The position numbers were made by a program, and so were the translations under genes. This document shows positions 1 to 64,000 of a stretch of 64,000 nt of DNA, one piece after another. Each line of letters opens with the position of its first letter. Position 1 is the stretch's first letter. Source of the DNA: Bradyrhizobium sp. Ash2021 (GTDB taxonomy: Bacteria > Pseudomonadota > Alphaproteobacteria > Rhizobiales > Xanthobacteraceae); the NCBI RefSeq assembly GCF_031202265.1, contig NZ_CP100604.1:7918501-7982500 (forward strand), read 5' to 3'. The notes under the pieces are model-generated. The model ran no database searches. It was not told where the DNA came from and saw only the letters and a list, made by a program, of their open reading frames with translations.

Positions 1-237
1 GTCGGCGGAGCGGGTCAGATTCTCCCGCCGCTGGATCGCCGCCTTGGCATAGGTCGGGTAGGCGAAATGGGTGGGATCGTTGATCCCGGCCCGGTCCTGT
101 TCGGTCTGGATTTCGCGCTCGAGGTCGACCGACATCCGCTGAAAGTCGGCAATCATGCCTTCGATCTGGGTGACCCTTCGGCGCTTTTCATCGACCTGAA
201 ATTTCTTCAGGCGGATCAGCGTTTCACGTGACTTCAT
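1..237 (-). CDS. fliJ: Flagellar export chaperone FliJ, 3' end outside window
   Basis: The first 79 codons are visible and the rest lies beyond the left edge. The protein begins MKSRETLIRLKKFQVDEK and continues as a charged, helical sequence rich in Lys, Arg, Glu and Gln, as expected for FliJ, a small coiled-coil protein of the flagellar type III export ATPase complex that sits in the FliI ring. It lies downstream of fliI on the same strand, 109 bp after its stop, which is the usual fliI-fliJ order. Identification rests on the coiled-coil character plus position; weak primary conservation is normal for FliJ. Confidence 0.8.
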   Translation of the reverse strand, partial: MKSRETLIRLKKFQVDEKRRRVTQIEGMIADFQRMSVDLEREIQTEQDRAGINDPTHFAYPTYAKAAIQRRENLTRSAD

Positions 238-346
238 CGACTCATACTCCCCAGAAGTCCCATTTTGAACGCGGGACAAAGCCGGCTCCCCCCGAGGGCC
301 CCGCCGGCATAGCTAATGGTGCGCCGGGGATGATGGCCTGACAAAG

Positions 347-1672
347 TTAGCGTTCCGTTTCCAAATTCGCGAGGATCTGCGCTAGTTGCTGGTAACCGGT
401 GCCCAGGCTGGCGTTTTCCTCCTTGGCCTGGCGAAGGAACCCCTCCAGCGGCTCGTGCAGCCGGATCGCCTCGTCGACCTCGACGCTGGAACCTGCCCGA
501 TAGGCCCCGAGCCGGATCAGTTCCTCCATATCGGCATAGGTCGCCATCACCTGCCGCGCCTTGGTGATGACGGGCAGATAGGCCGGGTCGGCCGATTTCG
601 GCATGGTCCGGGAGACCGATTTGAGGACGTTGATTGCCGGAAACCGTCCGCGCTCGGCGATCGATCGCTGCATCATGACGTGGCCATCCAAGATGCCGCG
701 CACCGCATCCGCAATCGGCTCATTGTGGTCGTCGCCATCGACCAGCACGGTAAAGATACCGGTGATAGTGCCGGCGCTGGTGCCCGGTCCGGCCCGCTCC
801 AGAAGCTTCGGCAATTCGGTGAACACGGTCGGCGTGTAGCCCTTGGCGGTCGGCGGCTCGCCGGCCGACAACCCGATCTCGCGCTGCGCCATCGCAAACC
901 GCGTCACCGAGTCCATCAGGCACAGCACGTCCTTGCCTTCGTCGCGAAAATATTCCGCGATTGCCAGGGTCAGATAAGCCGCCTGCCGCCGCATCAAGGC
1001 CGGCTCGTCTGATGTCGCGACCACCACCACCGAGCGCGCCAGGCCTTCATCGCCGAGGTCGTCCTGCAAAAATTCCTGCACCTCGCGGCCGCGTTCGCCG
1101 ATCAGGCCAATGACCGTAATGTCCGCATCGACGTTGCGCGCCAGCATCGACAGCAGCACCGATTTGCCGACACCGGAACCGGCGAAGATGCCGAGCCGCT
1201 GACCGCGGCAGCAAGTCAGGAAGGTATTCAGCGCCCGCACGCCAAGATCGAGCGGCGCGCCGACGCGCTGGCGCGAATGCGCCGGCGGCGGCGAGTTGCG
1301 ATAGGGCATCGGCGACGGGCCCTGCGCCAATGGCCCCTTGCCGTCGATCGGTTCACCCATGGCGTTGATGACGCGGCCGAGCCAGTACGGCGACGGCCGC
1401 ACTTGACTGGCGGCATTGGCGATCACCGCGCGGCAGCCGCGCCGGACACCTTCGAGGCCCGCGAACGGCATCACGACAGCATTGTTGCCACTAAAGCCGA
1501 TCACCTCGGCGGGGATGAAGCGGTTGCCGCCGGTGTCGATCACGATGCGCGCGCCGACCGACATCGCATGGATGGGTCCGGCGATCTCGACCATCAGCCC
1601 GCGCACGCCGACCACGCGGCCATATATATTGACGCCGTCGATGTCGCCGATCTGCTCCGCGAGCGCCTTCAT
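347..1672 (-). CDS. fliI: Flagellum-specific export ATPase FliI
   Basis: This 441-residue protein is an F1-type ATPase that energises export of flagellar subunits at the cytoplasmic face of the export gate. A Walker A motif GSGVGKS is at residues 165-171, the Walker B region [11 protein letters not shown] is near residue 250, and the FliI/YscN-type stretch [18 protein letters not shown] follows. Length matches the family. It reads away from ctrA, and the shared upstream region carries a CtrA-like box at 1712-1727, 40 bp before its start. fliJ follows on the same strand. The identification is firm; CtrA control is inferred from the site only. Confidence 0.95.
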
Positions 1673-1711
1673 TGCGAAAACCTTAAGTTTCCGCTTTTTT
1701 GAACGGGGCGC

Positions 1712-1727
1712 TTAACCTCGTGTTTAC
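1712..1727. promoter_or_regulatory. Candidate CtrA-binding box between fliI and ctrA
   Basis: TTAA, a 7-base spacer (CCTCGTG) and TTTAC match the CtrA consensus TTAA-N7-TTAA with one mismatch in the second half. It lies 40 bp upstream of the fliI start and about 310 bp upstream of ctrA. Class II flagellar genes are known CtrA targets in alphaproteobacteria, so fliI is the more likely target. Binding is inferred from sequence only. Confidence 0.5.
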
Positions 1728-1793
1728 CCGCATCGTTAATCATTACGTCACTGTCTTTGGTGACTGAGAACGCTCGTCCATCAGAAGAAGGAT

Positions 1794-1962
1794 GAGTCGG
1801 GGGAGTCGGTTAGGCCCGCCTCTTAAAGTGGAACCTGAACGAGAACGGATAAGAAAAGCTGCTTCGACGCAATATCTTATGGCGATTCGACAAAAATTGC
1901 ACGGTTAGAGCTTGCGAACAGGAATCAGTTTTTGTTAACCATATCCGGTCAGGATCCGAATC
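1794..1962. promoter_or_regulatory. Cluster of five GANTC sites upstream of ctrA
   Basis: GANTC, the CcrM methylation target, occurs at 1794-1798, 1803-1807, 1884-1888, 1922-1926 and 1958-1962. One random 169-base stretch would be expected to hold fewer than one. A TTAACC half-site for CtrA is at 1935-1940. In Caulobacter, ctrA transcription depends on GANTC methylation state and GcrA. The arrangement suggests the same logic here. The whole 1673-2037 interval has no credible gene and reads as the fliI/ctrA regulatory region with a long ctrA leader. Confidence 0.6.
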
Positions 1963-2037
1963 AGTTGTTCAAAGGCGTTTTGAGTGCCGCAAGTGCGGCC
2001 GACCTGACGCCCGGAGCGGCGACTATAGGGGACTGGC

Positions 2038-2739
<702 letters not shown>

Positions 2740-2786
2740 TCTCTCAGGGTTTTCCGCGCGCCGCGAGGCTCGCTCCTCCCGACTGG

Positions 2787-2813
2787 ACCCCGCCGCAAAT
2801 GGCGGGGTTTTCG
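2787..2813 (+). terminator. Rho-independent terminator after ctrA
   Basis: ACCCCGCC (2787-2794), a 6-base loop GCAAAT and the perfect complement GGCGGGGT (2801-2808) are followed by TTTTCG. It lies 47 bp after the ctrA stop and before the convergent membrane-protein gene. Confidence 0.85.
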
Positions 2814-2853
2814 TTTGCGGAGAGGCTGTCCCAGCCCCTCACCGCTGCCGCGG

Positions 2854-4437
2854 CTACGCGCGCACCAGCGCCTGGTCTGGCATCAAAGCCTTGTCGGCCA
2901 CGTATGATGACGACGAGCTCTCCCGGATCCGGGCGATCACCAGATATCCGATGACAAATCCAAAGGCGAAGGTGCAAACGAACACGCCCAGGACCATCAC
3001 GACCGCGGAGGTACGGTCCAGCAGCTCCATGACCGGAATATCCGACACCCTGTGAATGGCCGAGATCAACAGCACCGCCACCACCATGCCGGCTCCGAAC
3101 ACCAGGCCGTCCAGCACGCGCTTCATCCGCCGGGATTTGTAGCTGCTCCACATCGAATCCTGCACCAGCAGGGCGGTCATCGTTCCGATGCTCCAGGGAA
3201 ACAGCAACACAGGCAGATCGCCCAAAACCACCTGCCAGAAGTTTCGGTCGTAAAACTGATTGTAGTCGAAATAGACCTGAAGCGGCAGAATCGGCAGCAC
3301 GACCAAAAGACCGGCCGACAGGATAAACCCGATCGGAGCTCGACCGAAGATACCCTCGTTTGCGAACGCGTATTGACGCTTGAGATGATGGACCAGCCAG
3401 AAAGTGACGATGAATTCCACCGGCGTGACCGTTAATGTGCGGGCGATGCCGAAGGCGCCCGGGATATCAATCTTACCGCGCAGGACGATCAGCCAGAGCA
3501 ACGACCACGCCACCGTCACCGCCACCGCGGTCGCCACGGTCCACATGATGCCGGGTGGCGGCGCCTTCATCGTGAATCCGATTGCTTCCAGCCGGCGTTT
3601 GCGGCCGGCAAAATCCCCCTCCCCCGCCAATGCGGCACGCGCAATGAACAGCAACAGATTGTCGAGCATAAAATCCAGGTCCTTGCGCAAATCCTCCAGC
3701 ATGCCTCCCGCCGCGTTCTGGGCCGCCAGCTGAAGTTGATTGCTCGGACTGTCTTGCGCGGCAAGCGTGTCGAGTGCGTGCCAGTCGTCGGGCTCAACTT
3801 TGCCCTCATGCATGATCGCCCCGTAGACTGCCGCGCTGCTCTTGAGCGTGCGAACCGCCTTGAACGAAACCAGGTCAAAGACGCGCAGCAGCTCGGCATA
3901 ATGTTCGGAGTTGCGCTCGATGAACGTTTCGCCGTTCGCGCACCACTGCTCCAGATGGTGCATGATGGCGGCGACCTTCAGCAGGCGAGACTGGATGGCG
4001 GTTGATTGCACGGCGACAAAATCGTCAATCTGGTAGCCGATCCGCCCGAACTTTCGCCGGATGACGTCGCAGTCTTCAGGCCTGAGTTCGAAGGGGGATC
4101 CTGCCAACTCGTCGCGGAGGTCGAACGCACAGGTCGGAATCCCGGCAATGCCCTGACAAAAGTTGCGCCACGCAAGGGGAATAACAGGTACCAGCCAAAC
4201 GAAGATCGCCAGCCACATTGCCGCCAGGGGCGACAGCTTGGCCGGAAGCAACGCGTAGATCACGACGAACGGAATGATGAAGGTGGTGACGCCGAAATAG
4301 AACAATGCACGCGTGGTGTAGGACCGGGTACCCTTCAGCGTACGGAACCTGAACCAATAAAACAGGACGACGATCAGCGGTCCGCCCAGATGCGTACCAA
4401 GATCGTTCAATCCCTCGAGAAGCGTTTCAAGCGACAC
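2854..4437 (-). CDS. Polytopic membrane protein of unknown function, partner of CHAT protein
   Basis: I do not recognise a named family for this 527-residue protein. Hydrophobic segments are visible near residues 18-30, 45-65, 70-90, 300-322, 335-352, 370-392, 402-425, 440-465 and 473-500. A large soluble, mostly helical region lies between the third and fourth segments (about 95-295). It ends with a Ser-rich tail. It starts 65 bp after the stop of the CHAT-TPR protease gene on the same strand, so the two are probably co-transcribed. It could be a target or a membrane effector of the protease; that is inference from position alone. It converges on ctrA across the ctrA terminator. Confidence 0.7.
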   Translation of the reverse strand: MSLETLLEGLNDLGTHLGGPLIVVLFYWFRFRTLKGTRSYTTRALFYFGVTTFIIPFVVIYALLPAKLSPLAAMWLAIFVWLVPVIPLAWRNFCQGIAGIPTCAFDLRDELAGSPFELRPEDCDVIRRKFGRIGYQIDDFVAVQSTAIQSRLLKVAAIMHHLEQWCANGETFIERNSEHYAELLRVFDLVSFKAVRTLKSSAAVYGAIMHEGKVEPDDWHALDTLAAQDSPSNQLQLAAQNAAGGMLEDLRKDLDFMLDNLLLFIARAALAGEGDFAGRKRRLEAIGFTMKAPPPGIMWTVATAVAVTVAWSLLWLIVLRGKIDIPGAFGIARTLTVTPVEFIVTFWLVHHLKRQYAFANEGIFGRAPIGFILSAGLLVVLPILPLQVYFDYNQFYDRNFWQVVLGDLPVLLFPWSIGTMTALLVQDSMWSSYKSRRMKRVLDGLVFGAGMVVAVLLISAIHRVSDIPVMELLDRTSAVVMVLGVFVCTFAFGFVIGYLVIARIRESSSSSYVADKALMPDQALVRA

Positions 4438-4502
4438 AGTGGCCTCCTATGCGCGGCTACGCTCGATAATGCAGGCCAGCCACGGCGGGCATCTGACCTC
4501 TC

Positions 4503-6341
4503 TTACGCTGTCTGACTAGCGTTCGCCTGGCGCTCGATTCTCGTTCTTTGCGACATGAAATCCGCGTTATCCGGCGCCAGCGCGATCGCCGCGTCCATGT
4601 CCTTCAGCGCGTTCTCGGGATTCTTGATCTGCGCATAGGCGTTCGCGCGCGAGACGAGGTATTTCGGTTCTTGCGCGTTCCGCGAGATCGCAACGCCATA
4701 CGCCTTGATCGCCTCATCCAGGAAGCCGCGCCTGTTGTCGGGACCCGAAGACATGCCGCAAATGATGCCCTTGATCCAGTAGAACTCGGGGTTGTCCGGC
4801 TGGAGCTTGATCGCCTCGGTAATATCGGCCAACGCGTTTTCGTAGAGTCCCACCATCGCGTTGAAATTGGCGCGGCGTACGCGATACTCGGCCCTGGCAG
4901 GATCCAGCTTCAGCATCATGGCGAAGCTGGCAGCGGCTTTCGGGATCAGCTTTTGACGCTGTTGCAGGGTTCCCAGATCGAGATAGATTTTTGCAAGACG
5001 CGCGGCAAGTTCCGTGTCGCCCTCAAGGCCGGCAAGCAGTGCCTGGCCGCGTTGGCACAGTTGCTCGAGTTCTTCCGAAGAGCCGGAAGCCGCGTCGGCG
5101 ACGAGCATGAATTCCGCGCGCTGCAGCAGCAGCACTTCCCTGGAAGGCTTGACCGCTGCAGCCGTCGCTTCAAGGGGCGGGTTGTGTTCGACGTCGAAAA
5201 TCTTCCCGTCGGCCGAACGCATGTACAGAACCGGAATTCCCCATTCGACCCGCGATCCGTTCTGGATGAATTGACGTGCCGTCGTAATCGCATTGTCGAC
5301 CGGGCTGTTACTCGCCAAGGCGGTATAAAATCCCTCCGACATCGAAATCGCCGCAGTATCGGTGATCGGAAACTGCATGGCGACGACTGCCGGCAACCAT
5401 CCGGTCCGCATCAGACCTATTGCCGGATTTCCGAACCGGTCGCCGACATTGATCTTGGCGCTCTCGCAGCAGTTAAGAACGATAAGACGCAGGGATTTGC
5501 GTGCACCGGTCAGCATCACCGCGAGATCGGAAGCGAACTTCTTTACCGGCTTGCCGTCCTCGTCGACCATGACGATGAAACCGGTCTCGTCGAAACTGCT
5601 CGCACCGCCGTCTTCATCCAGTTCCTCGACGCCGCCATGCCCGATGAAATGAAAAATGTGCCACTCGCCTTCCTGCAGCTTGGTCATCAGGTCTTTTCCG
5701 GTCCCGCCCGGAACCCATTGGAAGTCGACACGCCCTTCACGCTGCAGCCTGTCCGTTCCCCTGTTGATGCGTTCCCTTTCCTTGATGACGTCCAGTTTCG
5801 GCCAGCCCGCGGTCGCCGGATCGGCAATCATGCCGAGAATCCGAAGCGGGCCCTTGACGCCCATTTGCGCGGCCTGTCCCGCCGTCTCGAGATAGCGCAC
5901 GATCGGCAGCCGAAGGCTGACAAAGCTTGGCATCTCGTTTTCTTCGTAGAGATATTCCCAAGGCAGTCCGGCCAGTTCAGCGGACTCGATGCGTAGCTTG
6001 ATTCTCAGGTCCTTGCTCTTGCTCCGCGCGTAAAGATCCTGGATCGACGGCGTATTCACGAAGATGCTGCGAAAAACCTCCTGTCCAAACTCGCGCAGGA
6101 CTTTTTCCCCGCGCGAGGCGAGGCCATGGCGATTCTTGTCGTCGATTTCCAGAACGGCATTTTCCAGATCGCCGCGCAGCTTGGCGAGCGCGCCCGGCTC
6201 CGAGAACCAGAACTTCACCTTGCATCGCGGCGTTTCCCCGGCCGGCGACCGCAGCACCTTGCCATAGTATTGTTGCGGCCCACTGCCGGCCGGATCGGAA
6301 CTGATCTCTAGCTCGAAATCTTGATATTCAATGACGCTCAT
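4503..6341 (-). CDS. CHAT-domain (caspase-like) protease with C-terminal TPR repeats
   Basis: This 612-residue protein has an N-terminal region of about 120 residues, then a complete CHAT domain. Landmarks are LPWEYLY (126-132), PIVRYL (146-151), HIFHFIGHGG with catalytic His235, and LIVLNCCESA with catalytic Cys292. Later CHAT motifs PAVVAMQFPITDTAA and WGIPVLYMRS are also present. Residues from about 415 to 600 contain TPR-like helices (for example LGTLQQRQKLIPKAAASFAM and YENALADITEAIKLQPDNPE). CHAT enzymes are clan CD cysteine proteases related to caspases and separase, and several act in phage defence or programmed death. No signal peptide is visible, so it is probably cytoplasmic. Small gene 6422-6664 precedes it and a membrane-protein gene follows. 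Function is inferred. Confidence 0.88.
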   Translation of the reverse strand: MSVIEYQDFELEISSDPAGSGPQQYYGKVLRSPAGETPRCKVKFWFSEPGALAKLRGDLENAVLEIDDKNRHGLASRGEKVLREFGQEVFRSIFVNTPSIQDLYARSKSKDLRIKLRIESAELAGLPWEYLYEENEMPSFVSLRLPIVRYLETAGQAAQMGVKGPLRILGMIADPATAGWPKLDVIKERERINRGTDRLQREGRVDFQWVPGGTGKDLMTKLQEGEWHIFHFIGHGGVEELDEDGGASSFDETGFIVMVDEDGKPVKKFASDLAVMLTGARKSLRLIVLNCCESAKINVGDRFGNPAIGLMRTGWLPAVVAMQFPITDTAAISMSEGFYTALASNSPVDNAITTARQFIQNGSRVEWGIPVLYMRSADGKIFDVEHNPPLEATAAAVKPSREVLLLQRAEFMLVADAASGSSEELEQLCQRGQALLAGLEGDTELAARLAKIYLDLGTLQQRQKLIPKAAASFAMMLKLDPARAEYRVRRANFNAMVGLYENALADITEAIKLQPDNPEFYWIKGIICGMSSGPDNRRGFLDEAIKAYGVAISRNAQEPKYLVSRANAYAQIKNPENALKDMDAAIALAPDNADFMSQRTRIERQANASQTA

Positions 6342-6421
6342 TGCAGCCTCACTCGGCCAAAATCTCTTACTTCAGCGGCAACTCCGTTGCGCCCGCGCCG
6401 CAAACGCGCGGGAGCCAAAAT

Positions 6422-6664
6422 TCAGTCACAGCATAAAAATCGGTCTTCGACTTCGACCTGCCCGCACAACCGGTGCATCGGGTTGAATATCGCCCCGCCG
6501 AACCAGGCCCAGTCGTTGCGCGCGATAGGGTCATTCAGCGGAAGGGCGTAGCTGCCCACCTTGCCCGGGCGGACGGTCGTGCCGATCCCGGCAGCTTCCG
6601 TAGCAACCTGCTCGCGCGGCGACCCAGCTGCCGGCGAGTCCTGCTTGTCGAGAGCCCAAACCAT
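6422..6664 (-). CDS. Small protein upstream of CHAT gene, unknown function
   Basis: This 80-residue product begins MVWALDKQDSPAAGSP and ends with two adjacent cysteines (FLCCD). I chose the ATG at 6664 because GGGAG lies 6 bases upstream; an open frame extends further to 6715 without a better ribosome site. The middle contains aromatic residues (DWAWFGGAIFNPMHRLCG). I see no signal peptide, membrane segment or known motif. It ends 80 bp before the CHAT gene on the same strand, which makes co-transcription plausible. It may be a sensor or target of the protease, but that is speculation. It could also be unrelated. Confidence 0.55.
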   Translation of the reverse strand: MVWALDKQDSPAAGSPREQVATEAAGIGTTVRPGKVGSYALPLNDPIARNDWAWFGGAIFNPMHRLCGQVEVEDRFLCCD

Positions 6665-6779
6665 CGCTTGCTCCCACAACGTCGTTAGCCTAGCAAAACC
6701 AGTTTCTCGATGCAACTTTAAGGAACATTAACTAGCACAAAAGCCCATGGTAGTTCGGCCGTCATCGCGTCCAACGCCG

Positions 6780-8405
6780 TCATGCCACCGGCGCCGCGGC
6801 GAGTGCGGCGATGACGTCGGCGCCGTTCGGCACGCCCAATCCCGTACACGCATTCCAGCCCGGCCCCGCGTCATAGCCTTTGCCGCCGACGCGGTTGTTG
6901 CCCTGGTCGATCTGGCGAAACGAGGACGGGTTGGCATAGAGCGTGGAATTGACGAAGCCGAGCGGCGCGCCGCGCCTGGCGTTGGCGATCGCGATCAAGC
7001 CTGCCCATAAGGGGGCGACCGCGCTGGTGCCGTCCTTGATCACCTCGGCGCCATTGAGGACGATGCGATAACCGGGCGTGCCGGCGGCGGCACCGGCGAC
7101 ATCGGGGACGCCCCGCCGCCTGGCGCCGTCGTTGACCGAGGGCGGCAGCGCCAGACCGGATTGGTAGGCCGGCACCGGAAAGGCATCGCTGATTCCGCCG
7201 CCGGTCCCGCTCGATCCGTCGTTCCAGACCGCTTCCGCGCCGATGCCGGTCCCGCCGGCACCCAGCGTCGGCGACGTTCCGCCGCAGCTCAGCGCATAGG
7301 GGCTGGAAGCGGGGAACCAGACGTGAGCCCTGCCGTCGGTCAATCCGCCCGTCGCCAGTTCATCGCCGGCGGCGAACAGCACGGTGACTTGCAGCCGTTT
7401 CGCATCGGCCAGCACCGCCTGCATGGCGTCGCGCGCCGAATCCGACCAGAATTTCTCGGCGCTGCCCCAGCTGACCGAAAGCACCTGCGGCCGATTGACG
7501 TCATCGAAGATCGCCGCATTGATCGCGCCAACCAGGCTCTGGGTGGTATTGCCGGCGAAATAGACCACGATCCTGGCCTTCGGCAGCAGACCGGCCAGGA
7601 TCTGGAGATCGAGCGCGATCTCCTGGTCGGATACCGTGCCGCCGCCGAAATTGTTGCCGTTCGCCGCCGGTACCGACCCCTCTTCCGCGGCCGGGGTGTC
7701 GACGACGACGGATTTGTCGATGATGCGAGGGGCCGTCCGCCCCATCCCATCCAGCGCCTTGGCGAGATCGGAGCCAAGATAGCCGCCGCCAAGCGCGATG
7801 ATGCCGACGCAGACCGACGACACGTCGTGGTCCAGCGGGATGCCGTAAAGGGCTGCGACTTCGGTCGGCCACAATCCGGGTCCGCCTCCCGCGCCGGCCA
7901 GCGGCCGCACGACATTCACCGGCCTCACCGCAAACGGCCGCGTGTCGAAGCCGAGAATGGCACGGGTCCACGGCGCGATCTCTTTTGGGATCATCAACTG
8001 GCCGACGCGCGCGCGAAAGCGATTTTGACCGTCATCATAGATCCGCAGCGTCGCGCCCAGCACCTCGGCCAAGGTGCGCGCGGTTGCTTCCAGCACCACG
8101 ATCCGCTGGGCCAGATCGAAGCTGCGCACGGTGACGTGGTTTGCCTTCGCGAGCTTCCTGATCCGCGCCGCCGCCCGGGCGTGGGTGCGGCGGCGCTGCG
8201 CGGAAAGCGCGCGGCGCGTGATCGGCTTCGAAAGCCGAGCAAGGTCGCCGGCGCTGCCCGGCTGAAATTGGTCGGGCGAGCGCCGCTTCAGGTGCACAGT
8301 AATGACGATCCGCTGATCCGGGTCGACGTCGCCGACGTAAGTCGCGCCTTCCGGTTCGGCGCGATAACCGCCGGCGAGCGCTACCTTTTGCCCGGTCCTG
8401 CCCAC
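6780..8405 (-). CDS. Sedolisin-family serine-carboxyl peptidase (S53, pro-kumamolisin type)
   Basis: This 541-residue protein has an N-terminal activation domain (about 20-165, with the typical VTVHLKRR start) and a subtilisin-fold catalytic domain. The S53 catalytic set is present: Glu262 and Asp266 in SDQEIALDLQ, oxyanion Asp348 in FAAGDE, and Ser461 in DGTSAVAPLWAG. A C-terminal calcium-site-like GPGWNACTGLGVP is also visible. Such enzymes cleave proteins at acid pH. No signal peptide is apparent at the predicted GTG start, unusual for a normally secreted family. The start lies 13 bp after the stop of the upstream secreted heme-type protein, so both are probably one operon. Confidence 0.9.
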   Translation of the reverse strand: MGRTGQKVALAGGYRAEPEGATYVGDVDPDQRIVITVHLKRRSPDQFQPGSAGDLARLSKPITRRALSAQRRRTHARAAARIRKLAKANHVTVRSFDLAQRIVVLEATARTLAEVLGATLRIYDDGQNRFRARVGQLMIPKEIAPWTRAILGFDTRPFAVRPVNVVRPLAGAGGGPGLWPTEVAALYGIPLDHDVSSVCVGIIALGGGYLGSDLAKALDGMGRTAPRIIDKSVVVDTPAAEEGSVPAANGNNFGGGTVSDQEIALDLQILAGLLPKARIVVYFAGNTTQSLVGAINAAIFDDVNRPQVLSVSWGSAEKFWSDSARDAMQAVLADAKRLQVTVLFAAGDELATGGLTDGRAHVWFPASSPYALSCGGTSPTLGAGGTGIGAEAVWNDGSSGTGGGISDAFPVPAYQSGLALPPSVNDGARRRGVPDVAGAAAGTPGYRIVLNGAEVIKDGTSAVAPLWAGLIAIANARRGAPLGFVNSTLYANPSSFRQIDQGNNRVGGKGYDAGPGWNACTGLGVPNGADVIAALAAAPVA

Positions 8406-8418
8406 GTTTCAGCCCGTT

Positions 8419-9606
8419 TTATTTTCCGGCGCAATTGCTGGCGGGTATCGGATTCTGCGTATCGTCGATCGCGCATAATGGAATCGACCAGACGAAATCG
8501 GCCGAGGTGGTGAGTTGGCTGAGGCCGGGCTTGCCTTCGAAAATCGGCGGCTGGCTGTTGAAGGTCCAGTACCATGCGGGCAGCAACGGGCCGATCGGAC
8601 CGATCGGACCGTTGGCGGTGAACGAGAGGAATCCGGCGACCGATGTCGGTTTGCCGGTTTTGTCGAACACGGCCCGGCCGTGGCAGGTCATGCATGATGC
8701 GGTGGCCACGAAGGTGTCCTCGGTCACGGAATTGCCCACGCGAATATCGAGACCGACATTATCGACAAAGTCGGTCTGCGAGCCCTTGAGGCAATAATTC
8801 GAATAGACGGGATCGATGTCCGCGTTGGCCAGCATGGCGGTCAGTGCCTGCGTCTTGGTGCAATCGGGATAACCCTGGCCAGCGACGGGGTTCGAGGCCA
8901 CGAACGCCGTCTGCGCCCCGAACGCATCCTTGCAGCCGAGGATATCGCACCTGGCCGGGTTGAGCTTGTGCTCGAAGGTCGCCCAGGTCCAGTTCGGCAC
9001 CAGCTTGCTGATGACGTGCATCGCCACCATCGCATACTGGACGCCGCCGGAGCTGTTGACGTGGTAGAGTTGCGGCACCTGCGCGAGCGTGACCCGGTTA
9101 TTGGTGAAGGCTGGAATATCGCTGACCGCCATCCAGTTCGCCTTGACCTCCGTGGAGTCGATCGGGAACTGCAAATTCTTGCCGAACGCGGCCTTGAGGC
9201 CGGAGACCTTGTAGAGGTTGTTTTGCACGATGAAGTCGAACGTCGCCTTGTTGTGGCGGGTTTCTTCGGTGGCGCCCTGCGCGATGCCGGGCGGCAACGC
9301 GGGAAGCAGTCCGCCGCTTTGCTGCACGCCCTCGCGCGCGAGCGCCGGCAGGATCGGCCGCCGCAATGCCGGCGGCGTCGCGCCGGTCGGGAATTGCGGG
9401 GTGGGCTTGAACGTGTCGCTGTCGCTCGCCCAGGTCTCGAATGTCGAGTTGCTGCCGCCGGCCCGGGTATTGGCCTGGATGAAGAGCTGCCAGGCCACCT
9501 GATCCGGCGCCGTCATCGCCGGATTCGGCGTCGACTGCGCCGCAGCCGGGAGATGGGGGAGAAGAAATAAACCACAAACGAGTGCGGTATTGATCGATCG
9601 TCTCAT
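8419..9606 (-). CDS. Secreted protein with one CXXCH heme-binding motif, cytochrome-like
   Basis: I chose the ATG at 9606 because GGAGGAG lies just upstream and the product (395 residues) then starts with a clear Sec signal peptide (MRRSINTALVCGLFLLP, cleavage near AAAQS). The mature protein contains a single CMTCH motif near residue 310 in a TASCMTCHGRAVFD context, the usual covalent heme c site, and several further cysteines. I do not recognise a specific family for the rest. The gene precedes the S53 peptidase gene by 13 bp. A periplasmic redox role is likely; the substrate is unknown. Confidence 0.75.
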   Translation of the reverse strand: MRRSINTALVCGLFLLPHLPAAAQSTPNPAMTAPDQVAWQLFIQANTRAGGSNSTFETWASDSDTFKPTPQFPTGATPPALRRPILPALAREGVQQSGGLLPALPPGIAQGATEETRHNKATFDFIVQNNLYKVSGLKAAFGKNLQFPIDSTEVKANWMAVSDIPAFTNNRVTLAQVPQLYHVNSSGGVQYAMVAMHVISKLVPNWTWATFEHKLNPARCDILGCKDAFGAQTAFVASNPVAGQGYPDCTKTQALTAMLANADIDPVYSNYCLKGSQTDFVDNVGLDIRVGNSVTEDTFVATASCMTCHGRAVFDKTGKPTSVAGFLSFTANGPIGPIGPLLPAWYWTFNSQPPIFEGKPGLSQLTTSADFVWSIPLCAIDDTQNPIPASNCAGK

Positions 9607-9853
9607 CGTCGCTCTCCTCCAAAATGTCAGGGCTGGAATCCGTCGGTCATCCAATTCGAATAACACTGCAGGTTGCATGCGTTATAGACGACCATTCCGG
9701 GATTCTCTGTGAAGCCGATCACAGACACGGGCCGTTCGTTGCGGCGGCGTGAGGATCGAAAGGCCATCGATCTTTCGAAATTGAACCAGCGCTTCGCGTC
9801 CATCGACCAATGCGCTATGCTGCTGCGAAGCGGGACGAGTCGGGGCGCCCTCA

Positions 9854-10258
9854 ATGATCCTACAATCGCTCGCCGGGCTGCCGGCGTTCCTGGTCTATTT
9901 CTGCACGGCGCTTGTCGCCGTCGTCGCCTATCTCTTCGTCTACACCCGCGTCACGCCGCACGATGAATTCAAGCTGATCCGGGAGAATGACCCGGCGGCG
10001 GCGATCGCCCTGGGGCTCAGCCTGCTCGGCTTCGTGCTGCCGGTGGTCAGCGCCATCGCCCACGCCGCCAATGTCTGGGATTGCCTGATCTGGAGCACGA
10101 TCGCGCTGATGGTCCAGATCATCGTCTATTACATCGTCAAGATACCGGTGCCGAACCTGTCGGCGCGGATCGCTGCGGGCGAACTTGCGGCCGCGATCTG
10201 GCTCGGACTTTCCTCGCTGGCCGCGGGCGCGCTCAACGCCGCCTGCATGATCTACTGA
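9854..10258 (+). CDS. DUF350 (YjfL-like) inner-membrane protein
   Basis: This 134-residue protein has four predicted membrane helices (about 8-28, 46-68, 75-95 and 105-130). It contains the DUF350-type pattern ALGLSLLGFVLPVVSAIAHA. It opens a same-strand run with two small proteins and a glutathionylspermidine-synthase-like ATP-grasp enzyme, which parallels the E. coli yjfL-yjfM-yjfC set. The role of DUF350 proteins is not settled; a membrane partner of the ATP-grasp enzyme is inferred from this repeated gene association. Confidence 0.85.
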   Translation: MILQSLAGLPAFLVYFCTALVAVVAYLFVYTRVTPHDEFKLIRENDPAAAIALGLSLLGFVLPVVSAIAHAANVWDCLIWSTIALMVQIIVYYIVKIPVPNLSARIAAGELAAAIWLGLSSLAAGALNAACMIY

Positions 10259-10260
10259 CC

Positions 10261-10671
10261 ATGGATAAGTCTCCGAACAAGGAATTCGGGAAACGCCGGC
10301 CGGTTGTGGCGCGGCCGGGCCCGCAGCCACCGTTGAAGCGTTCCGGACACGTCGGGCTGCTCATGATGGGCACGCTCGCGATCGGCGGCGGCGCCTACGC
10401 GCTGATGCCAAACGAGAATTGCCGGCCATCTTCTCCGGGAATGGCGGGTCCGGCGATCCCGCAAATGAACGCCGAATGTCCCCCGCGGGGATCCTCATCC
10501 GGTGGCTCGGGTGGCGGAGGCTACTCCTCCCGCAGCAGTTTCTTCTCGGGCGATTCCACCTCGAGCCATGCGTCATCGGGCGGCTCCGATTCCGGCTCGG
10601 GCGGGGTGACGCGCGGCGGCTTCGGCTCGTTTGCGCACAGCTTTGCCGCGCATTTTTCCGGCGGCGGTTGA
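10261..10671 (+). CDS. Small Ser/Gly-rich membrane-anchored protein in yjfLMC-like cluster
   Basis: This 136-residue product starts at the ATG two bases after the DUF350 stop. It has a basic N-terminus, one hydrophobic segment (HVGLLMMGTLAIGGGAYALM, about residues 29-48), an Asn-Cys pair just after it, and a low-complexity C-terminal half of Ser, Gly and Phe. The N-terminal part resembles the next small protein (KRS..V.L..MG..AIG, then a Pro and a Cys), so the two look like paralogues. It holds the position of yjfM (DUF1190), but I cannot confirm that family by eye. Probably exported or membrane-anchored. Confidence 0.75.
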   Translation: MDKSPNKEFGKRRPVVARPGPQPPLKRSGHVGLLMMGTLAIGGGAYALMPNENCRPSSPGMAGPAIPQMNAECPPRGSSSGGSGGGGYSSRSSFFSGDSTSSHASSGGSDSGSGGVTRGGFGSFAHSFAAHFSGGG

Positions 10672-10788
10672 TCACACCAGCTTTTTCCCGCACGTTGCCG
10701 TGAAACGGAGCGCTTTTGCTTGCCCCGACGCCACGAGGTGATGGAAACTCGCACCCGCTCCGGACCCTCAGAAAGCAGGATCGCAACC

Positions 10789-11013
10789 ATGAAACGCTCG
10801 CGTCGTGTGGTGCTGACATTGATGGGAAGTGCGGCGATCGGGGCCGTATCGATGGGCCTGGTGCCGCGAAGGGACTGTGGTCCCGGCAATACGGCCGTGC
10901 CCGGTCCGGGCGGCAAGCCTTACTGCCGCGCGGCCTATGGCGGCTTCGGCGGTGTTCGCTTCCACGGCCACGCCCATGGTCACGGCGGTGGTCACGGCCA
11001 TGGCGGCGGCTGA
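10789..11013 (+). CDS. Small His/Gly-rich exported protein, paralogue of upstream gene
   Basis: I chose the ATG at 10789, preceded by GCAGGA at a suitable distance; an earlier in-frame ATG at 10741 exists. The 74-residue product has a basic start and a hydrophobic segment (VVLTLMGSAAIGAVSMGLVP), then a Cys and a Gly-rich region. It ends in a run of alternating His and Gly, which suggests metal binding. The N-terminal third resembles the 10261-10671 product. It lies between that gene and the ATP-grasp gene, on the same strand. Function is unknown. Confidence 0.7.
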   Translation: MKRSRRVVLTLMGSAAIGAVSMGLVPRRDCGPGNTAVPGPGGKPYCRAAYGGFGGVRFHGHAHGHGGGHGHGGG

Positions 11014-11072
11014 CGCATGATCCAAAAAAGCGGGAATCGGCTTTTCGACAAGACCGTGCGCCAATAACGCCA

Positions 11073-12230
11073 ATGCAGCGCATCATCTGTCCCGAACGCG
11101 ACGACTGGCGTGCGACCGCCGAAAGCGCCGGGTTCGATTTTCACACCATCGACGGCGAGCGCTATTGGGACGAGCGGGCCTACTACGCCTTCACGCTCGA
11201 TGAGATCGAACGCCAGATCGAGCAGCCGACCGGCGAGATCGACGCGATGTGCCTCGAACTCGTCGGCCATGCCGTCGACGATGAGGATTATCTCGGCCGG
11301 TTGAAGATACCGGAAGCCTTCTGGCCGCTGATTTCGGAGAGCTGGCACCGCGACGATGGCAGCCTCTATGGCCGGCTCGATCTAAGTTTCGACGCCCGCA
11401 ACCCGGCAAAATTGCTGGAATACAACGCGGACACTCCGACCTCGATTTTCGAAGCGGCGGTGTTCCAGTGGACCTGGCTCGAACAGGCGATCGAACGAAA
11501 CATCATCCCCAGGCGCGCCGATCAATTCAATTCGATCCATGAACGCCTGATCGAGGCCTGGAACAAACTCGGCGGCGCGCATCACCTTCATCTCGCCGGC
11601 ATGACCGACAATACCGAGGATGCCGGCACGCTGGCTTATCTGGAGGATACCGCAAGCCAGGCCGGACTTGGGACCACGCTGATCGACATCGAGGACATCG
11701 GATTGCGCGACGACGGCAGCTTCGTCGATCTCGACGATCGCGAAATCGAGCTCGCGTTCAAGCTCTATCCCTGGGAATGGATGTTTCGCGACGCGTTCGG
11801 CGCAAAACTTGCGAAGGCGCCGACGCGCTGGATCGAGCCGCCATGGAAGGCGATCCTTTCCAACAAGGGCATTCTTCCGCTGCTATGGGAGATGTTTCCG
11901 AACCACCCCAATTTGCTGCCGGCCTATTTCGAGGACGATCCGAACGCAGCGAAGCTCGGCACGTCGTTCGTGCGCAAGCCGCTATACTCGCGCGAGGGCG
12001 CCAACATCGCGCTGGTCAGCGCCGGCACCACGCTCGTCGAGCAGGAAGGACCGTATGGCGCCGAGGGTTTCGTCCGGCAGGCGCTGGCGCAGCTACCGAA
12101 TTTTTCCGGTCAGTATCCGGTGCTTGGAAGCTGGCTGGTCGACCATGCGCCGTGCGGCCTGTCGATCCGCGAGGACGAGAATCCGATCACCGGCAATACG
12201 TCGCGGTTCCTGCCGCACGCGATCCTGTAG
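11073..12230 (+). CDS. Glutathionylspermidine synthase-like ATP-grasp enzyme (YjfC type)
   Basis: This 385-residue protein starts at ATG 11073 (MQRIICPERDDWRATAE). It matches the glutathionylspermidine synthase / pre-ATP-grasp family: DGSLYGRLDLSFDA, KLLEYNADTPTSIFEA, IELAFKLYPWEWMF, the ATP-grasp stretch ILSNKGILPLLWEMFPNHPNLLPAYF, then SFVRKPLYSREGANI. The family ligates amines to peptide carboxylates using ATP. No N-terminal amidase (CHAP) domain is present, unlike bifunctional E. coli Gss. The exact substrates are not known for YjfC-like members. It is the last gene of the DUF350 cluster, followed by a hairpin before convergent cheR. Confidence 0.88.
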   Translation: MQRIICPERDDWRATAESAGFDFHTIDGERYWDERAYYAFTLDEIERQIEQPTGEIDAMCLELVGHAVDDEDYLGRLKIPEAFWPLISESWHRDDGSLYGRLDLSFDARNPAKLLEYNADTPTSIFEAAVFQWTWLEQAIERNIIPRRADQFNSIHERLIEAWNKLGGAHHLHLAGMTDNTEDAGTLAYLEDTASQAGLGTTLIDIEDIGLRDDGSFVDLDDREIELAFKLYPWEWMFRDAFGAKLAKAPTRWIEPPWKAILSNKGILPLLWEMFPNHPNLLPAYFEDDPNAAKLGTSFVRKPLYSREGANIALVSAGTTLVEQEGPYGAEGFVRQALAQLPNFSGQYPVLGSWLVDHAPCGLSIREDENPITGNTSRFLPHAIL

Positions 12231-12248
12231 AGCATCATCAAGCGAAGA

Positions 12249-12268
12249 CGACGGCCTCTCAGCCGTCG
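12249..12268. terminator. Hairpin between convergent ATP-grasp and cheR genes
   Basis: A perfect 7-bp stem CGACGGC / GCCGTCG encloses a 6-base loop. It lies between the stop of the ATP-grasp gene (12230) and the stop of cheR (12272). No T-tract follows, so it is a weak or factor-dependent candidate at best. Confidence 0.4.
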
Positions 12269-12271
12269 CGC

Positions 12272-13150
12272 TCAACGCGCCGAAGCCACCACTCTCAACG
12301 CGGGCGGCGCCATGATCGTGACGCCGGCGCGCGCCGCCGGCGCGGCGTTCGGACGATAAAGCCCGCGCCGCTCCGGATACGGCTTGAAGGTGTTGGTGAT
12401 GCCGACCACGGATTCGGCGGCACCCAGCGCCAGCACGCCGTCGGGTTCGAGCATGCGCGAGAGGCGATCGAAGATATTGGCCTTGGTGTCCTGGTCGAAA
12501 TAGATCAGGACGTTGCGGCAGAAGATCACGTCGAAGGTGCCGAGGTGGGAGAAATCCTGCAGCAAATTGAGCTGGCGGTGCTGCACCATGGCGCGGATCT
12601 CGGCGTTGAGCTGCCAAAGCTCCCCGGTTTGGGTGAAATACTTGACCAGCATCTGGATCGGCAAACCGCGCTGCACTTCAAACTGGCTGAAGATGCCGGC
12701 TTTGGATTTTTCCAGCACGGCCTGCGACAGGTCGGTCGCGACAATCTCGGTCCGCCAGCCCGCAAGCGCCGAACCAAACTCCTTCAGGCACATCGCGATC
12801 GAATACGGCTCCTGCCCGGTGGAGGAAGCCGCGCACCAGATCCGCAGGCTGCGGCGGGCAGCCCGCGCCTGAACCAGCGCCGGAATCACCGTCTCCTTCA
12901 TATGATCGAACGGAATTTTGTCGCGAAAGAAAAACGTCTCATTGGTGGTCATCGCCTCGACCACTTCGGCGGTCAAGGCGTCGGCCCCGCTCTTCATCTT
13001 CTGGACGAGTTCGGGAATACCGGGAAGGCCCGACTTGCGCGCCAGCGGCACCAGGCGGCTTTCGACCAGATATTGCTTGTCGGCAGACAGATCGAGGCCA
13101 GAACGCTCTTTCAGAAGCCTGCGCAGATACTCATAGTCGGAAGGCGTCAC
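12272..13150 (-). CDS. cheR: Chemotaxis protein methyltransferase CheR
   Basis: This 292-residue protein transfers methyl groups from S-adenosylmethionine to glutamates of chemoreceptors. The N-terminal CheR helix domain begins [19 protein letters not shown]. The SAM-binding motif lies in [19 protein letters not shown], and [14 protein letters not shown] follows. Length is typical. Its start overlaps the cheB stop by 4 bp (ATGA-type overlap), showing translational coupling. It is the last gene of the cheA-W-Y-B-R run. No C-terminal pentapeptide-binding extension is seen. Confidence 0.95.
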
Positions 13151-14316
13151 GAACGATCTCCCGAAAACACCCGAACCAGTTTCGGCCCGATCTGATTGAG
13201 CGGCAGGATGGCAGCACAGATGCCTGCATTGGCGGCCGCACCGGGCATGCCCCAGACCACGCTCGTCGCCTCGTCCTGGGCCATCACGCTGCCGCCGGCG
13301 GCGACGATGTCCTTGCCGCCGCGCATGCCGTCGGAGCCCATACCGGTCAGGATCACCGACATGATGCCGCCCTGCCAGACATCGATCGCGGAGCTGAACA
13401 ACGGATCGACGGCGGGCTTGCAGAAATTCACCGGCGGTCCGTCGTCGAGCGCGATCGCGGCATCCGCGCCATGGCGCACGACGCGCATATGGCGGCCACC
13501 GGGCGCCAGATAGATCTGGCCGGCCTTGACGATCTCGCCGTCAATGGCCTCGTGCGCCGGACGGCGACTGGTGCGCGCCAGATGCTCGGCAAGAATCGTG
13601 GTGAAGGTCGGCGGCATGTGCTGGGTGATCAGCACCGGAAAACGATCGATCACCGGTCCGATCTCGGCGACCAGCGACATCAGGGCCTGCGGTCCCCCAG
13701 TCGACGAACCGATCAGGAGCACGCGCGGCGCCAGCATGCTGAACGGACGGCGCATCAGCTGCGGCTGCGCCGCCGGCGCCGGTGTATGACGGGCCGATGG
13801 GTCGCGCGACCGATCGAGCACGGGCGCCAGAGGCGGGCTCGCCGGCGTGGACGCGCCGCGGCGCGCCTTGGCGCCGAGGTGACGGATCTTCTGGATCAGA
13901 TGGTGGCGAAAGGTCTCGGCGGCGGCGGCTTCGCGGGTGCTTTCGGGCTTTGGGATATAATCGGATGCGCCCAGCGACAGCGCCTTGAAGCTGATCTCCG
14001 CGTTACGGCGAGTCAGGGTCGACGCCATGATGACGATGAGGTTGCGCTTCTTCGCCAGCAGTTGCGGCAGCGCGGAAATGCCGTCGAGTTCCGGCATTTC
14101 GATATCGAGCACGGCGACGTCGGGGTTGATGCGCTCGAGCTGGTTGACCGCATCCAGGCCGGTGCGCAGCGAGGCCGCGACCACCATATCCGGTTCGGCG
14201 CCGATCCAGCGCGCGATCATGCCGCGGATCACGACGGAGTCGTCGACCACCATCACCCGCAGCGGCTCTTGCCGTGTCGAAGTCGGAGCCGGGGAACTTG
14301 TCAACGCAACGCTCAT
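13147..14316 (-). CDS. cheB: Chemotaxis response regulator / protein-glutamate methylesterase CheB
   Basis: This 389-residue protein removes methyl groups from (and deamidates) chemoreceptors when phosphorylated. The receiver domain (about 19-135) has acidic residues in VMVVDDSVV and phosphoacceptor D71 in [13 protein letters not shown] linker of about 50 residues rich in Ala, Pro and Arg leads to the esterase domain. Catalytic Ser205 lies in [10 protein letters not shown], His233 in ITQHMPPTF, and the catalytic Asp in [12 protein letters not shown]. It follows cheY and overlaps cheR by 4 bp. Confidence 0.96.
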
Positions 14317-14395
14317 TACTTCACCAACGGCTCAAACGGCACGGTTACAACACTAACGCCGAAGGCCGCTCTGCCGCCGGACCGGATACGCGAGA

Positions 14396-14761
14396 TCAGA
14401 TGAGGCCGACTTCCTGGAACTTCGCGGTCACGATGTCCTTATCGAACGGCTTCATGATGTATTCGTTGGCGCCGGCATGCAGCGCACGCGCGATATGCGC
14501 GACATCGTTTTCGGTGGTGCAGAACACCACCTTGGGCGCGTCGCCACCGGGCATGCGGCGCAGATTGCCGAGGAACTCATAGCCGTCCATCACGGGCATG
14601 TTCCAGTCGAGCAGAACCGCCTCGGGCATGGCGCGCTTGCAGACTTCAAGCGCTTTCTCGCCGTCCTCGGCTTCGACGATCTGGAAATCCAGACCTTCCA
14701 GGATACGACGTGCGACCTTTCGAATGACGCTGGAGTCATCGACGACCAGACATGTTCTCAT
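14396..14761 (-). CDS. cheY: Chemotaxis response regulator CheY
   Basis: This 121-residue single receiver domain has acidic residues 8-9 (LVVDDSSVIRKVARRIL), phosphoacceptor D52 in AVLLDWNMPVMDG and the conserved Lys in NEYIMKPFDKDI. Phospho-CheY binds the flagellar motor switch. It sits between cheW (71 bp upstream) and cheB (79 bp downstream). Its position in the cluster supports the CheY assignment over other stand-alone receivers. Confidence 0.92.
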   Translation of the reverse strand: MRTCLVVDDSSVIRKVARRILEGLDFQIVEAEDGEKALEVCKRAMPEAVLLDWNMPVMDGYEFLGNLRRMPGGDAPKVVFCTTENDVAHIARALHAGANEYIMKPFDKDIVTAKFQEVGLI

Positions 14762-14832
14762 TTTCGGCCTCTACTTCCCAATCCCGCGAAGGGACGTTTC
14801 CATTTTCAGTTTTTAGTACGCTTGCGTTGCTG

Positions 14833-15306
14833 TTACGCCGCCACCAGGGCGGGCACGATTTCGAGGACGCGATCGACATCGAGGACGACCATGAGCTGTC
14901 CGTCCAGTCTGTGGACACCGCCGGCGAGTTTGGCCATGCGGGGATCGAGGTTGACGGGGTTTTCCTCGCGGCTGTCGTCGGGCAGCCTGAGAACCTCGCC
15001 GATCTGGTCGATCAGGAGCCCGTAGGATTCGCCGCGCAAATCGACGCCGACCGCCATCGGCGGCTTGCCGTCGTCGTTTTTGGGCAGGCCCAGCCGCGCG
15101 CGCATGTCGACCACGGTGACGATGCGGCCGCGCAGATTGAGCACGCCGGCGATCTCGGCCGACGACAGCGGCACCCGCGTCAGCCGCTCCGGCATGAACA
15201 CGTCCTGCACCCGCGAGATCGGCAGGCCGAACAGCTGCCCGCCGATCACGGCGGTGACGTATTCGGCAACCGTGCCCTCGATGGTATCGGTCTTGCTTGT
15301 CATCAT
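14833..15306 (-). CDS. cheW: Chemotaxis coupling protein CheW
   Basis: This 157-residue protein is a CheW/SH3-like adaptor linking chemoreceptors to CheA. Typical landmarks are AVIGGQLFGLPISRVQDVF, LRGRIVTVVDMRARLGLP and SYGLLIDQIGEVLRL. Its start lies 9 bp after the cheA stop. Length is usual. Confidence 0.94.
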   Translation of the reverse strand: MMTSKTDTIEGTVAEYVTAVIGGQLFGLPISRVQDVFMPERLTRVPLSSAEIAGVLNLRGRIVTVVDMRARLGLPKNDDGKPPMAVGVDLRGESYGLLIDQIGEVLRLPDDSREENPVNLDPRMAKLAGGVHRLDGQLMVVLDVDRVLEIVPALVAA

Positions 15307-15315
15307 CTCATTCCC

Positions 15316-18081
15316 TTAAGCCGCGCGCCTGGTCTCGGCGGTCTGTTCCTTCAGCGCCGCGATCAGGCCGGGACGGTCGAACTTGGCGACGTAATCGTGG
15401 AAGCCGGCCTGCCGCCCGCGCTCGATCGCCGCCGGCGACACCATCGAGGACAGCGCGATGATCGGCATCGTGCTCAGATGCTGGTCGGCGCGGATAACTT
15501 CCGCGAACTCGAACCCGTTCATGTCGGGCATCTCGATGTCGGTCAGCACCACGTCGAAGACTTGTCCCGAACGCAGGGCGGTCAGGCCTTCCTGCGCATT
15601 GGGGGCGACCCGCACCCGGTAGCCGGCGGCCTTGAGCACCGGCGCCAGCATGTTGCGGAAGAAGGCGGAATCGTCGACCAGCAGCACCGATTGCGCGGTC
15701 GCGGCCGGGCGCATCTCCTTGCGCGAGAACCAGTCGGCAAACGCCATCGGCAGGAAGTGGCCGACGTCGATCACTTCGGTGGCCTGACCCTTGATCACGG
15801 CCGACCCCAGAATGCCCTCACCGGAACCGGCGACCTCGATGTGCAGGCGTTCCTCGACGATGTCGATGATCTCGTCGACCACAAGGCCCATCGAGCGGCC
15901 GTCATCAGCGAACACCAGGATCGGCTGCGAGCCCGCGGTCTGGACATTGACTCCGTGCATCTGCACAAGCGGCATCAGCTGCTCGCGGTATTGCACCATG
16001 TAGCGGCCGTTACTGAGTTCGATCTTGTCGGTCGAGATCTCTTCCAGACGGGTGACGAGGCCGAGCGGCACCGCCTTGGGCTGGGCATTGCCGGCGCGGA
16101 ACACCAGCAGCGAGGTCAGCTGTTCGCCGGAATTGGCATGGGACGCGGCGTTCTCATCCGCCATCCCCTGGGCGGTCGAGCCGGCGGCGCCGAGCGCTTT
16201 TGCGATCCCGTTGGGGTCGATGATCATGATCACGGCGCCATCGCCCAGAATGGTATTGCCGGAGAACATGTCGATGTGGCGCAGCTTGGTCGACATCGGC
16301 TTGACCACGATCTCTTCGGTGTGGAACACGCCGTCGACCACGATGCCAAAGGTCTGGCTGCCGACCTGCGTCACCACGATAAAACCGTTCTCGGGATCGG
16401 AGGAGGTGCCGTCATCGATCTTCAAGAGCTTCTTCAGATGCATCAGCGGCAACAGCTTGTTGCGCAGCCGCAAGACCGCGGTGTCCTTGATGCGCTCGAT
16501 GCGGTGTTCGGAGTTGGCGCGGGCGCGCACCAGCTCGACCACCGACAATTGCGGGATCGCAAAGCGGTCGCCGGCGGCTTCCACGATCAGGGCGGAGACG
16601 ATGGCGAGCGTCAGCGGGATCTTGATGGTGACGCTTGAACCCTCGCCGGCCACCGACTTGACGTCGATGGTGCCGCCGATCTGGTCGATATTGGTGCGCA
16701 CCACGTCCATGCCGACGCCGCGGCCGGACACCGAGGTGATGGCGGCGGCGGTCGAGAAGCCCGGCGCGAAGATGAACTTGTGGATCTGGGCTTCGGTCAT
16801 CTTCTCCAGCTCGGCCTCGCTGACGAGACCGTTCTGGACTGCCTTGGCCTTGATCCGCTCGGTGTTGAGGCCGCGGCCATTGTCGGCGATGCAGATGATG
16901 ATGTGGCCGCCCTCGTGATAGGCGGATAACCGGATCGTGCCCTGCTCGCCCTTGCCGGCCGCGGCGCGCTCGGCCGGGGTCTCCAGGCCGTGGTCGGCGG
17001 AGTTGCGCACCATATGGGTCAGGGGATCCTTGATCAGGTCGAGCACCTGGCGGTCGAGCTCGGTGTCGGCGCCGTGCATCTCCAGTTCGATCTGCTTGCC
17101 GAGTTCGCCGGAAAGATCGCGCACGATGCGGGGCAATTTCTGCCAGGCATTGCCGATCGGCTGCATCCGCGTCTTCATCACGCCTTCCTGCAACTCGGCG
17201 GTGACGTTCGACAATCGCTGCAGCGGCACCTTGAACTCGGTGTCCTCGTTGCGCCTGCTGATCTCCAGCAGCTGGTTGCGGGTCAAGACCAGTTCGGAAA
17301 CCATGGTCATCAGATGTTCCAGCGTATCCACGTTGACTCGGATCGACTGGTTGGCGATCTTGTCGGCTTCCTGGACATCGCCGTCGGCGGCGGCAGGGGC
17401 CTTCCTCACGGACGGCTTTTTCTCCTTCGATGCGGCGGCGGGCTCGGCCGCAGCGGCCGGGGCCGCCTCCTGCTTCGGCGCCGGTGCAGCCGGCTTGGCG
17501 GCGGGAGCCACAGCCTGCGGCGCGGGCGCGACTTCGATGGCGGTCTCGCGGAAGGCGCGTTCGAGATCGTCGAGCGAGACTTCGCCGGGTCGCAACGGCC
17601 GTTCCAGCACCTGATTCACCAGCGTGCCCTGCGCCGCGGGCTGAACCGGCGGCGACGCAACAACCGGTACGGCTGCCGCTGCAACCTCGGCCGCTGCGGC
17701 ATGGGCGCCGCCTTCGGCCATCTCATGCAGCTTCTCGATCAGGTCTTCGTCAGTGCCTTCGGGTTCGTTCTCGGTCGCTTCCAGCCCGGCGAGGATTTCC
17801 TTGATGCGGTCGATCGACGACAGGATCAGCGTCACGGCGCCCGCGGTCACCGGCATGCCGTCGCGGAATTTGCCCATCAGCGTCTCGCCGGCATGCGCCA
17901 GCGCTTCCAGCCGCGGCAGGCCGAGAAAGCCGCAAGTGCCCTTGATGGTGTGAACCAGACGGAAGATGTTATCCAGAATCTTGGCGTCGCTCGGGTCCTG
18001 CTCGAACTTCACCAACTGATTGTCGACCGTATCCAGGCTCTCGCTGGTCTCGGTCAGAAATTCACGCAACAAATCATCCAT
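15316..18081 (-). CDS. cheA: Hybrid chemotaxis histidine kinase CheA with C-terminal receiver
   Basis: I chose ATG 18081 (MDDLLREFLTETSESLDTVD, 921 residues); a GTG 27 bases earlier is an alternative. The HPt domain holds His44 in RLVHTIKGTCGFLGL. An Ala/Pro-rich linker (about 125-240) follows, then the dimerisation domain, the HATPase domain (VRNSADHGLETPAER, DNGRGLNTERIKAKA, GRGVGMDVVRTNI) and a CheW-like domain. The last 120 residues form a receiver (VLLVDDSAFFRNML; VLTDIEMPDMNG). Such CheA-receiver hybrids occur in alphaproteobacteria, where the receiver can act as a phosphate sink. It lies 193 bp downstream of chpT, with a candidate CtrA box between them. Confidence 0.95.
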   Translation of the reverse strand: MDDLLREFLTETSESLDTVDNQLVKFEQDPSDAKILDNIFRLVHTIKGTCGFLGLPRLEALAHAGETLMGKFRDGMPVTAGAVTLILSSIDRIKEILAGLEATENEPEGTDEDLIEKLHEMAEGGAHAAAAEVAAAAVPVVASPPVQPAAQGTLVNQVLERPLRPGEVSLDDLERAFRETAIEVAPAPQAVAPAAKPAAPAPKQEAAPAAAAEPAAASKEKKPSVRKAPAAADGDVQEADKIANQSIRVNVDTLEHLMTMVSELVLTRNQLLEISRRNEDTEFKVPLQRLSNVTAELQEGVMKTRMQPIGNAWQKLPRIVRDLSGELGKQIELEMHGADTELDRQVLDLIKDPLTHMVRNSADHGLETPAERAAAGKGEQGTIRLSAYHEGGHIIICIADNGRGLNTERIKAKAVQNGLVSEAELEKMTEAQIHKFIFAPGFSTAAAITSVSGRGVGMDVVRTNIDQIGGTIDVKSVAGEGSSVTIKIPLTLAIVSALIVEAAGDRFAIPQLSVVELVRARANSEHRIERIKDTAVLRLRNKLLPLMHLKKLLKIDDGTSSDPENGFIVVTQVGSQTFGIVVDGVFHTEEIVVKPMSTKLRHIDMFSGNTILGDGAVIMIIDPNGIAKALGAAGSTAQGMADENAASHANSGEQLTSLLVFRAGNAQPKAVPLGLVTRLEEISTDKIELSNGRYMVQYREQLMPLVQMHGVNVQTAGSQPILVFADDGRSMGLVVDEIIDIVEERLHIEVAGSGEGILGSAVIKGQATEVIDVGHFLPMAFADWFSRKEMRPAATAQSVLLVDDSAFFRNMLAPVLKAAGYRVRVAPNAQEGLTALRSGQVFDVVLTDIEMPDMNGFEFAEVIRADQHLSTMPIIALSSMVSPAAIERGRQAGFHDYVAKFDRPGLIAALKEQTAETRRAA

Positions 18082-18236
18082 GAAACTGGCCTTCGCACGT
18101 ACGGGCACGCGACATCGACGCGCCTTACGGAATTTGGCCAGCTTCTATGCAAACCGTTTAATATTGGTTGAGCAATTGGAAAAGAACGGGATCAACAAAG
18201 AGATAAGACGGCTTCATCGAATCCGATTACCGGCGA

Positions 18237-18253
18237 TCAACCTTTGGTTAACC
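18237..18253. promoter_or_regulatory. Candidate CtrA-binding box upstream of cheA
   Basis: TCAA, a 7-base spacer (CCTTTGG) and TTAACC match the CtrA consensus TTAA-N7-TTAACC with one mismatch. It lies about 155 bp upstream of the chosen cheA start and 22 bp past the chpT stop. The position suits a promoter for the cheA operon. Binding is not shown. Confidence 0.45.
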
Positions 18254-18274
18254 ATGTTCGCGCCGGGCCGCGCT

Positions 18275-18922
18275 TCAGGAGGCGGCGACGACCACTTTTT
18301 CCCCGTCGGGCGCAAGCGTCACGCTGAGCCCGCAGGCCTGTGCGAGCAGCCGGGTGTAATAGGGCTGCACCGCATGCGCATCGACCGAAGCGGTCGAACT
18401 CGCGCTCAGGAGGTCGGCGATATTTTGCGGCAGGCGGGCGTTCAGACCGGCGGCGGTAACGCGAAAGCTCATCGTCTCACCGTCGCCGACCGGATCGATC
18501 GTCAGCGTGCCGCCGCGCGGGATCGTCTGCTGCGCAATGACCAGCATATTCAACAGCAGCTTGACCCGGTTCTTCGGCAACAGCAGGCGCGGCAAATTCC
18601 AGGTGATGGTGATCTTGCCGTCCTCGATGTGGCCCCGCGCCATGTTCTGGGCGTCGCCGAGATCGATCTGCGCGCCGGCCGATCCGGCGGCGCCGAACGC
18701 CAGCCGGCAGAACTGCAATCGTGCCGAGGCGGTCTTGGCGCTCTTGCGAATCAGATCGAGGGCGAATTCGCGGTCTTCGGGCTTCGGATTATCGTCGAGA
18801 ACCTCAAGCCCATTGACGATCGCGCCAACCGGACTGATGAGATCATGGCAGACTCGCGAACACAACAACGCCGCCAGTTCGAGGGCATCGGGAGCGGGAC
18901 CGGGAGACGGAGTGGCAGACAT
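18275..18922 (-). CDS. chpT: Histidine phosphotransferase ChpT
   Basis: This 215-residue protein has a histidine-kinase-like fold without kinase function. It passes phosphate from CckA to CtrA and CpdR. The DHp-like first half has His26 in LCSRVCHDLISPVGAIVNGLEVL, which matches the ChpT signature. The second half resembles a degenerate HATPase domain (VKLLLNMLVIAQQTIPRGGTL) lacking clear ATP-binding boxes. It is located just upstream of the chemotaxis operon on the same strand. ctrA in this window is its expected downstream partner. Confidence 0.88.
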   Translation of the reverse strand: MSATPSPGPAPDALELAALLCSRVCHDLISPVGAIVNGLEVLDDNPKPEDREFALDLIRKSAKTASARLQFCRLAFGAAGSAGAQIDLGDAQNMARGHIEDGKITITWNLPRLLLPKNRVKLLLNMLVIAQQTIPRGGTLTIDPVGDGETMSFRVTAAGLNARLPQNIADLLSASSTASVDAHAVQPYYTRLLAQACGLSVTLAPDGEKVVVAAS

Positions 18923-19059
18923 CAGATGTTCCTGGAGGGCCGCGCGAGAAGCGGGCAGTTACGAATCACGCATGCGCGCTGGCTTGATACACTGTGGACG
19001 CGCGTGCGGCCAGCTTGCGGCCATGACAGGGGAACACGAACAGCCTATGAGCCCCGCAT

Positions 19060-19887
19060 ATGAATGAGGCACTTCCCCCCGTGATCGATCGCGACGCCGC
19101 CGCCAGCCTGATCGAACCGCTGACCGATCTGGTGATCCGGGCCGGCGCCGCTATCCTTGCCGTCAACCGTTCGGCCATGCAGGTCGACGGCAAGTCCGAC
19201 GGATCGCCGGTGACCGAAGCCGATCTCGCAGCCGACCGTATCATCGCCGACGGCCTCGCGCGGCTGGCCCCCCACCTGCCTTCGCTGTCCGAGGAGCGCG
19301 TCCAGCTGGCGCGGCTACCATATAAGGGCAGCTTCTTCCTGATCGACCCGCTCGACGGCACCAAGGAATTCGTCGCCGGCCGCAACGAATTCACCGTCAA
19401 TCTGGCGCTGATAACCGACGGGACGCCGCTGCTCGGCATCGTCGGCGCGCCGGCGCTCGGTGTGATCTGGCGCGGCATCGTCGGCCGCGGCGCGGAGCGG
19501 CTGACGATGCGCGACGGGGCGGCCCCACGCGTCGAGCCGATCCATACGCGTCCCTGCCCGCCGCGTGGCGCGCCCTGGACCGTGGCGGTCAGCCGCTCGC
19601 ATGGCGATGAGCGGACCGAAGCGTTTATCGCGGCGAGATCGGGCGCGGTTCGGGCCGTGCTCGGCTCGGCGGTCAAATTCGGCCGGGTGGCCGAGGGCGG
19701 CGTCGATATCTATCCCCGCCTGTCGCCGACCTGCGAATGGGATGTCGCGGCGGGCCATGCGGTGGTCACGGCCGCCGGCGGCAAGATCACGGATTCGAAG
19801 GGCGCCGCCTTGCATTTCGGCTCGGGTGCTGCGGATTTCATCGTGCCGGAGTTCATCGCCTGGGGCGATCCTTCGGCAGCGTCCTGA
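19060..19887 (+). CDS. cysQ: 3'(2'),5'-bisphosphate nucleotidase CysQ
   Basis: This 275-residue inositol-monophosphatase-fold enzyme hydrolyses PAP formed during sulfate assimilation. The metal-site motifs are present: SPVTEADLAADRII, FFLIDPLDGTKEFVAGRNEFTVN and CEWDVAAGHAVVTAAGG. Length is normal. It runs divergently from chpT. Its stop is one base from the stop of the convergent YHS gene. CysQ is favoured over SuhB because of the KEFVAGRNEFTVN stretch. Confidence 0.92.
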   Translation: MNEALPPVIDRDAAASLIEPLTDLVIRAGAAILAVNRSAMQVDGKSDGSPVTEADLAADRIIADGLARLAPHLPSLSEERVQLARLPYKGSFFLIDPLDGTKEFVAGRNEFTVNLALITDGTPLLGIVGAPALGVIWRGIVGRGAERLTMRDGAAPRVEPIHTRPCPPRGAPWTVAVSRSHGDERTEAFIAARSGAVRAVLGSAVKFGRVAEGGVDIYPRLSPTCEWDVAAGHAVVTAAGGKITDSKGAALHFGSGAADFIVPEFIAWGDPSAAS

Positions 19888-19888
19888 T

Positions 19889-20428
19889 TTACTGCGCCAG
19901 GGTCTGTTCCAGCTCCGGCCAGCGCGCGGTGGCGCCTTTCAGGAAACGGGCCGGATCGGCGGCGAAGGCGTCGCGGCTTTGCTCGCGGCCGAACAGATAA
20001 AGCCGCGCGCCCGTCACCAGCCAAAACCGCGGGTTACCGGCATAGGTCACGCCGCGCCCCAGATCGACCGGATCGTAGCCGCCGAATTGCGGGCTGTAGA
20101 CCTCGGGATGGGCCACGAACGAGGCGCGGTTGCCCTCGTTGCGGAACCGCCAGACCGCGCCCGATTCCGAGGCCTCGAAGTCCACCACGCCCTGGACCGC
20201 GATGGAATCGGTGAAATAGGCGACGGGGTCGAAACCTTCGATGGCGAGGCCCGAATAGTGGTTCACCACCACCCGTTCGGTGGTCGCGGCCAGGGCCGAT
20301 AAATCACAGCCGGGCAAATCAAGGCAAATAGACGCGAAAAAGCCCGCCAATAGGGCCAAAAAGGCCTTGCCGAGGGGCCAACCGTATCTTTCCTGCCGTT
20401 GTGCCGTCATAGTTGGTACCGATAACAT
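19889..20428 (-). CDS. YHS-domain protein with N-terminal signal or anchor
   Basis: This 179-residue protein has a hydrophobic N-terminal segment (AFLALLAGFFASICLDLPG, about 20-45), likely a signal peptide or anchor. A YHS-type domain follows, with YSGLAIEGFDPVAYFTD and WRFRNEGNRASFVAHPEVYSPQFGGY. YHS domains bind metals in some proteins, but the exported class has no settled function. A second ATG at 20410 (MTAQRQERYGWP) may be the true start, since neither has a clear ribosome site. It is convergent with cysQ. Confidence 0.85.
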   Translation of the reverse strand: MLSVPTMTAQRQERYGWPLGKAFLALLAGFFASICLDLPGCDLSALAATTERVVVNHYSGLAIEGFDPVAYFTDSIAVQGVVDFEASESGAVWRFRNEGNRASFVAHPEVYSPQFGGYDPVDLGRGVTYAGNPRFWLVTGARLYLFGREQSRDAFAADPARFLKGATARWPELEQTLAQ

Positions 20429-20519
20429 TCGAGTCGAGGGGACACTGGACGCAACCTAGAGCCGTGCTTGTTGGTGACAGGTTAAGGTGGCGGCCAGAAT
20501 TCGATACCAGGGGTTCTTT

Positions 20520-21134
20520 ATGATTTTCGCATCACGCCTAGCCGCGGTAGCGCTCGCCGCGCTGATGTGCTGGACCGTGCCCGTCTCGGCGCAGCAGGCA
20601 CCGCCACCGGAACAGCTGCCGCCGCAGGCACCTCCGCCACAGCGCCAGCCCAACACCTACGGGCCGGACGAACTGGTCGGCGCCGGGCACAAATTCTTCG
20701 GCAACGTCTCGCGCGGGCTCGCCTCCATCATCGAGCGCGCGGTCAGCCAATGGGGCCTGCCCAATGGCTACGTGCTGGGCGAAGAAGGCTCGGGCGCCTT
20801 CGTGGCCGGCCTGCGCTATGGCGAAGGCACGCTCTACACCAAGAATGCCGGCGACTTGCGGGTCTACTGGCAGGGTCCCTCGGTCGGCTTCGACTGGGGC
20901 GGCGACGGCGCTCGCACCATGACGCTGGTCTACAATCTGCCGGCCACCAACGCGATCTACCAGCGCTTCGTCGGCATCGACGGCTCGGCCTATATCGTCG
21001 GCGGCTTCGGCATGACCGCGCTGACCGCCAACAACATCGTGCTGGTGCCGATCCGCTCCGGCATCGGCTTGAGGCTCGGCGCCAATATCGGCTACCTCAA
21101 ATACACCCCGCGCGCGACCTGGAACCCGTTCTGA
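20520..21134 (+). CDS. DUF1134 / EipA-like periplasmic envelope-integrity protein
   Basis: I chose ATG 20520 (MIFASRLAAVALAALM), which gives a 204-residue product with a clean signal peptide ending near VSAQQA. A Pro/Gln-rich linker follows, then the DUF1134 core with GYVLGEEGSGAFVAGLRYGE, VGFDWGGDGARTM and GFGMTALTANNIVLVPIRSG. The Brucella member, EipA, is needed for envelope stress resistance and is under CtrA control. A TTAA half-site is present upstream here but no complete CtrA box is visible. Confidence 0.88.
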   Translation: MIFASRLAAVALAALMCWTVPVSAQQAPPPEQLPPQAPPPQRQPNTYGPDELVGAGHKFFGNVSRGLASIIERAVSQWGLPNGYVLGEEGSGAFVAGLRYGEGTLYTKNAGDLRVYWQGPSVGFDWGGDGARTMTLVYNLPATNAIYQRFVGIDGSAYIVGGFGMTALTANNIVLVPIRSGIGLRLGANIGYLKYTPRATWNPF

Positions 21135-21238
21135 CGTCCTCTTTCGGGGCAACGTCCGGGACAGCAACGCCTCCGGTTGACGATTCACGTTAACGCGGCA
21201 TTGGGCTGGCCTTTTGCCGGTCCGCCATGGCATTGTGA

Positions 21239-21253
21239 TTAACGATTTGTTTA
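21239..21253. promoter_or_regulatory. Candidate CtrA box upstream of coiled-coil membrane protein
   Basis: TTAA-CGATTTG-TTTA matches the CtrA consensus with one mismatch, the same form as the box before fliI. It lies 23 bp before the start codon at 21276. A GANTC site is at 21182-21186. Inference from sequence only. Confidence 0.4.
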
Positions 21254-21275
21254 TTGCCGCGGGGAGTAACCATCC

Positions 21276-22559
21276 ATGATCGAACCGATCATGTATCTGG
21301 CGATCGGTTTTCTGGTCTCGATGCTGTTCGGTCTGATGATCGTGCCGCTGGTGCATAACCGCGCGGTCCGGCTGACGACCCGGCGTCTCGAGGCCGCCAC
21401 CCCGCTGTCGATGGCCGAAATCCAGGCCGACAAGGACCAGTTGCGCGCGGAATTCGCGATGTCGGCGCGGCGGCTCGAGATGAGCGTCGACCAGCTCAAG
21501 AACAAGACCACCAGCCAGCTCGCCGAACTCGGCAAGAAATCCGATGCGATCAACCGCATGAAGATCGAGCTTGGCGAAAAGAACGCCACGATCTTTTCGC
21601 TCGAAGCCCGCGAGAAGGCGGTCAAGGAGCAGTTGCGCGCGACCGAAGAGGAATTCGCCGCCAAGACCGAGATGCTGCGCAATGCCGAACACGCGCTGAC
21701 CGACAAGCAAGGCGAGCTTGCCAAGATCAATCACGAATTGTCCAACCGATCGTTGATGGCGGACAGCCGCCAGGTCGAACTGATCGCGGTGCGCACGCAG
21801 ATCGAGGAATTGAAGGGCCGCGTCGGCGACGCCGAAAAGGAATTCGCGGCAACCCAGGCCCGTCTCGCACAGGAGCGGACCGAATCCGAAAACGCGACGC
21901 GTGAACTCAACGAGGCGCGCAGCCAGGTTGAGAATTTGAGCCAGCGCGTCACCGATCTGGACCGCCAATTGATCGTCCAGGTCAAGGAAGCCGAGATGCT
22001 CGGCAACCGCGTCAACGATCTCGAAGGCCGGCTGGCGACGCAAGGCAAGCTGCTCGCCGAACGCGAATATGAAAACAACCAGCTCAAGCAGGCCAACGAG
22101 GCCGCCGACCGCATGGCCAAGGAATTGCACGTCGAGATCGCCGCCCTGAGCGGCGGCGGCAATTCGCCCGCGATCGAAAAGCTGCGCACCGAGAAGGCCG
22201 CGGTCGAGGATCAACTCCGCGTCGCGCGCGACGAACGCGCCAAATTGCAGCGCGACATCAACGCGATCCAGCAGCAGGCCGAGAGTTCCTGGGCGACCGA
22301 GCGGATGGAAAACGCGCTGCTGCGCGAGCGCATCAACGACATCGCCGCCGAAGTCGCAAAACTCGCGATGCAGCTCGAGGGTCCGAATTCGGCGATCGAG
22401 GCCATGCTGGCCGCGGAACCGGCGGCGCCCAAAACCCCGCCCAAACCGGCCAATGGCGCCGCGGCGCCAGCCGCCATCCCCGAAGGCGGCGGCACGCTGG
22501 CCGAACGGATCCGGGCGCTGCAGTCGCATGCCTCCCGCGCTCGCCAGCAGGGGGCGTAA
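21276..22559 (+). CDS. Membrane-anchored coiled-coil protein, unknown function
   Basis: This 427-residue protein starts with one membrane helix (IMYLAIGFLVSMLFGLMIVPLV). It continues as a long, charged heptad-type coiled coil from about residue 50 to 360, rich in Glu, Lys, Gln, Leu and Ala. It ends in a Pro/Ala-rich linker and short tail. No enzymatic motif is visible. Such proteins are often structural or scaffold factors at the inner membrane. A candidate CtrA box and a GANTC site upstream hint at cell-cycle expression. The architecture is seen directly; the role is unknown. Confidence 0.85.
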   Translation: MIEPIMYLAIGFLVSMLFGLMIVPLVHNRAVRLTTRRLEAATPLSMAEIQADKDQLRAEFAMSARRLEMSVDQLKNKTTSQLAELGKKSDAINRMKIELGEKNATIFSLEAREKAVKEQLRATEEEFAAKTEMLRNAEHALTDKQGELAKINHELSNRSLMADSRQVELIAVRTQIEELKGRVGDAEKEFAATQARLAQERTESENATRELNEARSQVENLSQRVTDLDRQLIVQVKEAEMLGNRVNDLEGRLATQGKLLAEREYENNQLKQANEAADRMAKELHVEIAALSGGGNSPAIEKLRTEKAAVEDQLRVARDERAKLQRDINAIQQQAESSWATERMENALLRERINDIAAEVAKLAMQLEGPNSAIEAMLAAEPAAPKTPPKPANGAAAPAAIPEGGGTLAERIRALQSHASRARQQGA

Positions 22560-22688
22560 ATCTCTTCGCCCTTGACCTGACTGATCGCTTGACACTATGG
22601 GCCTGCACTTCGTAAATCGCGGGCTCTGACGAGGCATCTTTGCGATCCGGCGCCGCTTTAGGGCCTCTGGTCGTGCGCCAAAAATCCC

Positions 22689-22763
22689 GGACGCATAGCT
22701 CAGCGGGAGAGCGTTCCCTTCACACGGGAGAGGTCCAAGGTTCGATCCCTTGTGCGTCCACCA
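22689..22763 (+). tRNA. tRNA-Val (anticodon CAC)
   Basis: The cloverleaf is complete. The acceptor is GGACGCA / TGCGTCC, the D stem GCTC / GAGC, and the anticodon stem TTCCC / GGGAG encloses loop TTCACAC with CAC at 34-36. The T stem is CAAGG / CCTTG with loop TTCGATC, and CCA is encoded. Total length is 75 bases. Confidence 0.96.
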
Positions 22764-22829
22764 TATTTGATTTTGCCGCCAGGCCCGGCAGAGACATTCA
22801 CAGACAGAGCGCAAAGCGCGATCCCGGCT

Positions 22830-23237
22830 TTAACCCGACCGCTGGAAATTGGCCGGACCAGGCGACGCGTCTTCGTGAGATGAGAGCCGGTTGAGTTCGA
22901 CCAGTAAATCCTGCACGGCGACATCAAGCTCGTTTCGCCGGATTCCCGGATCGACACGCCGTCCGTCCCGCGATCGCCGGTCGCGGCCGGCACGATCGTC
23001 GTTCGCTGCGATCTGCAGGCGATCGAGATCGATGGTAAAATCCCCTGCCGGTTCGACAGGCCGCCGATCCGGTTCTGGATTTTGCAGCTCTGGGTTCGGA
23101 CGAGGGACCGCCTCGCCGGGCCAGTCCCGGAGCCTGTGTCTGCGCCTGTGACGGCGTTGGCGGGAAACGAGTTCGCGTGCGCCATACCCCAAGCCAAAGC
23201 TCGCGCCGATGATGACAGCAAGGATGAGAAACTCCAT
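22830..23237 (-). CDS. Small single-pass membrane protein, unknown function
   Basis: I chose the ATG at 23237, preceded by AGGA at good spacing. The 135-residue product has one N-terminal membrane segment (MEFLILAVIIGASFGLGYGA), a strongly basic stretch (SRQRRHRRRHRLRDW), then an acidic, hydrophilic tail with DFTIDLDRLQIAAND and a helical LDVAVQDLLVELNRL. No family is recognised. It is convergent with the tRNA-Val gene. Confidence 0.6.
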   Translation of the reverse strand: MEFLILAVIIGASFGLGYGARELVSRQRRHRRRHRLRDWPGEAVPRPNPELQNPEPDRRPVEPAGDFTIDLDRLQIAANDDRAGRDRRSRDGRRVDPGIRRNELDVAVQDLLVELNRLSSHEDASPGPANFQRSG

Positions 23238-23391
23238 GTCGTCGTCCTGTGTTGCCCTGCCACGGTTCATTTACCTCAATAATTGCGGCGAGGAATTGAC
23301 CGCAGCAGGTTCCGTATGCCGAGCGACCGCATGCCTCATCTCGCCCCGCGACCAATTCGTCGCGTCGCTCCTCGCAATGACGACAGAGCCG

Positions 23392-23490
23392 TCATCCCCC
23401 GCGCATGCGGGGGATCCAGTACGCCGCGGCCTCTCGGTTCAATCGCTCGCGTCTCTGGAATACTGGATCCCCCGCATGCGCGGGTGATGA
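23392..23490. repeat. Inverted repeat pair, 30-bp arms
   Basis: The left arm 23392-23421 and right arm 23461-23490 are inverted copies matching at 29 of 30 positions. The core of each is itself palindromic around GCATGC. They flank a 39-bp spacer. This is a REP/BIME-like intergenic element. Confidence 0.85.
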
Positions 23491-23519
23491 CGACCAGGGG
23501 TGTGGCACTGACTTATCCA

Positions 23520-23599
23520 CGTCATTGCGAGCGCAGCGAAGCAATCCATTCTTTCTTTTGCGCGGCCAAATGGATTGCTTCGCTGCGCTCGCAATGACG
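23520..23599. repeat. Inverted repeat pair, 29-bp perfect arms
   Basis: The left arm 23520-23548 (starting CGTCATTGCGAGCGCAGCG) and the right arm 23571-23599 are perfect inverted copies separated by 22 bp. A diverged copy of the same family lies at 56393-56480, so this is a dispersed repeat. Confidence 0.88.
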
Positions 23600-23677
23600 C
23601 TCCCATGACATGCCTTCGCGTCTCGCGGCGTGATACGCCCGAGCTGTTGAAAAATCTTCCGCCCGAAAGAGGGCGCA

Positions 23678-23779
23678 GGGAATGCCGGGTGCTTGCTGCA
23701 CCCGCGGTCTCGTGCGCAAAATGCACAAAAGAAAGCGCACACGAGCATACAGGTACAGTCGGAGCATTCCGGCATTCCC
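23678..23779. repeat. Structured intergenic element with 11-bp inverted arms
   Basis: GGGAATGCCGG (23678-23688) pairs exactly with CCGGCATTCCC (23769-23779). An inner hairpin (CGGGTG..CACCCG, near 23686-23704) follows the left arm. Sequence composition is low-coding. It may be another repeat family member or a structured RNA; no function can be assigned. Confidence 0.45.
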
Positions 23780-24332
23780 CGCACAATGGTTTTACGGCTT
23801 ATGCCGCGCTCTCCCCGGCGACGAATTCGTCTTGTCACCGTCATCGGCGGATTAAGGTATTTCGAATGCCCGGTTGGGCTCGAAAGACCTCCGCCGATTT
23901 AGCACCAGCAACGGGTGCCAGGACCACACGGTTTTGCCGTACGCTTCAGCGCTGTTCGTCTACGCGCTGGCCGATCGTTCACAAGCCGAAGCCCGCCCTG
24001 CGATCGCCTCGCGCGACGACGCTGCCGCGTCCACCGCATCCCATCCCAACGTTCGTGACGATGGCCAACGCCCCTCTGAGGGATGAGACGGCGGGGTTTC
24101 TACCGGTGATTTGGGGGAGGTGGGAAGAGGAATATTTTCGCGGGAAGGTCTGGACAGGGCAAATCACGTTGAATCGGCTTACGAAATCGCCCTGCGCGCG
24201 CAGGCTCTAGCGCCGGCCAATTCCCGGAAACCGGCCCCGGCCGTCACGCCGATCCGGGCTTTTACCGGGCTTTTATTTGTGTTCCGCCTCCGATACCCTT
24301 GAGTTTTAAGCGTTGGATTTCAGGGGCGTTCG

Positions 24333-24743
24333 ATGGGTAATGGTGCCGATTACATCCTCAAGCTAAAACCGTGGTCGCTCTCCACCTTCATGGCTGCATT
24401 TTTGGCCGTCGTTTTTGCAGCGACCATGCAGGAGGTGTTGGCCTCTTTCGGCGCCACGCTGTACTTCGCCGCGTTCTTTCCTGCGATCCTGATGGCGAGC
24501 CTTTTGGGCGGCGTTCCGGCCGGCATTTTTGCGGCCGTTCTCGCGATCCCGATCGTGTGGTGGGCGTTCATGCCGCCGATCTTCGAATTCAATCCCCTCA
24601 CCCGTGAAGACTACGACAGTCTTGCGATCTTCGTGTTGTGCAGCTCATTGCTGATCTGCTTTTCACATCTGTACCGGGAAGCGCTGGCGATCCGGATGAA
24701 ATTCCCTGGCGAGTCGGACCTCACCAGACGCTTGCCGAACTAG
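24333..24743 (+). CDS. DUF4118-type membrane protein without kinase domain
   Basis: This 136-residue protein has four hydrophobic segments and the DUF4118 pattern YFAAFFPAILMASLLGGVPAGIFAAVLAIP. This module is usually the N-terminal sensor part of KdpD-type or HWE histidine kinases, but here it ends after the membrane part. It may be a stand-alone sensor module or a remnant. A 76-residue membrane protein follows 6 bp later. Confidence 0.7.
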   Translation: MGNGADYILKLKPWSLSTFMAAFLAVVFAATMQEVLASFGATLYFAAFFPAILMASLLGGVPAGIFAAVLAIPIVWWAFMPPIFEFNPLTREDYDSLAIFVLCSSLLICFSHLYREALAIRMKFPGESDLTRRLPN

Positions 24744-24749
24744 CCGCCG

Positions 24750-24980
24750 ATGAGCCTGCAAAAACTCGTCATCCTCATCACCAGCCTGACCGGCGGCGCG
24801 ATCGGCTTGTTCGCACCGGTCGGCGTCGTCAAATGGCTGCTGCAGAAAGAGCCCGAGGACGCCGGAATCCTGACGCTGTTTTTCTTTCCGGTGTGGTGCG
24901 TGCTGCTGGTAGCGGGATTATTGATCGGACGTCGGCTGGGGCTGCTCCTGACCGGCGGCAAGCGGGCGCTGCAGAGGTAG
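24750..24980 (+). CDS. Small two-helix membrane protein, unknown
   Basis: This 76-residue protein has two hydrophobic segments (about 5-30 and 42-64, ILTLFFFPVWCVLLVAGLLIG) and a basic C-terminus. It starts 6 bp after the DUF4118 gene and is probably co-transcribed. No family is recognised. Confidence 0.6.
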   Translation: MSLQKLVILITSLTGGAIGLFAPVGVVKWLLQKEPEDAGILTLFFFPVWCVLLVAGLLIGRRLGLLLTGGKRALQR

Positions 24981-25033
24981 CGCCAGCAGGACTTCGAGAA
25001 CGCAACATTCTCACATCGAAAATTGTCCGGCCA

Positions 25034-25288
25034 TCACTGAATCGTTTCGTGCACATCAAGAATTGGGACGTCCGGCGTGTTGATGACTTCTGCGACCACA
25101 TTGTAAGACACGTCGATCTTACCCGGCTTTTTCGGGTCGGCTGTGACGGACCGCACGTGCAACGTGGCGCGAACCGATCGGCCGTCGCTCAGGGTTATTT
25201 CCGTCACGCCATGGCGGATGTGGGAAACAGTCGGGCCGGTGCGAGGACAGATCTGGAAGGAAAACGGCTGGAGATATCCGAAGGTCAT
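25034..25288 (-). CDS. Small hypothetical protein, 84 residues
   Basis: I chose ATG 25288 (MTFGYLQPFSFQICPRTGP), which has AGGTGG upstream at good spacing. The product has alternating hydrophobic residues typical of a beta-sheet protein (VTEITLSDGRSVRATLHVRSV). No signal peptide or known family is recognised. It follows the small membrane-protein gene 25363-25503 on the same strand. Confidence 0.55.
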   Translation of the reverse strand: MTFGYLQPFSFQICPRTGPTVSHIRHGVTEITLSDGRSVRATLHVRSVTADPKKPGKIDVSYNVVAEVINTPDVPILDVHETIQ

Positions 25289-25362
25289 GGCATCCACCTG
25301 GTTTCTCGTGGGTTGGGTATCACCGCGGTTCGATCCCCTGTGTCGATCATCGATACGACGCC

Positions 25363-25503
25363 TCACATCCCGAACACCCAGACCGTGACGATCGTGCCCA
25401 GCGTTACCAGGCCGCTGAGGGTCCAACCGACGGCATAAGGGGCTTCATCGTCGCCGGGGCCGAGCATCGCGTCGGTCGGTCCCGTTGCTGATCGCCGGTG
25501 CAT
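25363..25503 (-). CDS. 46-residue single-pass membrane protein
   Basis: The ATG at 25503 is preceded by GAGGAG 7 bases upstream. The translation begins MHRRSATGPTDAMLGPGDDE and ends with one hydrophobic helix (GWTLSGLVTLGTIVTVWVFG) just before the stop. The strong ribosome site and complete helix support a real small gene. It is same-strand with 25034-25288. Function is unknown. Confidence 0.6.
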   Translation of the reverse strand: MHRRSATGPTDAMLGPGDDEAPYAVGWTLSGLVTLGTIVTVWVFGM

Positions 25504-25656
25504 GGCGCTTCTCCTCGAGACCCGCCCGCAACGACAACGCCGGCAACGGTCGCCGGTTCCACCTCAGACTCTCATCATGCCCGGCCTTGTGCCCTCCTTC
25601 GCTAAAGCTTCGGCGGACCGGGACCGAAGTGTCGATCGGCGTTCAACTTTGCCCCC

Positions 25657-27420
25657 CGTATTGCCTCATCTGAGGATGTTACTTTCGCTTGACGGATGTA
25701 GCTCCGACTGTCGGCCGGGCCGAGGTTGCGTCGTTGCTCGCAGGATCGGAGGGACTGGGGACGTCGCGGAGTGCCCATCACACGCAGCGCCGGCCCCAGT
25801 CCCGGGATCACCAATGGTGGCCGGTGCCGTACCCCCGGCCATGCGCGGGATGATCACCTCGGCTGCGTTGCGTCTGAGTGATCGCAACAAGCGCTGCACG
25901 ATGGTGTGCTGCGGCGGCCCGAATTGTTCGGGGGAGTGTTCGGCGAGACGACCGAGGATGGCCAGCGCGGTCAGACGAGGTTCGGCCGCCAGCCAGCGCT
26001 CGATGTCGGCGAGGTGCGGATCGAGCATCGATGGCATTTTCATGCGCTTTTTGTATGGCTTGTGCATGCGCCGATGGATGATGCGCTGCTCCCCCAGATG
26101 CACATCATTGCCGAGCCCCTTCGCGAACGCTGCCGCGTTCGTTGCCGGAGCCGGTGGGCTGGCTGCTGCCGCGAGCTTGCCCGCTCGGGCGCCGACGCGC
26201 GTGCCGAGCTCCGTCTGGGCGTCCCTCATCTCGGCCAGCAGGGCCACGGGATCGAGCGTGCGATAAAGCTCTCGAAGACGCCGTTTGACGCCTTTGCTCA
26301 ACTTCGGATGCGCCAGTGCGCGCGCATAGGGCGTGGCCGGAACATGATAGCGCTTGATCACTTTCGCGCCCTCGCGTCGCTTGTCCTTCAGTTTGAAGGA
26401 CGGCTGGAAGAAGTTGGTGTGCAGCCGCGATGCGGCATACAAGCGTTCCAGCACGCGTGTCGTCTCGACGCCATCGAAGCGACCGTATCCCACCAGTCGC
26501 CGGACGACCGCGCCATTCTTCTGCTCGACGAACGCCTGATCATTCTTCTTGTAGGCGCGCGAGCGTGTCACCTCGATCTTTTGCATGCGACACCAGGGCA
26601 CGACGACATCGTTCATAAACGCGCTGTCGTTGTCGAAGTCGGCGCCACGAATGAGCCAGGGAAACAGGTTCTGTGCGCACTCCATGGCTCGCACGACGAG
26701 GCCGCTCTCGCGCGTCACCAACGGCATGCATTCGGTCCAACCGGTCGCGACGTCGACCATCGTCAACGTCTGAATGAACGAGCCAGCTACAGATGTGCCG
26801 CCATGAGCCACCATGTCGACCTCGCAGAACCCCGGCGGCGGATCGTGCCAGTCGTTGAACGTCCGGATCGGAACTTCACGCCGTACCGCCGAATAAAAGC
26901 CGACCCGCCGGCGCTTACCGCCGGCTGCGGCAATTTTGGTCTCGACCAGCAGGCGATCAATCGTGGCTGCGCTGACGCCGAGCACCAGCGCTCGATCGGC
27001 ATGGTCGAGCTTGAGCCGGCCATGCCGCTCCAGCGAAGGCAGCAACGTCGGAATCATTACCCTGAGCCGCTTGCCGCAGATCCGATCCGAGGCCTCCCAC
27101 AGCGCCACCAGCGCATCCCTGATAGGGGCGCCATAGGTCGGCCTTCGCTGCCGCCGGGCCTCCGGCGAAATTGCGACATGGATGGCAAGCGCCCGAACCG
27201 CGTGCTTGCGATGCCAGCCCGTCACCGCGCAAAGCTCGTCGAGAATGCGCCCCTTATCTGCCCGCCCCGCAGATCGATAGCGGTCTACCACCGCCGCCGT
27301 GATCTCGCGCCGCGCACCCATGCTGATCCGTCCTGCCATCGGCGACACCGATCCGATTCGGTATCGCCGCCCTAATCCTGACGGTCAGTTCTCCGGTAAC
27401 ATTATTGATGAGGCAATGCG
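25657..27420 (-). mobile_element. Complete insertion sequence with terminal inverted repeats
   Basis: The ends are 14-bp inverted repeats with 13 matches: CGTATTGCCTCATC at 25657-25670 and the inverse of CGCATTGCCTCATC at 27407-27420. A further ATGTTAC is shared just inside both ends. CCCCC flanks each side (25652-25656 and 27421-27425), a possible 5-bp target duplication, though its low complexity weakens this. One transposase fills the element. It lies 19 bp from the end of the damaged oxidoreductase gene. Confidence 0.82.
25666..27348 (-). CDS. DDE transposase with integrase core
   Basis: This 560-residue transposase catalyses movement of the surrounding element. An N-terminal helix-turn-helix region includes LDELCAVTGWHRKHAVRAL (about 37-55). 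The catalytic triad appears as Asp178 (FCEVDMVAHGG), Asp239 (ADFDNDSAFMN) and Glu275 (FVEQKNGAVVRRL), with 35 residues between the last two. The YKKNDQAFVEQKNGAVVRR signature is shared with a group common in Bradyrhizobium and often filed as ISNCY. The stop codon lies within the left inverted repeat. The start is GTG 27348 or ATG 27339. The frame is intact, so it may be active. Confidence 0.9.
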   Translation of the reverse strand: MSPMAGRISMGARREITAAVVDRYRSAGRADKGRILDELCAVTGWHRKHAVRALAIHVAISPEARRQRRPTYGAPIRDALVALWEASDRICGKRLRVMIPTLLPSLERHGRLKLDHADRALVLGVSAATIDRLLVETKIAAAGGKRRRVGFYSAVRREVPIRTFNDWHDPPPGFCEVDMVAHGGTSVAGSFIQTLTMVDVATGWTECMPLVTRESGLVVRAMECAQNLFPWLIRGADFDNDSAFMNDVVVPWCRMQKIEVTRSRAYKKNDQAFVEQKNGAVVRRLVGYGRFDGVETTRVLERLYAASRLHTNFFQPSFKLKDKRREGAKVIKRYHVPATPYARALAHPKLSKGVKRRLRELYRTLDPVALLAEMRDAQTELGTRVGARAGKLAAAASPPAPATNAAAFAKGLGNDVHLGEQRIIHRRMHKPYKKRMKMPSMLDPHLADIERWLAAEPRLTALAILGRLAEHSPEQFGPPQHTIVQRLLRSLRRNAAEVIIPRMAGGTAPATIGDPGTGAGAACDGHSATSPVPPILRATTQPRPGRQSELHPSSESNILR

Positions 27421-27439
27421 CCCCCATCGGCGTCCAATT

Positions 27440-29619
27440 TTAGGCCGGCTGTATCGGCAGCCTTCTGATGCGGCGCCCCGTCGCCGCGAAAATGGCATTC
27501 GTGACCGCGGGGGCCACAGCGGCTGTAGCCGCTTCGCCCAAGCCGCCAGGATCAGCCGTGCTCGCCACTATATGGGTCTCGATTGGTGGCGTTTCATCGA
27601 TGCGCAGCGGCGGATAAGAGTCAAAGTTGCCTTGCTCGACTCGGCCGTCCTTGATCGTTATCGCGCCGCGCAGCGCAGCCGTGAGTCCGAAGATCGTTCC
27701 GCTCTGTATTTGTGCGTCGATCATCTTCGGATTGACCGGCAATCCACAATCCACCGCGCAGACGATACGTTCCACCCTCACATTTCCTTTCTCGTCGACG
27801 GCCACCTCCGCCACTTGCGAAAGATAGCTTCCAAAGGCGAACTGAAGTGAGACGCCCCTGCCCTTTCCGCGAGGCATCGGCTGACCCCAGCCGGCCTTCT
27901 GCACGGCAAGATCCAGGACCGCCAAAGCTCGGGGATTGTGAGCTAGAAGATTCCTGCGGAATTCGACGGGATCCTGCCTGGCCGCTGAGGCCAGCTCATC
28001 CATGAAGCTCTCGACGATGAAGACGTTGTGTACCGGTCCTACACCACGCCAAAACCCGGTCGTAATGCCGGGCGGCTCGGCCCGAACGTATTCGACGAGA
28101 ATGTTGGGAATTGCGTAGGGCGGCTCGGCAGCCCCTTCGATCGCATCGAAATCCAAACCGTTTTTGAACAGGGGCGGAGAAAACCGGGCCACGACCGAAG
28201 AGCCGCATACCCGATGGTGCCACGCGACAGGTCTTCCCGCCTCGTCGAGACCCGCCGATATCCGATCGTAGTAGTAGGGTCGGTATAGATCGTGCTGGAT
28301 GTCCTCCTCGCGGCTCCAGATCACCTTGACGGGACCGTCGATCTGCTTGGCAATTTTGACCGCGAGAAGGGTACCATCTGGCTCAAGCCGACGGCCGAAG
28401 CCTCCACCCAAATACTGATTGTGGATCACAATGGCTTCCTTCGGCATTCCAGTGAGCGTCGCGACCGCGCCTGCGTAACGGTGGGCTGCTGCGTGCCGAC
28501 CCAGATTTCGCAGATGTCCTTCCGATAGTGCACCGTGCAATTCATCGGCTCCATGGCTGCGTGAGCCAGAAACGGCAACTCATAGACCGCGTCCAAACGC
28601 CGAGCCGCGCCGGAGAACGCCTGCTCGAACTGGCCCTCGTTTCTCGCCACGACCCCCGGGCTTTCGGATGCCTTCTTGAGCTGCTCGACGAGCTTCTTAC
28701 TATCTATCGAGGCGTTAGGACCGTCGTCCCACTGTATCGCGGCGGCTTCCAAACCCTTCTTGGCAGCGCCCATATGGTCGGCAACGACGGCTACCGCCTT
28801 ATCGACCGCGACCACCTGATGCACACCCTTGATCGCGAGTGCCGCGCTCTGGTTCACGGCCTTGGGTCTTCCTCCAAGCACCGGAGATATTGCTATCGCC
28901 GCGACCTTCAGGCCCGGCAGCACCACGTCGATTCCGAACTGCGTTCGTCCACTGATCTTGTCGGGAGCCTCAAGTCTCTTCGGGGATGTTCCAATGAGAC
29001 TGAACTGTCCTTGCTCCTTCAGCTTGATGCGATCGAGAGCGGGAGGTCCCGATTCGGCCGCGGATCGCAGCAAGTCCCGATAGGGCAGCGACCTGGCGCC
29101 CGACGGATGCAAAACCACTCCATCCTTGACGGTGCAGGCCGCCGGGTCGACTTTCCAACGCCGGGCCGCCGCCGCGACCAACATGAGGCGCGCCGCGGCG
29201 CCAGCTTGCCGAAGGGGTAACCAGAAACCCCGGATCGAGGCTGACAATCCTGTCGCCTGTAAATGCAGGAACGGATTGGCGTAGAGGGCGTCATTCGGAG
29301 GCGCGTGTTCGACCTCGATCTGGTCGAGCTTGACTTCGAGCTCCTCCGCCAAGAGCATCGAGAGCGAGGTATAGACCCCCTGCCCCATCTCGACTGACGG
29401 TATGGTCAAGCGTACGCGGCCGTCGGGCTCAATTCTCACGAACGCATTCAAGATCGCGCCGCTATCGCTTCCATCAGCCATGGACCAGGACGGCAGGGCA
29501 ACCGCCAGGGCGAGTCCCCCTGCCGCGGTCGCACCGACCTTCAGGAGCGCTCTGCGAGAGACTCTTGCTTCGTCTGCGCCCGATACTGGCCGCGTGAGCG
29601 TGTCGGTGGTTTGCCGCAT
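27440..29619 (-). pseudogene. Molybdopterin aldehyde/isoquinoline oxidoreductase large subunit, frameshifted
   Basis: The gene would encode about 725 residues of an IorB-type molybdenum hydroxylase. The start at ATG 29619 has GGGAGGG upstream and a Tat signal (SRRALLKVGATAAGGLAL). The N-terminal half runs through PSVEMGQGVYTSLSMLLAEE to CEIWVGTQQPTVTQ, then the frame changes near 28466-28472. The C-terminal half resumes as AVATLTGMPKEAI and YLGGGFGRRLEPDG and ends normally with GLGEAATAAVAPAVTNAIFAATG. A one-base loss or two-base gain explains it. The rest looks intact, so the lesion is recent or a sequence error. The IS lies at its 3' side. Confidence 0.82.
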
Positions 29620-29621
29620 TG

Positions 29622-30083
29622 TTAACGCCCTCCCTCGCTCGCGTATTTTATGGCAGCTCGAATGCGATTGTAGGTGCCGCATCGGCATACATTGCCGGAC
29701 ATCGCGTCGTTTATCTCCGAGTCCGTCGGGCGTGGATTGCTCGCCAGCAGCGCAGCTGCCGCCATGATCTGCCCCGACTGACAATATCCGCACTGAACGA
29801 CGTCTTGATCGAGCCAAGCCCGCTGCACCTTCCGGCCAGCAGGAGTCTCGCCGATGGCTTCGATAGTAGTCACTGCGGCCTCCCCGACACTGTCGACCGT
29901 GGTGATGCAAGATCGTGTCGCCGCGCCGTCTATGTGAACCGTACAAGCGCCGCAAAGCGCCATACCGCATCCAAACTTCGTTCCTGTCATCTTGAGAACG
30001 TCGCGCAGCACCCATAGCAGGGGCGTCTCGCCGTCCACGTCCACCTTATGCGACTTCCCATTTATCTTGAGAACGTATGTCAT
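29622..30083 (-). CDS. (2Fe-2S)-binding small subunit of molybdenum hydroxylase (IorA type)
   Basis: This 153-residue subunit passes electrons from the molybdenum centre. The plant-type iron-sulfur motif [16 protein letters not shown] and the second cluster motif [12 protein letters not shown] with CRCGTYNRI are complete. I chose ATG 30083 ([10 protein letters not shown]). Its stop is 2 bp before the large-subunit start, so they are coupled. With the large subunit frameshifted, it may have no working partner. Confidence 0.92.
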
Positions 30084-30213
30084 CCCGCACCAATCCCGCA
30101 CCAATAGAGTGTTGAGGAACGAGATCTATATTGCAGCCCGAACGGACCGTCGCTCGCGGGATTGCTTTGATGCCCGCGTTATTGCCGCCAGTTTCGTCGA
30201 TCCTGCTATGGAT

Positions 30214-31101
30214 CTATCGGCGATAGGACCTCGGCGTCACCCCCACCACCCGCCGAAAGGCGGTCGCAAAATGCGATGGATTCTCATATCCACATCTGGC
30301 GGCAATGGTCGGAATCGTTTCGTTCCGGCCCTGCAAGAGGCTCTTTGCCTCTTCCATGCGAAGGAAGGTCAGACGCTGCAGGGGAGTCTGCCCATACAGC
30401 TTCTTGTACAATCTCAGCAGGTGGAACCGACTGACTCCTGCCTCGCGCGCCAGATCCTCCAGACTCACTGCGGACGCGAGATTCTCGCGCATGAAGTCTT
30501 CGACCTTGCGCAGCCGGCCGTCGCTCGGATTGCGGTAGTGCGGCTCCCCGTAGCGGCCGTACCTGACCAAGAGATGGGCGGCCAACATCTCTCCCGCAGT
30601 CTGAGCATAAAGATCTGGCGCGGATTCTTGAAACGCAGCGCTCAGACTCAGCATCAGCTGGCTCACCAGGGGATCGCTGCTTCCGATACCGCTCGGCAAG
30701 ATCGGGGCCGCGGGACCTTTACGCCTGAGTTCTCGTGCAACGCGTTCGATGGTCGCGGCCGGAAGATGGAGCTGCAGGTTGCTGTGTGTCGTGTTGCCCC
30801 GCCATCGCAGTGTAGCGGCTTGTCCCGGAGCCGTCATACCAATGTGACCCGGCTCGGAATGAGAGTGCTGCCAGCCGTTGCGATAGCGGACCTCCAGGTC
30901 GCAGGAGCCACCGGTAACGAGAACGATCAAATGATCGCGAGTAGCGGGAGTTACGAATTCCTCGGCCTCTGCCGGATCCTCATAGGCCCGGATCAGCAGC
31001 GAGCGCCAACCGGCTCGCCAGCTGCAGGCCGTCATTGTGGCGCGCAAGTGCTTGTGCGCATCGAGGCTAGAAATTATCGTCCCCAAGTCGGGTCTCCGCA
31101 C
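30214..31101 (-). CDS. AraC-family transcriptional regulator
   Basis: This 295-residue regulator has an N-terminal sensing region and a C-terminal AraC/XylS double helix-turn-helix (VSLEDLAREAGVSRFHLLRLY and TIPTIAARCGYENPSHFATAFRRVVG, ending TPRSYRR). It lies upstream of the iorA/iorB-type genes on the same strand and probably controls them. The inducer is unknown. A perfect palindrome at 31193-31224 upstream is a candidate operator. Confidence 0.9.
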   Translation of the reverse strand: MRRPDLGTIISSLDAHKHLRATMTACSWRAGWRSLLIRAYEDPAEAEEFVTPATRDHLIVLVTGGSCDLEVRYRNGWQHSHSEPGHIGMTAPGQAATLRWRGNTTHSNLQLHLPAATIERVARELRRKGPAAPILPSGIGSSDPLVSQLMLSLSAAFQESAPDLYAQTAGEMLAAHLLVRYGRYGEPHYRNPSDGRLRKVEDFMRENLASAVSLEDLAREAGVSRFHLLRLYKKLYGQTPLQRLTFLRMEEAKSLLQGRNETIPTIAARCGYENPSHFATAFRRVVGVTPRSYRR

Positions 31102-31437
31102 CGGCAGTGACGGTAGGATAGATCAACTCTCACCTGAATGAAGTCCATTCTCGTTTTGCTGGATACAACTACTACTCCGGCACCTAATGAACGCCAACAG
31201 ATAGCTCCACAGCTATCTGTTGGCTCGAAAAGGTCAACGCAAAGAGACCCGCTCCGGCGAAGAACCGGATCAAGCGTCGGTCAAGATGAGCCACATGGCC
31301 ATCGTTCCTCGGGCCGCCTCAGCTGGCGACCTCTGCCTTTTACTTGCACGCCAGCGCTATGGATTTCAAACGGCGCACAAATCATTTTCAAGTTGTTAGC
31401 GGGACCTGAAAACACCGATCGTCTTTCGGTCAGGTTC
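31102..31437. other. Intergenic region upstream of AraC gene
   Basis: This stretch has no credible gene. Its one clear structure is the palindrome at 31193-31224. The remainder has no feature I can support. Confidence 0.6.
31193..31224. promoter_or_regulatory. Perfect palindrome, candidate operator of AraC gene
   Basis: GCCAACAGATAGCT (31193-31206) and its exact inverse (31211-31224) are separated by 4 bases. It lies 92 bp upstream of the AraC start and 213 bp past the stop of the acetolactate-synthase-like gene. No T-run follows on either strand, which favours a protein-binding site over a terminator. Confidence 0.5.
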
Positions 31438-33093
31438 TCACCCAGCGTCCACATTGCCAACCCGCCCGCCCAGCTCATCCACCAGCACGCGCGTGTTCTC
31501 GCTGTAGTCGATCGGCACCGCGACGATGTGGACGCCGCCGGCCGCGAACGCGGCTTCCAGCGTCGGAACCAGGTCGGCGGCGGAGGCGACGCGATGACCG
31601 TGGCCGCCATAGGACTCGGCATAAGTGACGAAATCCGGATTACCAAAAGTCATGCCGAAGTCGGTGAAGTGATCGACCGCCTGCTTCCAGCGGATCATGC
31701 CATAGGCAAAATCCTCGACGATCACGACCACCAGATCAAGCTTCAGCCGCACCGCGGTTTCCAGCTCCTGGCTGTTCATCATGAAACCGCCGTCGCCACA
31801 CAGCGCCATCACAGGGCGATGAGGGTTGAGAAGTTTGGCCGAGATCGCCGAGGGCAATCCCGCGCCCATGGTGGCGAGCGCGTTGTCGAGCAGCAGGGTG
31901 TTGGCGACATGGGTGCGGTAATTGCGCGCGAACCAGATCTTGTACATGCCGTTGTCGAGGCAAACGATGCCATCCTCCGGCATCACCGCGCGGACGTCGT
32001 GCACGAGACGCTGCGGAATGATCGGGAAGCGCTCGTCCTCGGCGCGCTCGTTGATGTGGGCAAGAATGTTTTTGCGAAGCTCCGGCATACCCTGATCCGG
32101 CGTAAGCTTGCCCTCCAGCCGTCCGGCAAGTGCTGCGACGGATGCGCCGATGTCGCCGATCAGCTCGGCGTCGGGATAGAACACCTCCTCCACATTGGCG
32201 GAGACGAAGCCGACATGGATCACCTTGGGACCGCCTGTGGCCTTGCCCATCAGGAAAGGCGGCTTCTCCACCGTGTCGTGGCCGATGGCGATGATCAAAT
32301 CGGCGCGGTCGATCGCGTCATGGACATAATCGCGTTCCGAGAGCGCGGCCGTGCCGAGATAGAGATTCGAGCCGCCGGTGACGGCACCCTTGCCCATCTG
32401 GGTGTTGAAGAAGGGAATGCGGGTGCGGCGCACGAAATCGGACAGCGCGTCGACGAGGCGCGGCCGGTTGCCGGCGGCGCCGATCATGATCAGCGGACGT
32501 TTTGCCTCCAGGATCATCGCGACCGTTCGATCGATCGCTGCGGCGGACGCCACCGGCCGGTCGACCGGATGCGGCAACATCAGGGGCGCGTCGGCCGGCT
32601 CTGCGGCGATGTCCTCGGGCAATTCGAGATGCACGGGGCCCGGCCGTTCCTCGACGGCGACGCGGAAAGCGTCGCGCACCATCGCCGGGATCGAGGCTGC
32701 GGAAACGATCTGCCGCGTCATCTTGGTCAGCGGCCGCATCGCGCCCACGATGTCCACGATCTGGAACCGGGCCTGCCGCGCGCTCTTGATCGCCTTCTGG
32801 CCGGTGAGCATCAGCATCGGCATGGCGCCGAGATGGGCATAGGCCGCGGCGGTGGTGAAATTCAGCGCGCCGGGCCCGAGCGTCGACAGGCAGACGCCGG
32901 GATGCCCGGTCAGCCGGCCGTGGGTCGCCGCCATGAAGGCCGCGGCCTGCTCGTGCCGGGTCAGCACGAGTTTGATCTTCGAATGGCGCAGCGATTCCAG
33001 AACGTCGAGGTTTTCCTCGCCGGGCAGCGCGAAGATGCGGTCGACACCTTCGTTCTCCAGCGCCGCCACCAATAGGTCGCAGCCCTTGGCCAT
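31438..33093 (-). CDS. Acetolactate synthase large subunit-like ThDP enzyme
   Basis: This 551-residue ThDP-dependent enzyme has the three expected domains. The catalytic Glu lies in LTRHEQAAAFMAATHGRLTG, and the ThDP motif is GDGGFMMNSQELETAV followed by VVVIVEDFAYGMIRWKQ. The acetolactate synthase pattern (STLGPGALNF, MPMLMLTGQK) suggests condensation of pyruvate-type substrates. The Asn that normally binds the metal after the GDG motif is Glu here (VED). No small regulatory subunit lies nearby, so it is probably catabolic, not the biosynthetic ilvB. The exact substrate is uncertain. Confidence 0.82.
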   Translation of the reverse strand: MAKGCDLLVAALENEGVDRIFALPGEENLDVLESLRHSKIKLVLTRHEQAAAFMAATHGRLTGHPGVCLSTLGPGALNFTTAAAYAHLGAMPMLMLTGQKAIKSARQARFQIVDIVGAMRPLTKMTRQIVSAASIPAMVRDAFRVAVEERPGPVHLELPEDIAAEPADAPLMLPHPVDRPVASAAAIDRTVAMILEAKRPLIMIGAAGNRPRLVDALSDFVRRTRIPFFNTQMGKGAVTGGSNLYLGTAALSERDYVHDAIDRADLIIAIGHDTVEKPPFLMGKATGGPKVIHVGFVSANVEEVFYPDAELIGDIGASVAALAGRLEGKLTPDQGMPELRKNILAHINERAEDERFPIIPQRLVHDVRAVMPEDGIVCLDNGMYKIWFARNYRTHVANTLLLDNALATMGAGLPSAISAKLLNPHRPVMALCGDGGFMMNSQELETAVRLKLDLVVVIVEDFAYGMIRWKQAVDHFTDFGMTFGNPDFVTYAESYGGHGHRVASAADLVPTLEAAFAAGGVHIVAVPIDYSENTRVLVDELGGRVGNVDAG

Positions 33094-33332
33094 CGTTCCG
33101 CTCCCTGTTCATGTTGCCGGCACTGCAGCCGTCGCGCACGCATCGATCATGCGACGGGAACCCGGCGACCGCAATCGCAAGCGTCTGAACGGCGATTGCG
33201 ATCGAAATGCGCAGGATTGCCCGCTCCTGCCGTACACGCGCTGCTCACGGATAACTGATCCAGGCTGTGGAACCGAGGGCGTACCGGTTCGGTTGACGCA
33301 TGCCGGAGAACCCCCCTGGGACGAGCACCAGG

Positions 33333-33375
33333 AAAAAAACACTTCACTGAAAAACACTTCACTAAAAAACACTTG
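33333..33375. repeat. Three tandem AAAAACACTT-type repeats in leader
   Basis: Three copies of an AAAAACACTTCACT-like unit, period 14-15 bases, run up to the ribosome site (CTTGGAG) of the 33388 gene. The third copy merges into the Shine-Dalgarno region. They could arise by slippage and may vary in number between strains. Confidence 0.65.
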
Positions 33376-33387
33376 GAGATCTAACTG

Positions 33388-33594
33388 ATGCGCAGACTTA
33401 TCCTCGCCGCCACCGCCCTCGCCTTTGTGTCCTCGACCGTCTCGGCACAAACACCGGACAAGGCCGGAAGCACCACGGCGCCCGCAGCCCAGAGCGGCGA
33501 CACGATGAGCAAGGGCGACGCACCGAAGACCAAGATGGCATCCAAAAAGAAGTCAAAAAAGCCGGCCAAGAAGTCGAGCGACGACGCGAAGTAA
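33388..33594 (+). CDS. Small secreted Lys-rich protein
   Basis: This 68-residue protein has a signal peptide (MRRLILAATALAFVSSTVSA, cleavage before QTPDK). The mature part is hydrophilic and ends in a strongly basic region of Lys, Ser and Ala. GGAG lies upstream at good spacing, and a strong terminator follows at 33612. It is probably periplasmic, possibly interacting with anionic polymers. No family is named. Confidence 0.75.
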   Translation: MRRLILAATALAFVSSTVSAQTPDKAGSTTAPAAQSGDTMSKGDAPKTKMASKKKSKKPAKKSSDDAK

Positions 33595-33611
33595 CGGAGC
33601 GAGCAGCACAG

Positions 33612-33640
33612 AAGGGCCGCCTTCGGGCGGCCCTTTCATT
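33612..33640 (+). terminator. Rho-independent terminator after small secreted protein
   Basis: AGGGCCGCC, a TTCG loop and GGCGGCCCT form a 9-bp perfect stem at 33613-33634, followed by TTCATTTG. It lies 18 bp after the stop of 33388-33594. The TTCG tetraloop and moderate T-run support termination. Confidence 0.85.
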
Positions 33641-33839
33641 TGACCCGTCACTTGACCTTGTCGCTTGGCCTTGTCGCTTGGCCTTGGCTCATTCGCCGGC
33701 ACCGGCCTGCGCACGTCATCGCGGCCCGGGTCGGATTTCCGCTATTTTTAGCCAGTGCAACCAACCCGCAGGAACCTTTGCCTTTGTGACGAATTAGCGA
33801 CCATTGCCATCGGTGTGGCGTTTGGTGACAGGGCGGATA

Positions 33840-34892
33840 ATGTTGAATTTGTTCAGGCATTCGGATGAGGCCGATCTCGAAAGGATCCTGGCCGAACACG
33901 CCGCCATCGCATCCGGCGCCCCGGACGAAACCCAATCCCACGAAAAGCAATTCCGCGACCTGCTGCAGGCGCTGCCCGCCGCCATCTACACGACCGACGC
34001 CCAGGGACGGATCACGTTCTTCAACCGCGGCTGCGTAGAATTCGCCGGACGGACGCCGAAAATCGGCGACATGTGGTGCGTGACCTGGAAGCTGTTCCTG
34101 CCGGACGGCACGCCGCTGGCCCATGAAGATTGTCCGATGGCGATTGCGCTCAAGGAAAATCGCCCGGTCCGGGACATGGAAGCGATCGCCGAACGGCCGG
34201 ACGGCTCGCGCATCTGCTTCATGCCCTATCCGACGCCGCTTCGCGACGAGTCTGGCCGGCTGATCGGCGCCGTCAACATGCTGGTGGACATCACCACCCG
34301 CAAGCAGGCCGAAGAGCGGATGATGCTGTTGACCCAGGAAGTCGACCACAGGTCCAACAATCTGCTCGCCGTAATCCAGGCGATGCTGCGATTGACCAAG
34401 GCCGATACCGCGGAAGAGTTTCAGGCGGCGTTTCAGGGCCGCTTGAGCGCGCTGGCCAATGTGCAGCGGCTGTTCTCGGTGTCGCGCTGGACCGGCGCCA
34501 GCCTCAAGACCATCATCGAGGAAGAACTCCGGCCCTATGCCGCCAACGATGCCAGGCGGGTCAGCATCACGGGCTGCGATATCAGGCTGCCGGCAACGCT
34601 GGCGCAGGCGATCGCAGTGTCCGTGCATGAGCTCGCGACCAACGCCGCCAAATACGGCTCGCTGTCGAAACCGAGCGGCACGATCGACATCAGCTGGCAA
34701 ACCGACGCGGCCGACAATCTCCTGCTGCACTGGACGGAATCCGGCGGCCCGCGAACCGCCGAACCCGTGCGCAAGGGATTTGGCGTCGGCGCCGTCGACG
34801 GCGTGATCCGCACGCTGAGCGGCAGCATCAGCCGGCACTGGAAGCCCGAAGGCCTGGTCTGCGAACTGAGCTTCCCGAGCATCGCGGCGTAG
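33840..34892 (+). CDS. PAS-domain HWE-family sensor histidine kinase
   Basis: This 350-residue cytoplasmic kinase has a PAS domain (about 40-150; AIYTTDAQGRITFFNRGCVEFAG) and an HWE-type kinase core. The phosphoacceptor His is in LTQEVDHRSNNLLAVIQ, with HELATNAAKYG and the WTESGGP box that define the HWE family. The PAS domain may bind flavin or another ligand, but the LOV Cys motif is absent. I chose ATG 33840, which has AGGGCGG upstream; a TTG at 33804 is also in frame. No response regulator is adjacent, so it is an orphan. Confidence 0.88.
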   Translation: MLNLFRHSDEADLERILAEHAAIASGAPDETQSHEKQFRDLLQALPAAIYTTDAQGRITFFNRGCVEFAGRTPKIGDMWCVTWKLFLPDGTPLAHEDCPMAIALKENRPVRDMEAIAERPDGSRICFMPYPTPLRDESGRLIGAVNMLVDITTRKQAEERMMLLTQEVDHRSNNLLAVIQAMLRLTKADTAEEFQAAFQGRLSALANVQRLFSVSRWTGASLKTIIEEELRPYAANDARRVSITGCDIRLPATLAQAIAVSVHELATNAAKYGSLSKPSGTIDISWQTDAADNLLLHWTESGGPRTAEPVRKGFGVGAVDGVIRTLSGSISRHWKPEGLVCELSFPSIAA

Positions 34893-34925
34893 CGGCTGAT
34901 GGGTTTTCGTTGATCGGCGTGCGGT

Positions 34926-35051
34926 TCACCTCGCCCCGCTTGCGGGGAGAGGTCGAAGCCGAAGGCTTCGGGTGAGGGGGGCTCTCCGCGACACCGAATG
35001 CGCGGAGAGTCCCCCTCATCCCGACCTTCCCCCCGCATGCGGGGAGAAGGA
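34926..35051. repeat. Palindromic intergenic repeat cluster
   Basis: Four hairpins occur: CCCCGCTTGCGGGG (34934-34947), GAAGC..GCTTC (34955-34969), a perfect 9-bp pair CTCTCCGCG / CGCGGAGAG (34982-34990 and 35001-35009), and CCCCGCATGCGGGG (35031-35044). This is a REP/BIME-type element between convergent genes. Confidence 0.82.
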
Positions 35052-35083
35052 GAAGTGGCCGCCCCGTCCAAATCCATCACGCT

Positions 35084-35599
35084 CTACCTTGCTTCCAACC
35101 CCACATCCTTCAGCTGCTGGGCGAAGAAGCCGGACAGGCTCATGTCCAGCGCGCCGCCGACATAGACCTCCGACGACGTCACCTGCTGCTTGCCGAGCGT
35201 TACCAGCACGCCGATCCGGTAGGCGAACCACAGATGCGGATCGGTCAGCGCCTGCAGCTTGTGCTGGTCGTGTGCGAGCGGCTGATGGTTGTTCGCCTTG
35301 CGCACTTCGATCGTGAGCAGATTGTTGGGAATTTCCCGCTGGTGCACGACAATGTCGGGATAGATCGACTTTCCGAAATGATCGTCGGTCGAGACGACCG
35401 TCCCATGGGGCAGCCGCAGCGTCCGCTCGCCCAGCCGATCATAGTCGCAGTCGACTTCCCAGCCCGGAAAGTGCTTTTCGATCTGTGCCGCCAGGCGGTG
35501 GGTGAGCGTGCGCTCGCCCAGATCCTTTTCGAACAAATGCACCTCGCGGGCATAAAACTCCCGGATCGCGCCGACAAGCTTGTGCAACTCCGCCTGCAT
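35084..35599 (-). CDS. Uncharacterised protein with possible PD-(D/E)XK nuclease-like fold
   Basis: This 171-residue protein starts MQAELHKLVGAIREFY, then THRLAAQIEKHFPGWEVDCDY. The order YPDIVVHQREIPNNLLTIEVRK resembles PD-(D/E)XK nuclease core motifs, with Asp in YPDIVVH and Glu in IEVRK. Instead of ExK the site reads ExRK, so activity is uncertain. It starts 34 bp after the stop of the ThDP enzyme gene on the same strand. Whether it is a nuclease or an inactive relative cannot be settled by eye. Confidence 0.6.
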   Translation of the reverse strand: MQAELHKLVGAIREFYAREVHLFEKDLGERTLTHRLAAQIEKHFPGWEVDCDYDRLGERTLRLPHGTVVSTDDHFGKSIYPDIVVHQREIPNNLLTIEVRKANNHQPLAHDQHKLQALTDPHLWFAYRIGVLVTLGKQQVTSSEVYVGGALDMSLSGFFAQQLKDVGLEAR

Positions 35600-35633
35600 G
35601 TCGCCTCCGACAGACGGGCGGCGACGGCCGCCC

Positions 35634-37181
35634 TTACATCAGCACTTCGATCAAACGCGGTCCCGGCTCGGCGATGGCTTCCGCCAACGCCTTGTTAAGA
35701 TCGTCGGCATTGTCGACTGCGCGGCCCGGCACGCCCATGCCCTTGGCGAGCGAGACGAAGTCGATGGTCGGCCGGTCGATCTTCAGCATGTCGAGCGCGC
35801 GCTGGCCCGGCTCGCCGGCGCCGACGCCGTCGAACTCGCCGCGCAGAATCTGGTAGATGCGATTAGCGAATACAATCGTGACCACGTTGAGGCCTTCGCG
35901 GGCCTGCGTCCACAGCGATTGCAGCGTGTACATCGCGCTGCCGTCGCCGACCATGCAGATCACCTTGCGGTCCGGGCAGGCCACCGCAGCGCCGGTCGCC
36001 ACCGGCGTCGAGAAACCGATCGAGCCGCCCATGTTCTGCAGCCAGTCGTGCGGGGCGGCGGCCGCCGTCGGCGGAAAGAAGCCGCGCCCGGTGGTGATGG
36101 ATTCGTCGACCACGATGGCGTTTTCCGGGATCGCCATGGCGAGCGCCTGCGCGATCGAGGCGTAGGTCAAAGCCCCGGTCGGCCTGGCGATCTCGACCAT
36201 TTTTTGCGGCTGCCGGTTCTCCGGCTTGGCGCCGAGCGCGGAGGCCAGCGCTTCCAGCGCGGCGACCGAGTTTTCGGCGCCCGTGGTCATGCGATGCACC
36301 TCGCAGCCCTGCGGCTTGAGCATGCTCGGCTTGTTCGGATAGGCGAAGAACGCCACCGGGTCGTTGGCCTCGACCAGCACGATGTTCTTGAAATCCTTCA
36401 GGATCGGCAAAGCCAGCTCGATCACATAGGGAATCCGGTCGATCGCGAACCGGCCCCTGCCGCGCGCCATCCTGGGATTATAGGTCTGGCCCATCACCTT
36501 GCAGCCGGTCTTGCCCGCGATCTGCGCCGCCAGCGCCAGGCCCTTTTCGGTCAGCGCGCTGCCGGTCATCAGCAGCAGCGTCTCTGCCCCGCCATTGCGC
36601 AACACCTTGGCCGCATGGTCCACCGCCTGCGCGGAGTAATTGGCACGCTGGCCTTCTGCCGGCGCCTCGGCAATGCCGTCGGCCTCGTTCCAGGCGGTGT
36701 CGGCGGGAAGAATGAGGGTCGCGATCTGCGGCGGCGCGCTTTTGGCGGCAGCAATCGCGGCCGCGCCGTCGGCGGCAACGGATTTGGCATCCGGCGAAGT
36801 CCGCACCCAGGCCGACATCGGCCGCGCCAGCCCCTCGATGTCGGAGGTCAGCGGCGCGTTGTAGCCGATGTGGTAGGTGGCGTGCTGGCCGACGATGTTG
36901 ACGATGCCGGAATTCGCCTTCTTGGCGTTGTGCAGGTTGGCAAGGCCGTTGGCGAGGCCGGGTCCGAGATGCAGCAGCGTCGAGGCCGGCGTGCCCTTCA
37001 TGCGGAAGTAGCCGTCGGCGGCACCCGTCACCACGCCCTCGAACAGGCCGAGCACGCAGCGCATGCCCTCGACCCGGTCAAGGGCAGCGACGAAATGCAT
37101 CTCCGAGGTGCCTGGATTGGAGAAGCAGACGTCGACGCCGCCCGCGACCAATGTCCGCACCAGACTTTCCGCACCGTTCAT
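35634..37181 (-). CDS. ThDP-dependent acetolactate synthase-like / decarboxylase enzyme
   Basis: This 515-residue enzyme has the ThDP fold. The conserved Glu is in LGLFEGVVTGAADGYFRM and the ThDP-binding motif is MVGDGSAMYTLQSLWTQAR. It begins MNGAESLVRTLVAGGVDVCF, a pattern of the acetolactate synthase large-subunit / benzoylformate decarboxylase group. The middle domain is shorter than in true AHAS. It is distinct from the ThDP enzymes at 31438 and 54748. The substrate is not predictable here. Confidence 0.8.
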   Translation of the reverse strand: MNGAESLVRTLVAGGVDVCFSNPGTSEMHFVAALDRVEGMRCVLGLFEGVVTGAADGYFRMKGTPASTLLHLGPGLANGLANLHNAKKANSGIVNIVGQHATYHIGYNAPLTSDIEGLARPMSAWVRTSPDAKSVAADGAAAIAAAKSAPPQIATLILPADTAWNEADGIAEAPAEGQRANYSAQAVDHAAKVLRNGGAETLLLMTGSALTEKGLALAAQIAGKTGCKVMGQTYNPRMARGRGRFAIDRIPYVIELALPILKDFKNIVLVEANDPVAFFAYPNKPSMLKPQGCEVHRMTTGAENSVAALEALASALGAKPENRQPQKMVEIARPTGALTYASIAQALAMAIPENAIVVDESITTGRGFFPPTAAAAPHDWLQNMGGSIGFSTPVATGAAVACPDRKVICMVGDGSAMYTLQSLWTQAREGLNVVTIVFANRIYQILRGEFDGVGAGEPGQRALDMLKIDRPTIDFVSLAKGMGVPGRAVDNADDLNKALAEAIAEPGPRLIEVLM

Positions 37182-37402
37182 GTCTCGCTCCCGTCCGCGA
37201 TTTTTCTCGAAGGCCGATCAAGATCAATCATTGTTCACACGTTTCGTCAAAGGTTTAGCTGATCATTGCAGCCATCGCCTGCGGCGTGTTGCCTTTTTTA
37301 ACCGCACCGTTTGAAATAGGCGGCTTCACGGACTGGTTGCTTGCGAAATCGCGGCGATTATGGCCTGTCTTGCGCGTATTTGATTTTTTAGCGAGGAAGA
37401 AA

Positions 37403-38002
37403 ATGACCCGCTTCGTTGCTTTGCTGTTTGCCGCACTGATCATGCTGGCCGGCGCCGGCCACGTACAGGCGCAAAACTTCGGAGGTTCTGGCTTCTTCGG
37501 CACCGACTCGCGCGACATCATGGGCGGCGGTCCGAACTTCTTCGGCGGCGGCGGCGCGAGCCCGATCCCGCGCACCACCGTCAGCTTTGCGAGCAATTAT
37601 GCGCCCGGCACCATCGTCATCAACACCGCCGAACGCCGGCTCTATCTGGTGCTCGGAAAGGGCCAGGCGCTGCGCTACGGCATCGGCGTCGGCCGCGACG
37701 GTTTTCGCTGGAGCGGAACCCACCGCATCACGGCGAAAAAGGAATGGCCGAGCTGGACGCCGCCGTCGCAGATGCTGGCGCGGCGTCCCGATCTGCCGCG
37801 CCATATGGCCGGCGGCATCGACAACCCGCTCGGCGCCCGCGCGATCTATCTGGGCTCGACGCTGTATCGCATCCACGGCTCGAACGAACCCGAGACGATC
37901 GGACAGGCGGTATCATCGGGCTGCTTCCGCATGACCAATGACGACGTCACCGACCTCTATGGCCGCGTCTCCATCGGCACTACGGTGGTCGTGAAGAATT
38001 AG
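37403..38002 (+). CDS. L,D-transpeptidase (YkuD domain)
   Basis: I chose ATG 37403, with GAGGAAG upstream; the product is 199 residues with a signal peptide (MTRFVALLFAALIMLAGAG, cleavage near VQAQN). The YkuD domain has GTIVINTAERRLYLVLGKG and the catalytic region HGSNEPETIGQAVSSGCFRM, with the active Cys. It forms 3-3 peptidoglycan cross-links or attaches proteins to the wall. It is divergent from the ThDP enzyme gene. Confidence 0.93.
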   Translation: MTRFVALLFAALIMLAGAGHVQAQNFGGSGFFGTDSRDIMGGGPNFFGGGGASPIPRTTVSFASNYAPGTIVINTAERRLYLVLGKGQALRYGIGVGRDGFRWSGTHRITAKKEWPSWTPPSQMLARRPDLPRHMAGGIDNPLGARAIYLGSTLYRIHGSNEPETIGQAVSSGCFRMTNDDVTDLYGRVSIGTTVVVKN

Positions 38003-38100
38003 GGCCGCGTGCCGGTCAGGGAACCCGGCATCTTTCCGGCGGTTGGGCGCGCCCGAAACAATCCTTGCGCGATTCTGCCGATTGCTGCAGCGTCATTTCA

Positions 38101-38913
38101 ATGAGCGCCAATGGCCGGTCCCTATTTCCGCGAATGCTCGCAGCCGCCTTGGTTGCCGCCGTACTCGGCGGGGCTGTCGCGCCGCCCGCCGCCGGCGCCG
38201 AAATTCCCGCCATAGCGCAACGCCAGCGCGCCGAGAAGAAGAGCTTCACCGACAGTGAGATCGTCGACGGCTTTCTGAAGACCGCGTTCGGCGCCGAATA
38301 TCATCTCGCCGGCAAGGTCGACCGCATCCGCAAATACGACACGCCGGTGCGGGTGTTCGCCGACGGCACCCGCGCGGACCGCAAGGCCCAGCTTGCGAAA
38401 GTCGTGGCCGACATCGCAGCGCGGGTGCAGCATCTCGACATCGCCATGGCCAATAACGGCGACGATGCCAATGTGCTGGTGAAACTGGTGCGCGACCGCG
38501 ACCTCTATCGCACCATCACCACGTTCTACGGCAGCGAACGGGCGAAAGAGATCCGCTCGTCGCTGGATCCGCAGTGCCTGTCAGGCTTCCGCAAGAACGA
38601 ACGGTTCGAGATCGAACATTCCGACGTGATCCTCACCGTCGATAATGGCGACTTCGTCTTCCTCGATTGCGCCTATGAGGAATTGCTGCAGTCGCTGGGG
38701 CCGATCAACGATACCTCCAGCGTGCCCTGGACCATGTTCAACGACAATGTCTCGATGGGCTTTTTCGACGTCTACGACCAGTACATCCTCAATGTGCTCT
38801 ACGACCCCCGGATCAAGGCCGGCATGACGGTCGAGGAGGTCAAGGCAGTGCTGCCGGACGTGCTCGCGGACGTGCGCGCCTGGGTCAAGAAGGTCAATAA
38901 TCTGGCGGAGTGA
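38101..38913 (+). CDS. Secreted DUF2927-like protein
   Basis: This 270-residue product starts at ATG 38101 with a signal peptide (LAAALVAAVLGGAVAPPAAGA). The mature part matches the DUF2927 pattern: FLKTAFGAEYHL, VRDRDLYRTITTFYG, CLSGFRKNERFEIEHSDVILTVDNG, FLDCAYEELLQSLGPINDTSSVPWTMFND. It is a periplasmic protein of unknown function. A TTG 36 bases earlier is a less likely start. Confidence 0.8.
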   Translation: MSANGRSLFPRMLAAALVAAVLGGAVAPPAAGAEIPAIAQRQRAEKKSFTDSEIVDGFLKTAFGAEYHLAGKVDRIRKYDTPVRVFADGTRADRKAQLAKVVADIAARVQHLDIAMANNGDDANVLVKLVRDRDLYRTITTFYGSERAKEIRSSLDPQCLSGFRKNERFEIEHSDVILTVDNGDFVFLDCAYEELLQSLGPINDTSSVPWTMFNDNVSMGFFDVYDQYILNVLYDPRIKAGMTVEEVKAVLPDVLADVRAWVKKVNNLAE

Positions 38914-38960
38914 ACAGTCCTAGCGCGGGCTGATGCTGATGGCCGTATCTCCAATTCGTC

Positions 38961-39076
38961 ATGCGCGGGCTTGACCCGCGCATCCATCCAAAAAGATTTC
39001 TCGCTCAAGAATGATGGATTGCCGGGCATAGGCGAGCGGAAGCGACGCCGTCCTTCGGACTGCTATGCCCGGCAAT
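38961..39076. repeat. Palindromic intergenic repeats
   Basis: Two perfect hairpins occur. One is ATGCGCGGG / CCCGCGCAT (38961-38969 and 38975-38983). The other has 14-bp arms ATTGCCGGGCATAG (39018-39031) and its inverse (39063-39076). This is another REP-like dispersed element. Confidence 0.8.
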
Positions 39077-39085
39077 GACGGTGGA

Positions 39086-39316
39086 TCAAATCAATCCTGC
39101 GGCGGCTCGGCGTGCGGGCTCTCGGGCGACGGCGGCGGCATGCCGCTCTCCGCCTGACGGGCTGCCGCCAGCCGGTCCAAGGATGACGGCCAGCGCCTGC
39201 TCGACTTCCGGATCGTCGATCTTCAACAGCGCTTTCACGAAACGGAGTGACGGGTTCCGCACACGACAACGCAGAGTTTCGTTGTCCAAAAGTTGTGACT
39301 TACAAGGGTGATTCAT
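39086..39316 (-). CDS. Small hypothetical protein divergent from LysR gene
   Basis: The 76-residue product begins MNHPCKSQLLDNETLRCRV and continues LRFVKALLKIDDPEVEQALAVILGPA, a plausible helical start followed by a Gly/Ala/Arg-rich end. The start ATG is 39 bp from the divergent LysR start, so regulation by it is possible. The ribosome site is weak. It may be a real small gene; I cannot name it. Confidence 0.45.
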   Translation of the reverse strand: MNHPCKSQLLDNETLRCRVRNPSLRFVKALLKIDDPEVEQALAVILGPAGGSPSGGERHAAAVAREPARRAAAGLI

Positions 39317-39355
39317 GTCTAATGAGTTCTTGGAAATGTTATATAAGATTTTCAA

Positions 39356-40354
39356 ATGAACGACCTCCCGCGCACCCAAGCCCTGCGTTGCTTCATCACC
39401 GTGGCCCGCGAAGGCACCGTCTCGCGGGCAGCCTCGTCTCTCAACCTGACCCAGCCCGCCGTCAGCCTGCAGCTGAAGGGGCTCGAGGAGAGCACCGGCC
39501 TGCAGCTTTTCAACCGCACCCCGGGCGGTTTCACGCTGACCGAAGCCGGGGCCGCCCTGCTCCCGCTGGCACACAAGGCGGTATCGGCGACCTCGGATTT
39601 CCGCACGATGGCGGAATCGCTGAAGGAGTCCCAGCGCGGAACGCTTCGGGTCGGCACCATCCTCGATCCCGAGTTCACCCGGCTCGGGCCGTTCGTGCGA
39701 AGCTTGGCCAAATCGCAGCGGACCGAGGTCTTCCTGCGCTACGGCATGAGCGACGACGTGCTGACCCAGATCGGCAAGGGCGAACTCGACGTCGGCTATT
39801 ACGTCGATGCGACGCCCGCCGAGCAGCTTTCGCTGCCGGCCTTTTCCGAGCGCAAGATCGAAGGCGGCAAATTCCAGCTCATTCCGCTGCTGAGCTATGA
39901 CTACCGCGTCATCGCCCCCATCGAATGGAGCGACCAGGTGATGGGAAGGGATTGGGCGGACCTTGCCGGCCTGCCGTGGCTGGCCACGCCGCCCGCTTCG
40001 GCGCACCGGCGGCTGCTCGACGATATCTTCCGGCCGCTGGGCCCCTTGCCGAAGCGCGTCGCCTATACCGATCAGGAAGAAGCCATGATCGATTTCGTCG
40101 AATCCGGTGTCTGCCTCTGTCTCGCCCGCGACGTCGTGCTCGAACAACGCCTGCCGCGCAAGCAGAACTACGTGATCGCCGACAGGGTGACGCTGACCTG
40201 CGATCTCAGCCTGGCCTGCCTGACATCGCGACGGCATGAGCCGGCGATTTCACACGCCTTCTCGATCATGCAGGCGGTCTGGGACGCCAAGCCGGCCAAT
40301 GCGGCTTCCGCGCCGGTCGCCGCGGCGCGGTCGCGAAAAACCGCCGGACGGTAA
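39356..40354 (+). CDS. LysR-family transcriptional regulator
   Basis: This 332-residue regulator has an N-terminal winged helix (TVSRAASSLNLTQPAVSLQLKGLEESTGLQLFNRT, about 22-56) and a LysR substrate-binding domain (from about 90). No obvious target operon is adjacent except the small divergent gene 39086-39316. The effector is unknown. Confidence 0.93.
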   Translation: MNDLPRTQALRCFITVAREGTVSRAASSLNLTQPAVSLQLKGLEESTGLQLFNRTPGGFTLTEAGAALLPLAHKAVSATSDFRTMAESLKESQRGTLRVGTILDPEFTRLGPFVRSLAKSQRTEVFLRYGMSDDVLTQIGKGELDVGYYVDATPAEQLSLPAFSERKIEGGKFQLIPLLSYDYRVIAPIEWSDQVMGRDWADLAGLPWLATPPASAHRRLLDDIFRPLGPLPKRVAYTDQEEAMIDFVESGVCLCLARDVVLEQRLPRKQNYVIADRVTLTCDLSLACLTSRRHEPAISHAFSIMQAVWDAKPANAASAPVAAARSRKTAGR

Positions 40355-40378
40355 CGAATATCCGGCCGGACCGGTCGA

Positions 40379-41500
40379 TCACAATTTCGGATCAGGACCG
40401 CAGATCGATTTCAGCGATTTCCACTCCTCCGGTGTCAGCAGCGGCGGCCCTGAGGCTGGCCGGTCTTCCCGGCTCATCCGCGCCAGACGATCCTCGGTCA
40501 GGGGATGGCTGGAGATGATGGACAAGCCCTTGCCTTCCTTTCCGGTGACGCGAAACAGCAACTCCCCCATCGGTTTCGTCGGCCGGCCGAGCCTGTGCAT
40601 GATGTCGATGGCGAAATCATCGGCATTCTGTTCGGCTTCGCGCGAATGGGACGCCGTCACCAGCGTGCGGGACGCGAAGATCAGCGCGCCGGAACCGGTG
40701 ATATCGCCGAACAACAGTCCGATCAGAAACGACGTGCCGCCGTTGTGGATGAGGCCCCGCATGTTGTCGCGATGCTTGAGATGACCGAGTTCGTGGGCAA
40801 GGACGCCTGCGATCTCGTCGGCATTCTCCGCCTTCGCCAGCAATCCGTTGAACAGATAGACCTTGCCGCCGGGCAGCGCGAAGGCGTTGGGAACCGGCGT
40901 CGCCAGCACGCCGGATTGCACCGACGGATCGAGCCCGGCGGGTTCACGAAGCGCTGTGACCAGCTTGGCAAAGGCCTGCTGTCCGACCGCATCGTCGCAA
41001 ACCTTGCCGCCGAACAGCGCCTTGACCTGCCCATCCGCGACGTCGCCGAGCCGCCGTTCGAACACATCCGGCACCAGCGGCGTCAGGCGATCGGCGGCGA
41101 GCGGGACCCCGAACAGTACGACGGCAATGATCGAGGCGGTGGCCGCGAGAGACCAGCCGACAATGGCCGCAACGCCGCGGCCGGGAACATTCTCGTCCAT
41201 TCTGTTGCAGCGGGCGACTAGCTCGGCCGCGACCGTGGTGTCGCGAACCTCGAGCCGCGCCAGCGTGGGCGCCGTCACGCAGCTCAGGCGCAGCGTACCG
41301 GGCGGACTGTCGGCGCGGCGGATGTCGGCATAGGCCCACACGCCAAGCGTCCGTTCGCCCTCGCTGATTTCAAGCCGGTTGGCGAAGCGGAGCGTGACCG
41401 CGCGCCGCTGGCTCGACGTCCCGTCGAAAAAAATGGCCGAGCCGCCCAACGGCGGCGACGGAACGCTGGTTGCGCCACTCTCGGTGGGCATACTGGTCAT
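40379..41500 (-). CDS. M48-family zinc metallopeptidase
   Basis: This 373-residue protein has a membrane segment (about 110-135, AAIVGWSLAATASIIAVVLFGVPL). The HEXXH zinc site is His236-Glu237-His240 in VLAHELGHLKHRD, and the downstream Glu ligand region is SREAEQNADDFAID. Such Ste24/HtpX/LoiP-like enzymes degrade misfolded membrane or periplasmic proteins. An N-terminal soluble part of about 100 residues precedes the membrane segment. It starts 3 bp after the DUF898 gene, so they are one unit. Confidence 0.92.
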   Translation of the reverse strand: MTSMPTESGATSVPSPPLGGSAIFFDGTSSQRRAVTLRFANRLEISEGERTLGVWAYADIRRADSPPGTLRLSCVTAPTLARLEVRDTTVAAELVARCNRMDENVPGRGVAAIVGWSLAATASIIAVVLFGVPLAADRLTPLVPDVFERRLGDVADGQVKALFGGKVCDDAVGQQAFAKLVTALREPAGLDPSVQSGVLATPVPNAFALPGGKVYLFNGLLAKAENADEIAGVLAHELGHLKHRDNMRGLIHNGGTSFLIGLLFGDITGSGALIFASRTLVTASHSREAEQNADDFAIDIMHRLGRPTKPMGELLFRVTGKEGKGLSIISSHPLTEDRLARMSREDRPASGPPLLTPEEWKSLKSICGPDPKL

Positions 41501-41503
41501 GGG

Positions 41504-42658
41504 CTAGAAGCCGGCGACATCGAGCCCGTCGGCAAAACCTTCGCCGAGCGCATTCGCCAGTTCGCCTCGGGCGGAGACGTTCGCCGCCGCCCCAATGTCA
41601 AGGACGATCGTCGATCCCACAATTCTGACCCAGAGATCGCGCATCAGATAGACCCGCATCACCACGTTGATCGCCAGCACAACCATCAGATAGCCCAGAC
41701 CTGCCAGCACCAGCAACGGAATGCTCTTGAGGAACTCCTGCGATTTGAAGAACTGTTCGAACGGCGTTCCGCTCATGCTTGCGACCAGCGCCGAGCATAT
41801 CACCAGATAGGCGGCGAATACCGCCGCAAGGAAGGCGATCCAGCCGATCACCTTCCAGTACAGGCCGATCAGCGCGCTTTTTCGCAACGTCGATTCCAGC
41901 CGCACGCCGCCGAACCGGATGCCCGACAGCCACCAGCGCCATTCCACCGCCCTGAACGCGCCATAGACGAAGGGCGCCATCGGCCACACCAAATAGGCGA
42001 TCGGCGCCAGCAGCCACAGCCACCAGCCGCGCTTGAAGAACTCCCAGCCGCGCCCCTCAAAACTTCCCTGCAGGTCGCCATAGAATGAATGGCGCATCTT
42101 GTAGCGCTCGAGCGCGGCCTCGCGCCACGGCAGCGCCAGTCCGAGGGTCACCATCACCAACAGGCCCCATAGCGTCGCGCGCGCGGCGTACGCCCAGCCC
42201 GAACCGCTCATCCAGAACCGCACCCCGCGCCACACCGTTCGCGTCAGGCGATAGCGCCGCGCCCGGTAGATCGCGAACTGGCCGAACACATAGAAGAAGA
42301 CGAACAGCGGAAAGCTGGCGAACGCCTTGACGCGCTCGGCTTCGAGACCCGCGAGGAAGTAGGCGAGATACACCGGTACGAGGATCGCCATTGCGATCAG
42401 GAAGCCGATCAGCAACTCCTTGCCCCGGCCGGTATATTCCGCCGCGTCGCCGTCGATCTCCGTATGCGACCACCGATGACGGCGAATATCGGTCGCGAGC
42501 CAGAACCGGTAAAAGCCGAGGGTGACGAATTCCAGCCCGGCGCCGCGCTGCACCAGGCGAAAGAAATCCGCACGATCGCCGGCAAACGCCACCGGCATCG
42601 GCGGCGGACCGGGGGGCGGCGCCGGCGGTCCCGACGGGGTCCAACTCATCTGGTTCAC
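41504..42658 (-). CDS. DUF898 (YjgN-type) inner-membrane protein
   Basis: This 384-residue protein has a Pro-rich N-terminus, then the DUF898 pattern LEFVTLGFYRFWLATDIRRHRWSHTEIDGD and RARRYRLTRTVWRGVRFWMSGS. At least seven membrane helices are visible. Its job is unknown. It is directly upstream of the M48 peptidase (3 bp), an association that suggests shared envelope quality-control function. Confidence 0.88.
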   Translation of the reverse strand: MNQMSWTPSGPPAPPPGPPPMPVAFAGDRADFFRLVQRGAGLEFVTLGFYRFWLATDIRRHRWSHTEIDGDAAEYTGRGKELLIGFLIAMAILVPVYLAYFLAGLEAERVKAFASFPLFVFFYVFGQFAIYRARRYRLTRTVWRGVRFWMSGSGWAYAARATLWGLLVMVTLGLALPWREAALERYKMRHSFYGDLQGSFEGRGWEFFKRGWWLWLLAPIAYLVWPMAPFVYGAFRAVEWRWWLSGIRFGGVRLESTLRKSALIGLYWKVIGWIAFLAAVFAAYLVICSALVASMSGTPFEQFFKSQEFLKSIPLLVLAGLGYLMVVLAINVVMRVYLMRDLWVRIVGSTIVLDIGAAANVSARGELANALGEGFADGLDVAGF

Positions 42659-42911
42659 GGATCAACTCCAGGGCAGCGGCAATTCAGGATTAGACCACAG
42701 ATTTGTCGCGGGGAATGTGATCCGGTTCGAATTCACGGCGTTTTCGGGGGAATGCGGTGAAGAAAACGTGTCAAAGCAACAGACTAGGGTTGCGTACTCA
42801 TAAATCGAGCTTGATTGGTGTAGCTTGATCGATGTCCGCTACGCCCCCGATAGCGACCAAATTCTGCCGCGCAGCGAAATGACGCGATGGGCCATGAGCC
42901 GACATTTCAAC

Positions 42912-43448
42912 TTAAATTCTATCGGGGAAACGGATGATGAAGCCACCACGGTTCGGCATCCGCACCTTGGGCAGCGTCTCGGGGTTCATCGTGTCGGTCT
43001 CACCTATGAGTTTGTTTTTCGCCAGGATGAACGCGGTCAGAGCGTAGACCTCGTCGTCGGTGAGTGACTTCGGCTGCTGCCACGGCATCCCTCTCCGGAT
43101 GAAGTCGAAGAGCGTCGTGGAATAAGGCCAAAAGTTCGCGATAGTCTTCATCCCGGCCGATATGTCCGTGATCTTGCCGCCTCCGAACAGTGGTGAAAAA
43201 CCGAATTTGTTCTTGCCGTCCTTGTCGTGGCAGGCGACGCATTTTTCCGCGTATATCCGCTCGCCTTGCGCCGGGGTACCGCTTCCTGCCGGCAGGCCGG
43301 AGCCGTCAGGCATAACGCCGATATCCCAAGCCGCGACGTCGGCGGGGTCGATAGGCGTGCCAAGGTTGGGCCCGTCGGCGAACGCTACGCTGATGCTCAG
43401 AGCGAACACCAACGAAGCGCTGTAGACGAAAATTCTATGTATAGGCAT
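42912..43448 (-). CDS. SoxD-like c-type cytochrome
   Basis: I chose ATG 43448; the 178-residue product has a signal peptide (MPIHRIFVYSASLVFALSIS). It has a single heme c site in YAEKCVACHDKDG and the axial Met candidate in IRRGMPWQQPKSLTDDEVYAL. This resembles the heme domain of SoxD, but it is shorter than the two-heme form. Its start overlaps the SoxC gene end by 14 bp, showing translational coupling. It likely takes electrons from SoxC. Confidence 0.85.
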   Translation of the reverse strand: MPIHRIFVYSASLVFALSISVAFADGPNLGTPIDPADVAAWDIGVMPDGSGLPAGSGTPAQGERIYAEKCVACHDKDGKNKFGFSPLFGGGKITDISAGMKTIANFWPYSTTLFDFIRRGMPWQQPKSLTDDEVYALTAFILAKNKLIGETDTMNPETLPKVRMPNRGGFIIRFPDRI

Positions 43449-44748
43449 GGCTGATCTGCCCTTTGGCGTCGACCGCCCAACTAGTGACCGCGTTGAAGTG
43501 CTGGTTGGGAAACGCCCCGATCGGTGGGACATTCTTCAACTCGCCGCGCTGAGCTACGAACTCGGCGCGTGTGGGTTGGAAGTTCCCGGCTTCATCCCAG
43601 GCCCGGCTTTGAAGTATTGCGGGGCCACCGTTCCAATGCCAAGCCATGCGGAAACGGGTGAAAGCCTTCGCCAATACCGGCTCCTGCAGCGCCGCTTCGG
43701 CCCAACTCTGCCCGCCATCGGCCGAAACCATAACCCTGGCGATACGGCCGGTGCCGGAATATGCGACACCGGAAATCTGGTAAAGGCCGGGCTGCTTTAG
43801 GGTCATTCCGGGAGACGGCTGCGTGATGAACGATTTGACTTCTTGCAGGAAATAAAACTGGTATGCCTCGCCGTTCGGGAGAAGCTGCGTGTAGGTCTTG
43901 GTCTCCCAGAAGCCCATGGCTGGTTCCGCCACGAGCTTGATGCGCCGCAGATACTTGACGTTCATGTTGCCCTCGTAGCCGGGCAACAGCAGGCGCACCG
44001 GATATCCGTTACTCGGCGTGAGGCGCTCGCCATTTTGATAGAGGGCGATCATGGCGTCGTCCAAGGCCTTCGCCATGGGCACGCTGCGTGTCAGGTGAGG
44101 CGCGTCCGCGCCTTCGGCGATGAACCATTTCGCCTTTGGATCAATGCCGGTTTCTTCGAGCAGGGTGGAGAGCTTCACACCCGTCCATTCAGCACAAGAC
44201 GCGAGGCCGTGCAGTGCCTGAACGTTGCCCTGCAGCGGCTGGGGGGAAAACAGCGGTGCGCTGTTGCCGCCGCATTCCAGGAAGCTGATACGCGACACCA
44301 TCGGATAGCGCGCAAGTGCCTCAAGCGTGAACATCAAGGGGCGTTTGACGAGGCCGTGGATCACGAGGCGGTGTTTATCCGGATCGATGTCGGGCGGGCC
44401 GCCATAGGCGACCACGAAGTGCAGGCCATTCGGCGTGATCATTCCGTTTAGCATGTGATGCGGGGTACGCGCAGTTTGAACGAATGGCAGGCCGTCGGGG
44501 TTGTTCAGCGTCCGCGCGACGTTCTTCTCAAACCGAGACGGCAGCTCATACGATTTGATGCTTGAACCGGGCTCAAGGCTCCATGGATCATCCTTGAGTG
44601 GCTCGGCCGCGGCGCTTGTCAGCGAGGCCCCGACGCCCGTGCTGAGCGCGCCTGCTATAGCAACGCCCTGCCCGAGCAGTGCACGCCGGTCGATCAGACC
44701 GTTTCCAGCTACAGCATCCCCTGAAGGATGACGGATTCCTTTGGGCAT
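43435..44748 (-). CDS. soxC: SoxC-like sulfane dehydrogenase (molybdopterin)
   Basis: I chose ATG 44748, with GGAGG upstream, for a 437-residue product. It starts with a Tat signal (DRRALLGQGVAIAGALSTG). The sulfite-oxidase molybdopterin domain contains SFLECGGNSAPLF with the Mo-ligand Cys, PVRLLLPGYEGNMNVKYLRRI and a C-terminal dimerisation domain. The SIKSYELPSRFEKNVAR start is typical of SoxC. SoxCD oxidises sulfane sulfur in the Sox thiosulfate pathway. No soxAXYZB genes are in the window, so this may be an orphan pair. Confidence 0.88.
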   Translation of the reverse strand: MPKGIRHPSGDAVAGNGLIDRRALLGQGVAIAGALSTGVGASLTSAAAEPLKDDPWSLEPGSSIKSYELPSRFEKNVARTLNNPDGLPFVQTARTPHHMLNGMITPNGLHFVVAYGGPPDIDPDKHRLVIHGLVKRPLMFTLEALARYPMVSRISFLECGGNSAPLFSPQPLQGNVQALHGLASCAEWTGVKLSTLLEETGIDPKAKWFIAEGADAPHLTRSVPMAKALDDAMIALYQNGERLTPSNGYPVRLLLPGYEGNMNVKYLRRIKLVAEPAMGFWETKTYTQLLPNGEAYQFYFLQEVKSFITQPSPGMTLKQPGLYQISGVAYSGTGRIARVMVSADGGQSWAEAALQEPVLAKAFTRFRMAWHWNGGPAILQSRAWDEAGNFQPTRAEFVAQRGELKNVPPIGAFPNQHFNAVTSWAVDAKGQISHAYT

Positions 44749-44960
44749 GACCGCCTCCACAGCTGTCGGCGTCTTGAGAGTATAGAGCTGATTTTCTCTC
44801 GCCCGCAATGACCGGTTCGGGTCAAAAACCGTGCTGACGGCCCCGCCGCGCGACTTCCGGTCTACCCCGAACAACGGACATCACGCGTCAGAGCGGTCAC
44901 TTCCGAAAAGTGCCAACTGCGGACTCATACGCTGCGGCATGGAAAGCGGCGGCAGTCCCG

Positions 44961-45710
44961 TCAGTCATTGGGATACCCCCTAAGTTTGCCAGACATCTGG
45001 CCCTTTTCCTTCAGCCATTTCGGCCAGTTTTCCGGCGGCGGCGTTACTCGATCATCTGTCAATTGAAGGATGACGCGTTTGAGTGCGACACCGGGTCCAA
45101 AGCTCGCAGAAAGATTGTTAAGTGAGATCGGCGTAAGCGAAAGCGATTCGTTGATATCTCGGAACCGAGCTAGCTCGGGCAACATGGCAAAAGGCACGTC
45201 GCGCGGCCCGCTTTGGCGAAGCAACTCGTCAAGCGCGGCCTTCTGTTCACTGAACTGAGTGCCAGTGGCTACGCCCGTGCCGGGTTTGCCATAGGCCGCG
45301 AAGGGCAAGCACCAGATATCATCATTTGCGCAGAAAAACTGCTTATTTCGCGCCCGAATATTGTCAGGGGTTCGCGTTACGCTCTCGAACGTCAGGAAGA
45401 GCATCCCCTTTTCACCCAGGTCGACGGTTGGCGCATATCCGGTCAAACTGCTAAGGCCAGCGCCAGGGCCGCTCCATGACCAATCGGGTTGTACGCTGTA
45501 GGACGCGTCGATGACGCTCGATCCGGTCTTGATCTGATCGCCGTCCTGTACTTCGACGGTCAGCCGATAGCGCACATGAACATCGTGAAAACTGAGCCAG
45601 AAGAAACCGATCACAAGGATCACCAGGACCACCGGTGTTCCGAGCACGACGAGACACCCTTTTATCGAGATGTCCTTCATTTTCGGAGTTTTCCCAAACG
45701 CGGCTTCCAT
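44961..45710 (-). CDS. Single-pass membrane protein, unknown function
   Basis: This 249-residue protein has one membrane helix (CLVVLGTPVVLVILVIGFFWLSF) and a periplasmic beta-rich domain (VRYRLTVEVQDGDQIKTGSSVIDASYSV), with ICDDIWCLPF-like Cys residues further on. The start is uncertain: ATG 45710, ATG 45680 and GTG 45731 all keep the helix. It is upstream of soxC on the same strand by 212 bp but is not a known Sox protein. Confidence 0.65.
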   Translation of the reverse strand: MEAAFGKTPKMKDISIKGCLVVLGTPVVLVILVIGFFWLSFHDVHVRYRLTVEVQDGDQIKTGSSVIDASYSVQPDWSWSGPGAGLSSLTGYAPTVDLGEKGMLFLTFESVTRTPDNIRARNKQFFCANDDIWCLPFAAYGKPGTGVATGTQFSEQKAALDELLRQSGPRDVPFAMLPELARFRDINESLSLTPISLNNLSASFGPGVALKRVILQLTDDRVTPPPENWPKWLKEKGQMSGKLRGYPND

Positions 45711-46238
45711 GTTGAGCCGCCCAAGCGTCACTAGGTTGTGAAAGCTAGTTTCGTCAACCTTTTGCCCGCAGAATGCTCAATTTTGAATGAAGCGCGAGCG
45801 ACTTCCGCTATGGGTCAATAGCTACCGAAATGGGATGTCCGCGTTACGTCCGCTTTTCCCATGTTAGCGACCGAAGAACAGACATCGCCGAATGTCTCAA
45901 ACGTGCCATGTGTGGACATCAGCCATCACCTGTTCGGCGCAGTTGTCATGACCTTGATCAAACTGATTCAGCTTGGTGGGCCCCTTGAAGTCCGTCCGTC
46001 AACACCCCGGCATTGGCTCGCTATCAGCCTCTGCTTCAGCTATTTGATCGACGACAAGGCCGAGCGGCCGTAAGGCTTGCGACGGGGTTTGGCCAACTAA
46101 CGCATCTTCGTTCTTCGGAGGTGATTTTGGACCGAGTCTACCGACTGCGGCGCATAGCCCTGCCTTAAGCTTCGACATCAATCCAGAACGAGCACCGGTT
46201 CGGACTGATCAACCTCGTTGGCTCCCGCTGTCCGATAC
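45711..46238. other. Gene-poor interval between membrane protein and P460 gene
   Basis: Several short frames occur but none has convincing start context. The stretch near 45834-45880 (ATGTCCGCG... TTAGCGACC) resembles 42831-42857 (ATGTCCGCTACG...ATAGCGACC). This may be a degraded dispersed sequence. Confidence 0.4.
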
Positions 46239-46814
46239 TCACCTCTTTCCATACTCCGTGAATACGTAGTCGCGGTTCTGCACCACCGTGTGGCACGCGA
46301 ACCCGCACTTCGCATCGTTTTCCTGCGGCGGATCGTCCGCTACAGTGGCGGGCTTAAACGTATCGGACGCCGCGTCATAGTCGAACGCGCCCCATCCCCA
46401 TCCGCCGCTGTCCGCGAACCTCTTGCTGTCCTTCACCATGAAATCAACGTCATGCTGGGTACCTGGCACCGTTGGCTGACCGGGGTACGTCTCTTGTTTT
46501 TTCGGGTTCCAATGAATTTTCGACATCTTGGCGCCGTCCGGGAAAGGCTTGCCATTGCCGGGCACGCCTTCCTTATAGGCGTCGATCATTGCCGGATTCC
46601 CTACGATCACAGCGATCTTGCCTCCGTTCTCACTGATCGCGATCACTGGCCAGTCCTCGTATCCCCTGAACTCAGAGAACGCGAGCCCATTCGGCACTTG
46701 CACAGTGTATTTGTCCTGCGCGGAAATGGCCTTGCCGCCCAGGACGACGAGCACTACTACGAACGCAAGCGCGGCTAACGCGCTCACCAAACGGAATGTC
46801 GAGATGCGCGTCAT
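46239..46814 (-). CDS. Cytochrome P460-family protein
   Basis: The ATG at 46814 has a strong AGGAGG upstream, and the 191-residue product has a signal peptide (LVSALAALAFVVVLVVLGG). The P460-like core includes FSEFRGYEDWPVI, MIDAYKEGVPGNGKPFPDGA and GWGWGAFDYDAA. The heme site near the C-terminus is KCGFACHTVV, with three residues between the cysteines (CX3CH). P460 proteins oxidise hydroxylamine or are involved in nitrogen and oxygen-stress chemistry; the role here is uncertain. Confidence 0.85.
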   Translation of the reverse strand: MTRISTFRLVSALAALAFVVVLVVLGGKAISAQDKYTVQVPNGLAFSEFRGYEDWPVIAISENGGKIAVIVGNPAMIDAYKEGVPGNGKPFPDGAKMSKIHWNPKKQETYPGQPTVPGTQHDVDFMVKDSKRFADSGGWGWGAFDYDAASDTFKPATVADDPPQENDAKCGFACHTVVQNRDYVFTEYGKR

Positions 46815-47260
46815 GATCAACCTCCTAATGCTATGGTGGCCGAGAGCCTGCTCGGCCTCGTTGTAAGCCTTGACCGCTCGGTCGAATGAGCGGTCCACGG
46901 AGTTGATTTCTGTCAGTCCAGGTGAGCCCCGGCTTCTTGATTGGCATTCCAGCGGACAAAATAACAAATGTCGGAGTACGCCGGAAGATTAAGGCCGGTT
47001 CAGCATATCGGAATTTCCTCCGTGGAGGTTCTATCCGGTACTGCAACACCAATAGCGCGCCCGCGCGCGCAATTTAATCGAACGGTTATTCAACAAAGAT
47101 CAAGCAAACGTGTCGCGACCCGATACGACAAACTCGCGGCCAACTATCTGGCCTTCATCAAACTCGCTTCAATCCGAATTTGGCTGCGCGCTCTCCGGTT
47201 GGGCCAACTCATGGCGGCACGCCTGGGTGCGCGGCCATGGTCGTCTGAACCGGAAAAGCT
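46815..47260. other. Intergenic region, no supported gene
   Basis: Between the P460 gene and the acyl-CoA dehydrogenase gene I see only weak short frames. No repeat or clear regulatory site stands out. Confidence 0.45.
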
Positions 47261-48433
47261 CTACGCCGATTTGTCGAACAGCTCCCGGCCGATCAGCATG
47301 CGCCGGATCTCGCTGGTGCCGGCGCCGATCTCGTAGAGCTTGGCGTCGCGCAGCAGGCGGCCGGTCGGATAGTCGTTGATGTAGCCGTTGCCGCCGAGCA
47401 GCTGGATCGCGTCGAGCGCGCATTGGGTGGCCTTTTCCGCCGCGTAGAGAATGGCGCCGGCGGCATCCTCGCGCGTGGTCTCGCCGCGGTCGCAGGCTTT
47501 CGCCACCGCATACACATAAGCCCGCGACGCATTCATGGTGGTGTACATGTCGGCGATCTTGCCCTGCACCAGCTGGAAGGTGCCGATCGGCTCACCGAAC
47601 TGCTTGCGCTCGTGCACGTAGGGCAGCACCACGTCCATGCACGCCTGCATGATGCCGAGCGGGCCCGCGGCCAGCACCGCGCGTTCGTAATCGAGGCCAC
47701 TCATCAGCACGTTGACGCCGCGGCCGACTTCGCTGAGCACGTTTTCTTCCGGCACTTCGCAATCCTCGAACACCAGTTCGCAGGTGTCGGAGCCGCGCAT
47801 GCCGAGCTTGTCGAGCTTTTGCGCGGTGGAAAATCCCTTCATGCCTTTTTCGATGATGAAGGCGGTCATGCCGCGTGGACCGGCGTCAAGGTCGGTCTTG
47901 GCATAGACCACCAGCGTATCGGCGACCGGCCCGTTGGTGATCCACATCTTGCTGCCGTTGAGCACGAAGCGGTCGCCCTTCTTGTCGGCGCGGGTCTTCA
48001 TCGACACCACGTCGGAGCCGGCGTTCGGTTCCGACATCGCCAGCGAGCCGACGTGTTCGCCCGAGATCAGTTTCGGCAAATATTTCCGCTTCTGCGCGTC
48101 GCTGCCGTTGCGGCGGATCTGGTTGACGCAGAGGTTGGAATGGGCGCCGTAGGACAGGCCGACCGCGGCCGACGCCCGCGACATCTCCTCGACCGCGATG
48201 CAATGCTCGAGATAGCCGAGGCCCGAGCCGCCATATTCCTCCTCGACGGTAATCCCGTGCAGGCCGAGCGCGCCGATCTTGGGCCAGAGATCCCGCGGGA
48301 ACTGATTGCTCCGGTCGATTTCGGCGGCGCGCGGCGCGATCTCGTTCGAGGAGAAGGCATGGACGGTCTCGCGAATCGCATCCGCGGTCTCGCCGAGATC
48401 GAAATTGAAGATCCGGTACGCGTTGGGAATCAT
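47261..48433 (-). CDS. Isovaleryl-CoA dehydrogenase
   Basis: This 390-residue FAD-dependent acyl-CoA dehydrogenase oxidises isovaleryl-CoA in leucine breakdown. Landmarks are [36 protein letters not shown] and [18 protein letters not shown]. The Glu in [19 protein letters not shown] is at the isovaleryl-specific position. The end [21 protein letters not shown] is typical. It diverges from the first CYP153 gene with a 230-bp gap. A short/branched-chain substrate is inferred. Confidence 0.88.
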
Positions 48434-48663
48434 GGTCGGGCGGCCTCCGGCGAATTAAACGTTGTTTCAAACAGCCTTAGTCCCTGCCAATGCCCTTGTC
48501 ACGGGTCGAAACGGGCCGGAATCGCCCCCTCGCCGGACCGCGTCGCCGATGCGGCCAAATGCGCGCAAGCAGCCCTTGCGCTGACGCCCGGCTCGGGATG
48601 TAATTGGGTAAAACATTGCCCCTCCGGCCACGCTCCGGTGGGATACCAGTCAGGGAGACACCC

Positions 48664-49935
48664 ATGCACGGGACCATCGATCTTGCTAAAGACGCCCAGC
48701 AGGAAGCCGCCCGCGAGCGCGCTTATGCCATGCCGCTGGCCGACTTCGATCCGGGCGATCCCGAACTGTTCAAGACCGATTCCTTCTGGCCGTATTTCGA
48801 CCGGCTGCGCAAGGAAGAGCCGGTGCATTACTGCAAGGACAGCATGTTCGGTCCCTATTGGTCGGTGACCAAGTACAACGACATCATGGACATCGAGACC
48901 AACCATTCGGTGTTCTCGTCGGCGGCGTCGCTCGGCGGCATTACCATCCGTGACGCGCCCGCCGATTTGCGGCGCGAAAGCTTCATCGCCATGGACCAGC
49001 CGCGGCACGGGGCGCAGCGCAAAACCGTAGCCCCGATGTTCACGCCGACCCATCTCGACCAGCTCGCCATCAATATCCGCAAGCGCTCCACCGAGTGCCT
49101 CGACAATTTGCCCAGAAACGAGGTGTTCGACTGGGTCGATCGGGTCTCGATCGAACTGACCACGCAGATGCTGGCCGTGCTGTTCGACTTCCCCTGGGAG
49201 GACCGCCGCAAGCTGACGCGCTGGTCCGACATCGCAACGACGTTGCCCGGCGTAGGCGGGCTGGTCGCAACAGAGGACGAACGTCAGGCTGAGCTGCTGG
49301 AATGCGCGAGCTATTTCGCAAAGCTCTGGAAGGAGCGGATCAATCAGCCGCCGAAGAGCGATCTGTTGTCGATGATGGCGCACAGCGACGCCACGCGCGA
49401 CATGGACCCAAGGAACTTCCTCGGCAATTTGATCCTGCTGATCGTCGGCGGCAACGACACCACCCGCAACACGCTGTCGGGCAGCATCTATGCCTTAAGC
49501 AAGCATCCCGACCAGTACAGGAAGCTGCGCGAAAACCCCGCATTGATCGACAGTTTCGTGCCGGAAGTGATCCGCTGGCAGACGCCGTTGGCGCATATGC
49601 GCCGGACCGCGCTCGAGGACATCGAATTCCGCGGCAAGAAATTCAGGAAGGGCGACAAGGTCGTGATGTGGTACGTCTCGGGCAACCGCGACGAGGAGGC
49701 CATCGACCGCCCCTACGAGTTCATCATCGACCGCGCGCGGCCGCGCACCCACATCTCGTTCGGCTTCGGCATCCATCGCTGCGTTGGGCTGCGCCTGGCG
49801 GAGCTGCAGTTGAAGATCATCTGGGAAGAAATCCTCAAGCGCTTCGACACGATTGAGGTGGTGGACGAGCCCAAGCGGGTGTATTCCAGCTTTGTCAAAG
49901 GCTACGAGACGTTGCCGGTCCGCATCGCCGGATAA
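48664..49935 (+). CDS. CYP153-family cytochrome P450 (first of two)
   Basis: This 423-residue soluble P450 is of the CYP153 type that hydroxylates terminal carbons of alkanes and fatty acids. CYP153 features are EEPVHYCKDSMFGPYWSVTK, SLGGITIRD, FIAMDQPRHGAQRKTVAPMF and VSIELTTQMLAVLFDFPWED. The oxygen-binding motif GGNDTTRNT is at 262-270, the EXXR site is EVIR (301-304), and the heme Cys373 lies in FGFGIHRCVGLRLAE. Ribosome site AGGGAG supports ATG 48664. No ferredoxin or reductase is adjacent. Confidence 0.93.
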   Translation: MHGTIDLAKDAQQEAARERAYAMPLADFDPGDPELFKTDSFWPYFDRLRKEEPVHYCKDSMFGPYWSVTKYNDIMDIETNHSVFSSAASLGGITIRDAPADLRRESFIAMDQPRHGAQRKTVAPMFTPTHLDQLAINIRKRSTECLDNLPRNEVFDWVDRVSIELTTQMLAVLFDFPWEDRRKLTRWSDIATTLPGVGGLVATEDERQAELLECASYFAKLWKERINQPPKSDLLSMMAHSDATRDMDPRNFLGNLILLIVGGNDTTRNTLSGSIYALSKHPDQYRKLRENPALIDSFVPEVIRWQTPLAHMRRTALEDIEFRGKKFRKGDKVVMWYVSGNRDEEAIDRPYEFIIDRARPRTHISFGFGIHRCVGLRLAELQLKIIWEEILKRFDTIEVVDEPKRVYSSFVKGYETLPVRIAG

Positions 49936-49969
49936 TCAACTCCTTCACGCGCGCTCAAGGATCGATCCG

Positions 49970-51244
49970 ATGAACGTCCAGACCGCCATCCGGGCCGATA
50001 GGGCCGAACTTTTGCGCCTCGCGCGCGAAGAAGCCTATGCCACGCCCCTGAAGGATTTTCACCCCGGCGCGCCAAAGCTGTTCCAGGACGATACGCTGTG
50101 GCCCTGGTTCGAACGGCTGCGCAAGGAAGAGCCGGTGCATTACTGCACCAACGCGCCGATCGAGCCCTATTGGTCGGTCACCAAATATAACGACATCATG
50201 CATGTCGATACCAACCACGGCATCTTCTCCTCCGACGTCTCACTCGGCGGTATCTCGATCCGCGACGTGCCGGTGGGCTACGACTGGCCGAGTTTCATCG
50301 CGATGGACCAGCCGCGGCACTCGGCCCAGCGCAAGACCGTGTCGCCGATGTTCACGCCGACGCATCTGGACGAACTCGCAAAACTGATCCGTGAACGCTC
50401 GATCAAGGTGCTCGACAATCTGCCGCGCAACGAGACCTTCAATTTCGTCGACCGCGTCTCGATTGAGCTGACCACGCAGATGCTGGCGACGCTGTTCGAC
50501 TTCCCCTGGGAAGAGCGGCGCAAGCTGACACGCTGGTCCGACGTCTCGACCGCGCTGCCCAAGAGCGGCATCGTGGAATCGGCGGAGCAGCGCCGCGCCG
50601 AAATGGACGAATGCGCGGCCTATTTCGGCAAACTCTGGAACGAGCGCGTCAATGCCCCGCCGCGCAATGACCTGCTGTCGATGATGGCGCACAGCGACGC
50701 GACGCGTCACATGGATTCCGACAATCTGATGGGTAACCTCATCCTCTTGATCGTCGGCGGCAACGACACCACCCGCAACACCATGAGCGGCTCGGTGCTG
50801 GCACTGAACGAGTATCCCGACCAGTATCAGAAGCTGCGCGACAATCCCGCGCTGATCGACTCCATGGTGCCGGAAGTGATCCGCTGGCAGACCCCGCTGG
50901 CGCACATGCGGCGTACCGCTTTGGTCGATACCGAAATCGGGGATAAGAAGATCAAAAAAGGCGAGCGCGTCGTGATGTGGTACGTCTCGGGCAACCGCGA
51001 CGAGGAGGGCATCGAGAAGCCCGACGAATTCATCATCGACCGCGCCCGGCCCCGCACCCATCTGTCGTTCGGCTTCGGCATTCACCGCTGCGTCGGCATG
51101 CGGCTCGCCGAGTTGCAGCTCAAGATCGTGTGGCAGGAGATGCTGAAACGCTTCGACCGCATCGAGGTGGTCGGCGAGCCGAAGCGGGTCTATTCCAGTT
51201 TTGTGCGCGGCATCGAGTCGTTGCCGGTCCGTATTCCGGCATAG
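49970..51244 (+). CDS. CYP153-family cytochrome P450 (second of two)
   Basis: This 424-residue P450 is a close tandem paralogue of the upstream one. It shares EEPVHYC, SLGGISIRD, MDQPRHSAQRKTVSPMFTPTHLD, GGNDTTRNT (264-272), EVIR and FGFGIHRCVGMRLAE with heme Cys374. It starts 34 bp after the first, with AAGGA upstream, so they are one operon. Differences cluster near the N-terminus and around residues 195-215, a region that may help set substrate preference. The function is inferred from family. Confidence 0.92.
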   Translation: MNVQTAIRADRAELLRLAREEAYATPLKDFHPGAPKLFQDDTLWPWFERLRKEEPVHYCTNAPIEPYWSVTKYNDIMHVDTNHGIFSSDVSLGGISIRDVPVGYDWPSFIAMDQPRHSAQRKTVSPMFTPTHLDELAKLIRERSIKVLDNLPRNETFNFVDRVSIELTTQMLATLFDFPWEERRKLTRWSDVSTALPKSGIVESAEQRRAEMDECAAYFGKLWNERVNAPPRNDLLSMMAHSDATRHMDSDNLMGNLILLIVGGNDTTRNTMSGSVLALNEYPDQYQKLRDNPALIDSMVPEVIRWQTPLAHMRRTALVDTEIGDKKIKKGERVVMWYVSGNRDEEGIEKPDEFIIDRARPRTHLSFGFGIHRCVGMRLAELQLKIVWQEMLKRFDRIEVVGEPKRVYSSFVRGIESLPVRIPA

Positions 51245-51451
51245 CCCTTTCTTGGCCGCCGCCCCCGATCCGCCGGACCTTGCCGTATCGATCACGGCGA
51301 AGGGTTTTGCCGGCGCGGGTGGCTTTGCCGAAGTGAAAACCGGCTATGCCGAACTTGCACTGGCGCAGCGCGGCGATCTGGTGCAGTTCTTCGGCCTCTG
51401 CGCATTTGGCACCGCCAATATGCGTACCCTCGATCCTCCAACCGAGTTCCG

Positions 51452-52624
51452 ATGACCGCCACAGAACACCACAACGACGAATTTGCTGACATCCGCAACG
51501 CGGTTGCCAAACTCTGCGCCCAGTTCCCCGGTGAATACTGGCGCAAGCTCGATCGCGAGATGAAATATCCCAGCGAGTTCGTCGATGCGCTGACTGCGGC
51601 CGGCTACCTCTCGGTGCTGATCCCCGAGGAATATGACGGCGCCGGACTGAAGCTGTCGGCGGCGGCCGCGATCCTCGAGGAGATCCAGCGCGCCGGATGC
51701 AATGGCGGCGGCTGCCACGCCCAGATGTACACCATGGGCACGCTGCTGCGGCACGGCAGCGACGAGCAAAAGGCAAAATGGCTGCCGAAGATCGCCAGCG
51801 GCGAATTGCGGCTGCAGGCCTTTGGCGTCACCGAGCCGACCAGCGGCACCGATACTTCGTCGCTGAAGACGTTTGCGAAACGCGATGGCAACAACGGCTA
51901 TGTCGTCAACGGCCAGAAGATCTGGACCAGCCGCGCCGAATATTCCGACCTGATGATCCTGCTGGCGCGGACCACGCCGAAGGAACAGGCCAAGAAGCGC
52001 ACCGATGGTCTGTCGGTGTTCATCGTCGACATGCGCGAGGCCAAGGGCCACGGCTTGGAGATTCGCCCGATCCGGACCATGATGAACCACGCCACCACGG
52101 AAGTGTTCTTCACGGACATGCGGGTGCCGGCGGAAAACCTGATCGGCGAGGAAGGCAAGGGCTTTCGCTACATCCTGTCCGGCATGAATGCCGAGCGCAT
52201 CCTGATATCGGCCGAATGCATCGGCGACGCCAAATGGTTCATCGCCAAGGCCACCGCCTATGCCAACGAGCGCAAGGTGTTCGGCCGTCCGATCGGCCAG
52301 AACCAGGGCGTTCAGTTCCCGATCGCAAAAGCCTACGCGGCGATGCGCGCCGCCGAGCTGATGGTCAAAGAAGCCACCCGAAAATACGAGGCCGGGCTCG
52401 ATTGCGGCGCCGAGGCCAATATGGCCAAGATGCTGGCGGCCGACGCGTCCTGGGACGCCGCCAATGCCTGCGTGCAGACCCATGGCGGCTTCGGCTTTGC
52501 GGAGGAATACGACGTCGAGCGCAAGTTCCGCGAGACGCGGCTCTACCAGGTCGCGCCGATCTCGACCAATCTCATCCTGTCGTTCGTCGCCGAGCATGTG
52601 CTCGGCATGCCCCGCTCCTACTGA
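51452..52624 (+). CDS. Acyl-CoA dehydrogenase
   Basis: This 390-residue FAD enzyme has FGVTEPTSGTDTSSLKTFAK, GQKIWTSRAEYSDLMILLART, MMNHATTEVFFTDMRVP and HGGFGFAEEYDVERKFRETRLYQVAP. These are acyl-CoA dehydrogenase signatures. It follows the P450 genes after 207 bp and leads directly into a CoA-transferase gene 8 bp later. The substrate is probably a branched or dicarboxylic acyl-CoA, but that is inference from context. Confidence 0.88.
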   Translation: MTATEHHNDEFADIRNAVAKLCAQFPGEYWRKLDREMKYPSEFVDALTAAGYLSVLIPEEYDGAGLKLSAAAAILEEIQRAGCNGGGCHAQMYTMGTLLRHGSDEQKAKWLPKIASGELRLQAFGVTEPTSGTDTSSLKTFAKRDGNNGYVVNGQKIWTSRAEYSDLMILLARTTPKEQAKKRTDGLSVFIVDMREAKGHGLEIRPIRTMMNHATTEVFFTDMRVPAENLIGEEGKGFRYILSGMNAERILISAECIGDAKWFIAKATAYANERKVFGRPIGQNQGVQFPIAKAYAAMRAAELMVKEATRKYEAGLDCGAEANMAKMLAADASWDAANACVQTHGGFGFAEEYDVERKFRETRLYQVAPISTNLILSFVAEHVLGMPRSY

Positions 52625-52632
52625 GAACGCCG

Positions 52633-53763
52633 ATGCTGCCGCTTGAAGGATTGATCGTCGTCGCCGTCGAACAGGCGGTCGCCGCACCGTTCTGCAGCTC
52701 GCGGCTGGCCGATGCCGGCGCCCATGTCATCAAGGTGGAGCGGCCGGAGGGCGACTTTGCCCGCGGCTACGACGCCGCAGCCAAGGGACAGAGCAGCTAC
52801 TTTGTCTGGCTCAACCGCGGCAAGGATTCGATGGTCGTCGATCTCGCCACCAGGGAAGGGCGCGCGGCGCTGGAAGCGCTGATCGCGGGCGCGGATGTGC
52901 TGCTGCAAAATCTAAAGCCGGGATCGATGGACAAGCTCGGCTTCTCGCTTGAGCGCCTGCGCAAGGATTATCCGGCGCTGATCTGCTGCACCATCTCGGG
53001 CTATGGCGACGACGGCCCCTACGCCGACCGCAAGGCCTATGATCTGCTGATCCAGGCCGAGAGCGGCTTGGCCTCGATCACCGGCGGTCCGGAGGGGCCT
53101 TCGCGCGTCGGCATTTCCGTGGTCGATATCGCCACCGGCGCCACCGCGCATGCGTCGATCCTCGAGGCGCTGATCGCGCGGGGACGCACGGGCGTGGGCG
53201 CCGACATCAGGATCTCGATGTTCGACGTGATGGCCGACTGGATGGCGGTTCCGCTGATCAATTCGGAAGCCGGCAATCCGCCGAAGCGGATGGCGCTGGC
53301 GCATCCCTCGATCGCGCCCTACGGCGTGTTCAGCTCCAGGGACGGCAAGGGCATCCTGATCTCGATCCAGAGCGAGCGCGAATGGAAGAAGCTTTGTGCC
53401 GAGGTGCTTGATCAGCCCGAACTGCCAGGCGATCCCCGCTTCGCCAACATGGTCGAGCGCGTCCGCAACCGCGTGGCTACCGACAAGACCGTCGGCGACA
53501 GCTTTGCGGCCATGACGCGCGACGTGCTTTTGAAGAAGCTCGCCGACGCCGACATCGCGTTCGCCGAGGTCAACACCATGGCCGATCTCGCCGTGCATCC
53601 GCATCTGCGCCGCATCGAGGTCGATACGCCGAACGGCAAGGTGACCTATGCCGCGCCGGCCGCGATCTTCGTCGGCCAACCCCGCCACTACGGCGCGGTG
53701 CCCGGCATCGGCCAGCACAGCGAACTGCCGAAAACCCCTCGTGTCCGGGCGAAATCATCATGA
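52633..53763 (+). CDS. CaiB/BaiF-type (class III) CoA-transferase
   Basis: This 376-residue protein transfers CoA between acids. Landmarks are VAAPFCSSRLADAGAHVIKVERPEGDFARGYD, WLNRGKDSMVVDL, DVLLQNLKPGSMDKLG and KAYDLLIQAESGL, with the catalytic Asp in the last. Its end overlaps the next gene start by 4 bp. It most likely activates an acid made by the adjacent oxidation enzymes. Confidence 0.9.
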   Translation: MLPLEGLIVVAVEQAVAAPFCSSRLADAGAHVIKVERPEGDFARGYDAAAKGQSSYFVWLNRGKDSMVVDLATREGRAALEALIAGADVLLQNLKPGSMDKLGFSLERLRKDYPALICCTISGYGDDGPYADRKAYDLLIQAESGLASITGGPEGPSRVGISVVDIATGATAHASILEALIARGRTGVGADIRISMFDVMADWMAVPLINSEAGNPPKRMALAHPSIAPYGVFSSRDGKGILISIQSEREWKKLCAEVLDQPELPGDPRFANMVERVRNRVATDKTVGDSFAAMTRDVLLKKLADADIAFAEVNTMADLAVHPHLRRIEVDTPNGKVTYAAPAAIFVGQPRHYGAVPGIGQHSELPKTPRVRAKSS

Positions 53764-54626
53764 CCGAAGCCGTCGCCGAAAAACTCGATCTCGACCATTT
53801 GCGGCAATGGATCGGCCGCAGCACCGAGGCATCCGACATCGTCACCGCGCAACTGGTGAAGGGTTTGCGCGCGACGCTGTTCCAGGAGATCGGCGAACCC
53901 AAAGCGGGCGACGCAGTCCCCTTCACCACGCATTGGTGCCTGGCGCAGCCGGTGTTTGCGATGTCGCAGCTGAGCCAGGACGGCCATCCGACCCGCGGCG
54001 GTTTCCTGCCGCCGGTGCCGCTGCCGCGCCGGATGTGGGCCGGCGGCGAACTCGAGTTTGTCGACGCCTTGCGCGTCGGCGATGAGGCGAAACGCACTTC
54101 CCGCATTTCCGACGTGACGATGAAGACCGGCTCTACCGGCGTGTTGTGCTTCGTCTCGGTCGAACACACGATCACGACGCCGCGCGGCACCGCGATCCGT
54201 GAGCGGCAGGACATCGTCTATCGCGACATGTCGGGCGCAGCACCGGCCGCACCGGCCAAGGCGCCGCCGCCGGCTCCGGTCGCAAAACATCGCGAAAGCC
54301 ATATGGCCGATCCCGTGCTGCTGTTTCGCTATTCGGCGCTGACCTTCAACGGCCACCGCATCCATTACGACCGCGACTACGTCACCAAGGTCGAGGGCTA
54401 TCCGGGTCTCGTGTTCCACGGCCCGCTGCAGGCGGCTTTCATTGTCGAATTCGCCGCCAAGCTGCATGGCGGCACGCCGCCGAAGAAACTTGGCTATCGC
54501 GGCGTGCAGCCGCTGTTCGAAGGCAGCGAGTTTTCGGTCAATGCCAACGACACCGCCGCCGGCATGGAATTGTGGACCGCGAATTCACAGGGCCAGCCCA
54601 CGATGAAGGGCACGGCGACGTGGTAG
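53760..54626 (+). CDS. FAS1-like/MaoC-type hydratase-dehydratase
   Basis: This 288-residue protein fits the HTD2/mesaconyl-CoA hydratase class. A first hot-dog half (about 10-165) with RGGFLPPVPLPRRMWAGGELEF and a second half with VLLFRYSALTFNGHRIHYDRDY and LVFHGPLQAAFI are seen. Family members hydrate mesaconyl-C4-CoA or itaconyl-CoA-like substrates. It overlaps the CoA-transferase gene by ATGA. A repeat cluster follows before the next gene. Confidence 0.85.
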   Translation: MTEAVAEKLDLDHLRQWIGRSTEASDIVTAQLVKGLRATLFQEIGEPKAGDAVPFTTHWCLAQPVFAMSQLSQDGHPTRGGFLPPVPLPRRMWAGGELEFVDALRVGDEAKRTSRISDVTMKTGSTGVLCFVSVEHTITTPRGTAIRERQDIVYRDMSGAAPAAPAKAPPPAPVAKHRESHMADPVLLFRYSALTFNGHRIHYDRDYVTKVEGYPGLVFHGPLQAAFIVEFAAKLHGGTPPKKLGYRGVQPLFEGSEFSVNANDTAAGMELWTANSQGQPTMKGTATW

Positions 54627-54635
54627 AACGTTGAC

Positions 54636-54716
54636 GTCATTCCGGGGCGATGCGAAGCATCGAACCCGGAATCTCGAGATTCCGGGTCTGGTGCTAACGC
54701 ACCATCCCGGAATGAC
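54636..54716. repeat. Palindromic intergenic repeat
   Basis: Outer arms GTCATTCCGGG (54636-54646) and its inverse (54706-54716) enclose a 15-base hairpin CGATGC..GCATCG (54648-54662) and a perfect 24-base palindrome with 12-bp arms (54664-54687). This sits between the hydratase and the benzoylformate decarboxylase-like gene. Confidence 0.85.
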
Positions 54717-54747
54717 AGAGTACGCAACCAGATCTTGAGGGTCACAA

Positions 54748-56376
54748 GTGTCGTCCCGCAAACCAGTCAAAATCACGAACGCCTCGACCACGGTCAAGGA
54801 CGCCACCTTCGGCCTGCTGCGCGCGTTCGGCATCAAGAAAGTCTTCGGCAATCCCGGGTCGACCGAATTGCCGTTCCTCAGCGACTGGCCCGACGACATC
54901 GACTATGTGCTGGGCCTGCAGGAAGCCTCCGTCGTCGGCATGGCCGATGGCTATGCGCAGGCGAGCCGCAACGCCGGCTTCGTCAATCTGCATTCCGCGG
55001 CCGGCGTCGGCAATGCGATGGGTAATATCTTCAACGCCTACCGTAACCAGACGCCGCTCGTCATTACCGCGGGCCAGCAGGCGCGCTCGATCATGCCGTT
55101 GTCTCCGTTTCTCTATGCCGAGCGCGCGACGGAATTCCCGCGGCCTTACGTCAAATTCAGCGTCGAGCCGGCGCGACCTGAAGATGTGCCGGCGGCGATC
55201 GCGCGCGCCTATTACGTCGCGATGCAGCCGCCCTGCGGGCCGACCTTCGTCTCGGTGCCAATCGACGACTGGGCGCGCGCGACGCAACCGGTCGAGGCCC
55301 GCAAGGTCAGCCGCGAACTCGGCCCCGATGCTGAAACGATGAAGGCGCTGGCCGCAGCGCTTTCGGAAGCCAGGCGCCCTGCCCTCGTGGTCGGCCCCGG
55401 CGTCGATCGCGCCGAGGCCGTCGATCTGATGGTGAAGGTCGCCGAAAAGGCCAAGGCCGCGGTCTGGGCCAGTCCGTTCTCGGCGCGCTGCTCGTTTCCG
55501 GAACGGCATTCGCAATTCGCGGGTTTTTTGCACGCTTCACCCGGCCAGCTCTCGGATGCGCTGCGCGAGCATGATCTGGTGGTCGTGATCGGCGCGCCGG
55601 TCTTCACCTTCCATGTCGAAGGCCACGCTTCGATCTTCGACGGCGCCACCACGATTTTCCAGATCACCGACGATCCGACCGCAGCGGCGGTCACGCCGTC
55701 GGGCACCAGCATCATCGCGACCATGAAGCCGGCACTGGCGATGCTGCTGGAAATGCTGCCCGAGACCAAACGTGCGGTACCAACCGGCCGGATGTTGCCA
55801 CCGGCGCCGGCTGCAGCCGATCCGATCCCGGTCGAGTTTCTGTTGCATTCGCTCTCCGCCGCCATGGGGCCGCAGGACGTGCTGGTGGAAGAAGCCCCGT
55901 CGCATCGCCCGGCGATGCAAAAGTTCATGCCGATGCGCGGGCAGGACAGTTTTTACACCATGGCCAGCGGCGGCCTCGGCTACAGCCTGCCGGCCGCGGT
56001 CGGCATGGCGCTGGGCCGTCCCGGCAGCCGGACCGTCTGCCTGATCGGCGACGGCTCGGCGATGTATTCGATCCAGGCGCTGTGGACCGCAGCGCAACGC
56101 AAGCTGCCGCTGACGGTGGTGGTGCTCAACAATTCCGGCTACGGCGCGATGCGCTCGTTCAGCCAGGTGATGCAGGTGCGCAACGTGCCCGGCCTCGAAC
56201 TGCCCGACATCGACTTCGTCAAGCTCGCCGAAGGCATGGGCTGCGACGCCGTTCGCGTCAGCAAATCATCCGACCTCGCCGCCGCGCTCAAGCGCGGACT
56301 CGGGCGTCACGGCACCAGCCTGATCGAGGTGACGGTGGATTCCGCGGTGCCGCTGCTCTACGCGCAGAAGGGCTGA
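54748..56376 (+). CDS. Benzoylformate decarboxylase-like ThDP enzyme
   Basis: This 542-residue protein begins with a GTG start (GAGGG upstream). The pattern LLRAFGIKKVFGNPGSTELPFL, catalytic Glu in LGLQEASVVGMADGYAQAS and ThDP motif LIGDGSAMYSIQALWTAAQ is that of MdlC-type decarboxylases, which convert 2-oxo acids to aldehydes plus carbon dioxide. It is the third ThDP enzyme in the window. The exact 2-oxo acid is not known. Confidence 0.87.
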   Translation: MSSRKPVKITNASTTVKDATFGLLRAFGIKKVFGNPGSTELPFLSDWPDDIDYVLGLQEASVVGMADGYAQASRNAGFVNLHSAAGVGNAMGNIFNAYRNQTPLVITAGQQARSIMPLSPFLYAERATEFPRPYVKFSVEPARPEDVPAAIARAYYVAMQPPCGPTFVSVPIDDWARATQPVEARKVSRELGPDAETMKALAAALSEARRPALVVGPGVDRAEAVDLMVKVAEKAKAAVWASPFSARCSFPERHSQFAGFLHASPGQLSDALREHDLVVVIGAPVFTFHVEGHASIFDGATTIFQITDDPTAAAVTPSGTSIIATMKPALAMLLEMLPETKRAVPTGRMLPPAPAAADPIPVEFLLHSLSAAMGPQDVLVEEAPSHRPAMQKFMPMRGQDSFYTMASGGLGYSLPAAVGMALGRPGSRTVCLIGDGSAMYSIQALWTAAQRKLPLTVVVLNNSGYGAMRSFSQVMQVRNVPGLELPDIDFVKLAEGMGCDAVRVSKSSDLAAALKRGLGRHGTSLIEVTVDSAVPLLYAQKG

Positions 56377-56390
56377 GAGCTAAGCTCTAT

Positions 56391-56482
56391 CAACGTCATT
56401 GCGAGGAGCGATAGCGACGAAGCAATCCATCCATCCGTTGCGCCGCGCTATGGATTGCTTCGCTTCGCTCGCAATGACGTTG
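56391..56482. repeat. Dispersed repeat, same family as 23520-23599
   Basis: CGTCATTGCGAGGAGCGA (from 56393) and, inverted, CGTCATTGCGAGCGAAGCG (right arm) share CGTCATTGCGAG and GAAGCAATCCAT with the repeat at 23520. The left arm has small insertions. It is located between convergent genes. Confidence 0.85.
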
Positions 56483-56514
56483 AGGGCGCATCGCCCCGGA
56501 ATGACGAACGGCCC

Positions 56515-57309
56515 TCACTTCCCGTAGGCTTGCCGCATCCTGGCCTGGATCTTCGCCATGCCTGATATCCAGCGGTCGTAATTCTCGGTCTTCTTGCGCA
56601 TGTAGCCGAGCACCTGCGGGTGCGGCAGGATCACGAAGGTCTCCTGCTCGAGCCCCGCCAATGCATCCTGCGCCACCTGCTCCGGCGTCAGGTCGCCGTC
56701 GCCGGATTGCGGGCCCTTCGGGATCGACCGCAGCATGTTGGTATCGACGCCCTGCGGACACAGGATCGAAACCTTGATGCCGTCCGCCTTGTGCGAGATC
56801 GCGAGATTTTCCGCAAAGCCCACCGCGGCGTGCTTGGTGGCGGAATAGGCCGGACTGCCGACCTGGGACAGCAGGCCCGCCGCCGAAATCGTGTTGAGGA
56901 AATAGCCGCCGCCGCGCGCCTTCATGCGCGGAATCAGGTGCCGCGCGGCATAGACATGCGCCATGACGTGAACAGCCCAGCTTCGCGACCAGGGTTCGTC
57001 GGAGGTGCCGCCGGCGTTGACCGACAGCGGATCGAAGCCGCCGCCGATGCCGGCGTTGGAGCAGAACAGCGCAATCGGGCCGAATTGATGCTCGGTCTCC
57101 TCGATGACGTGGAGGATGTCCTTTTCCTTGCCGACATCGCATTTGAAGGCCGCCCCGCCGATCGGCGTGGCGACGGCGCGTGCGCTGTCGGGATCGATAT
57201 CGGCGACCACCACCCTGGCCGCGCCCGCGCGATGAAACGCCTCGCACAGCGCCTTTCCGATGCCGTTGCCGCCACCGGTCACAACCACGACTTTGCCAGC
57301 CACCTGCAT
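56515..57309 (-). CDS. Short-chain dehydrogenase/reductase
   Basis: This 264-residue Rossmann-fold enzyme has the NAD(P) motif VVTGGGNGIGKAL (about 9-21), NAG at about 85 (FCSNAGIGGG), and the active-site Tyr-Lys in YSATKHA. It is convergent with the decarboxylase gene. The substrate is not predictable. Confidence 0.9.
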   Translation of the reverse strand: MQVAGKVVVVTGGGNGIGKALCEAFHRAGAARVVVADIDPDSARAVATPIGGAAFKCDVGKEKDILHVIEETEHQFGPIALFCSNAGIGGGFDPLSVNAGGTSDEPWSRSWAVHVMAHVYAARHLIPRMKARGGGYFLNTISAAGLLSQVGSPAYSATKHAAVGFAENLAISHKADGIKVSILCPQGVDTNMLRSIPKGPQSGDGDLTPEQVAQDALAGLEQETFVILPHPQVLGYMRKKTENYDRWISGMAKIQARMRQAYGK

Positions 57310-57337
57310 GGTCGTTCTCCCCTTTATGTTTTTGTTT

Positions 57338-58033
57338 TCAGGTCAGAACCACGTTGAGGATTGCCGTGTAGTGGCAGGCTGCGCCCATCAGCACAAAGCA
57401 ATGCCAGATCGCGTTCTGGAAACGCAGCCGCTGCCAGGCGTGAAAGATCACCCCGAGGCTGTACAGTACACCGCCCGCGAAGATGAAGCCCAGCGCCATG
57501 GCCGGCAGCGCCTTCACCACTTTGTCATACAGCATCATGCCGCTCCAGCCCATCGCCAGATAAAGCCCCACCGCGAGGCGGTCGTAACGCCCGGGCAACG
57601 CCAGCTTGAGCGCGACACCGACGATTGCGACGCACCACACCCCGATCAGGAGTGCGATGGCGAAATAGCTGCCCTTCAGTTCCATGATGAACGGCGTATA
57701 GGTCGCCGCGATCAGCACATAGATCGCCGAATGGTCGAAGCGGCGCAGCACCCATTTGGCGCGCGACACCGGCCAGAGATTATAGGTCGCCGACATCACC
57801 AGCATCGCCAGCAGGCCCGCGACATAGACCGACACTGCGGCGACGTCGAGCGCGGTGGCGTAAACCACCGTCAGCACGATCAGGACGGTGGCGGCCACGA
57901 CGCCAAAACAGACGCCAACGACATGCACGACCCCGTCGGCGATCAGCTCGGCCCGGTCGTAGTTCCAATGCATGGCCCCGGCCGCGGCCTGGATCGACGT
58001 CGAGGCGAGTTGCTTCAGTCTAAAGACAGTCAT
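57338..58033 (-). CDS. Hemolysin III / PAQR-type membrane protein
   Basis: This 231-residue protein has seven membrane helices and the family motifs ELIADGVVHVVGV, SATYNLWP, RRFDHSAIYVLIAATYTPF and a final WHCFVLMGAACHY. The family includes YqfA and animal PAQR receptors. The conserved His and Asp can bind zinc. The physiological role in this group is not settled. Confidence 0.9.
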   Translation of the reverse strand: MTVFRLKQLASTSIQAAAGAMHWNYDRAELIADGVVHVVGVCFGVVAATVLIVLTVVYATALDVAAVSVYVAGLLAMLVMSATYNLWPVSRAKWVLRRFDHSAIYVLIAATYTPFIMELKGSYFAIALLIGVWCVAIVGVALKLALPGRYDRLAVGLYLAMGWSGMMLYDKVVKALPAMALGFIFAGGVLYSLGVIFHAWQRLRFQNAIWHCFVLMGAACHYTAILNVVLT

Positions 58034-58212
58034 GTCGGCCTGGCCACTTTCGTCAGCGATAAAACATAGGTCTCAGGAGGTCAACGAACCGTTCAAACCC
58101 TTGACCGGTCATCGCGTCCGAAATGTGAAGCTTGATTTTGGCCCGCCAATCGCCACTTTCGGGGTGATATCCCGCCAATTGCCCGCTTTTTTCTCGCGAG
58201 TGCCGCCCCCGC

Positions 58213-59676
58213 ATGCCCCCCCGTATTCAGGATATTATCGAGGAAGCGCGCCTGTCGGCGCGGGCCCTGCTGGACTACGGCGACAGTCTGTTCAATCCGA
58301 CGGTGCGGCTCGGCGTCACCGGGCTGTCGCGCGCCGGCAAGACCGTGTTCATCACGGCGCTGATCCACGGCCTGACCCGCGGCGGCCGTTTTCCGGTGTT
58401 CGAGCCCTACGCGACCGGGCGGATCGCCCGCGCCCGGCTGGAGCCGCAGCCCGACGACGCGGTGCCGCGGTTCGACTATGAGAACCACGTCCGCACCCTG
58501 ATCGAGGAGCGGCACTGGCCGAACTCGACCGTCGATATCTCCGAGTTACGGCTGGTGATCGACTACCAGCGGCAAAACGGCGCCGACCGCACGCTGACCC
58601 TCGATATCGTCGACTATCCCGGCGAATGGCTGCTCGATCTGCCCCTGCTCCACAAGAGCTATGAACAATGGTCCGCCGAGAGCCTTGCGCTGTCGCGCGA
58701 GGGGCCGCGCGCAAAACTGGCGGTGCCGTGGCATGACCATCTGAAGACGCTGAGCGCCGAGGGCCGCGAGGACGAACAGGCGACGCGCGCGGCCGCAAAA
58801 CTGTTCACGGATTACTTACGCGCCTGCCGCGACGAGCGCTTTGCGATGAGCCTGCTGCCGCCCGGCCGCTTCCTGATGCCGGGCAATCTGGCCAATACCC
58901 CGGCGCTGACCTTTGCGCCGCTGGACGTGTCAGCCGACGGCACCGCACCGGACGGTTCGCTGTGGGCGATGATGCGGCGGCGCTACGAGGCCTACAAGGA
59001 CGTCGTGGTTCGTCCGTTCTTTCGCGATCATTTCGCGCGGCTCGATCGCCAGATCGTGCTGGTCGATGCGCTCGCCGCCTTCAACGCCGGGCCCGAAGCG
59101 CTGCACGATCTGGAGGCGGCGCTGACCGGCATTCTCGATTGTTTCCGGATCGGTCGCAGCACGCTGTTCAGCAACCTGTTCCGGCCGCGGATCGACCGCA
59201 TCTTGTTCGCGGCCACCAAGGCCGACCATCTGCACCATTCGAGCCACGACCGCCTCGAAGCGGTGCTGCGGCGCGCGGTCGCCAAGGCCGCCGATCGCGC
59301 CGAACATACGGGAGCCGCGATCGACGTCGTGGCGCTGGCCGCCGTGCGCGCCACCCGCGAGGCAACCGTCGCACGCGGCCGGGACAAATTGCCCTCGATC
59401 CTCGGGATGCCCGCGCCCGGCGAAATCGCCGATGGCGAGACGTTCGACGGCAACACCGAGGTCGCGACCTTTCCTGGCGATCTGCCCAGCGACCCCGAAG
59501 CGCTGTTCAAGGGCGAGTTTCGCGGCCTCTCCAGCACGCCTTCCGAAAAGGCCGATTTCCGCTTCCTGCGGTTCCGGCCGCCGCAGCTCGAACGCGACAG
59601 CGAGGACGAGCCGGCCTTGCCTCACATCCGCCTTGACCGCGCCCTCCAGTTCCTGATCGGAGACAGACTGCAATGA
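58213..59676 (+). CDS. ycjX: YcjX-family P-loop protein
   Basis: This 487-residue protein has a P-loop GLSRAGKTVFITAL (about 36-49), the YcjX (DUF463) pattern VDISELRLVIDYQ, LTLDIVDYPGEWLLDLPLL and YKDVVVRPFFRDHFARLDRQIVLVDAL. It overlaps the ycjF-type gene by 4 bp. In E. coli, ycjX and ycjF are in the phage-shock region. The precise role is unknown. Confidence 0.92.
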   Translation: MPPRIQDIIEEARLSARALLDYGDSLFNPTVRLGVTGLSRAGKTVFITALIHGLTRGGRFPVFEPYATGRIARARLEPQPDDAVPRFDYENHVRTLIEERHWPNSTVDISELRLVIDYQRQNGADRTLTLDIVDYPGEWLLDLPLLHKSYEQWSAESLALSREGPRAKLAVPWHDHLKTLSAEGREDEQATRAAAKLFTDYLRACRDERFAMSLLPPGRFLMPGNLANTPALTFAPLDVSADGTAPDGSLWAMMRRRYEAYKDVVVRPFFRDHFARLDRQIVLVDALAAFNAGPEALHDLEAALTGILDCFRIGRSTLFSNLFRPRIDRILFAATKADHLHHSSHDRLEAVLRRAVAKAADRAEHTGAAIDVVALAAVRATREATVARGRDKLPSILGMPAPGEIADGETFDGNTEVATFPGDLPSDPEALFKGEFRGLSSTPSEKADFRFLRFRPPQLERDSEDEPALPHIRLDRALQFLIGDRLQ

Positions 59677-60704
59677 GCGAGAAAACGTCTCATCGGCGGC
59701 CGGCGACCTTCAAGCTCGACGATCCCGGCGTGATCGTGGTGGACCCCGATGACACCGGCCGCCCCGCCCGCGGCACGGTCCAGATCACCAAGGAACCCGA
59801 CCCCGCGCTGCTGCCGGTGCCGATCGACGCGCCGCTGCTCCCGGTGCGGCGCGGCCTTCGCTGGGGTGCGGTGTTCTGGGCCGCAGTCGCAGGGCTGGTG
59901 CTGCTCGGCTCCGGACTCGGCGTCGTCAACCTGATCGAGGATCTGTTTGCGCGCAGCGAAAGCCTCGGCTTCCTCGGGCTGGCGTTTTCGTCGGTTGCCG
60001 CACTGGCGCTGACCGTCGTGATCGCGCGCGAGGCCTTCGGACTGGCGCGGCTTGCCACCATCGAAAAACTGCATCTGCGCGCCGCAGAGGTGCTGCTCAG
60101 CGACGACCGCGCCGCCAGCCGGGCCATCGTCGGCGATCTGCTCAAGCTGGCGCACCAGAACCCGCAACTGGCGCGCGCCCGCGCATCGCTGCAGGGCCAT
60201 ACCGACGACATCATCGACGGCGCCGACATGATTAAGCTGGCGGAACGCGAATTGATGTCACCGCTCGATCAGGAGGCGCGGCGGCTGGTGTCATCAGCGG
60301 CGCAGCGGGTTTCCATCGTGACCGCCGTGAGCCCACGCGCGCTGTTCGACGTCCTGTTCGTGTTCGTGGCGTCGCTGCGCATGATCCGGCAACTGGCGCG
60401 GCTCTATGGCGGGCGGCCGGGCACGCTCGGCATGATCCGCCTGATGCGCCACGTCATCGGCCATCTTGCCATCACCGGCGGCATGGCGGCCAGCGACAGC
60501 CTGATCCAGCAGATGCTCGGCCACGGCATCGCCGCAAAACTCTCGCAGCGGCTCGGCGAGGGCATGCTGAACGGATTGCTGACGGCGCGGCTGGGCCTCG
60601 CCGCCATCGACGTCACCCGCCCGCTGCCGTTCACCGCCCTGCCGCGCCCGGCGCTCGCCGACCTCGCCAGGGATTTGCTGCGCAAGCGCGAGGAAGAGGA
60701 GTGA
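59673..60704 (+). CDS. ycjF: YcjF-family (DUF697) membrane protein
   Basis: This 343-residue protein has two membrane helices (about 62-84 and 98-118; WGAVFWAAVAGLVLLGSG and GLAFSSVAALALTVVIA). DUF697 follows with LMRHVIGHLAITGGMAASDSLIQQMLGHGIAAKLSQRLGEGMLNGLLTARLG-like sequence. It is coupled to ycjX by ATGA overlap. Together they are a conserved pair of unknown function. Confidence 0.9.
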   Translation: MSEKTSHRRPATFKLDDPGVIVVDPDDTGRPARGTVQITKEPDPALLPVPIDAPLLPVRRGLRWGAVFWAAVAGLVLLGSGLGVVNLIEDLFARSESLGFLGLAFSSVAALALTVVIAREAFGLARLATIEKLHLRAAEVLLSDDRAASRAIVGDLLKLAHQNPQLARARASLQGHTDDIIDGADMIKLAERELMSPLDQEARRLVSSAAQRVSIVTAVSPRALFDVLFVFVASLRMIRQLARLYGGRPGTLGMIRLMRHVIGHLAITGGMAASDSLIQQMLGHGIAAKLSQRLGEGMLNGLLTARLGLAAIDVTRPLPFTALPRPALADLARDLLRKREEEE

Positions 60705-61040
60705 GGTTCAGACGATGCCAATCGCAACGCCCTCTCCCCTTGTGGGAGAGGGCAACTGCGGCGCCGACAACCAACTCGCTTGGGTGAGGGGTTCGCTCAA
60801 CAGGCACTTTCTTCGCGGAGAGAGACCCCGCATCCGGCAGCCTTCGCTTAGCCGATGCAAAGCATCGGCGTTAATTTTGACGGCGGCCAAAGGCCGCCTA
60901 ATGCACCTTCTCCCACAAGGCGAGAAGGTTTACTCCATAGCGGTTTATATGGCGTCCTGTCCTGAGATGAAGGCTTCGCAACCTTCACTCAAGACAGGAG
61001 CGTCCCGTGGCTGACGAAAGCCATCGTTGCGCCGTAGATG
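60705..61040. repeat. Intergenic region with palindromic repeats
   Basis: No credible gene is seen here. Hairpins are CCCTCTCCC / GGGAGAGGG (60730-60738 and 60744-60752), GCCGATGC / GCATCGGC (60851-60858 and 60862-60869), and GGCGGCC / GGCCGCC (60882-60888 and 60892-60898). TCTCCCACAAGGCGAGA-type sequence follows near 60911. The region is a REP-like cluster between convergent genes. Confidence 0.75.
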
Positions 61041-61565
61041 CTATTGCTGGCGCGCGCCGACAGTCCCCGGTTCGCCGTCAGCCGTAATTTCGAGGGTAAA
61101 TCGACCAAAACCTGCCGGTTTGGCTTCCCATCTGTCGGCCTTTCCTGATAGTGCGGCAAGGGTGCCGGAAGCGAACTTGATCAGCCCTTTTCCAGAGGCT
61201 TCGATACCGGCGGGTTTGCCATCCTTCATGATAGTGGACCCTGTACCCTCGGTGAGTTGGGTAACCGCGAGCCCCCCGGCCACCCGGATAATTCCGCCGC
61301 CAGACAGATACGTTCCTTGAGGGCCATCCCACTGACTGGTCGAAGACCCTGAGTACAGTGCGCCTTTCAGCAGTCCGTCCGCACCAAGGCAAGAATATTG
61401 GACACTGCGGAGCAGGTGCCCATCCTTGTCACCGATGGGGTCCGAGCTTACCGCGCCAACAACGCCGCATTCAAGTCGCCCGACCGTTTCCGCCAGCGCA
61501 AATCCGGTTGCGCCGATCAAGCCGAGACTGGAACACACAACCGTAACCACGAAATGCTTGTTCAT
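61041..61565 (-). CDS. Secreted protein, DUF992-like
   Basis: The ATG 61565 has GAGGAG upstream. The 174-residue product begins MNKHFVVTVVCSSLGLIGAT, a signal peptide cleaved near FALAET. The pattern ETVGRLECGVVGAVSSD and LRSVQYSCLGADG resembles DUF992 proteins, though the second half (IIRVAGGLAVTQLTEGTG) is general. It is exported and of unknown function. Confidence 0.65.
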   Translation of the reverse strand: MNKHFVVTVVCSSLGLIGATGFALAETVGRLECGVVGAVSSDPIGDKDGHLLRSVQYSCLGADGLLKGALYSGSSTSQWDGPQGTYLSGGGIIRVAGGLAVTQLTEGTGSTIMKDGKPAGIEASGKGLIKFASGTLAALSGKADRWEAKPAGFGRFTLEITADGEPGTVGARQQ

Positions 61566-61968
61566 TGAAGTCTCCTCTAAACGCGTGCGCGAGCGCACTC
61601 GATGCATCGAGTGCCGCAGAACAGCCAAAAAAGTAGTGGCCTATTGAGGCTTAGTGCCCGCCGGTGGCTCTGACGCTGCCGCTAAAATGGGGACCTCGGC
61701 ACGTCCGCTGTGGCAGCTCCCAGAAAGTAGCACCGAACCATACACCTCCAGAAAGGATACCGGAAGAAGCGCCTGGTGAGAATTTCACAATGGATGAGAA
61801 GCGGCCCGCTCGTTCTGGCGCACGCCACAACAATCGCTGCGCCATGTGGCGCGCTCCACAGCTCCAGTCTTCGCAAATCGTTGTTCAGTCCTTAGTGGTG
61901 ATCCACGTTCGGGCGGTGCTCCCCAGGGACCACCCATTGTGACCACCTCCAACCTCACTGGTTGAGGT
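61566..61968. other. Gene-free interval beside the chimeric gene
   Basis: Short frames occur but none has a good start or family match. A hairpin at 61951-61969 marks the end of the chimeric reading frame. By eye, this part and the 61969-62514 tail look richer in A and T than the nearby core genes, suggesting imported DNA. Confidence 0.5.
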
Positions 61969-61969
61969 T
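61951..61969 (-). terminator. Hairpin at end of chimeric gene
   Basis: AACCTCA, a 5-base loop and TGAGGTT form a perfect 7-bp stem immediately after the stop. No T-run is evident on the minus strand, so it is a weak candidate. Confidence 0.35.
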
Positions 61970-64000
61970 CATTCGCGATTAAGGATTTTTCGCAAACGCC
62001 CCCAGCTCTCCTCTGGTAGTTGCTTGATGACTTTTATTAGGGCGTCATCTCCGCTCCCAAGTACGTTTGCTAAAATCTCGGTCTTGTGTTCCTCACCGTC
62101 GCGCACCTCATCTTCGTCTAAGTCCATGCCACGAACAATGGCACCAACCCGTAGCGATTCATTGAGAGTAATCTCGAAATCCAAACGGAAGGACTGACCA
62201 CATGACTGGCACACCGCGGCTCCCATCAAGTTCAATGCACCACACTTATCGCAGGACTTGAACGCCTGATGAGGTCGAGGCGGAAATTCGTGACCGCACT
62301 CCGCGCATGCAATTGCATCGCGGGGATTTTGGGCCTCGCAGGTCGGACATGTCTTCTTTGTAGGAGGCCGGCCTTCCGCCCTCGCAGTCGGGCTCATCTC
62401 GCGTTCAACTCTGCGTGCCCATTCTTCAAGAATTCTGTGCGTAGGCATCACGACGTAGGCGCGAGAGTAGTCATCGTCTCCCAAGCTGCGCACGACACGC
62501 CCCACCGCCTGCCGGGAGAAGGAGAAGGCCAGCACGCGCCAGCGAAACAGCGGTGACTCCGGCGGCGGCGAAAGCTCCGGCGTCCAGCCGGTCAGTTTTT
62601 CCAGCGCGTAGGTATCCATCACGACCCCGCGCCAGCTTCGCTCGACCCGCTCCAGCGGTAGCCGCTCCGCCTTGATCTCGTTCCACAGCGGCAGGCGGTT
62701 GTCGGGCTCGCGCGCAACGTAAAGGCCAGGATGATCCTTGATCCGGTCCATGCCGGGATCGGCAAAGCCCTGGAAGCGACCGCGCTCGTTGATCTGGACG
62801 ACGGGAACACGGCCGTTGAAGTGCCAACGCAGCATCGCATAAGTGCGATAATCCGTGGTTGCGATCCAGGTCGCGCCGGTTCTCTTCAACTGATCCCGTG
62901 CGCGCGCCGCGACCTGCTCGTATCCCGCCTCGCCGCCGACCGGATCGGTCCGGCCGATCAGATTCCAGGGTGCGGCGACGTAGTAGAAGAACACGCCGAC
63001 GACAAAGGCGATGCCGGAAATCACGGCCACCCTCGCCCACCACAACGTCGACTGGATGATCCATTCCGACCATTTTTCGCGCGGCAGCACCGCCAGATTG
63101 ATGGCGGCGGCGGCAAAGCCGGCGAGCCAGAGGAACATCGGCCAGGTGTCGCCGACCCGCAGCGTCAGCGATTTCCAGCAGAAATACAGGAAGGGGACCA
63201 GCACCGATGTCGACAGCAGGATCGCGACCGGCTCGCGCCTGCGATAACCACGCCACGCTGTCAGCGTCACGCCCGACAATACCACCGGGAGCATCACGAA
63301 CCCGACGAGGCCGAACTGCAGGCCGATAAATTCGCCCACCGTGCGCAGCGACACATCATGGGTCGCCACCGCGCGCACGAACTGGAACCGGAACGACGCC
63401 CAGTCGTGCTGCTCATTCCAGATCAGCACCGGCGAAAATACGACTACTGCGATCAATGCCGCCACCCAGGGATAAGGGCTGAGCAGCCAGCGCCGGCGCC
63501 AGTCCGGCACCAGCGCGAACGCCAGCACCGCCGGCACCAGCATGACCGCGGTGAATTTCGAGAGCAGCGCCAGCCCCGCGAACAGGCCGGCCGCGAGCCA
63601 CCAGCGCGGATTGCCACTCTCGGTGAGCCGGACCAGCGCCCACAGCATCGCGACCGCAAACGGGATCATCGCGGTGTCGGGCGACACTTTCGCCATCAAC
63701 AGCCCGTAATACAGCGCCGCCTCCGGCATCAGCACCGCGAACACCACCGCGCGAACATCATGGGTGACACGGCGGACGATATCGGCGAGCAGCAGCTGCG
63801 TGACCAGCATCGCCAATATGCCGGCAAACCGCACGCCGAGACTGGTATCGCCGAAGATCGCGGTGCCGAAGCGGATGAACCAGGCGATCATCGGCGGATG
63901 ATCGAGGAAGGACAGCGCGCTCTCCTTCGACCAGGTCCAGTAATAGGCCTCGTCGGTGCGCAGATCGAGCACATGGGCGTAGATCAGCCGCATCAATGTC
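61969..64000 (-). CDS. GT39 glycosyltransferase fused in frame to helicase C-terminal tail; 5' end outside window
   Basis: The reading frame is open through the right edge. Residues 1-494 of the visible part look like a GT39 / ArnT-type polyprenyl-sugar transferase: LDLRTDEAYYWTWSKESALSFLDHPPM near the start and at least eight membrane helices. From 62514 on, the sequence changes abruptly to RQAVGRVVRS, a superfamily-2 helicase motif VI, then AYVVMPTHRILEEWARRVE. Two zinc ribbons follow (CPTCEAQNP..CAECGHEF and CDKCGALNL..CQSCGQSF), then a charged tail. The helicase body is missing. This is a recombination scar: the transferase probably lost its own end and gained the remnant of a foreign helicase. 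Activity is uncertain. Confidence 0.75.
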   Translation of the reverse strand, partial: TLMRLIYAHVLDLRTDEAYYWTWSKESALSFLDHPPMIAWFIRFGTAIFGDTSLGVRFAGILAMLVTQLLLADIVRRVTHDVRAVVFAVLMPEAALYYGLLMAKVSPDTAMIPFAVAMLWALVRLTESGNPRWWLAAGLFAGLALLSKFTAVMLVPAVLAFALVPDWRRRWLLSPYPWVAALIAVVVFSPVLIWNEQHDWASFRFQFVRAVATHDVSLRTVGEFIGLQFGLVGFVMLPVVLSGVTLTAWRGYRRREPVAILLSTSVLVPFLYFCWKSLTLRVGDTWPMFLWLAGFAAAAINLAVLPREKWSEWIIQSTLWWARVAVISGIAFVVGVFFYYVAAPWNLIGRTDPVGGEAGYEQVAARARDQLKRTGATWIATTDYRTYAMLRWHFNGRVPVVQINERGRFQGFADPGMDRIKDHPGLYVAREPDNRLPLWNEIKAERLPLERVERSWRGVVMDTYALEKLTGWTPELSPPPESPLFRWRVLAFSFSRQAVGRVVRSLGDDDYSRAYVVMPTHRILEEWARRVEREMSPTARAEGRPPTKKTCPTCEAQNPRDAIACAECGHEFPPRPHQAFKSCDKCGALNLMGAAVCQSCGQSFRLDFEITLNESLRVGAIVRGMDLDEDEVRDGEEHKTEILANVLGSGDDALIKVIKQLPEESWGRLRKILNRE

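What the first reader, a model, noticed from the sequence alone, without database searches (positions are those of the whole stretch)
2854..6664. Three-gene CHAT protease module, possibly a defence or cell-death system
A CHAT-TPR protease with intact His235/Cys292 sits between a small protein gene (80 residues) and a nine-helix membrane protein with a soluble insert. CHAT proteases in other systems cleave dedicated partners after a trigger. A membrane protein encoded next to such a protease could be a substrate or pore. I do not recognise this exact gene set. The CHAT identification is firm; the system idea is inference from gene order.
Basis: partly seen in the sequence, partly recalled or inferred. 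Interest (0 to 1): 0.78.

Follow-up and report, generated by a model that had tools for sequence, protein, structure and literature searches.

The report
Bacterial caspase-like protease with membrane partner
In some soil bacteria of the genus Bradyrhizobium, a caspase-like protease gene travels with a gene for an uncharacterised membrane protein; the two may form a membrane-anchored protease switch, but what triggers it and what it cuts is unknown.

Summary
A CHAT-TPR protease (4503-6341, minus) and a membrane protein with about nine helices (2854-4437, minus; "MEM") are real and coupled. Of 265 Bradyrhizobium genomes, 30 carry MEM and the same 30 carry the full CHAT orthologue. The 80-residue ORF is not part: outside the window it was found in one near-identical strain. 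In all 30 carriers the pair lies beside ctrA, DUF350 or both. His235 and Cys292 are invariant in 101 of 101 aligned sequences. MEM has no Pfam family above cut-off and no significant PDB match. Profile comparison gives two remote relatives: the membrane protein of a second CHAT operon in other Bradyrhizobium, and a membrane-TerB fusion in another pseudomonadotan genus. Best reading: a membrane-tethered, signal-gated CHAT protease, with MEM as receptor or scaffold. A gasdermin-like reading (CHAT cuts MEM to open a pore) remains possible. Defence has little support: fixed site, mostly clade-wise inheritance, no convincing defence gene among 36 neighbours scanned, and MEM unmatched in the phage, plasmid and viral collections. 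No substrate or trigger is shown. New variant of a known kind.

The parts
4503..6341 (-). CHAT-TPR cysteine protease, 612 aa; CHAT fold at about 5-380, TPR at about 400-610; His235, Cys291 and Cys292 invariant
2854..4437 (-). MEM, membrane protein of about nine helices, 527 aa; helical insert at about 90-297 and C-terminal tail both predicted cytosolic; no Pfam family above cut-off
4438..4502 (-). 65-bp gap between CHAT and MEM, no terminator-like site, consistent with one transcript
2817..2853 (.). Left boundary of the accessory insert: similarity of the window to the empty ctrA-DUF350 site of three non-carriers ends at 2816
2038..2739 (+). ctrA, left flank of the site (context, not part of the module)
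9854..10258 (+). DUF350 gene, right flank of the site; directly beside CHAT in 28 of 30 carriers (not in the window and G209, where the S53 pair lies between) (context)
6422..6664 (-).
6780..9678 (-). Separate cargo: Pro-kumamolisin/subtilase-type protease (6780-8405) plus a 419-aa protein (8419-9678); found at the site without CHAT-MEM in 5 of 40 non-carriers

Best explanation
A two-gene module in which a multi-helix membrane protein (MEM) is the receptor or scaffold and a soluble CHAT-TPR cysteine protease is its output. Shown: the two genes are coupled in this genus, the protease keeps its His-Cys pair, the insert and the first helices of MEM are its most constrained parts, and remote relatives of MEM are found beside another CHAT gene and fused to a TerB-like domain. 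Inferred: insert and C-terminal tail face the cytosol; the TPR superhelix docks on one of them, possibly on the tail, which often ends in L-x-x-A; a change at the membrane alters MEM, which frees or activates the tethered protease; the protease then cuts MEM itself or another protein. Substrate and trigger are unknown.
Against: No interaction, activation or cleavage is tested. Coupling is partly explained by both genes sitting in one insert at one site. The tail is the least constrained part in close pairs (dN/dS 0.38), and the L-x-x-A end could equally be a degradation signal. The edge of the insert over TM1-3 in constraint is slight, and in the window pair they are equal (0.15). GAS478 differs at residue 249 of the otherwise invariant insert motif. 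The MEM-TerB relative has no CHAT beside it in L210, so the family does not need CHAT. The helix count is tentative, the hhalign probability for the second operon is only about 89%, and the CHAT active-site loop (294-303) has pLDDT under 50.
Confidence: 0.42

Rival explanations
1. Gasdermin-like executioner: on a trigger CHAT cuts MEM (tail or insert) and the trimmed MEM opens a channel or damages the membrane, stopping growth or killing the cell.
For: Protease encoded next to a membrane protein. Bacterial gasdermins are cut about 20 aa from the C-terminus by an adjacent caspase-like protease (passages of PMC9612521), and MEM has a low-confidence tail (most of 511-527 under pLDDT 50) after its last helix, poorly conserved between close pairs, as a cleavable linker might be.
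Against: MEM is a multi-helix integral protein with no Pfam family above cut-off and no significant PDB match; a conserved folded insert is not what a simple autoinhibitory linker looks like; MEM relatives occur with other output domains.
Confidence: 0.25
2. Housekeeping regulatory proteolysis, HetF-like: CHAT limits the level or activity of MEM or of an envelope or division factor, with no death or defence role.
For: Weak NCBIfam match to HetF at 74-379 (E 7.4e-8, 31 bits, far under its cut-off of 1200); stable site in a region with fliI-like, ctrA and chemotaxis-type genes; mostly clade-wise inheritance; HetF is reported to cleave PatU3 (passages of PMC12288457).
Against: Present in only 30 of 265 genomes, so not a general function of the genus; ctrA is convergent with MEM and the link to ctrA is only the shared site, which other cargo also uses.
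Confidence: 0.2
3. Anti-phage or abortive-infection module.
For: Accessory; best PADLOC match of CHAT is SAVED_CHAT (E 3.4e-13); the extra CHAT-TPR copy of G211 lies among TIR, AAA and TIR-nSTAND1-WD40 genes.
Against: One fixed site, few changes of state, 32 of 36 neighbours without a PADLOC hit and 4 with weak ones, other cargo at the site not defence-like by eye, MEM unmatched in plasmids, phages and viral contigs.
Confidence: 0.13

Closest known systems
Csx29 (TPR-CHAT) of type III-E CRISPR (Craspase)
   Different: TPRs are C-terminal here; in Csx29 the matched CHAT part is the C-terminal part of the chain (about 397-716); no Cas7-11 seen among the neighbours scanned; a membrane protein beside it instead
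SAVED-CHAT of type III CRISPR (8tl0; PADLOC SAVED_CHAT)
   Same: Best sequence match of the CHAT part in PDB (E 2.9e-10), top Foldseek row, best PADLOC match
   Different: No SAVED domain listed by Pfam; no CRISPR gene among the neighbours scanned
Two-gene membrane-associated caspase system ('System 4') of Kaur et al. 2020, PMC7159879 (that section read)
   Same: Two genes, one membrane protein and one caspase-superfamily protease; the authors propose membrane sensing followed by protease activation
   Different: Their membrane protein (EACC1) has one helix and its gene is 5'; MEM has about nine and its gene is 3'; the protease here carries TPRs
Bacterial gasdermin-protease pairs
   Same: Caspase-like protease beside a membrane-acting protein (passages of PMC9612521)
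   Different: MEM is a multi-helix integral protein, not shown to be a gasdermin or a pore
HetF
   Same: CHAT-type protein, weak sequence match
   Different: No MEM-like partner of HetF is known to me (recalled); different organisms and setting

Membership tests
CHAT protease family | CHAT domain by profile | tested here: met
   Pfam PF12770 56.6 bits against a cut-off of 24
CHAT protease family | Catalytic His and Cys | tested here: met
   H235 and C292 in 101 of 101 aligned sequences of 580-760 aa; the fused copy P0086, left out by that length limit, lacks the Cys by eye
CHAT protease family | Proteolytic activity | not testable with these tools
   needs purified protein
Csx29/Craspase | CHAT fold like Csx29 | tested here: met
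Csx29/Craspase | Encoded with Cas7-11 | tested here: inconclusive
   None seen among the neighbours scanned with PADLOC or Pfam; the rest of the genome was not searched for it
SAVED-CHAT | SAVED domain in the chain | tested here: not met
   Pfam lists CHAT, TPR-type and two sub-threshold families only
Kaur System 4 | EACC1 single-helix membrane component encoded by the 5' gene | tested here: not met
   MEM has about nine predicted helices and is the 3' gene
Bacterial gasdermin system | Partner is a gasdermin | tested here: inconclusive
   No significant Pfam or PDB match for MEM; absence of a fold match is not proof
Anti-phage defence | Defence-gene neighbourhood | tested here: not met
   Of 36 proteins called within about 20 kb on the left and to 24.7 kb of the window on the right, 32 had no PADLOC hit at 1e-3 and 4 (CtrA, the proteins at 12272, 14396 and 15316) had 16-22 bits; genes called by a simple script
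Anti-phage defence | Protection against phage | not testable with these tools
   needs plating assays

The most novel reading that the evidence does not exclude
MEM founds a new family of membrane receptors with a cytosolic helical insert that hand a membrane signal to interchangeable outputs: CHAT proteases in two operon types, TerB by fusion. The CHAT-TPR/MEM pair would then be a membrane-gated counterpart of Craspase, a protease switched by a membrane event instead of by RNA.
Probability: 0.3. Interest if true: 0.75.

Novelty: new variant of a known kind. Interest (0 to 1): 0.52.

Why it matters
CHAT proteases are regulated switches in CRISPR immunity and, as separase, in cell division (the latter recalled), yet for many bacterial ones no partner is known (recalled). 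A conserved two-gene pair with a defined membrane partner makes the question of what turns a CHAT protease on, and what it cuts, directly testable. It also points to an unassigned membrane protein family that recurs with CHAT and TerB.

Tried and rejected

Limits: in the genome searches only the best few candidates per genome were scored (4-5), so weak relatives may be missed. The metagenome collection had 0 scans; equal contig lengths only hint that metagenome contigs hold the pair too. Literature: 'Bradyrhizobium' with 'CHAT domain' gave 0 papers; searches on CHAT with membrane, conflict, gasdermin or two-gene terms listed no paper on this pair by title and start of abstract, but searches showed only 25 of 39,607 and 15 of 58. 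Searches were on SAVED-CHAT, HetF, gasdermins and TerB.

Full report
What is there. The window is Bradyrhizobium: the closest named record found is B. erythrophlei GAS478, 99% identical in CHAT. On the minus strand a CHAT-TPR protein of 612 aa (4503-6341) is followed after 65 bp by a 527-aa membrane protein, MEM (2854-4437). No terminator-like site lies in the gap. The 80-aa ORF (6422-6664) exists as a reading frame but outside the window was found only in GAS478 (by coordinates L060 and G209 are the same place) and in none of 40 non-carrier loci. I drop it.

Coupling. In a search of 265 Bradyrhizobium genomes, 30 have MEM at E 1e-10 or better and 44 have a CHAT match at E 1e-30 or better. Of these 44, 30 hold the full-length orthologue (best E 1.5e-258 or lower), and they are the same 30 genomes by handle. 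The other 14 hold a shorter CHAT in open frames of 414-476 aa. G211 has, besides, a fused copy of the long type. Only the 4-5 best candidates per genome were scored, so weaker relatives may be missed. In a sample of 120 relatives from 49 genera, MEM was found in 9 genomes of 1 genus. One carrier, G034, has MEM split between two reading frames while its CHAT is open; this may be an assembly error.

Site. For 29 carriers ctrA lies in the fetched stretch beside MEM; in G220 the 8419-type gene lies next to MEM and DUF350 stands beside CHAT. DUF350 is directly beside CHAT in 28 of 30; in the window and G209 the S53 pair lies between. I examined the same interval in 40 non-carriers, chosen for mostly long contigs out of the DUF350 hits. 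It is 160-219 bp in 25, about 310 bp in 2, holds the S53 plus 8419 pair in 5, and other cargo in 8. That cargo, named by eye, includes a cytochrome/cupredoxin-like protein, small membrane proteins, a phospholipase D-like protein and a transposase-like gene. Similarity of the window to the empty site of three non-carriers ends at 2816. So the site is a permissive spot between conserved genes and not an evident defence island. PADLOC on 36 neighbouring proteins gave 32 without a hit and 4 with weak hits of 16-22 bits (CtrA and the proteins at 12272, 14396 and 15316). On a ctrA tree of 29 carriers and 40 non-carriers, carriage needs 5 changes (2 forced by well supported branches; shuffled mean 22.4): accessory, but mostly inherited by clade. 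G220 was left out because ctrA was not in its stretch.

Membrane protein. MEM has no Pfam family above cut-off (Per1 at E 0.027, 14.6 bits against 25.3) and no significant PDB match by sequence (best E 3.4) or fold. The model's helices suggest three, an insert, then six, but the first helix is weakly hydrophobic (1.22) and one insert helix reaches 1.40, so the count is tentative. Charges fit a cytosolic insert and tail: 5, 3, 5 and 4 Arg/Lys on that side against 0, 1, 2, 1 and 2 on the other. Among 61 aligned relatives, E248 to D253 in the insert are invariant, though GAS478 has Glu at 249. In 123 overlapping close pairs other than the window pair, dN/dS is 0.16 for the insert, 0.18 for TM1-3, 0.23-0.24 for the other membrane parts and 0.38 for the tail. 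The tail's end is nevertheless often L-x-x-A: 61 of 112 sequences of 495-600 aa, Leu at -4 in 80 and Ala at -1 in 79. These sequences are related, so this is suggestive only.

Relatives of MEM. Of the 14 genomes with the shorter CHAT I fetched 8. In all 8 it is followed by a membrane protein of about 530-555 aa and a protein of 1,111-1,121 aa; Pfam on one example shows DUF7379, DUF7363 and a further CHAT. Two downstream genes look like a response regulator and a sensor kinase, by eye. The membrane protein aligns to MEM at hhalign E 1.8e-6, probability 90%, over 29-381 (run another way, gave E 2.8e-6 over 108 columns). The reversed and five column-shuffled controls gave 0.19-0.75; rotated copies, which keep real blocks, gave 7.8e-6 to 6.3e-5. 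A profile search of 347 genomes of the order and 398 of the phylum found one relative outside the genus, E 1.6e-8 over 10-130. It is a 708-aa protein that aligns to MEM over 12-506 (E 3.5e-14 with A4, which includes the second-operon proteins; 5.3e-12 with A1; controls 0.2-0.8) and continues into a weak TerB match just under the Pfam cut-off. It or a relative occurs in 5 of 41 genomes of that genus, itself counted; only the first was scanned for TerB. No CHAT lies beside it in L210.

Mechanism. I rank a membrane-tethered, signal-gated protease first: MEM has a conserved helical insert, its family is found with different output domains, and CHAT has a TPR arm suited to docking. A pore opened by cleavage is second. 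HetF-like regulatory proteolysis is third. Defence comes last on present evidence. None of these is tested by experiment.

Known or new. CHAT proteases and membrane-caspase pairs are known kinds. The closest published concept that I read is the membrane-associated two-gene system of Kaur et al. 2020 (that section), whose membrane component differs. I found no paper on this pair within the searches named under Tried and rejected, whose lists were partly capped. Hence: new variant of a known kind.

Noticed in passing
6780-9678: S53-type protease plus 419-aa protein form a separate cargo pair at the ctrA-DUF350 site; in L067 they lie on the other side of MEM.
   Followed up: partly
2740-9853: The ctrA-DUF350 interval is a variable cargo site across Bradyrhizobium: empty, or holding several unrelated gene sets.
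   Followed up: partly
L195 (G211) 381-17078: A second CHAT-TPR copy with an N-terminal extension lies among TIR, AAA, TIR-nSTAND1-WD40 and CAP12-type TIR genes; it lacks the catalytic Cys by eye.
   Followed up: partly
L196 2340-10855 and seven similar loci (L197-L203): A second CHAT operon: short CHAT, MEM-like membrane protein, DUF7379/DUF7363/CHAT protein (Pfam run on L196 only), then regulator-like and kinase-like genes by eye.
   Followed up: partly
L210 10080-12206: MEM-like membrane protein followed in the same chain by a weak TerB match, in another pseudomonadotan genus.
   Followed up: partly
P0237: MEM homologue of 762 aa fused to a bacterial sugar transferase domain (PF02397), listed with one contig; could be an assembly error.
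   Followed up: no
2854-4437, residues 321-360 of MEM: Between the window and GAS478 the substitutions in MEM cluster here, with raised dN and dS; recombination or local change.
   Followed up: partly
G034, MEM gene (L080 8076-9597): MEM is split between two reading frames in this draft genome; the CHAT frame is open.
   Followed up: partly
MT836801.1 965-2062: A record labelled Bacteriophage sp. from human faeces encodes a CHAT relative at 32% identity over 62% of the query; the record has no annotation.
   Followed up: no
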